This document shows, one piece after another, positions 1 to 24,630 of a DNA stretch of 24,630 nt; position 1 is the stretch's first letter, and the number at the start of each line of letters is the position of its first letter. This DNA comes from a virus. The notes beneath the pieces were generated by a model. The model had not been told where the DNA came from. It did no database searches and saw only the letters and a program-made list of their open reading frames with translations. The translations under genes and the position numbers were made by a program. The DNA lies in the IMG/VR virus record IMGVR_UViG_3300036945_001177, positions 1 to 24,630 of that record. One strand, 5' to 3'.

Positions 1-1742
1 AGGGCGTAGGTGCTTTCGGTAACAAGCCCGTTGTGGACGGGGATCGCGTCCTCCCACGTCGTCCGAGTGCCGGACTGGCGGCGGATGCGATACCCGACGA
101 CGAAGGCGGTATCCACCGGGAGCCAAGTGAGGCGCAGCCCGTCGATGCTGAAGCGCACCACGTTGTCCGGCACGGTCAGCGCCGCCTCGGCGTCGGGCAG
201 ATCGGAATCGGGGGCCTCGTCGGCGTTGGTGGCGTCGTTCGCCGCCCACTCCCACACGGAGGCGGCGGTCTCGCGCAGCTCCACGTCCACGCCCAGCACC
301 GGGCCGGAATCGCTGGAGCCGTCGGCGACGGAAAAGCCCGAGCCGTCCACGGAGAACTTCCACGCCGTCACCTCGAAAAGTTTCTTCGTCCACCCGTAGC
401 GTTCCACCGTGAGCGTCACCAGGTCGCCCGCCTTTACCTGCATGCCCTTCAGGTTCAGGGGCAGGCGCACGGTGGTATCGCGGCGGGAGCGTTCCAGCTC
501 GATCTTCGCCAGCCGTTGCGCGGTCGTGGCCGAGGTGGTGAACGCCAGTTCCAAGTCGCGCCAGACGCGTTCCCCGTCCTGCCCGAGGTAGGTCGCGGAG
601 CTGACCGGCGGGTAATCGGCCGGTTGCCACTTGTTAAGCGGGGAAATAAAGGTGCCCTTCACGCCGTTGAAGGAGTCGCGGCGGCTGTCGGCGGTCTGCA
701 CCGTGATTTCGCCCCGTGCGTCGCCGAGGGTCAGGTCGGCGGCGGGGACGGGCTGATGCGCTCCGGCGCGCAGATGCCAGAAGCCCCCCGTGTAAACGGC
801 CCAGCCTGCCATGCTGGAAAGGATCATCTCGATGATGCTGACCGGCGTCTCGCTCGTCTCGATCACGCCGTCGCAGGTATAGCGCGGCTCGGTGCCTCCC
901 GTGGCCAGCGGCACGGCCTCGTCGCAGATGTTCGCGGCGGCGATGACGGAGGCGATGTCGATCTCGTCCAGCGCGCAGCCGAGCCCATAGGTATCGTCCA
1001 TCATGTAGTCGAGCCAGCACAGGGCGGGGTTGCGCGAGAACTCGGTCAACCCGGTTCGCGGGTCATAGACCTTTTTTCCGTCCACGAGGAACGAGGCGTT
1101 GGGCACGCCCGAAAACTTCTTATCGTCGAAGGTAAATCGAATGTAGGCGTAGGCGATGCCGCGCAGGCGGTGCTCATTCGTCCACTTCCCGCCGGACTCG
1201 GATACGAGGGTGGCGTCGGCGAGCTGGTCGTCGGAGCCGAGGTGCATCCGCGCGCGAACGAGGCCGTAACCGGCCTGAAGCAGCTTCTTTTCCCCGGCCC
1301 CCGGCCCCCGGATCGCGGCGGAGCCAAATTTGTCAGGCACGAAGTAGCGTCCAGAGCTGGCTACGCCGTTCCCGTCAAGCGGCACGAGGGTATCGTCAAG
1401 GTAGGTTTCTCGGATCGCGCTCACCTCGTGCCCGGCCAACGCGATGACCTGGTGGTGATACTTGTTTTTGTCCCCGGTGGAGCGGATGTCCACGATGGTC
1501 CCGCCGACTCGCTGCGTTCCGTAGATGATGCGGCGCACGGCGGCAGGGTTGCGCGAGCTGACGCCGAAGCCCCGGCTGCGCGCCTGCAAAGCCTCCATCG
1601 CCTTGCGCTGCTGCGCGGCCTGAACCTGCGAGTAAACCGTCGAGCCCACGGCGGCGGTCACGGCAATAACGGTTCCCCATGACACGGCGGTTCCGCTGAC
1701 TGTGAACGCGGTTGAGGCGAGGAAAGGGACGACGGCGGGCAT
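1..1742 (-). CDS. Phage tail tip/hub protein (host-specificity J-like), partial
   Basis: The minus-strand frame is open from the ATG at 1742 to the window edge, so at least 580 residues are present and the C-terminus is missing. The first 45 residues are hydrophobic and Ala/Thr/Val-rich (SWGTVIAVTAAVGSTVYSQV), as in tail-tip proteins of the lambda J or gene-transfer-agent gp15 type. Next come RRIIYGTQRVGGTIVDI and YHHQVIALAGHEV, typical of the hub core, then CWLDYMMDDTYGLG and a domain with GDLVTLTVERYG. The last visible part (IDGLRLTWLPVDTAFVVGYR) resembles a fibronectin type III domain. It is the last gene of the visible tail module, 4 bases after the NlpC/P60-like gene. Expected role: central hub and baseplate at the tail tip, contacting the host surface. 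The family assignment is from pattern recognition; the general role is fairly secure. Confidence 0.85.
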   Translation of the reverse strand, partial: MPAVVPFLASTAFTVSGTAVSWGTVIAVTAAVGSTVYSQVQAAQQRKAMEALQARSRGFGVSSRNPAAVRRIIYGTQRVGGTIVDIRSTGDKNKYHHQVIALAGHEVSAIRETYLDDTLVPLDGNGVASSGRYFVPDKFGSAAIRGPGAGEKKLLQAGYGLVRARMHLGSDDQLADATLVSESGGKWTNEHRLRGIAYAYIRFTFDDKKFSGVPNASFLVDGKKVYDPRTGLTEFSRNPALCWLDYMMDDTYGLGCALDEIDIASVIAAANICDEAVPLATGGTEPRYTCDGVIETSETPVSIIEMILSSMAGWAVYTGGFWHLRAGAHQPVPAADLTLGDARGEITVQTADSRRDSFNGVKGTFISPLNKWQPADYPPVSSATYLGQDGERVWRDLELAFTTSATTAQRLAKIELERSRRDTTVRLPLNLKGMQVKAGDLVTLTVERYGWTKKLFEVTAWKFSVDGSGFSVADGSSDSGPVLGVDVELRETAASVWEWAANDATNADEAPDSDLPDAEAALTVPDNVVRFSIDGLRLTWLPVDTAFVVGYRIRRQSGTRTTWEDAIPVHNGLVTESTYA

Positions 1743-1746
1743 GGTG

Positions 1747-2160
1747 TCAGGTTCTCCACGCGCTCACGGCGCGGTTGAGGAGCGGGAAGGACTGGAGCGA
1801 GTAGATGCCGGGGGCGGCGGCGTGCGTGCCGACGACGACCCCGAGGGCCTGCCGCCGGGCGTCCATCTGGAGGAGCACCACGTCCCCGCGCTGCGCGGTG
1901 AGCGGCGGGATCACCCGGCAACCGAGCGTCGCCATGCGCTCCGCCACGGCGGGGCCGAAGCCACCGGCGGCGCGGATTGTGCGGGCGGCGGAGAGCGGCG
2001 AGGCCCACGCGTCAAACGGCGCGAGCGGATCAGGGTAGCCGAGGGCGCGCAGCCAACCAGCGGCAAACAGCACGCAATCGTGATACCCCCACGAAAACGG
2101 GCGTGCCTCTCCCTCGGCGAGGTAGGTGGACATGCGTTTTTCCCAGTCGTGCGGTTTCAT
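1747..2160 (-). CDS. DUF6950-like tail-tip protein (NlpC/P60-type peptidase fold)
   Basis: A protein of 137 residues. The N-terminal half has FSWGYHDCVLFAAGWL, in which the Cys of HDC is placed like the nucleophile of NlpC/P60-type cysteine peptidases. Further on are GDVVLLQM and a C-terminal GVVVGTHAAAPGIYSL, the usual pattern of the DUF6950 family found in phage tail modules. In gene transfer agents and many siphophages an NlpC/P60 protein sits between the DUF2163 protein and the large hub, as here, and is thought to open peptidoglycan locally during DNA entry. The start at 2160 is 2 bases after the upstream stop, with GGGGGAACTGACC before the ATG. A typical catalytic His further downstream is not obvious apart from the His in VVGTHAA, so enzymatic activity is inferred. 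Confidence 0.75.
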   Translation of the reverse strand: MKPHDWEKRMSTYLAEGEARPFSWGYHDCVLFAAGWLRALGYPDPLAPFDAWASPLSAARTIRAAGGFGPAVAERMATLGCRVIPPLTAQRGDVVLLQMDARRQALGVVVGTHAAAPGIYSLQSFPLLNRAVSAWRT

Positions 2161-2162
2161 GG

Positions 2163-2732
2163 TCAGTTCCCCCAGCGCCCCCAGAACACTTCCTTGTTTT
2201 GCAGCGCCGCCACGTTGGCCAGCCCCTTGTCGCCGGGGAAAAGCGCCTGCTGGTCTTCGTGCGTGTAACGGCGTTCGCGCGCGCGCTCCAAGTCGATCAG
2301 GCGCGACTCGCACGTCATCGTCACGGTCGAGACGCTGCCGTTGTCCGCGATCTTCATCGTGTCCATCCGCCCGGCAAAGACGCGAGTGGGGTCGGCCAGC
2401 ATGTTGCCCGTCACCGGGTCGAACAGGGCGAGCCACAGATAAACGCGCCGCCCCCGGTAGTTCTCGGTCAGGGCCAGCGCCACCATCGCCGACGGGATGC
2501 CCGTGAGGGAGAGCTGGAGGCCGTTCGCGCTCGCCTTCTTCGTCTCCTCGATCTCCGAAACGCCGCCGTAGATGCCCGCGCCGATGTAGAGTTGTCCGTT
2601 CCAAACGAGGTCGCCCACGCCCGACCACACGCGGAGAAAGCCGCTGGCAAAGTCCATCGTGCAGATGAAGGCCGGAGCGACGTTCTGCGCCGCCACCGCC
2701 GCCAGCATGGAATCGGAGAGGTCGCGGCTCAT
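2163..2732 (-). CDS. Tail tip protein, DUF2163-like
   Basis: A protein of 189 residues. I chose the ATG at 2732 because it forms an ATGA overlap with the stop of the upstream gene and has GGAG 7 bases upstream. The protein is beta-rich, with FLRVWSGVGDLVWNGQLYIG, a region of alternating hydrophobics (LQLSLTGIPSAMV), RRVYLWLALFD and a C-terminal ERRYTHEDQQALFPGDKG. The last motif recurs in phage tail-tip proteins just downstream of the distal tail gene and resembles the DUF2163 hub proteins of gene transfer agents. It probably forms a ring between the distal tail protein and the large hub. The specific family call is inference; a tail-tip role is well supported by position. Confidence 0.7.
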   Translation of the reverse strand: MSRDLSDSMLAAVAAQNVAPAFICTMDFASGFLRVWSGVGDLVWNGQLYIGAGIYGGVSEIEETKKASANGLQLSLTGIPSAMVALALTENYRGRRVYLWLALFDPVTGNMLADPTRVFAGRMDTMKIADNGSVSTVTMTCESRLIDLERARERRYTHEDQQALFPGDKGLANVAALQNKEVFWGRWGN

Positions 2733-3100
2733 AGGTTCTCCACCGCCTCGATTTGAAAGCCCCACTTCACCGCCAGCTCGCTATCCCAAACCACGTCCGG
2801 CGAGGACAGGCGGAAGGTGCGCACGCCGGGCGGCACGGTCAGGCCGGGGCACCACGGGTCAAGGTCGAGGGTGAAGGTGCCCACCATGCCGTTGAGGTCG
2901 TCCAGGAACGCGCCGAAGGTCTGCGCCTCGTCCTTGGTCATCCGCTGCATGATGATCGTCACGTCCCACCGGGTAGCGCCCCAATCAAACACCTGTCGCT
3001 GGAGGGTGAAGGGCGATTGCGCGACGGACTGCACCCGGCGGCGCGTGGCCTTCACGGAAGCGGGGTGGATGGAGGGAAAAGCGAGCGGGTAAGTCGGCAT
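2729..3100 (-). CDS. Putative distal tail (tail-tip adaptor) protein
   Basis: A protein of 123 residues directly downstream of the tape measure gene. It is mostly beta-strand-like, with a basic N-terminal segment (VKATRRRVQSV), FDWGATRWDVTIIMQRMTKDEAQTFGAFL and a Gly/Asp-rich hairpin before a C-terminal VKWGFQIEAVENL. Position and size fit the distal tail protein that connects the last tail-tube ring to the tip, as lambda gpM or the DUF2460-type proteins do. I do not recognise a specific family. The ATG lies 4 bases from a GTTTAAAC palindrome that fills the gap to the tape measure stop, and no purine-rich ribosome binding site is visible. Its stop overlaps the next ATG (ATGA). Confidence 0.65.
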   Translation of the reverse strand: MPTYPLAFPSIHPASVKATRRRVQSVAQSPFTLQRQVFDWGATRWDVTIIMQRMTKDEAQTFGAFLDDLNGMVGTFTLDLDPWCPGLTVPPGVRTFRLSSPDVVWDSELAVKWGFQIEAVENL

Positions 3101-3103
3101 GAT

Positions 3104-3111
3104 GTTTAAAC
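3104..3111. repeat. GTTTAAAC palindrome, copy 1
   Basis: It sits in the 15-base gap between the tape measure stop and the start of the distal tail gene, where a ribosome binding site would normally be. See the repeat-family finding. Confidence 0.6.
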
Positions 3112-3115
3112 GTGC

Positions 3116-5818
3116 TCAGGTCTTTTTCCGGCGGCGCTGGTCTTCCACGGCGGCGGTCACGCGGCGCTCGATCACCGGAATGACGGCGGCGAGTTCCTGC
3201 TTCGTCACCCCGGCCTCGAACGAGTAGTTGAACGTTAGGTTGTCGCCGCCGAAGCGCGCACCGGCCCCGCCGCCCACCAGACCGCCGTCGGCATAGCCGG
3301 GCAGGGAGCGGGAGACGCGCACCGCGTCGAGGGCGCGCACGCCGATGGCGCTCACGGCCTCCTGGGGCAGGACGTATTCGCCACGGTGGACGATGCCCGC
3401 CGGGGCGAACTTGCCGCCGGGGCCGGTGTAGCCGCCCGCCGCAAAGCCAAAGCTGGCCGACGTGCCGGAAAAGTTGCCTGCCGAGTTGATCGTGGTGCCG
3501 GAAAAGTTGCCCGCTCCCGCACCGGCCGCACCGGCTCCGGCACCAAAACCGCCCGCGACGCTCGCGCCGAGTCCGAGAAACGAAAAGATGCTCGTCGCGA
3601 TGCGCATGGCGATGAGCTGTTGGATCGCCTGCATGATCGCGCTCCCGATGGACGCGAACACCTTCTTGAATCCGTCGCCCAAGCTCTTCGCCGACTGAAG
3701 GGCGGAGACGATGCCTTGCTGCATCCCTTGGAAACCGGCGTTGGCGATGGTGAACGCGGCGTCGAGGTCTTGGCCCATCTGGCGAACCTCGGTGTTGAAC
3801 CGCTGAAGTCCGCGCTCGGGGCCGTTGGTCGCGCCCGCCACCCCACCGTTGGCCTGCCGTAGCTCGCGCTCGGCGGCGTCGATCCGGGCCGCGATGGTCT
3901 CGCGGGCGGTGGCGTTGGTCTCGATGGCGAGGCGTTCGCGGAGTTTCGCCACCGTCGCGGCGATGGCGTCGCGCTCCTCCCGCAGGTAGCGCAGGGTCAC
4001 GGCGCGGCGCTCGTTGGTCGTCAGCCCCGGCGCGTTCTCGGCCTGCTGCCGGGCAAGGGAGATGTCGTCACGCTGGCGGGCCAGCGCGGATTCCTGCGCG
4101 GTCAGCTCCGTCCGCAACGCCTCCTCGGCGGCGCGCTTGGCGTCCTCCGCCTCCTTCTTCGTGACCGCCGCCCGGCGCTTCGCTATGTCGAGCAACGCCA
4201 CGGCCAGCGTCACCTCGGCGACCTTTTGCGCCTTGGCGTCGCCCGCGATGACCGCCGCCTCGCTCTGCACCATGTAGAGATTTCGCGCGACGGACTCCTC
4301 CTCGCGCAGCATGGCCAGCTTGCCCTCGGCGGTGGCGAGGTCGTAGCGCGCATCAAAAAGTTTCTTCGCCACAGTGTCGGACTGTTTGGCGAGTTCCCCG
4401 GAAAGGTCGGTCGCGGCCTTCACCGTCGCCTCGGTCGCGGCACGTTGGGCCTCGGCGGCGGCGGCGTTGGCCGTCGCGGCGGTGTTCGCGGCGTCCGTCG
4501 CCTGCGCCTGCGCGATGATCGCGGCCCCGCTGCGCTCGGCGGACTGCGCCAGCCGCTCGTAGGCGTTGGCCATGCTCGCGAGGCGCGCGCGCTCGTCTCC
4601 GCTGGTGGATCGCTCCGCGTCGCGCCGATACTTTGCGCCCAGCATCGCGGCGGCTTGACCGGCCTTGCTCACGTCCTCCTGGGTGCGCGCGCCCATCAGC
4701 CGAGAGCGGACAGATTTCAGCATGCCGTCCTCGCCGTCCTCGGTCTGCTTCTGCGTGTTCAGCGCGGAAATCGCCTGCCCGCCGGACACGGCGATACCGA
4801 GCGCGGCGGCAGCGGCGACCGCGAACAGTCCACCGGCCACGGCCCACAACGGCGCGGTGGCGAGCGCGCCGGCGAACTTCGCGGCGATGATGCCGCCGAG
4901 GAGGAGCCCGCCACCCTGCACGGCCACGGTTGCCGCCGCGCCTATGCCGATGACACCGCCCAGCGCGCCGATGACCGTTGCCACCGTCGCCACCGAGCCG
5001 GGCAGCTCCTTCATGAAATCCTTGAACGTCTGCATCTCGCCGTTGGCCGTCGCCATGCCCGCCGAGAACTTGTCGAAGATCGGTTTGCTCAGTTCGCCCG
5101 CCATCACGCTGATGTTGTCGTTGAGCGTGGAGAGTTGGCCGTTGAACGTCTTCGACTGCGCGGCCATCGCGCCCGCGTATTGGCCAAAGTTCTTCGACAT
5201 GACGGCGAGGGCGTCACCGGTCGAGAGCGCGCGCCCCTGAAGTGCGAACAACTGCTTGCGGGCCTCGTTGGAGATGAGGCCGAGCTGGGTCAGGTTCTGG
5301 ATCGGCTCGCCGATGGTCGCACCTTGGCGCAGCGCCGCGTAGAGCCGCCCCATCCACATCGCCACCGCCTCGAACGGAGCGCCTACGGCGGCGGCGGCGT
5401 CGCCGACCATGCGTAGCCCCTCGCCGGAGGCCAACGCGTCGCCCGTGAACGCCTGGAGGAGCTTGGAAGCCTGCACCACCTGCGGAAGCTCGAAAGGCGT
5501 CTCCGCCGCGAACTTCACCAGCCCGCGCATCCGATCCTCCGCCGCCTTCGCCGAGCCGAGCAAGGTGCGGAACGCGACGCCCTGCTGTTCGAGCGTTGCG
5601 TTGAACCGCACGCCGGAGCTGATGAAGCTCTTTAGGCCGTTGACCAAGCTACCGATACCGAGACTCGCACCGAGCGCGCCCGCACCAAACGCCGCCCCCG
5701 ACTTCACTAGGTCGCCGAGCGTGTTCTTCGTCTTGCCAAGCTCCGCCCGCGTCTCGCGCAGCGCGGCGAGGTCGGATGAGACCTTGAGCAGGATGTCGGC
5801 TTTGGTGGTGACGGCCAT
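3116..5818 (-). CDS. Tail tape measure protein
   Basis: A protein of 900 residues and the longest complete gene in the window. It opens with a helical region (about residues 1-60, with [20 protein letters not shown]), then the tape-measure N-terminal domain ending near [20 protein letters not shown]. Hydrophobic Gly/Ala-rich segments follow at about 280-350 ([20 protein letters not shown] and later), likely membrane-inserting during ejection. A long Ala/Arg/Glu coiled coil covers about 430-690, and a Gly/Ala-rich C-terminus carries [10 protein letters not shown], a typical tape-measure end motif. It lies inside the tail tube and sets its length. At the usual ratio of about 1.5 angstrom per residue the tail would be near 135 nm, close to lambda. 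The gene follows the chaperone pair, the standard siphophage order. Confidence 0.95.
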
Positions 5819-5825
5819 GTTGTGC

Positions 5826-5833
5826 GTTTAAAC
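5826..5833. repeat. GTTTAAAC palindrome, copy 2
   Basis: It overlaps the stop codon of the GT-like gene (Val codon GTT followed by TAA) and ends 7 bases before the tape measure ATG. Confidence 0.6.
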
Positions 5834-6322
5834 GGGCGCTGTGTTTTCCGGGATCTGTTCACCCCGCGAGGCCATGTCTCGCCGGGCGGTTTCGAGGAGC
5901 GACTGAAAGGCAGACCGGCGCGGCTTGGCCCCGGCGGCAGGCATGCCGGAAGCCTCGGCGGACAGGCGGGCGGTCTCGGCGTCCAGCCCCTTCGTATCGC
6001 CTGAGACGCAGGCGGCGGCGGCGTGAAACACCGCGTGCAACGTGCGAAGCTGCCGCTCGGATTCACGGCGGCGGATCGCTCGCAAGGTGGCTCTGAATTG
6101 GGGGATGTTCATGTCGAGCACGTCGCCCCAGCTCTGCCCTTCGGCGACAAGTTCCGCCGCTAGGTCGTGGAGCCCAAGGCCGCCAGCTTCGCCGCCATCG
6201 GACGCATTTTCTGGACCGCGCTCACCTGGCGTTGAATGAGACGGTCTAAGATAGGGTCGTTTAAGCGCCTCACCGCCTCGTCGAGGGCGAAAAGCGAATC
6301 CGGCGCGAGCTTGTCCGCCCAC
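5828..6322 (-). CDS. Tail assembly chaperone, GT-like downstream frame
   Basis: This frame overlaps the end of the upstream chaperone gene by about 160 bases and is in the -1 frame relative to it. The protein-like part begins around position 6180 (LHDLAAELVAEGQSWGDVLD), almost exactly where the upstream frame stops. It continues with a basic helix (FRATLRAIRRRESERQLRTL). No ATG is available in the frame; the only early start is a GTG at 6322 without a good ribosome binding site. This fits the lambda G/GT arrangement, in which a small fraction of ribosomes slip back one base to make a longer chaperone that binds the tape measure. No perfect slippery heptamer was found; the nearest is CTTAAAC at 6265-6259, in register. 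Independent expression from the GTG remains possible. Confidence 0.6.
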   Translation of the reverse strand: MGGQARAGFAFRPRRGGEALKRPYLRPSHSTPGERGPENASDGGEAGGLGLHDLAAELVAEGQSWGDVLDMNIPQFRATLRAIRRRESERQLRTLHAVFHAAAACVSGDTKGLDAETARLSAEASGMPAAGAKPRRSAFQSLLETARRDMASRGEQIPENTAPV

Positions 6323-6528
6323 CCCGTAGGCTTGGCGCAGGCCAATTCCACGAAGGCGGAGATGTCGTCGATGCCGTTGAGGTAGCCTTGCAGCTCCCGC
6401 ATGGTCATCAGGCGCACCGTGACGGTCTCGCTCGTGCCGTCGCGCAGGGCGGCGGCGTGTTGCTCGCCGCCCGCGAGGATGGTCAGGGGGGCGGCGGGCT
6501 CGGTGGAGGGGGTCGGTTGGTCGGACAT
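6160..6528 (-). CDS. Tail assembly chaperone, G-like
   Basis: A protein of 122 residues between the tail tube and tape measure genes. It has a disordered N-terminus rich in Pro, Thr and Ser, then a compact domain with VTVRLMTMRELQGYLNG, FVELACAKPTGWADKL and a helical C-terminus (DEAVRRLNDPILDRLIQRQV). The set resembles tail assembly chaperones that coat the tape measure before tube polymerisation. The leader AACGACCACC before the ATG contains no Shine-Dalgarno. Its 3' end overlaps a -1 frame open reading frame, so this gene probably makes both the short form and a frameshifted extended form. The function is inferred from position and gene architecture rather than a diagnostic motif. Confidence 0.7.
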   Translation of the reverse strand: MSDQPTPSTEPAAPLTILAGGEQHAAALRDGTSETVTVRLMTMRELQGYLNGIDDISAFVELACAKPTGWADKLAPDSLFALDEAVRRLNDPILDRLIQRQVSAVQKMRPMAAKLAALGSTT

Positions 6529-6552
6529 GGTGGTCGTTCCCTTGGGTTACGC

Positions 6553-7245
6553 TCAGGCCGTGGCGTCGATGGAGAAGGTGATCTTCTCCCGCGCCTCGAA
6601 CATCACCGTCGCCTTGGAAAATTCGTTGGCGGTGAAGTTGATCCCGCCTTCCAAGGTGGCGGTGCAGGCGAAGACGTTGGTCTTGATCGCCACCTTCGAG
6701 GCCGCGTCGTCCGGGTCCACGATCCAGAGCTGGACGGTGCCCTGCTTGATGCCCGCGAGACCGCCGAAGAGGTCGGCGAGGCGGTTGATCTCCTCCAGCT
6801 CGAACTTGAAGCTCTCGGTCTGGCGGATCGCGACGATGCGATCGGCGCGCAGGAGGTTGTCCGCGCCCGGCACGTCGCGGCGGACGGTCTCGATGGCCTG
6901 GTCGTAGTTGGCGACCTTGCCGATGAGGGCGGTGATCTTGCCCACGAAGCCGGTGCCGTCGGCGCTGAACAGGGCGGCGGAACCGCCCAGCGTCGCGGAG
7001 AGCTGGAAGGTGTCGCTCGTCGCGCCGATGACGTAGTAGGTCGAGCCCGAGGTGAGGCCGGTAAGGCCGGTGGTGACGGTCAGGACGACCGCCTGCCCGT
7101 TGGCGAGGCCGTGGGCGGTGGCGGTGAAGATGTCCGTGGTGTTAGCGCCCGAGACGGCGATGATGGGCGTCTCGGTGAAAAGCGCGTAGGACTTCTGGGG
7201 GACGACCGTTTTGGTCGGATCGAAAACGACGGTGGGCAGTGGCAT
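6553..7245 (-). CDS. Major tail tube protein with an inserted beta domain
   Basis: A protein of 230 residues in the lambda gpV position. The N-terminal strand (about 1-27) and the part after residue 103 (VANYDQAIETVRRDVPGADN to the end) look like a tail tube core, ending with INFTANEFSKATVMFEAREK. Between them, residues about 28-102 form an extra Thr/Gly/Ser-rich beta module (FTATAHGLANGQAVVL, then GSTYYVIGATSDTFQLSAT). This type occurs widely as an add-on domain in phage structural proteins, where it may decorate the tube surface and bind carbohydrate. The protein should polymerise around the tape measure. The upstream leader contains copy 1 of the intercistronic hairpin repeat, which may matter for the high expression this protein needs. 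Confidence 0.8.
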   Translation of the reverse strand: MPLPTVVFDPTKTVVPQKSYALFTETPIIAVSGANTTDIFTATAHGLANGQAVVLTVTTGLTGLTSGSTYYVIGATSDTFQLSATLGGSAALFSADGTGFVGKITALIGKVANYDQAIETVRRDVPGADNLLRADRIVAIRQTESFKFELEEINRLADLFGGLAGIKQGTVQLWIVDPDDAASKVAIKTNVFACTATLEGGINFTANEFSKATVMFEAREKITFSIDATA

Positions 7246-7260
7246 GGTCGGGATGGGTTA

Positions 7261-7290
7261 GGAGTTCTACCCAAGCCCGCGCCTTCCACT
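7261..7290 (-). repeat. Intercistronic hairpin repeat, copy 1
   Basis: On the minus strand it reads AGTGGAAGGCGCGGGCTTGG followed by GTAGAACTCC. It lies between the tail terminator stop and the tail tube start. The same element recurs at 10736, 13378 and 18384 in the same orientation. The AAG...CTT ends of the putative stem are conserved in all copies. Confidence 0.75.
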
Positions 7291-7297
7291 CTCAGGC

Positions 7298-7747
7298 TCA
7301 GGCCGGGCGGATGATCAGCGGCACCTCGAACCCCACCACCGTTTCGAGTTCTCCGGCGGCGGAGTCGGCACGCGCGAAAATCTCGCCCGCGAGCGACACC
7401 TGGCCGTGGCCGCAGTCCTTGCCGAGCGTGCCCGCGATGATGGCGTGAACGGCGTCCTCCAGCGGCAACCCCGCGCCGCCGTTCTCCGTGTCGCGGCATC
7501 GCGTCGGGTTCTCGATCACCGACACCGGCACCTGGACGCGGGTGGACACGCCGCCACCCCGCACCGCGTCCGCCGTGCCGCTCGACACCATCCACACCGC
7601 GACGGCGAGGCCCTTGTCGGCCAGCGCGGTTTCAATGGCGGCGTCGATGTCGCCCTCGTGCTCCAGCAACACGGGCACGCCCGCCAGCGCGGGGATGGCC
7701 TCGATCAACGCCTGCAACTCTTTGCGAACTTGTTTAAACGTCTTCAT
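7298..7747 (-). CDS. Putative tail terminator (gpU position)
   Basis: A protein of 149 residues. The ATG at 7747 was chosen because it lies 2 bases after the stop of the upstream gene and begins the conserved-looking helix FKQVRKELQALIEAIPAL. The centre (GLAVAVWMVSSGTADAVRGG, then VQVPVSVIENP) has the alternating strands seen in tail terminators of the lambda gpU group. DAVHAIIAGTLGKD is a helix and the end (ELETVVGFEVPLIIRPA) returns to a strand. The order gpFII-like, gpZ-like, this gene, tail tube is that of lambda. The protein would cap the finished tube and form the interface to the head. A GTTTAAAC palindrome lies inside codons 3-6. Function is inferred mainly from position, size and strand pattern. 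Confidence 0.65.
   Translation of the reverse strand: MKTFKQVRKELQALIEAIPALAGVPVLLEHEGDIDAAIETALADKGLAVAVWMVSSGTADAVRGGGVSTRVQVPVSVIENPTRCRDTENGGAGLPLEDAVHAIIAGTLGKDCGHGQVSLAGEIFARADSAAGELETVVGFEVPLIIRPA
7732..7739. repeat. GTTTAAAC palindrome, copy 3
   Basis: It lies within the first codons (Thr-Phe-Lys-Gln) of the tail terminator gene, 9 bases inside the start codon. Confidence 0.6.
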
Positions 7748-7749
7748 GG

Positions 7750-8463
7750 TCAAGGGGTGCGGAGGCTCTTGCGCAGCGCCTCCATGTTTTTGCGGACGAG
7801 ATAGACTGCCGTATCCTCCCGCACCTGCCGGATGGCGGTGGCGAAGATCCCGCGCGACTCGCCCACCGTGTCGATGCCGGGGGTGAAGACGCGCAGGCGG
7901 AAAAACGCGCCGTCCTGGAGCGGGCCGGTCTCCACCATCGAAAGCTCGCCCAGCCGCTTCGATTTGTTCACCGCGAGGAAGCGGCCCCGGTTCGCGGAGT
8001 TCTTCCGCCAACGCCGTTGCAGGAAGGTCACGCCCAGCAGGCCCGCGCCGCGCTGGCGAAACGCCAACTCCTGCGCGACGAGGAGGCCGCGCCGGGAGCG
8101 TTTCAGCTTCCGCGTCACGTCCTTGCCCTTCTTGTTTTTGTAACGCCGCTCGATGTAGCCCTGCCGCTGGATGGACGCGTAAGGCTCATCCACCAGCTCC
8201 TTCCTACGCACGCGCACGCGCCACCCTCGCGCCTTCGCATCGGTGAACATCGGGCCTTTGAAGGCGTTTCGGCCACCGCGCGCACGCAGCGCCCAGAAGC
8301 CGCGAAACAGCTTGATGTTCAGGTCGAGCCCCTTCTTCGCGACGACCTCCTCGGCCGTCAGCTTCGAGAGCTTCATGTAAAGGGCCAGCTCGTCGTTCAG
8401 CCGCCCGATGTCCTCCTCCACGGAGACCTCGAACCTCGGCGAGATTTGACCGAACGTGCTCAT
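7750..8463 (-). CDS. Putative tail completion protein (gpZ position)
   Basis: A protein of 237 residues, strongly basic in the middle (QRQGYIERRYKNKKGKDVTR, then LKRSRRG). The N-terminal helix pair (EEDIGRLNDELALYMKLSKL, then TAEEVVAKKGLDLNIKLFRGF) and the C-terminal helix with VREDTAVYLVRKNMEALRK resemble minor tail or head-tail connector proteins of the HK97 gp10/lambda gpZ type, though larger than gp10. The start overlaps the upstream stop (ATGA) and the end is 2 bases from the next ATG, so translation is coupled. The call rests on gene order between the FII-like and U-like genes. I do not recognise the family with certainty. Confidence 0.55.
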   Translation of the reverse strand: MSTFGQISPRFEVSVEEDIGRLNDELALYMKLSKLTAEEVVAKKGLDLNIKLFRGFWALRARGGRNAFKGPMFTDAKARGWRVRVRRKELVDEPYASIQRQGYIERRYKNKKGKDVTRKLKRSRRGLLVAQELAFRQRGAGLLGVTFLQRRWRKNSANRGRFLAVNKSKRLGELSMVETGPLQDGAFFRLRVFTPGIDTVGESRGIFATAIRQVREDTAVYLVRKNMEALRKSLRTP

Positions 8464-8786
8464 GCGCGCTTCACGGTGACGACGACCGTCGGGTCGGTCG
8501 GATCGTCGGCCTCGATTTCCTTGATGGAGAGCTTGCCCGTGCCGTAGTCGAACGCCTCGCCCACCTTGGGCCAGAGGGGCAGGGCGTCGAGGGCCGCGCG
8601 GGCGATGAGGAGGCGCAGCCGCTTGGGCGGAGGCCCGAGCGTGGTATCGGTGCGCAGCGGGTCGCCGTCGCCCTGGTCGAGCACGCCGACGAGGGCCGCG
8701 CCCTTGAACGTCAGCGCGTCCTCCGTGCCCGCCTCGGCGGCGAGTTCGGCAAAGCCGTTGGCCAGTTCTTGCTCAAAAAGGTTCAT
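8460..8786 (-). CDS. Putative head-tail attachment protein (gpFII position)
   Basis: A protein of 108 residues, acidic at the N-terminus (FEQELANGFAELAAEAGTED). It continues with KGAALVGVLDQGDG, a Pro/Arg-rich turn and a final strand region (VVVTVKRA). Length, composition and position downstream of the capsid genes fit the small beta-barrel head-tail joining proteins represented by lambda gpFII (117 residues). It is the first gene after the intrinsic terminator at 8803-8840, so its expression depends on read-through or on an unseen promoter in the 96-base gap. The leader ends in CCACC directly before the ATG and has no Shine-Dalgarno. Confidence 0.6.
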   Translation of the reverse strand: MNLFEQELANGFAELAAEAGTEDALTFKGAALVGVLDQGDGDPLRTDTTLGPPPKRLRLLIARAALDALPLWPKVGEAFDYGTGKLSIKEIEADDPTDPTVVVTVKRA

Positions 8787-8802
8787 GGTGGAGGGGGTGA
8801 AA

Positions 8803-8840
8803 CAAAAAGCCCCGCCCGCCTGTAAAAGACGAGCGGGGCT
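8803..8840 (-). terminator. Intrinsic terminator after the capsid/cement genes
   Basis: On the minus strand the sequence folds into an 11-bp stem (AGCCCCGCTCG with CGGGCGGGGCT, one U-G pair) around an 11-base loop, followed by a run of T (complement of 8804-8808). The plus strand has no T-run after the stem, so the terminator works only for leftward transcription. It separates the highly expressed capsid and cement genes from the head-tail connector and tail genes, and would lower expression of the latter. Confidence 0.85.
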
Positions 8841-8882
8841 CCGGGTGATGGAACGACCAAGTTGCCAGCCAACCGAAAGGGA

Positions 8883-9275
8883 TCAGAACAACGGCGCGAG
8901 CGTGGCGCTCACGGCGGTATTGTCGCCCGCCGTGGCGGAGGCGGCGATGTTGACGCGGACGTAACGACGGGCGCTCGCGGGGAGATTCACGTCGCGCACG
9001 GCGGCAGCGGCACCGACACCGCCCCCGCCCGTGATGACGAGCGTGGCGAGTTCAGGGATCGCCGCAAACGAGCTGTTGTCGGCGGAGTCCTGAAAGGTGA
9101 CGGTGATGGTCTGCGCGTTGGCGAGTAGGGGCGTGGCGGGAACGCTCACCCGCAGCTCCATCGCCTCCGGCGCGGGAGGCGTGCCGAAGTCGATGGAGGC
9201 CGAGTTGACGTTGGTGTTCTGCGCGGGCAGCGCGCGGGTGACGAGTTTTTCGGAGTCGATGAGAACGCGATTCAT
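8883..9275 (-). CDS. Bbp16-like capsid cement/decoration protein
   Basis: A protein of 130 residues. It has an N-terminal strand pair (NVNSASIDFGTPPAPEAMEL), TITVTFQDSADNSSFAAI in the middle and NLPASARRYVRVNIAAS near the end, the pattern of the Bordetella phage Bbp16 family. Members attach to the outside of the capsid and stabilise it. The gene follows the major capsid gene (49-base gap) and precedes a strong terminator, consistent with a product needed in hundreds of copies. The leader is pyrimidine-rich (CCTCCTCGCC before the ATG) with no Shine-Dalgarno. In lambda the decoration gene D precedes the capsid gene; here the order is reversed. Confidence 0.8.
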   Translation of the reverse strand: MNRVLIDSEKLVTRALPAQNTNVNSASIDFGTPPAPEAMELRVSVPATPLLANAQTITVTFQDSADNSSFAAIPELATLVITGGGGVGAAAAVRDVNLPASARRYVRVNIAASATAGDNTAVSATLAPLF

Positions 9276-9324
9276 GGCGAGGAGGAGGGAGGAGGTTGCG
9301 GTTGGCTATGCCCGATCAGGAAGA

Positions 9325-10260
9325 TCAGACCTCGGTGTCGGAAATGCTGTCGGTTACGACGATGGGGATGCCGTTCGACTCGGTGGGCTGAGGGGCGAAG
9401 ATCGAGCCACCTATGCCCTGACGGTTGGTGGTGGCGGAGCGCGAACGCTGGAGCTGGTAGGCGCTCCGGCGGGTCATGAACAGCACGTCGGGGCGGTTGC
9501 CCACGGGCATCTTGGAAAGCAGCTCGGCGACGGCGGCGTCGGTCACGTGCTTGGTGGCGTCGTGCGCGGTGCCGCTGGCGTCGATCTGGCGGATGGCCCC
9601 GACCGAGTAGATTGAGTTCACCTGGAGGCCCATCCACATGGTGATGTCCGCCACGAAGGAGGGGATGCCCTTGCCGTCGGAGCCGTAGATCACCTGCTCC
9701 TTGAAGTCGGACATGGAGAGGGTCGAGCCCTGACCGAAGACGTAGCTGACATCCTGCGCGCCGAACTTGGCGGCGACGACCGAGCTGCGCACGTTGCCAG
9801 CGCCCGCGAGGTCGATGCGCAGACCGGCGGTGATGGAGTCCATCAGGCCGGGGAAGCCCTTGGCGTCGTTGGCCGCGCCGTAGAAGGTCTGCTTGCCGAG
9901 GTGGAGGAGACCGCCCCGGAGGCGGCTGGAGGCGGCGAGCGCCTGGAGGTCTTCGAGGGTGTCGCCCTGCGCCATGATAGCGGCCTTGTCCACGGTCACG
10001 AGGTCGCGGAAGAGGTAGCACGAGACCAGCTTGTTCTCGAAGTCGTCGGGGCTGGCGGCGGTGATGCCCTCGTTCACGTTGGCGAAGCGTCCACCGGTCA
10101 CGTTCTTGCGCGTGACGGTCTGGAAGTTGATCCCGGCGATGATGCGGCCGGGGATGGTGTTCACCTCGGGGGCGACGACGCGGTTTTCCTCAATGAGGCC
10201 GACGGTGGCGTCGTTACCCTTGAGCTTGGTGAGTTCGAGCAGAGTGGCGTAGTTGGGCAT
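9325..10260 (-). CDS. Major capsid protein (HK97 fold expected)
   Basis: A protein of 311 residues. The N-terminal helix (MPNYATLLELTKLKGNDAT) leads into VGLIEENRVVAPEVNTIPGR and INFQTVTRKNVTGGRFANVN. This succession is typical of the group of capsid proteins that keep an N-terminal arm and strand before the A domain (GP7-like family). Later come LHLGKQTFYGAANDAKGFPG, MWMGLQVNSIYSVG, ADVTDAAVAELL-type helices and LFMTRRSAYQLQRSR near the C-terminus. The gene sits between scaffold and cement genes as in many siphophages. It should form the icosahedral shell after scaffold-guided assembly and S49 protease processing. Start at 10260; the leader is A/C-rich without a Shine-Dalgarno. Confidence 0.9.
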   Translation of the reverse strand: MPNYATLLELTKLKGNDATVGLIEENRVVAPEVNTIPGRIIAGINFQTVTRKNVTGGRFANVNEGITAASPDDFENKLVSCYLFRDLVTVDKAAIMAQGDTLEDLQALAASSRLRGGLLHLGKQTFYGAANDAKGFPGLMDSITAGLRIDLAGAGNVRSSVVAAKFGAQDVSYVFGQGSTLSMSDFKEQVIYGSDGKGIPSFVADITMWMGLQVNSIYSVGAIRQIDASGTAHDATKHVTDAAVAELLSKMPVGNRPDVLFMTRRSAYQLQRSRSATTNRQGIGGSIFAPQPTESNGIPIVVTDSISDTEV

Positions 10261-10302
10261 GGCAGATGGGTTTTAAGGGTGGCGGTTGAAAGGGTGCGGA
10301 GA

Positions 10303-10731
10303 TCAGTTGCCCGCGCGCTTCTTCGCGAAGAAGTCGGCGACGCGGTTAAGGCCGGTGGCGGCGGTGGGCTTGGTGCCCTGGGTGCCGGGTGCGTCGCCGC
10401 CGGTCGGGTCGGCGGAAAGGGGGGCGGGTTGCCCGACCTTGGCCATGATCGCGGTGGCGAGCTGGTCGGCGGTCTTGGCCTCGGCCTTGAGCTTGGCGTT
10501 CTCGGTGCTTAGGGCGTCGCGCTCGCCCTTCACGGTAACGACCTCAGCGCGAACGGTGACGACCTCGTTGCGGGCGGCGTCGCGCTCGCCCTCTGCGACG
10601 GACTTGGCGGTGACGGCCTCGTCACGCGCGGAGAGGGCGGCGACCTTGGCCTCGTTCGCGGTGGTCAACTCGGCGGTCAGGTTGCCCATCTTCGCTTCGA
10701 GTTCCTGAATCTGCTCGGGGAGAGTCTTCAT
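10303..10731 (-). CDS. Coiled-coil scaffolding protein (Nu3-like position)
   Basis: A protein of 142 residues. Residues 1-95 form a near-continuous heptad coiled coil (IQELEAKMGNLTAELTTANE, then SARDEAVTAKSVAEGERDAA), rich in Ala, Glu and Val. A Pro/Gly/Thr-rich linker follows (about 100-125), then a basic C-terminal helix ending FFAKKRAGN. A basic C-terminus that binds capsid protein is the known layout of scaffolding proteins. The gene lies between the S49 protease and the major capsid gene, where lambda has Nu3. The hairpin repeat (copy 2) fills most of the gap to the protease stop. Confidence 0.75.
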   Translation of the reverse strand: MKTLPEQIQELEAKMGNLTAELTTANEAKVAALSARDEAVTAKSVAEGERDAARNEVVTVRAEVVTVKGERDALSTENAKLKAEAKTADQLATAIMAKVGQPAPLSADPTGGDAPGTQGTKPTAATGLNRVADFFAKKRAGN

Positions 10732-10735
10732 GTTT

Positions 10736-10761
10736 TCTTACCCAAGTGCGCGGCTTCCACT
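10736..10761 (-). repeat. Intercistronic hairpin repeat, copy 2
   Basis: On the minus strand the repeat begins at the stop codon of the S49 gene (TGAGTGGAAG) and ends 4 bases before the scaffold ATG (TTGGGTAAGAA). It is the most diverged copy; its centre is CCGCGCA instead of GCGCGGC, while the flanks are kept. Confidence 0.7.
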
Positions 10762-11597
10762 CAGCGCCGCATCGCGCGCAGCGCGGAGGCGGTTTTGATG
10801 GCGCGGTCGAGCGACCCCACCTCGTCAATCAGACCCACGGAAAGCGCCTCGTCTCCGACGAAGGTCTGGCCGCGCATGGTGTCGTCCGCCACGCCGGGGC
10901 GGCGCGCCTTCACCGTGCGCTTGAACATCTCGCCGTGCGCGTTGGCCACCCGCTTGATTTGCGCCTCCTGCTCGGGCGTCAGCTTGGTTCCGGGGATGCC
11001 CGCGCCCTTGAACGTCGCGCCGTCGTTGGTGATGACCTTCCGCTCGATGCCCATCTGCTCGTAGGCTTTCGACACGTCGAGGAACGAGATCACCGTGCCG
11101 ATGCTGCCCACCGTGGCGGAGCGCGTCGCGATCACCGCGTTTGCTTGGGAACCGACCTGGTAGGCCGCGCTCGCCATCACGCTATCCGTGAAGGCCACCA
11201 CCGGCTTGCCGCCCCGCTCCGCGTAGGCGCGCACACGATCTGCCAGCTCGGGCGAGCCGTTCGCGGTGCCGCCCGGCGAGCCAAATTGAAGGACGAGCGC
11301 GTTTACACGCGGGTCGGTCATCGCGCGATCCATCGCCTCGCCGATTTCCTGCGTGCAGGTCATGCCGAGATACTTCTTTTCTGCCCGCGAAGGGCGCACG
11401 CACGTCATGCCGTTGACCGGCAGCACCGCCACCCCGCCATCCATCACGGAGTAATCGGGCTTTTCCGCCTTGTCCTCCTCGTCATCGAAGAAAAACGACT
11501 GCGGCGCGAGCCCCGCCAGCGCCTCAACGAGGGCGGCGTGGGCGGTCGCGGTCACAAGCCAAGGCTCAAAGGCGCGGTGAAGGGAGAGGGTTTTCAT
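10761..11597 (-). CDS. S49 family capsid maturation protease (gpC-like)
   Basis: A protein of 278 residues. I chose the ATG at 11597 because it overlaps the portal stop as ATGA and starts at the conserved-looking MKTLSLHRAFEPWLV. Core motifs are VAVLPVNGMT, VNALVLQFGSPGG (oxyanion-type glycine turn), PVVAFTDSVMASAAYQVGSQ with the likely nucleophile Ser before AAY, and a downstream FKGAGIPGTKLT carrying candidate Lys partners of the Ser/Lys dyad. These are the marks of SppA/S49 proteases. Placed between portal and scaffold, it is the counterpart of lambda gpC, which trims head proteins after procapsid assembly. Unlike lambda, the scaffold is a separate gene with its own leader, not an internal start. 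Confidence 0.9.
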   Translation of the reverse strand: MKTLSLHRAFEPWLVTATAHAALVEALAGLAPQSFFFDDEEDKAEKPDYSVMDGGVAVLPVNGMTCVRPSRAEKKYLGMTCTQEIGEAMDRAMTDPRVNALVLQFGSPGGTANGSPELADRVRAYAERGGKPVVAFTDSVMASAAYQVGSQANAVIATRSATVGSIGTVISFLDVSKAYEQMGIERKVITNDGATFKGAGIPGTKLTPEQEAQIKRVANAHGEMFKRTVKARRPGVADDTMRGQTFVGDEALSVGLIDEVGSLDRAIKTASALRAMRR

Positions 11598-13075
11598 TTT
11601 TGGGCGGGTGTTGGAGGGTTGTTCGTGCCGGGTTGCCCCTGCGCCATGTTGGCGTTGGGCGTAGAGAGCTGGAGCATCTGCATGGCCTGCATCACCGGTA
11701 TCCCGTGCTTTTTGGCTATGCGTCCGGCGCGTTCGAGGAGGTCGTCCACCTCGCGCTCCTTTTGGGAGCGTCCCTCCTGCCAGTCCATGCCGCGCCGTCC
11801 GAAGTGCTCGGCCTCCGTCATCAGGCCCATCTTCACGTCCTCGCGGTCGTTGTTGGCGTCGCGCCCGGCGTCCACCGTCAGCTCGGCGGGCCGCTGCCAG
11901 CGCACGCGCCACGCGTCTTTCACCGGGGCGAGGTCGCCGCGCTGGATCGCCGAGGAGATCACCCAGAACCACAGCCGGTTCAAAAGCATCGTCTCCATGA
12001 GGTCTTGCCGCTCGCGGAAACGCCGCTGCGCCTTCTCCAAAACGAAGCGTTGCGCGGTGCCGCCCAGCCGCTCCGGGTTCCAGATAAATTCATAGGGCAC
12101 GCCAAGGCCGGTCGCCATGTCGCGGATCAGGTGGTCGAGAAAGCCCGTGAACGTCGGCGAGGGCCGGTTGCTCGTCCACGGCGTCATGTCCTCGTCGGTC
12201 GCGATGACCTTCGTTTCCCCGGCGCGAGACTCCGCGATGACGACTTTCTTGCCGTCCACCGTCACCTCTTCGTCCGTCCAGTCGGCGGGGTCGGCCTCGC
12301 CGCTTTTAGTCTTCAGAAGCGCCCACGTCTGCGCGTCCTTCTTCTGCCCCACCTTCTCGTAGTCGAGGATGTCCTTCCGGTCGTGGAGGGTGTTGATAGC
12401 GTGGTAAAGCGCGGTCACTCCGCGCACCATGTCGGCGCGCTCTCCGTCGAAAAGGAGGATGAAATCCGACGCCGGAACCTCGCGCGTCTGCTTCGCCCCG
12501 AACGCGTCAACCGTCACGATGCGATAGGCCAGCGGGCGACCGGCCACGTTTACACGCACTCCATCAAACCACTCCGAGCCGTCGCCCTGCGTGCCGCTCA
12601 CGTCCGCGCCGTCGCCGATCCGGTGCGACTCGATCACCTGGAGCTGGGGAAAGCCGCTCTCCGTCTTCACGAACATGATCCCCACGTCGCCGTCGCGGTC
12701 GATGGCGATGGAGAGGATGCGCTGGAGCCGGTTGAAATGGTAGCGCCCGGTCACGTCCGCCACCTTGCACCACTCCCGCCAGTAGGCTTCCGCCGCGTCG
12801 TTCCACGCCTGATCCTCGGTCTGCGCCTGCGGGATAAGCCCCGAGCCGACCGAGTAGCGCGCGATGTCGTTGATCGAGCCGCGCGCAAAACCGTCGTTGC
12901 CGTAGAGGCTGCGGGCCTTCGCCAGCATCTTCACCCGCGACCAGCGCGGCACGTCGCGGCGCGAGTCCTGCGGGACGCTGCTGATGGTGGTGCGGTGGCG
13001 GGAGTCGCCCGATGCCTCGTGCAGCGTCGAGACGCTAAACCCGAGCATGCGGCCGAGACGTTGTGATAACTTCAT
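11594..13075 (-). CDS. Portal protein, lambda gpB family
   Basis: A protein of 493 residues, close to the usual lambda-family portal length. It has the family's N-terminal features (VPRWSRVKMLAKARSLYGND, then GFARGSINDIARYSVGSGLI), the central VIESHRIGDG and VTALYHAINTLHDRKDILDY, then LGVPYEFIWNPERLGGTAQR and FVLEKAQRRFRERQ. A disordered Gln/Pro/Asn-rich tail ends it. It would form the dodecameric ring at one capsid vertex through which the terminase pumps DNA. The gene lies between gpW and the S49 protease exactly as in lambda. A GTTTAAAC palindrome precedes the start by 16 bases; the leader contains AACGACCAA and no clear Shine-Dalgarno. Confidence 0.95.
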   Translation of the reverse strand: MKLSQRLGRMLGFSVSTLHEASGDSRHRTTISSVPQDSRRDVPRWSRVKMLAKARSLYGNDGFARGSINDIARYSVGSGLIPQAQTEDQAWNDAAEAYWREWCKVADVTGRYHFNRLQRILSIAIDRDGDVGIMFVKTESGFPQLQVIESHRIGDGADVSGTQGDGSEWFDGVRVNVAGRPLAYRIVTVDAFGAKQTREVPASDFILLFDGERADMVRGVTALYHAINTLHDRKDILDYEKVGQKKDAQTWALLKTKSGEADPADWTDEEVTVDGKKVVIAESRAGETKVIATDEDMTPWTSNRPSPTFTGFLDHLIRDMATGLGVPYEFIWNPERLGGTAQRFVLEKAQRRFRERQDLMETMLLNRLWFWVISSAIQRGDLAPVKDAWRVRWQRPAELTVDAGRDANNDREDVKMGLMTEAEHFGRRGMDWQEGRSQKEREVDDLLERAGRIAKKHGIPVMQAMQMLQLSTPNANMAQGQPGTNNPPTPAQK

Positions 13076-13091
13076 GGGGTGGGCCTTGGTC

Positions 13092-13099
13092 GTTTAAAC
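13092..13099. repeat. GTTTAAAC palindrome, copy 4
   Basis: It overlaps the stop codon of the gpW gene (GTT-TAA) and lies 16 bases upstream of the portal start. Confidence 0.6.
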
Positions 13100-13378
13100 G
13101 CCGCCGCTTGGGACGGCGGAGAAGTCGGGCAGGATGCTGCGCACGCGCCGCCCGTAGGTTGTCGGGTTGGCCCGTTTCAGGGCCGCGTTGATCTCCAAAA
13201 GGTCGGTCGTCAGCTCGCCCAGCGTCATGTTCTGCTTGGCGAACGCCTTCCCTCCGCCGCTCACCGAGGCGAAGCGTTTGCCTTGGCGCGCGGCGGCGAG
13301 CTGCGCGAGCGCGTCGGTGCGCATCTGGAGCAAGGTCGCCTCCTGAAGCCCGTAGTAAATTCCGGTGATGCTGGCCAT
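13094..13378 (-). CDS. Head-to-tail joining protein, gpW-like
   Basis: A protein of 94 residues. The ATG at 13378 was preferred because the conserved part starts there (MASITGIYYGLQEATLLQMR) and the sequence upstream belongs to a repeat. It contains ALAQLAAARQGKRFASVSGG, which parallels the lambda gpW segment with a Lys-Arg turn, and a second helix (LTTDLLEINAALKRANPTTY) ending in YGRRVRSILPDF. In lambda gpW fills the connector below the portal and is required before gpFII can bind. The gene lies between large terminase and portal, the same place as lambda W. Copy 3 of the hairpin repeat runs straight into its start codon (GTAGAATG), so the ribosome must load on or next to that hairpin. Confidence 0.85.
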   Translation of the reverse strand: MASITGIYYGLQEATLLQMRTDALAQLAAARQGKRFASVSGGGKAFAKQNMTLGELTTDLLEINAALKRANPTTYGRRVRSILPDFSAVPSGGV

Positions 13379-13403
13379 TCTACCCAAGGCCGCGCCTTCC
13401 ACT
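13378..13403 (-). repeat. Intercistronic hairpin repeat, copy 3
   Basis: This copy has a perfect short stem (AAGGC-GCG-GCCTT on the minus strand). Its last base is the A of the gpW start codon, and 12 bases separate its beginning from the large terminase stop. Confidence 0.75.
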
Positions 13404-13415
13404 GGCCCCACCAAC

Positions 13416-15347
13416 CTACGCCTTCGCTTCCACCGGGGCCGCTGCCGCCTCCTCCGCGTCCGCGTCCTCCTCCATCCGCCCCACCTTCTTGGACATGATG
13501 GCCGAGGCCATAATCATACACTCGCAGTCGAAATAGTGATTATCCTTTCGCTTCCGTTTCCAGACGTAGCGCACCCGCCCGCGAGCGTCCGTCTCCTCCT
13601 CGCGCGCCTCCGCCGTGATCTGCTGCATGTATTCGCGCGGCGCGTCCGTCGGGATTGTCCAATCCTGCTCCACCCCCGACATGGCGAGGCCGAGGATGTC
13701 CTTCACGCCGGGGTTGCTCCACAGGTAGAGCTTTATCGGCCTCACCTTGCCCTGCATGGACGTTCCGATGGCCGGGTCTGCGTGCGAGAGCGACCACACG
13801 CGGCGGACGGTCTTCCTCACCTTTTCGCCCTTCTCCTCGACCTCGACCGCCGCCATGAAGTCCGCCCGGTCGTCGCCACGGAACGCCTTCCATTTGAACT
13901 TCAGGCACGCCTTGTAAACCCGCCCCGAGTCGTGGGCCGAGTCGATTACGGTGTTGATCGTCGGCACGCCGAGCGCCATGCGCAGCGCCTCCGCCTCCTC
14001 CTCCGCTCCGACCATGCCAAACGCCACCAGCCGGGAGTTCTGCCCGTCGGCGGCAAAGGCCCGGCACACGTAGCGGTAATGGTAGTGCGGTTTTTCCTGC
14101 ACGTCGAAGGCGAGGAAAAGCGCGTCGCCCTCCTCGGTCGGCACCGTCAGCGAGCCGTCGCCGTTGCGCGTCGCCAGCACGTAATCCCGCTTTCGCTCCT
14201 CCAGGACGGAGAAGTCGTCAAACTCGCGCAGCCGATCCATCCACGGCTCGCCCAGCGTCTCCGTGACGAACTTCTTCAAGGGCTCGATGGCCTCCGGCCC
14301 GCCGAGCCTCAGCGTGCGGTCGGCGATGATCTTCTCCTCGACCACATCCCGCCAGCGAACGAGCGGCGGCAACATCGCGTTCCAATGCATCGACACCTTC
14401 GTCCTCGGCGCGGCCGGGTTGCCCGCGATCCAGTCGCCGACCGTGGCGATATGCTGCCGCGCGCGTGGTTCGTCCGGCATCAGGTGCCCGCACCCCGCGC
14501 ACTCGTAGCGCAGCGCCTCCGCCAAGGTGTCGAACGACCACCGCTTGCCGTCAAACGCCCCCGGCACGTCGCGCCAATCGCACGCCTCCTCCTTCGCGCC
14601 TACCTTCCGGCACGCCCGCAGTTGCTTCAGGACGAGCGGCTGGAGGTGTCCGCACGCCGGGCAGTTGAAATTCCACTCCAGTTGATTGCCCTCCTTGAAC
14701 GCGACGTGCATCGCGTCGTTCTCCTCCTTCGGCGTGGAGATCATCACCCGGCGCGAGTTCCAGAACGCGCGCACGCGCTTGGCCACGCCGTCCAGCGCCC
14801 CCGGCGGATACTCCGTCACCTCGTCCAGGAACAGCCACCGGATCGGCTTGGACTTCAGCTTGGACGGCGAGTTGGAGCCGTTGACGTAGATCGTCATCGT
14901 GCTGAACCGGATGGAGCCCAGCTTGACCTTGTGGCGCGCCTTGTCGCCGCCCATCTGGCTCAGGAGCTTTTTCGCCACCGGCCCGCACATCTCGATCATC
15001 GGCATCAGGCGATCCGTCACGAAGTCGTTGGCCTCGTCCTTCGCCGCCTGCACCCACATGGCCGGGCCGGGGTCGTTCTCCACCGCCCACAAAAGCAGGA
15101 TGATGATCGTGAGCGTCTTCGCCGACTGCGCCGAGCACATCACCGCGATGTCCTTCACCGTGTTGTCGGGGAAGGTCTCCATCAACTTCTTCACGAACGG
15201 CGAGTTCTCCAGGTGCCATTTCCCCGGATGCGGCGAGTCCTTGCCGAGCCGGACGTGTTTGCCCGCCCACACATGCGGCGGCGTGCGGTCGATGGGCCGC
15301 ATGCAGTCCGCGAAGACCTCGAACAACGCCCTACGCGTCGGGCTCAT
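13416..15347 (-). CDS. Terminase large subunit, lambda gpA family
   Basis: A protein of 643 residues. The ATG at 15347 (MSPTRRALFE) has GAGGAGG 8 bases upstream. The ATPase domain carries a deviant Walker A (CSAQSAKT, residues 71-78) and Walker B (WLFLDE, 171-176). Two Cys pairs (CPACGH, then CAGCGH) form a zinc-binding insertion typical of the gpA/GpA-like group. In the C-terminal nuclease domain VIDSAHDSGRVYKAC contains a conserved Asp expected at the metal site. It packages DNA into the prohead using ATP and cuts the concatemer; gpA relatives usually work at cos sites. The start overlaps the end of the small subunit gene by 17 bases. Confidence 0.96.
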   Translation of the reverse strand: MSPTRRALFEVFADCMRPIDRTPPHVWAGKHVRLGKDSPHPGKWHLENSPFVKKLMETFPDNTVKDIAVMCSAQSAKTLTIIILLLWAVENDPGPAMWVQAAKDEANDFVTDRLMPMIEMCGPVAKKLLSQMGGDKARHKVKLGSIRFSTMTIYVNGSNSPSKLKSKPIRWLFLDEVTEYPPGALDGVAKRVRAFWNSRRVMISTPKEENDAMHVAFKEGNQLEWNFNCPACGHLQPLVLKQLRACRKVGAKEEACDWRDVPGAFDGKRWSFDTLAEALRYECAGCGHLMPDEPRARQHIATVGDWIAGNPAAPRTKVSMHWNAMLPPLVRWRDVVEEKIIADRTLRLGGPEAIEPLKKFVTETLGEPWMDRLREFDDFSVLEERKRDYVLATRNGDGSLTVPTEEGDALFLAFDVQEKPHYHYRYVCRAFAADGQNSRLVAFGMVGAEEEAEALRMALGVPTINTVIDSAHDSGRVYKACLKFKWKAFRGDDRADFMAAVEVEEKGEKVRKTVRRVWSLSHADPAIGTSMQGKVRPIKLYLWSNPGVKDILGLAMSGVEQDWTIPTDAPREYMQQITAEAREEETDARGRVRYVWKRKRKDNHYFDCECMIMASAIMSKKVGRMEEDADAEEAAAAPVEAKA

Positions 15348-16065
15348 CGTCCGCCTCCTCGCTCGCCGCCACACCGCGCCGCTTCCGCTGCTTCTGCACC
15401 TTCCCCAGCCAGTTCAACAAGCCTTCCAGCACGCGATCCATCGCCGCGTTGTAGGTCTTCACGCCCTCGTCCACGTCCTTGGCCACCATGATGAGCTTCA
15501 CCGTGCCCGACGCCTCGCCGTAGAGATTGCCGCGCAGCTCCGTCGCCACGTCCGCCGCCGCCGCGATGATCTCGCTCCGGTCCAACAACTCGCCCCGGCG
15601 CTCCGCGTTGTCCAGCTCCAGGCGCTCGTTCACGAGGAGGAGCCGCTTTGCGTTTAAACGCGGCAACTCGTCTTCGAGTTCGTCGCCACCGACGCCGCCC
15701 GCGCGCCCGGTCTCGCGCATCCACCGCTTCCATTCGAGCACGGGCCAGCGCCCATCCGGTCGGGCCTTGGGCGGGCCGTTCCGGCGCAGCTTGATGTAGC
15801 GGTCGAGCTGCATGCGCGAGATCCCCAGCGTCTTCGCCAGATCGACCTTCGTCTCCACGAACGCCCGCGCCTCCTCCAGCGGCTCCTCGTTCGCCGCCGC
15901 CTGGATCAACGCCAGCTCCGCCTTCGTCAGGGTTTTCTTCGCCTTCAGCTTCTCCACCACGTTGCCCACGTTCGCGCGCAGGAGCTTGTCCGCCTGCTCG
16001 CGCGTGAGCATGGGCGGGGTCTTGGCGGCGGGGGCCGGGGTGGGCGGTGGGGGTTTACGAGCCAT
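15331..16065 (-). CDS. Terminase small subunit (Nu1-like)
   Basis: A protein of 244 residues. After a Pro/Ala-rich N-terminus it has a helical stretch (TREQADKLLRANVGNVVEKL). A helix-turn-helix follows (DLAKTLGISRMQLDRYIKLR) with the wing-like NGPPKARPDGRWPVLEWKRW, the pattern of Nu1/Nu2-type DNA-binding domains. The centre contains LNAKRLLLVNERLELDNAER, the usual small terminase coiled coil, and a basic tail (KVQKQRKRRG). It should recognise the packaging site and recruit the large subunit. The start overlaps the upstream ParB-like gene by 11 bases. Confidence 0.85.
   Translation of the reverse strand: MARKPPPPTPAPAAKTPPMLTREQADKLLRANVGNVVEKLKAKKTLTKAELALIQAAANEEPLEEARAFVETKVDLAKTLGISRMQLDRYIKLRRNGPPKARPDGRWPVLEWKRWMRETGRAGGVGGDELEDELPRLNAKRLLLVNERLELDNAERRGELLDRSEIIAAAADVATELRGNLYGEASGTVKLIMVAKDVDEGVKTYNAAMDRVLEGLLNWLGKVQKQRKRRGVAASEEADDEPDA
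15652..15659. repeat. GTTTAAAC palindrome, copy 5
   Basis: It is inside the small terminase coding region, spanning the Arg-Leu-Asn codons CGT TTA AAC. It uses the rare TTA leucine codon in a GC-rich gene. Confidence 0.6.
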
Positions 16066-16768
16066 CGCGCATCACCTTTCCGAGCGCCGCCGTCATGGCC
16101 GCGCCCTCGACGAACCGCTCGCCAGCCTTCAGCCCGCACCACGCCAGAAACCGCTCGCGCTGCGCCTTCGACTCGAACACCAGCACGGCGTAGTGGTCGC
16201 CGCCCTCCGTCCGGTCGCTCTGCTCGCGGTGCTCCTTCCGCGCCTCCTTCATCTCCCGGATCGTCTCGATGTCCGCCGCCGCCTTCTCGTTCTTGTCCGC
16301 GAACAGCCCCCCGAGGTCGGAGTCGTCAAAAATCACCTCGATGTCCGCCACGTCAAAGCCCAGCGCCTCCGGGGCGTCGGTAAAGTCCTTCACTATCTCC
16401 GCCAGCTTCGCCTCGTCCCACTCCCCCATCGCTCCGGTGTTGTTGAGGAAGACGTTCAACGCCTTTTCCTCGCGCTCCGAGAGCGCCACCGCCGCCACGG
16501 TCAGCTCGTAGTCGTCCCGCTGCTCCAGCTCGTCCAGGATCGAAAGGCGCTGATGGCCGCTCACGAGGTTGCCCGTGGTCGTGTTCCAGACCAACGGCTC
16601 CACCAGCCCCGTCGTCTTCATCTTTTTGCGCAGCCGCTTCCGCTGCTCGTCGCCGAGGATGCGCGGGTTGTAGGGCGCGCCCTTCACCTCGCGCCGCGAG
16701 ACCACGCGGGCCTCGAACGTCTGGTGTCGGGTCGCCGCCGCTCCTTTTTCGGGTGTCGGTTTTTTCAT
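16055..16768 (-). CDS. ParB-like (IbrB-type) nuclease-fold protein, paralog 2
   Basis: A protein of 237 residues with a ParB N-terminal fold: APYNPRILGD at 31-40, GLVEPLVWN at 54-62 and the signature SGHQR at 70-74, then ALNVFLNN at 103-110. Residues 31-110 line up without gaps with the neighbouring paralog, so the two arose by duplication. After residue 140 they diverge, with an acidic linker, then a small C-terminal domain (YAVLVFESKAQRERFLAWCG) shared in outline. The start overlaps the paralog's stop (ATGA) and GGAGG lies upstream. ParB-fold proteins of this kind beside a PAPS-reductase-like gene recall the IbrA/IbrB pair of E. coli, and ParB-fold proteins are common near phage terminases. 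The molecular activity (DNA binding, nuclease or CTPase) is unknown. Confidence 0.8.
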   Translation of the reverse strand: MKKPTPEKGAAATRHQTFEARVVSRREVKGAPYNPRILGDEQRKRLRKKMKTTGLVEPLVWNTTTGNLVSGHQRLSILDELEQRDDYELTVAAVALSEREEKALNVFLNNTGAMGEWDEAKLAEIVKDFTDAPEALGFDVADIEVIFDDSDLGGLFADKNEKAAADIETIREMKEARKEHREQSDRTEGGDHYAVLVFESKAQRERFLAWCGLKAGERFVEGAAMTAALGKVMRDGS

Positions 16769-17436
16769 GGCTTCGCCTCCTCAAATCCCCGCCGCTTAAA
16801 GTGCTTCGCCGCGTCCACGAAACACGAGTCCAACGACGCCCCGATGAAGCGCATGAACGCGTCCGTTTCCGCCGCGTCGCGAAACACGACTACGACCTGT
16901 GTCCCGTCCTGCGTCTCGCGCGGCACCGTGTCGCCACCTTCGCCGCCGCTCTCCTCCTCCTCGCCGCCCTCGCCACCGGCACCGCTCGCGCCGGGCAGGA
17001 AATCAATCTCCCCCGCCACGAAACCGAGGTCGGCCAGCGCGTCGTCCGGAAACTCCTTCGCGATCTCCGCCAGCGCCTTCACGTCCCAATCGCCTTGCGA
17101 CGCCTGATTATTGAGAAAGACGTTCAGCGCCCGCTCCTCGCGCTCGTCCACGTCCACGACCGAGACGCGCAGCCGGTAATCCTGCCGCCCCTCCAACTCG
17201 TCCAGGATTCCGAGCCGCTGGTGTCCGCCGACGAGGTTGCCCGTCCGCCGGTTCCAGACTAGCGGCGTCACCAGACCCACCTTCTCGATCTTCGCCTTCA
17301 GCCGCGCGCGCGCGTCGTCCGTGATCCGGCGCGGGTTGTAGGGCGCGCCTTGCAACACCTCGCGCCCCACCTCCTCCACGACGAAGGACTGGAAACGCGT
17401 CAGCCTGCTTTTCGGTGCCACCTTAACCTTGCCCAT
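16765..17436 (-). CDS. ParB-like (IbrB-type) nuclease-fold protein, paralog 1
   Basis: A protein of 223 residues. The ATG at 17436 has GGGAGGA 5-6 bases upstream and overlaps the PAPS-reductase-like gene by 14 bases. Its ParB-type domain has APYNPRRITD at 31-40, GLVTPLVWNRRTGNLVGGHQ at 54-73 (GGHQR at 70-74) and ALNVFLNN at 103-110. A Gly/Glu-rich acidic linker covers about 150-170. The C-terminal part (VVVVFRDAAETDAFMRFIGA) matches the plan of the downstream paralog. Canonical ParB has GHRR where this has GHQR, which is typical of the phage/IbrB branch. The coupling to the PP-loop gene suggests that the two act together. Confidence 0.82.
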   Translation of the reverse strand: MGKVKVAPKSRLTRFQSFVVEEVGREVLQGAPYNPRRITDDARARLKAKIEKVGLVTPLVWNRRTGNLVGGHQRLGILDELEGRQDYRLRVSVVDVDEREERALNVFLNNQASQGDWDVKALAEIAKEFPDDALADLGFVAGEIDFLPGASGAGGEGGEEEESGGEGGDTVPRETQDGTQVVVVFRDAAETDAFMRFIGASLDSCFVDAAKHFKRRGFEEAKP

Positions 17437-18088
17437 AAAAATCCTCCCGTGCGATTGCCGCCTCGATCTGTGGAAACTGCGCCACGATCTTCTTAAAATC
17501 CTCCGGGAAATGCTCGCGCACCCCGCGCAGCTCCGCCGGTTCCATCGGGCCAAACGAGTGCCCCCAGAGCTGGTAATCCACCGGCATCGGCAAACGCCGG
17601 TGCCGCATGTAGGCGAAGATCGCCTTGTCCGAGAAATCGCCGACCGGATACATCCGCCGCCCCTTCACGTCCACGCCACCGCACGCCGAGATCATCCCGC
17701 GCCGTTCTAGGCTGTCGTTTTTCTTCTGACCGTAGGCGACCCACGTCACGCCGTGCTTCTCGCGCAGCCACGTTTCCACCTCCACGATGGTCAACGCCTC
17801 CGCCTCCGCGCTGATTCGCGAGCCCGGCCGGTAATAGTTCACCTGGTAGGCCGTGCTCATGTTCCAATGCGGAAACCTCAGCACCTCGATCCCATACCGC
17901 TTCTCCGCCTGCCGGATGTAGGACTCCTGAAACGAGAGCCCCGGCACGTTATACATGAAGAACGCCGTGACGTGCTTGAAATGCCGCGCGCACAGGTCGA
18001 GCGACACGATGGAGTCCTTGCCCGTCGAAAAGCCCACCGCCACGCGGTCGGTTACTTTCGCTGCCCGCTTCACGATGTCGGTGAGCAT
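17423..18088 (-). CDS. PAPS reductase-like PP-loop protein (IbrA-type)
   Basis: A protein of 221 residues. The PP-loop is AVGFSTGKDSIVSLDL (SxGKDS at 21-26), the ATP-pyrophosphatase motif of the PAPS reductase/DndC superfamily. It continues with FFMYNVPGLSFQESYIRQAE, WVAYGQKKNDSLERRGMISA and a C-terminal YPVGDFSDKAIFAYMRHRRL. The C-terminal ECGxH reaction motif of true PAPS reductases is absent, so it is unlikely to reduce PAPS. Related phage and bacterial proteins are paired with ParB-like partners (IbrA with IbrB) or take part in nucleic acid sulfur modification (DndC). Here two ParB-like genes follow by overlap. The leader has GAGGAACGACCAAACC and no close Shine-Dalgarno. The substrate is unknown. 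Confidence 0.85.
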   Translation of the reverse strand: MLTDIVKRAAKVTDRVAVGFSTGKDSIVSLDLCARHFKHVTAFFMYNVPGLSFQESYIRQAEKRYGIEVLRFPHWNMSTAYQVNYYRPGSRISAEAEALTIVEVETWLREKHGVTWVAYGQKKNDSLERRGMISACGGVDVKGRRMYPVGDFSDKAIFAYMRHRRLPMPVDYQLWGHSFGPMEPAELRGVREHFPEDFKKIVAQFPQIEAAIAREDFYGQG

Positions 18089-18127
18089 GGCTTTCGGCGG
18101 CTGGGTTTGGTCGTTCCTCTTCTGAAC

Positions 18128-18203
18128 TGGATGCAGGGGCGGAGAATCGAACCCGCTTCCTCCGGTTTATGAGACCGGCGATCTACCACTGATCTACCCT
18201 GCA
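18128..18203 (-). tRNA. tRNA-Met-like (anticodon CAU), CCA encoded
   Basis: On the minus strand it has a 7-bp acceptor stem (TGCAGGG with CCCTGCA) and a 4-bp D stem (GATC/GATC) with loop AGTGGTA. The anticodon stem is CCGGT/ACCGG with loop CTCATAA (CAU at 18171-18169). The T arm is GCGGG/TCCGC and the 3' CCA is encoded. Two oddities stand out: the discriminator base is U, and the T loop has 8 bases (TTCGATTC) unless one U is bulged from the stem. CAU can mean methionine or, after lysidine modification, isoleucine; methionine is the default. It lies inside the leftward operon between the 41-residue basic protein and the PP-loop gene. Confidence 0.88.
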
Positions 18204-18225
18204 AAAGGGTGTCGAGCCGCAGCCC

Positions 18226-18351
18226 TTAGCCGTTGCTGGCTCGGGACTGTTTGGCGACGTTGCGACGGGTGCCCCGGCGGAACGTGGTGCGAGCGGCCTT
18301 GCGGGCGGCGTCGCGTTTCTTGGGAGTGATTTTAGCGGTAGCGCGGGCCAT
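18226..18351 (-). CDS. Small strongly basic protein (41 aa), function unknown
   Basis: A 41-residue ORF, MARATAKITPKKRDAARKAA onward, with about 12 Lys/Arg and almost no acidic residues. AAGGA lies 9-10 bases upstream of the ATG, a good ribosome binding site in a phage where many genes lack one. The composition (Ala, Lys, Arg, Thr) resembles histone H1-like tails or small nucleoid proteins that neutralise DNA charge. It is followed by the tRNA and preceded by copy 4 of the hairpin repeat. Possible roles are binding packaged DNA or host nucleic acids; nothing in the sequence decides. It is easily missed because of its size. Confidence 0.65.
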   Translation of the reverse strand: MARATAKITPKKRDAARKAARTTFRRGTRRNVAKQSRASNG

Positions 18352-18383
18352 GATGGGTGTCCTTTTTTAGGTTGGGTGGGAGT

Positions 18384-18415
18384 GGAGTTCTACACCCAAG
18401 GCCGCGCCTTCCACT
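18384..18415 (-). repeat. Intercistronic hairpin repeat, copy 4
   Basis: The copy has the perfect stem (AAGGC-GCG-GCCTT) and a 2-base insertion (GGGTGTAGAA instead of GGGTAGAA). It lies between the ASCH gene stop and the leader of the small basic protein. It shares the GAACTCC extension with copy 1. Confidence 0.75.
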
Positions 18416-18438
18416 CACCACCCCGCCGGGTCAGCCGG

Positions 18439-18915
18439 TCAGACCTTGAAAAAGCCTAGCGCGCCCTTGCACGGCGTGAACGGCAGGGGCCGGGCGTTCG
18501 CCAGCACGAAGCCGTAGGGGCCGAAAAACCACGGCGAGGGATGCGCCACCACGCAGTCCACGATGTCCGCCACGCCGACGATGCCGCCCATCGGGGCCAG
18601 CGCCGAGCCTACGCCCAGCAGCTCGTCCGGGAACGCGCTGCCGCCCAGCACCGACGGCCAAAACGCCTCCTCGCCCTCGAACGAATCCGCCGGGCGCGTG
18701 CCTGCATGGATCAGGACCGGGCCGCGCCTGGTAGTTGGCCAAGATCGGTTTTCAACCGGTTTCAGGCCGTGAACGATGAACGCGCACCACGGCTGACGGA
18801 TGGACAGGGCAACGCCGGGCAGGCCGGGGAAGGCCGCGCGCAGGGCGGCGAGGTCGGGCAAGGGGGGGCGGGGGGCGGGAAGGTGTGCCAGGAAGGCGGA
18901 GGCCGGGGCGGTCAT
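18439..18915 (-). CDS. ASCH-domain protein
   Basis: A protein of 158 residues. After a Pro/Ala-rich N-terminus (1-32) comes the ASCH core: VALSIRQPWCAFIVHGLKPV (about 35-54), ENRSWPTTRRGPVLIHAG, then a strand GGIVGVADIVDCV and the C-terminal WFFGPYGFVLANARPLPFTP. The opening LSIRQPW and the ENRSW turn are diagnostic. ASCH proteins bind RNA or modified nucleosides; some are esterases or amidohydrolases acting on acetylated cytidine. It is the first leftward gene next to the divergent control region, upstream of the basic protein, tRNA and PP-loop genes, all possibly linked to nucleic acids. Its role in this phage is not known. Confidence 0.85.
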   Translation of the reverse strand: MTAPASAFLAHLPAPRPPLPDLAALRAAFPGLPGVALSIRQPWCAFIVHGLKPVENRSWPTTRRGPVLIHAGTRPADSFEGEEAFWPSVLGGSAFPDELLGVGSALAPMGGIVGVADIVDCVVAHPSPWFFGPYGFVLANARPLPFTPCKGALGFFKV

Positions 18916-19010
18916 TTATCCGGCCATCCTACGCCGCCGGGGCCGGGAAAACACGGAAAACCGGCCACGTTTACACGCTCCGCCGCGTCTTTTTTCAGAG
19001 TGGAAAGACC

Positions 19011-19018
19011 GTTTAAAC
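19011..19018. repeat. GTTTAAAC palindrome, copy 6
   Basis: This is the only fully intergenic copy away from a start or stop codon. It lies in the divergent control region, 18 bases before the 17-base palindrome. Confidence 0.6.
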
Positions 19019-19035
19019 GTAGATTTTCCTTTACC

Positions 19036-19052
19036 TGCGCATTAAATGCGCA
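19036..19052. promoter_or_regulatory. Operator-like palindrome TGCGCATTAAATGCGCA
   Basis: Two perfect 8-base arms (TGCGCATT / AATGCGCA) are centred on one A, 29 bases upstream of the AAA+ start codon. Size and symmetry suit a dimeric repressor. An ATG at 19046 lies inside the right arm, which argues against that codon being the gene start. Confidence 0.55.
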
Positions 19053-19081
19053 CACAACTTGAACCACAACGACCAAGCCGC

Positions 19082-20137
19082 ATGTCCACCACCTCAAAAA
19101 AACCACACCTTAACCACCTCGCGCCGTCCGCCGGGGCGTCGCTCTCTAAGGCGCAGGCATTTGCCTTCATTGACGCCTATTTTCAGGAAGGACAATGCGA
19201 CATCTCGTTTGACGTGTCCGCCGACGACGTTCGCCGCCACGTTGCGGACGACCTCGCCAAGGCGTCCGCCGCCGTTGACGTGTCGGGCCGGGCGCTTCGC
19301 CTCGCCGACGACGCCGCGCGCCTCGCTCAAAAGGCCGTAACCTTGGCGGAGGCGAAAACCGCCGCCGCCTCCGTTTCCATCGTGGAAATCCGCCGCGAAG
19401 GAAAGACCGTCGCCAAGATCGAGGGCGCGCACCGCGAGTTTTCCACGCTGTTGGACGTTCTCGCCTGCGGGTTGCACGCCTTCCTCGCCGGTCCGGCGGG
19501 TTCCGGCAAAACGACCGCCGCGCGCGAATGCGCCAAGGCGCTTGGCCTTCCGTTTTTCTTTACCGGCGCGGTTGCAAACGAGTTTAAGCTGACCGGCTTC
19601 CGCGACGCGCAAGGCAACTATGCGAAAACGCCTTTTCGCCTGTGGTGCGAGCAAGGCGGGATTTTCCTATGGGATGAAATTGACGCGTCAGACGCGCGGG
19701 CGCTCCTAAGTTTTAACGCCGCGCTGGCAAATGGCGTCATGGAGTTTCCAGACGGCGAAACCGTCACCTTGCATCCGACGTGCCGCGCCGTCGCCGCCGC
19801 GAATACCTACGGCGGCGGAGCTGACCGGGTTTATGTTGGCCGCAACCAACTAGACGCCGCTTCTCTGGACCGCTTCGCCTTCATTGCTTGGGATTATGAC
19901 GAAAACTTAGAAGCGCGGATCGCCGGGAATGCGGACTGGACGCGCCACGTCCAAGCCGTCCGCCGCGCCGTGGAGTCTCTGAAAATTCGCGCCGTCGTCT
20001 CTCCTCGCGCGTCCATTTTTGGGGCCAAACTTTTGGCGCAGGGCATGAACCGCGCGAAGGTTGAAACGCTCACCATTTGGAAAGGCATGGACGCCGCCAC
20101 CGTCGCCAAGATAGCCGCCACCGTCCGCCACGTTTAA
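19082..20137 (+). CDS. MoxR/CbbQ-like AAA+ ATPase
   Basis: A protein of 351 residues from the ATG at 19082. An in-frame ATG at 19046 falls inside a palindrome and was not used. Residues 1-115 are a helical Ala/Asp-rich region. The ATPase core has Walker A GPAGSGKT (137-144), TGAVANEFKLTGFRDAQGNY as pore or substrate loop, Walker B GIFLWDEID (193-201), sensor 1 AAANTY (238-243) and SLDRFAFI with the likely arginine finger (R264). This order fits the dynein-related/MoxR group, whose members remodel protein complexes with a von Willebrand-type partner. The next gene, 5 bases downstream, is probably that partner. It is the first gene of the rightward operon, behind an operator-like palindrome, with leader AACGACCAA. 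Confidence 0.88.
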   Translation: MSTTSKKPHLNHLAPSAGASLSKAQAFAFIDAYFQEGQCDISFDVSADDVRRHVADDLAKASAAVDVSGRALRLADDAARLAQKAVTLAEAKTAAASVSIVEIRREGKTVAKIEGAHREFSTLLDVLACGLHAFLAGPAGSGKTTAARECAKALGLPFFFTGAVANEFKLTGFRDAQGNYAKTPFRLWCEQGGIFLWDEIDASDARALLSFNAALANGVMEFPDGETVTLHPTCRAVAAANTYGGGADRVYVGRNQLDAASLDRFAFIAWDYDENLEARIAGNADWTRHVQAVRRAVESLKIRAVVSPRASIFGAKLLAQGMNRAKVETLTIWKGMDAATVAKIAATVRHV

Positions 20138-20139
20138 AC
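20132..20139. repeat. GTTTAAAC palindrome, copy 7
   Basis: It overlaps the stop codon of the AAA+ gene (His-Val-stop, GTT-TAA) and ends 3 bases before the next ATG. Confidence 0.6.
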
Positions 20140-20142
20140 GCC

Positions 20143-20943
20143 ATGTCACTTTTCCAATTCGACACCTTAGAGGAATTGATCGCGCGCGCCGAGACTACGC
20201 CGGGCGCGTCGGTTGAATGGCCTTCACACAAGACCGGGCCGGAACGCCTGAAATTTGCCGGAACCAAGACCTTTGCGGATGCCGTCCGCGTCGCTCGCGA
20301 AGGTTGGCCGGAAGGCCGCGCAGCCGTGGAGGCCGCGCGCGCTCACTTTGAATACGTCACCGGGTCGCGCGTCCGCCGCGCCGTAACCGTGGAGGCGTTC
20401 GCCGGGTTCGCGCCTGACGTTCCGGCATTCCTCGCGGGCGCGCCTGATTGCATGCTCGCAAGGGAGGACGTGGAGGCGGAGGCGTCGGGCAAGATCGTCC
20501 GCCTCGTCGTCCAAGGGTCAACGTCCGCCGCCATACCGGCCGCGCAGATCGTCGCGCGGGGCGCTTTGATCGTCGCTCTTGTCGATTGCTTGGAAGCGGC
20601 GGGGCGTTCCGTGGAAGTGTCCGTATCCTTCGCCGTCTCGCACGACGGAGACCGTTCGGAAACCGTTTTTTGCGCCAAGCGCGCGGGCGAGCCTGTAGAA
20701 ATTGACCGCCTTGCCTTCGTTCTCGCGCATCCGTCCATGCAGCGCCGCCTTGCCTTCGCCTGTTGGGAATCGGATGCGCCCTATATCGTCAAAGCGGGCC
20801 TGTCCTACGGCTACGTTTCCGACGCAGCCGACCGGGGCGACCTCTACATTCCCGGCTCAGACAGCCGCATCATCACCGACGGCGACGCCGTAGCTTGGTT
20901 CCGCCGCCAGCTCGCCGCCCTAGGCATCACTTTTGACGCGTGA
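20143..20943 (+). CDS. Partner of the MoxR-like ATPase (DUF7192-like)
   Basis: A protein of 266 residues. The N-terminal third (FDTLEELIARAETTPGASVE, then FAGTKTFADAVRVAREGWPE) is a conserved phage module next to MoxR-like ATPases. The C-terminal part has alternating strands and helices (KIVRLVVQGSTSAAIPAAQI, then ALIVALVDCLEAAGRSVEVS) with the outline of a von Willebrand A fold. Where a metal site would read DxSxS this one has QGSTS, so the first Asp is missing and metal binding would be altered or lost. It follows the ATPase by 5 bases with the GTTTAAAC palindrome in the junction. Related pairs (RavA/ViaA, NorQ/NorD) act as chaperones; the target here is unknown. The vWA reading is inference. 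Confidence 0.65.
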   Translation: MSLFQFDTLEELIARAETTPGASVEWPSHKTGPERLKFAGTKTFADAVRVAREGWPEGRAAVEAARAHFEYVTGSRVRRAVTVEAFAGFAPDVPAFLAGAPDCMLAREDVEAEASGKIVRLVVQGSTSAAIPAAQIVARGALIVALVDCLEAAGRSVEVSVSFAVSHDGDRSETVFCAKRAGEPVEIDRLAFVLAHPSMQRRLAFACWESDAPYIVKAGLSYGYVSDAADRGDLYIPGSDSRIITDGDAVAWFRRQLAALGITFDA

Positions 20944-20990
20944 GGCATTGCCTCGCCGTCACCAACCGAAAAACGACCAAAAAAACCGCC

Positions 20991-21356
20991 ATGCCTGCAA
21001 AAACCGCCACGAAAACCGACACCGAAACCGAGCGCCTGCGCTCCCTCATCCGCGAACTCCTCGCCGAGGATAACGACATCGAGCTAACCATCCCTGACGA
21101 GGAAATCGCGCGAATCGTCGCCAAGGAAACCGCGCCTCTGCTCGCGCGCATCGCCGCGCTGGAGGCGTCCGCCGCCGCCGCCAAGGCCGCGCCGGTCAAA
21201 CCGACCGCCGCCACCGCCACCACCGCCGCGCGCGTCACCATCGCGCCAAAGGCCGAGCGTCTGGACGTGCTCCGCGCCTCCGCCGCCAAGATTAAAGCCA
21301 AGGCGGAGGACGCCGATGCGCGCGCCGAGCGCCGCGCGGAACGGAGGAACGCATAA
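20991..21356 (+). CDS. Ala/Lys-rich coiled-coil protein, unknown function
   Basis: A protein of 121 residues from the ATG at 20991, preferred over an upstream start because AACGACCAA and an A-rich leader precede it directly. It starts with a Lys/Thr-rich arm (MPAKTATKTDTETERLRSLI), has an acidic helix (RELLAEDNDIELTIPDEEIA), a heptad segment (LLARIAALEASAAAAKAAPV) and ends in a charged helix (KIKAKAEDADARAERRAERR). No enzymatic motif is visible. Its stop TAA shares its last A with the ATG of the next small gene (TAATG), so the two are translationally coupled. Confidence 0.65.
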   Translation: MPAKTATKTDTETERLRSLIRELLAEDNDIELTIPDEEIARIVAKETAPLLARIAALEASAAAAKAAPVKPTAATATTAARVTIAPKAERLDVLRASAAKIKAKAEDADARAERRAERRNA

Positions 21357-21445
21357 TGACCGCCGCCGCCTTCATTTTCGCCGCGCTCTGTATCGCCGCC
21401 ATGATCGCCGCCGCCTTCGCGCGCCGGGGGGAGGGTTGCGAATGA
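21356..21445 (+). CDS. 29-residue single-pass membrane peptide
   Basis: A short ORF, ATG at 21356 to TGA at 21445, encoding MTAAAFIFAALCIAAMIAAA and then FARRGEGCE. The first 22 residues form one hydrophobic helix followed by a positive Arg-Arg, a typical inside-positive single-span peptide. GGAGG lies 8 bases before the ATG, one of the best ribosome binding sites in the window. The ORF overlaps both neighbours (TAATG at the start, ATGA at the end), which makes chance unlikely. Small hydrophobic phage proteins can act as holin-like, superinfection exclusion or anti-host factors; nothing decides here. Confidence 0.6.
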   Translation: MTAAAFIFAALCIAAMIAAAFARRGEGCE

Positions 21446-22077
21446 TCGCCACCGCCGACACCTCCGCGCTTATCGGACCGGCGGGCGACCTCGCCGCCGT
21501 CCTCGCCGCCAAGGCCACGCGCGCCAAGCGCGCCGCCTCCGCGCCGGTCAAACTCCTCCTCTACGGGGTGCCGGGGGTGGGCAAGTCACACCTCGCCGCC
21601 GCCCTCGCTCGCGACCTTTCCGGCCATCACCTCGCCGTTGAACACGTCAACGGAAAGGACGTAACGATTGAACTCGTCCGGGAGTGGTGCCAGGAACTCG
21701 CCTACTCGGGTTCCCTCTTCGCCGACTGGACCGTCAAGCTGGTGGACGAGCTGGACCAATGCAGCCGGGACGCGCAAACGCTCCTCCTCACCTACCTTGA
21801 CCGCCTGCCCGCCTGCCGCGCCTTCATCGCGACGAGCAACCTCCAGCTCGACCTCCTCCAGGAGCGTTTCCATACCCGCCTCCAGCAATTCCGGGTAGAG
21901 CCGCCGTCAACCGACGACCTCGCCGCGCACCTCCGCGCGCTGCATCCGCGCCTGCCGCAAGGCATCGCCGCCCAACTCGCCGTTGGTTCCGGCGGCAACG
22001 TCCGCGCCGCCATGCTGGACGCGGAAAGCTACCTTGACGCGCAGGCCGCGCGCTCCGCGAAGGGAGGCCGCAAATGA
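21442..22077 (+). CDS. AAA+ ATPase, clamp-loader/DnaC-like
   Basis: A protein of 211 residues. The ATG at 21442 overlaps the stop of the 29-residue peptide (ATGA) and has GGGAGGG upstream. The ATPase core shows Walker A YGVPGVGKSH (41-50), Walker B WTVKLVDELDQ (96-106), sensor 1 FIATSN (128-133) and ERFHTR (141-146) with the arginine finger, then a small helical lid with PSTDDLAAHLRAL. The arrangement resembles delta-prime/RFC-type clamp-loader subunits and small helicase loaders. No polymerase, clamp or helicase is found in this window, so partners must lie elsewhere in the phage or in the host. Role: probably replication or DNA transactions. Confidence 0.78.
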   Translation: MIATADTSALIGPAGDLAAVLAAKATRAKRAASAPVKLLLYGVPGVGKSHLAAALARDLSGHHLAVEHVNGKDVTIELVREWCQELAYSGSLFADWTVKLVDELDQCSRDAQTLLLTYLDRLPACRAFIATSNLQLDLLQERFHTRLQQFRVEPPSTDDLAAHLRALHPRLPQGIAAQLAVGSGGNVRAAMLDAESYLDAQAARSAKGGRK

Positions 22078-22364
22078 GCGAGCCGCAACACACGCCGGGG
22101 CCGTGGAAAGATAACGGATACATGCAGGTTGTTTCTCCCTTAATGGCTACCGTCGCGACGACCGGCTGCACCGACTCCACGCCCATAAAAGAACAGTTGG
22201 CCAACGCTCGCCTGATCGCCGCCGCGCCTGACCTCCTGGACGCGCTCCGCCGCCTTCACCGCCTATCCGGCCAACTCATCGACGAGCCCTCGGCGCGCAT
22301 CGCCAAGGCTCTTGCCTCCTCCGCCATCTACAAAGCCACCGCCACCAACACACCGACCAAATGA
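22074..22364 (+). CDS. Small phage protein with HTPGPW start, unknown function
   Basis: A protein of 96 residues whose start overlaps the upstream stop (ATGA). It opens with SEPQHTPGPWKDNGYMQVVS and contains EQLANARLIAAAPDLLDALR. This TPGPW...NARLIAAAPDLL signature is very common in small phage proteins of unknown function, usually in early operons. No catalytic motif is visible. The end overlaps the next ATG by 4 bases. Confidence 0.75.
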   Translation: MSEPQHTPGPWKDNGYMQVVSPLMATVATTGCTDSTPIKEQLANARLIAAAPDLLDALRRLHRLSGQLIDEPSARIAKALASSAIYKATATNTPTK

Positions 22365-22822
22365 AAGCCAACGCCTTCCTCGAAATCATCGCCCTCATGC
22401 GTGCCGCCAAGTGCGACACCATCAAAATCCTCAACGAGCCATTCATGCCCTTGTGCGTGGAGTTCATCGGCAACTACGGGCCATCCGGCACGGGCAACGA
22501 ATGCGTTTCGTTCTGCCACTACGGCGAGCAAAACGGCGACGCCATGCGAGATCCTGAAGTCATCTTTGAGATCGTGCCCAAAGACGGCGAAAACTACCTC
22601 TTCGCCTACAACTACCGCAACGACTACGCCGGATTCGAGTCCGACGTTTTCGCAAACGACACCCTCGACCGCGCTCTCGCCAACGAGATCAACGCCTTCG
22701 CCCTCCTGTGGGCCGAAAACCTCACCGAACAGGGCTTCGTCACCGCCACGCGCGACCAGCTCGCCGCGCCTGCCATCGCCACCGAAACCGCCACGGCCTC
22801 CGCCGCCTCCTCCAATGGTTAA
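22361..22822 (+). CDS. DUF6908-like phage protein
   Basis: A protein of 153 residues. The body includes LCVEFIGNYGPSGTGNECVS, then FCHYGEQNGDAMRDPEVIFE and YNYRNDYAGFESDVF, with the Asn-Gly-Asp and Asp-Pro-Glu turns seen in the DUF6908 family of phage and plasmid proteins. The last 25 residues are a low-complexity Ala/Thr/Ser tail. The start is preceded by ACCGACCAA instead of a Shine-Dalgarno. The start of the next gene lies 8 bases inside its 3' end. Function is unknown in the family. Confidence 0.65.
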   Translation: MKANAFLEIIALMRAAKCDTIKILNEPFMPLCVEFIGNYGPSGTGNECVSFCHYGEQNGDAMRDPEVIFEIVPKDGENYLFAYNYRNDYAGFESDVFANDTLDRALANEINAFALLWAENLTEQGFVTATRDQLAAPAIATETATASAASSNG

Positions 22823-23525
22823 ACTCACCGTCACACCTCGCAAACGCCGCGCCTCCTCTGATCCTACGGGCGAGCCACCGCCGCCACCGCCGCGCGGCAT
22901 TGTGCCGCCGTCCGCGTCCGCCTCGCTCCTCAACCGCGAAAGCTACCTGATCGCCGCCATCGACCGCATCCGCCCGCTTTTCCAAGCCGCCGGGCTGGAC
23001 GTGCCGCCGGTTCGCGTCTCGGTCGGTTGGCCGGGAGGCCGGGGCGGCAAAAACAAGATCGGCTCCTGCTGGCCCCGCGCCGCCTCCAAGGACGGGACGT
23101 TTCAGGTCTTCGTCTCGCCGGTCGTGGACGACACGCACCAAGCCCTTGGGGTGCTCGTGCATGAACTCTGCCACGCCTGCACCGATTGCAGCGGCCACGG
23201 GGCCGACTTCTCCAAGCTCGCGCGGGCCGTCGGCCTGGAGGGCAAGCTGACCGCCACCTACCCAAGCCAGACGCTACTCGACCGTTTAAACGGCTTCGTG
23301 ATCGAGCCGATGGGCACCTACCCGCACTCGGCGATTGTGCCGGAGGAGAGCGGCGAGAAAAAGCAGGGCACGCGCATGGTAAAATGCGTGTGCGAGGAAT
23401 CCGGCTACACCTGCCGGACGACGCGCTCCTGGCTCGACCAATACGGCGCTCCGATCTCGCCCAAGACCAAACGCCCCATGACCGTCATCGAGCCGGAGCC
23501 GACCGGCGGAGAGGAGTCCGCATGA
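22815..23525 (+). CDS. SprT-like zinc metalloprotease
   Basis: A protein of 236 residues. A disordered Pro-rich N-terminus (about 1-35) precedes the catalytic domain, with zinc motif HELCH at 116-120 (H116, H120, catalytic E117) and a third His at 128 in DCSGHGADF, the HExxH...H order of SprT/Spartan proteins. C191, C193 and C200 (CVCEESGYTC) form a C-terminal zinc-ribbon-like element, another SprT feature, although one ligand of a four-Cys knuckle is unclear. SprT-type enzymes digest proteins bound or crosslinked to DNA; phage copies may clear host proteins from DNA. The start at 22815 overlaps the previous gene; the stop overlaps the next ATG (ATGA). Confidence 0.85.
   Translation: MVKLTVTPRKRRASSDPTGEPPPPPPRGIVPPSASASLLNRESYLIAAIDRIRPLFQAAGLDVPPVRVSVGWPGGRGGKNKIGSCWPRAASKDGTFQVFVSPVVDDTHQALGVLVHELCHACTDCSGHGADFSKLARAVGLEGKLTATYPSQTLLDRLNGFVIEPMGTYPHSAIVPEESGEKKQGTRMVKCVCEESGYTCRTTRSWLDQYGAPISPKTKRPMTVIEPEPTGGEESA
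23284..23291. repeat. GTTTAAAC palindrome, copy 8
   Basis: It is inside the SprT-like gene, spanning CGT TTA AAC (Arg-Leu-Asn), the same codon register as copy 5 in the small terminase. Confidence 0.6.
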
Positions 23526-23773
23526 GCCACCGCTACACAGTCATAACCGATCCGAGCGGATGCCGCATAGTCGAAGGCGAATCCATACCGATGGGCGACG
23601 CCGGGGCGCTGCTCACCGCATGGGCGGAGCGCGGCGATGAGTCCGACCCTGTGGTCTGCGACATGCGCCTGCCGAAGATCCTGACTGCGCGCTCGGCATC
23701 CAAGGTTGTCCTTGTTGTTGGCCGCAAATCCGAACTCGACGCCCTCGCCGGGCGGATAGGGGGTGTCGAATGA
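23522..23773 (+). CDS. Small phage protein (83 aa), unknown function
   Basis: A protein of 83 residues, coupled by ATGA overlaps to the SprT-like gene before it and to the next gene after it. It has a beta start (RYTVITDPSGCRIVEGESIP), a helix GDAGALLTAWAERG and a second alpha/beta half (KVVLVVGRKSELDALAGRIG). No family is recognised. The overlap at both ends and phage-like codon use support a real gene. Confidence 0.6.
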   Translation: MSHRYTVITDPSGCRIVEGESIPMGDAGALLTAWAERGDESDPVVCDMRLPKILTARSASKVVLVVGRKSELDALAGRIGGVE

Positions 23774-24156
23774 GTGCCATTCCAGACCTAACCGGAAAGC
23801 CTGTGACGCTCGTCTGCACCATCGTTGACGCGGCGGCATGGGGTGCCGAAAACCCCTTCCGCTGGCCGGACTTCCACGGCCTGCACCTCTACCGCATCGC
23901 CGCCTTCGATGCGCTCGACCGCCTGGACGAGTGCGACGCACGCAGGGAGCATGACGAGGACACCGGAACCAAGCAAACCGAGTTGGCTCTTGCTGCGTGC
24001 CGCTCGATCCTCTTCGCCGCCAAAAACGCTGTTCGCCACCGGGGCGAATATAGTCTGACCGACCTCCGCGCCGCCGAAGCCCTAGCCGCTCAGGCGCTCG
24101 GCAACTCTAACGTCGCAGTGAGGGAGCCGGAGGACAGCCCTCGGCACTCCCTGTGA
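23770..24156 (+). CDS. Unknown protein whose 3' end lies inside an attC-like site
   Basis: A protein of 128 residues. The body (residues 1 to about 110) has a beta start (KPVTLVCTIVDAAAWGAENP), aromatic residues (FRWPDFHGLHLYRIAAFDAL) and helices rich in Asp, Arg and Ala (AALAACRSILF-type, LRAAEALAAQALG). The start overlaps the upstream stop (ATGA), so it belongs to the phage operon. From codon ~112 on (NSNVAVREPEDSPRHSL) the frame runs into the attC-like site beginning at 24105, so this tail probably comes from the inserted site and the original 3' end of the phage gene was lost. No family is recognised. Confidence 0.6.
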   Translation: MSAIPDLTGKPVTLVCTIVDAAAWGAENPFRWPDFHGLHLYRIAAFDALDRLDECDARREHDEDTGTKQTELALAACRSILFAAKNAVRHRGEYSLTDLRAAEALAAQALGNSNVAVREPEDSPRHSL

Positions 24157-24191
24157 CGCGCATACGGCTTCCCTCCAGTGCATTGTTAGCC
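24105..24191 (-). mobile_element. attC-like integron recombination site 1
   Basis: The plus strand reads CTCTAAC (24105-24111), spacer, GAGGGA (24120-24125), GCCG (24126-24129), variable loop, CGGC (24165-24168), unpaired T, TCCCTC (24170-24175), unpaired C, spacer, GTTAGCC (24185-24191). The arms pair as 5 of 7 + 6 + 4 bp with 8-base unpaired spacers and two extrahelical bases 6 bp apart, the attC layout. The extra bases lie on the 3' plus-strand arm, so the cassette sense strand is minus: GGCTAACAATGC there matches the usual attC left end. The left R box (GTTAGAG on minus) matches its partner in only 5 of 7 positions, as expected if its outer bases come from the phage DNA at an insertion point. 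Confidence 0.72.
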
Positions 24192-24202
24192 GCTTTTTTC
24201 CT

Positions 24203-24586
24203 ATGGATACCGAAACAACCAAAATCGAAGTCACCGAAAAAGACATCGGGGACGTAGTAACCGCGCTTCACCGGAGTTTTTCCGATGAGCTATACGCAAC
24301 GCCGCCCGACGGTCTGGACCGCTACTGGTTCTTTCGTTGGGACGCCACGAAGTCCGCCGAGTGGAATACCTACCAATTTCACGATCTCGTGAAACTCTAC
24401 GGGGCGCAGTGCCGCCGATGGGAGGAGCACCACCACGGGATTTGCTGCGTCGTCGAGCGGGTGCGCGACAAATACCTTATGCCCAAGATACGTGAGTTTC
24501 TGTCTGCTCTGGCTAACGCACAAGTTCAGAGACGCCCAGCCTCTGAGCCCAGCACAACCTGTGACGATCATGGGCGTTCTCTGTAA
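24203..24586 (+). CDS. Cassette-borne unknown protein between two attC-like sites
   Basis: A protein of 127 residues beginning 11 bases after attC-like site 1 and ending inside site 2. It has an acidic start (MDTETTKIEVTEKDIGDVVT), then ALHRSFSDELYATPPDGLDR, an aromatic-rich centre (YWFFRWDATKSAEWNTYQFH) and helices RRWEEHHHGICCVVERVRDK and LMPKIREFLSAL. The last 25 or so residues (ANAQVQRRPASEPSTTCDDH onward) are attC-encoded and probably not functional. GC content is visibly lower than in the phage genes and codons such as ATA, GTA and TTT are used, suggesting separate origin. No family is recognised. The gene runs opposite to the orientation implied by the sites' asymmetry. No Shine-Dalgarno is present. 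Confidence 0.6.
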   Translation: MDTETTKIEVTEKDIGDVVTALHRSFSDELYATPPDGLDRYWFFRWDATKSAEWNTYQFHDLVKLYGAQCRRWEEHHHGICCVVERVRDKYLMPKIREFLSALANAQVQRRPASEPSTTCDDHGRSL

Positions 24587-24599
24587 CGCCTGGTTAGCC
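24511..24599 (-). mobile_element. attC-like integron recombination site 2
   Basis: The plus strand reads GGCTAAC (24511-24517), spacer GCACAAGTT, CAGAGA (24527-24532), CGCCCA (24533-24538), a 32-base loop, TGGGCG (24571-24576), unpaired T, TCTCTG (24578-24583), unpaired T, spacer AACGCCTG, GTTAGCC (24593-24599). All 7 + 6 + 6 arm bases pair perfectly. Spacer lengths (8 and 9) and the two extrahelical bases separated by 6 bp equal those of well-known attC sites such as that of aadB. As in site 1 the extra bases lie on the 3' plus-strand arm, so the site reads on the minus strand, with recombination expected at G/TTAGCC (complement of 24511-24517). Confidence 0.8.
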
Positions 24600-24624
24600 T
24601 CCGATTTTTAACCCACCGAAAAAC

Positions 24625-24630
24625 ATGAAT
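24625..24630 (+). CDS. Possible next gene start at the window edge
   Basis: An ATG 25 bases after attC-like site 2, preceded by CCACCGAAAAAC, could open the next cassette gene. Only two codons are visible, so this is a pointer, not an annotation of function. Confidence 0.25.

Follow-up and report, generated by a model that had tools for sequence, protein, structure and literature searches.

The DNA analysed here is the whole linear IMG/VR record IMGVR_UViG_3300036945_001177, 24,630 bases in length (the window). It comes from a tailed phage: the terminase and portal genes lie on the minus strand, the early operon lies on the plus strand, and PHROGs matches place the terminase, the portal and AAA proteins on one contig with a short array of attC sites at its right end. 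The features that concern us are the following:

11594-13075, minus strand: portal gene (PHROGs)
13416-15374, minus strand: terminase large subunit gene (PHROGs)
11594-15374, minus strand: portal and terminase region, on the same contig as the array
19046-24156, plus strand: early operon 5' of the array, with AAA ATPases, DUF7192, DUF6908 and SprT-like genes (Pfam, PHROGs)
23770-24156, plus strand: final operon gene before the array, 128 aa, its 3' end formed by attC1
24105-24191, minus strand: attC1 (scanner; covariance model 22.1 bits, E 5.5e-4; DNA folding z-score on the plus strand -2.7)
24111-24516, plus strand: predicted mobile unit, attC1 with the following gene, 406 bp between left R boxes (from polarity, and by analogy with a 338-bp unit of phage contig L100)
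24203-24586, plus strand: cassette gene, 127 aa, its C-terminal residues encoded by attC2
24511-24599, minus strand: attC2 (scanner; covariance model 37.5 bits, E 1.9e-8; DNA folding z-score on the plus strand -3.5)
24517-24630, plus strand: remainder of attC2 and start of the next unit, with an ATG at 24625 and the record end at 24630 (sequence)

On the plus strand attC1 reads CTCTAAC, an 8-nt spacer, GAGGGA, GCCG ... CGGC-T-TCCCTC-C-AGTGCATT, GTTAGCC, and attC2 reads GGCTAAC, a 9-nt spacer, CAGAGA, CGCCCA ... TGGGCG-T-TCTCTG-T-AACGCCTG, GTTAGCC. The initial annotation had proposed two attC-type sites at 24105-24599, and we found both structures as described: the scanner and the covariance model show R''/R' boxes with the GTT core (TAAC...GTTA), unpaired spacers, an L stem and a variable terminal structure, and one arm bears two extrahelical bases with six nucleotides between them, as T-N6-C and T-N6-T on the plus strand, the yardstick for attC sites being T-N6-G (PMC3053210). 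Our structural scanner, which looks for TAAC...GTTA, spacers, a stem of 5-8 bp, one extrahelical base and an inner stem, returned exactly two sites in the 24,630 bases, attC1 and attC2, with scores of 10 and 12. When the whole window was shuffled 400 times with dinucleotide composition kept, the scanner gave four matches scoring at least 8 (about 0.01 per window) and one scoring at least 10. The covariance model, trained only on 11 attCs from bacterial intI-linked arrays, scored both sites above background, the check that the annotation had suggested, and found no third match in the 24.6-kb record and none on its plus strand. The two methods differ on published phage sites, since the strict scanner recovered one of the three sites of phage TJE1 and none convincing in phages P12002L or PH101, while the model found three TJE1 sites, the published number (PMC9892861). 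In a cmsearch run restricted to the last 1.6 kb, with the filters switched off, the full-length matches were missing and the best match scored 8.5 bits; large loop insertions may be the cause, and our site calls rest on the default run and on the independent scanner. A search of Rfam gave a chance match only, and a pattern drawn from the attC loops of the window led to two contigs that lack attC structure and were judged chance matches. Judged by sequence, both sites are genuine integron attC sites. They lie 323 bp apart in a record that ends at the array and holds no PF00589 match, the composition of a CALIN.

Both sites have minus-strand polarity, since their extrahelical bases, two per site, are found on the 3' arm of the plus strand. 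The earlier description was right that these bases share an arm and right about their spacing, but the order it gave, TAAC, eight bases, an extra base, six bases and an extra base, reads on the minus strand. The polarity call was benchmarked on bacterial sites that flank integron integrases on the array side, and there it agrees with the direction of intI at 48 of 49. The cassette gene starts 12 bases past the attC1 R box, ends inside attC2 and lies on the plus strand with the operon, and therefore runs against the polarity of the attCs, whereas in a canonical cassette the gene is followed by its attC in the same direction. This opposition between the attCs and both the gene and the phage operon had been missed. 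Judged by polarity, attC1 is the last attC of the array, and its cleavage-side R box (minus strand GTTAGAG, 24105-24111) adjoins the phage gene.

In the operon leading into the array, the AAA, DUF7192, SprT gene order is conserved in phages L015 and L016, which diverge from the window phage past the SprT gene. The last operon gene, at 23770-24156, overlaps the stop of the gene before it and has its own stop inside attC1; it has a weak PHROG match (E 0.002), and no relative was found in viral contigs. At its start, at 23786-23811, an R-box-like ACCTAAC precedes CCTGTGACGCTC, and a 12-mer similar to this one occurs in the loops of both attCs; the element is a relic or chance. The record ends 31 bases past attC2.

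The segment enclosed by the two sites is of cassette size and, as had been observed, of lower GC content (54.9% vs 66.2% for the window). We found 26 relatives of the cassette protein in viral contigs and two in bacterial genome contigs, most of them in contigs with no detectable attC near the gene. The nearest (57% identity) belongs to the attC array of L002, a terminase-bearing phage contig of canonical polarity; besides the window, two relatives stand inside attC arrays, those of L002 and L025, and L025/L099 carries four sites of inverted polarity, the fourth with a degenerate R box. The proposal that the segment is a cassette unit thus gains support from sites that answer to the attC definition, from the phage relatives of its gene and from the attC-flanked position of the nearest one in L002, and the gene is an accessory gene of phages with and without attC. 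AlphaFold gave a confident helical model of the protein (mean pLDDT 89.7, pTM 0.70), for which a fold search of viral and PDB structures found no significant match and no known fold, and tblastn against annotated phage and plasmid collections returned nothing. In L018 and L019, weak attC model matches of 22-23 bits at 3527-3586 and 8772-8831 flank, at a distance, both sides of another relative of the gene.

The boundaries of such units can be read in a related lineage. L098/L100, found by a pattern scan with an L025 attC, differs from L025/L099 in its cassettes, while the L100 backbone is 97.4% identical to that of L025/L099 over 1.4 kb. L100 carries six attCs between the portal/minor-head gene and the next conserved gene of the structural module, and in this array a 338-bp unit occurs twice, 95.9% identical, running exactly from one left R box to the next. 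The attC before the gene belongs to the repeated unit, and the attCs after the two copies are of different types; therefore the copied unit is an attC with the gene that follows it, as polarity predicts. A lone R box (CTAACAGGATGTAGACCCCAC) ends the array in both L025/L099 and L098/L100, and may be an attI-like entry point. A distant blastn search with the L100 array gave only short matches to methyltransferase and hypothetical genes; L098 carries a DNA methyltransferase as cargo at 2709-3452.

The inverted layout extends beyond this lineage. A generic attC arm scan of viral contigs yielded 61 contigs, most of them with structural attCs, and gene direction was scored between adjacent attCs of the same polarity by ORF length and codon-position GC. 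Among the cassettes of these other IMG/VR contigs 27 were inverted, 3 canonical and 9 unclear, and among bacterial intI-linked cassettes 3 were inverted, 15 canonical and 2 unclear; the comparison of 27/3 with 3/15 gives a Fisher p of 4.6e-7, in which cassettes of the same contig are not independent and the bacterial controls were drawn from a single class. Counted per contig over the rows of the survey, about 15 are inverted, one is canonical (L126) and two are mixed. An independent homology test pointed the same way: ORFs that run against attC polarity matched 33 PHROG families, mostly DNA methyltransferases with an RNA ligase, an ATPase and an RNase H, and those that run with it matched none, giving two marginal Pfam models only. 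The arrays are flanked by phage-like genes (terminase, helicases, DNA polymerase, ssDNA annealing proteins). The gene 5' of an inverted array is co-directional in 10 of 11 cases and the genes 3' are mixed, and therefore arrays tend towards the downstream ends of phage operons. A stop codon supplied by the R box is frequent among inverted genes (22/38 vs 12/36). DNA methyltransferases are also the commonest recognisable inverted cargo (for example in L122, L134 and L147), which fits an anti-restriction role. Two near-identical attC types, of about 51 and 57 bp, recur across many viral contigs from different samples, the recurring groups being L113/L165, L154, L158, L161, L164 and L137, and L143/L149, L147, L163 and L193; this recurrence is as would be expected of a shared phage cassette pool.

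Which integrase could serve these arrays? A search with PF00589 found no tyrosine recombinase in L002, L025 or the window record, which ends at the array, and intI is present in one of 39 array-bearing viral records, a frequency that counts against the interpretation we propose below. The one case is G393/L193 (IMGVR_UViG_3300048837_002364), whose array and intI occupy 39.4-43.3 kb of the record, with intI at 42399-43340 on the plus strand. Its IntI scores 474 bits with TIGR02249, above the cut-off, has IntI4 (2a3v) as the nearest PDB entry, is 57-69% identical to bacterial IntIs and falls among them in a tree. The record also carries terminase, DnaB-like helicase, replication initiator, RusA, Sak4, SSB and exonuclease genes, and its plus-strand early genes end in minus-polarity attCs (six by the model at E < 0.3, three of them strong) with small plus-strand genes, then the plus-strand intI at the contig end. 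The intI-attC geometry is the usual divergent one, and only the genes are turned round. As far as sequence can tell, this record is a candidate complete phage integron.

We propose that the right end of the window is the start of an integron-type cassette array at the 3' end of the phage early operon, in which the attCs point against the operon and the unit, an attC with the gene that follows it, is exchanged by IntI and read from the phage promoter, and we consider this interpretation likely. An integron integrase, encoded either in the host or in a part of the phage genome past the contig end, would recognise the folded plus strand (the attC 'bottom' strand), cut at the left R boxes and exchange these units. 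Expression of the cassette genes would depend on the upstream phage promoter, whose transcripts would read through into the array, and not on an integron Pc. The inversion could have arisen from an intI and an insertion site placed downstream in the operon, where the usual intI-attC geometry would force attC polarity against transcription, and genes that face the phage promoter would then be retained by selection. The order of entry would be opposite to that of bacterial integrons, with new cassettes joining the array at the end farther from the promoter. Against this interpretation stand one R arm of mismatched length and a modest score in attC1, and the existence of phage arrays with canonical polarity (L002, L126 and TJE1).

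The canonical arrays also bear on a different explanation, in which a phage carries ordinary bacterial cassettes of the kind reported by Qi et al. 2023, each made up of a gene and the attC behind it, with the inversion incidental. We began with this reading and gave it up in the light of three results: the polarity control, the homology test and the repeated unit in L100. It agrees with a gene that starts 12 bases past the attC1 R box and ends inside attC2, and the arrays of L002 and TJE1 are laid out in that manner. However, minus polarity is called by both the scanner and the model, the gene that precedes the array has no cassette start before it, and the repeated unit and the homology test reveal the inverted layout in other phages. 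We therefore consider ordinary cassettes an unlikely explanation here.

An assembly chimera, in which a phage contig was wrongly joined to an unrelated integron array, would account for the array lying at the contig end and for the lower GC of the cassette. It is very unlikely, as the family of the cassette gene is mainly a phage one, equivalent arrays are embedded in the phage contigs L002 and L100, where phage genes flank them on either side, and the upstream reading frame continues into attC1. T runs stand 3' of both sites, so the hairpins could also be taken for transcription terminators or other attC-like palindromes, and a role of attC as a weak terminator has been suggested in work cited in PMC9892861. 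A terminator, though, has no need of GTTAGCC/GGCTAAC outer arms, spacers of 8-9 nt and paired extrahelical bases, would not be expected to match an attC model at E 1.9e-8, and would not explain R boxes as the bounds of a duplicated unit in L100; we regard this explanation as scarcely credible.

The proposed array has several known counterparts. CALINs are known in the virulent Tetrasphaera phage TJE1, Pseudoalteromonas phage PH101 and Polaribacter phage P12002L, and five of six sites tested in the same study recombined with IntI1 (Qi et al. 2023, PMC9892861). Like the window, these phage genomes carry attCs and small cassette genes (frequently methyltransferases) but no intI; unlike the window, TJE1 has attCs that are canonical relative to its genes, and the inverted layout is not described in PMC9892861. 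Complete integrons occur in temperate phages, namely Vibrio anguillarum phages, P1 L-II and Shewanella phage M16-3 (PMC9892861). These combine intI with attC cassettes in a phage, as G393/L193 does, but PMC9892861 describes them as pieces of host chromosomal integrons, as class 1 integrons or as an inactive prophage, and not as operon-end arrays with genes against attC polarity. Virus Rctr41k (KX853513) is a phage record in which an IntI-type gene (4680-5678) is followed by four attC-like sites and methyltransferase-like genes, with canonical polarity, unlike the window, and an attC type that resembles that of L002. Within KX853513.1 4680-9431 (L200), the gene product annotated as 'integrase-like protein' is related to IntI and shares 47% identity with the IntI of L193; this virus is not named in Qi et al. 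2023. Bacterial sedentary chromosomal integrons have the same attC structure, one gene per cassette and divergent intI-attC geometry, but there genes and attCs share one polarity and the most recent cassette lies beside the promoter, whereas the genes of the window run against polarity and are led by the phage operon. Cassettes in phages are not new (PMC9892861), and since phage cassettes, CALINs and captured integrons have been published, neither is membership in this group. In searches of open-access journal articles, we found no report of systematic inversion or of an intI-bearing phage with such a layout.

A broader proposal, on which we are evenly divided, is that phages run their own integron system. 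Arrays would stand at operon 3' ends, an intI, if there is one, would come last and point the same way, and phages would exchange among themselves a separate pool of 'back-to-front' cassettes, in which the attC lies 5' of its gene and the R box often supplies the stop codon. Such a pool would be functionally isolated from bacterial integrons, because a cassette transferred in either direction would lie antisense to its new promoter. Phage integron cassettes have so far been a small set of cases, and attC detectors used without heed to polarity would miss the distinction between inverted and canonical arrays. If the inverted layout is general, phages would have reversed the integron so as to place exchangeable genes (anti-restriction methyltransferases, an RNA ligase, small accessory proteins) under phage promoters. 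It would mean site-specific swapping of accessory genes in phages, would explain part of phage mosaicism and would predict a cassette pool confined to phages. It also makes testable the question of which integrase moves the cassettes, when, and on which strand during phage DNA replication.
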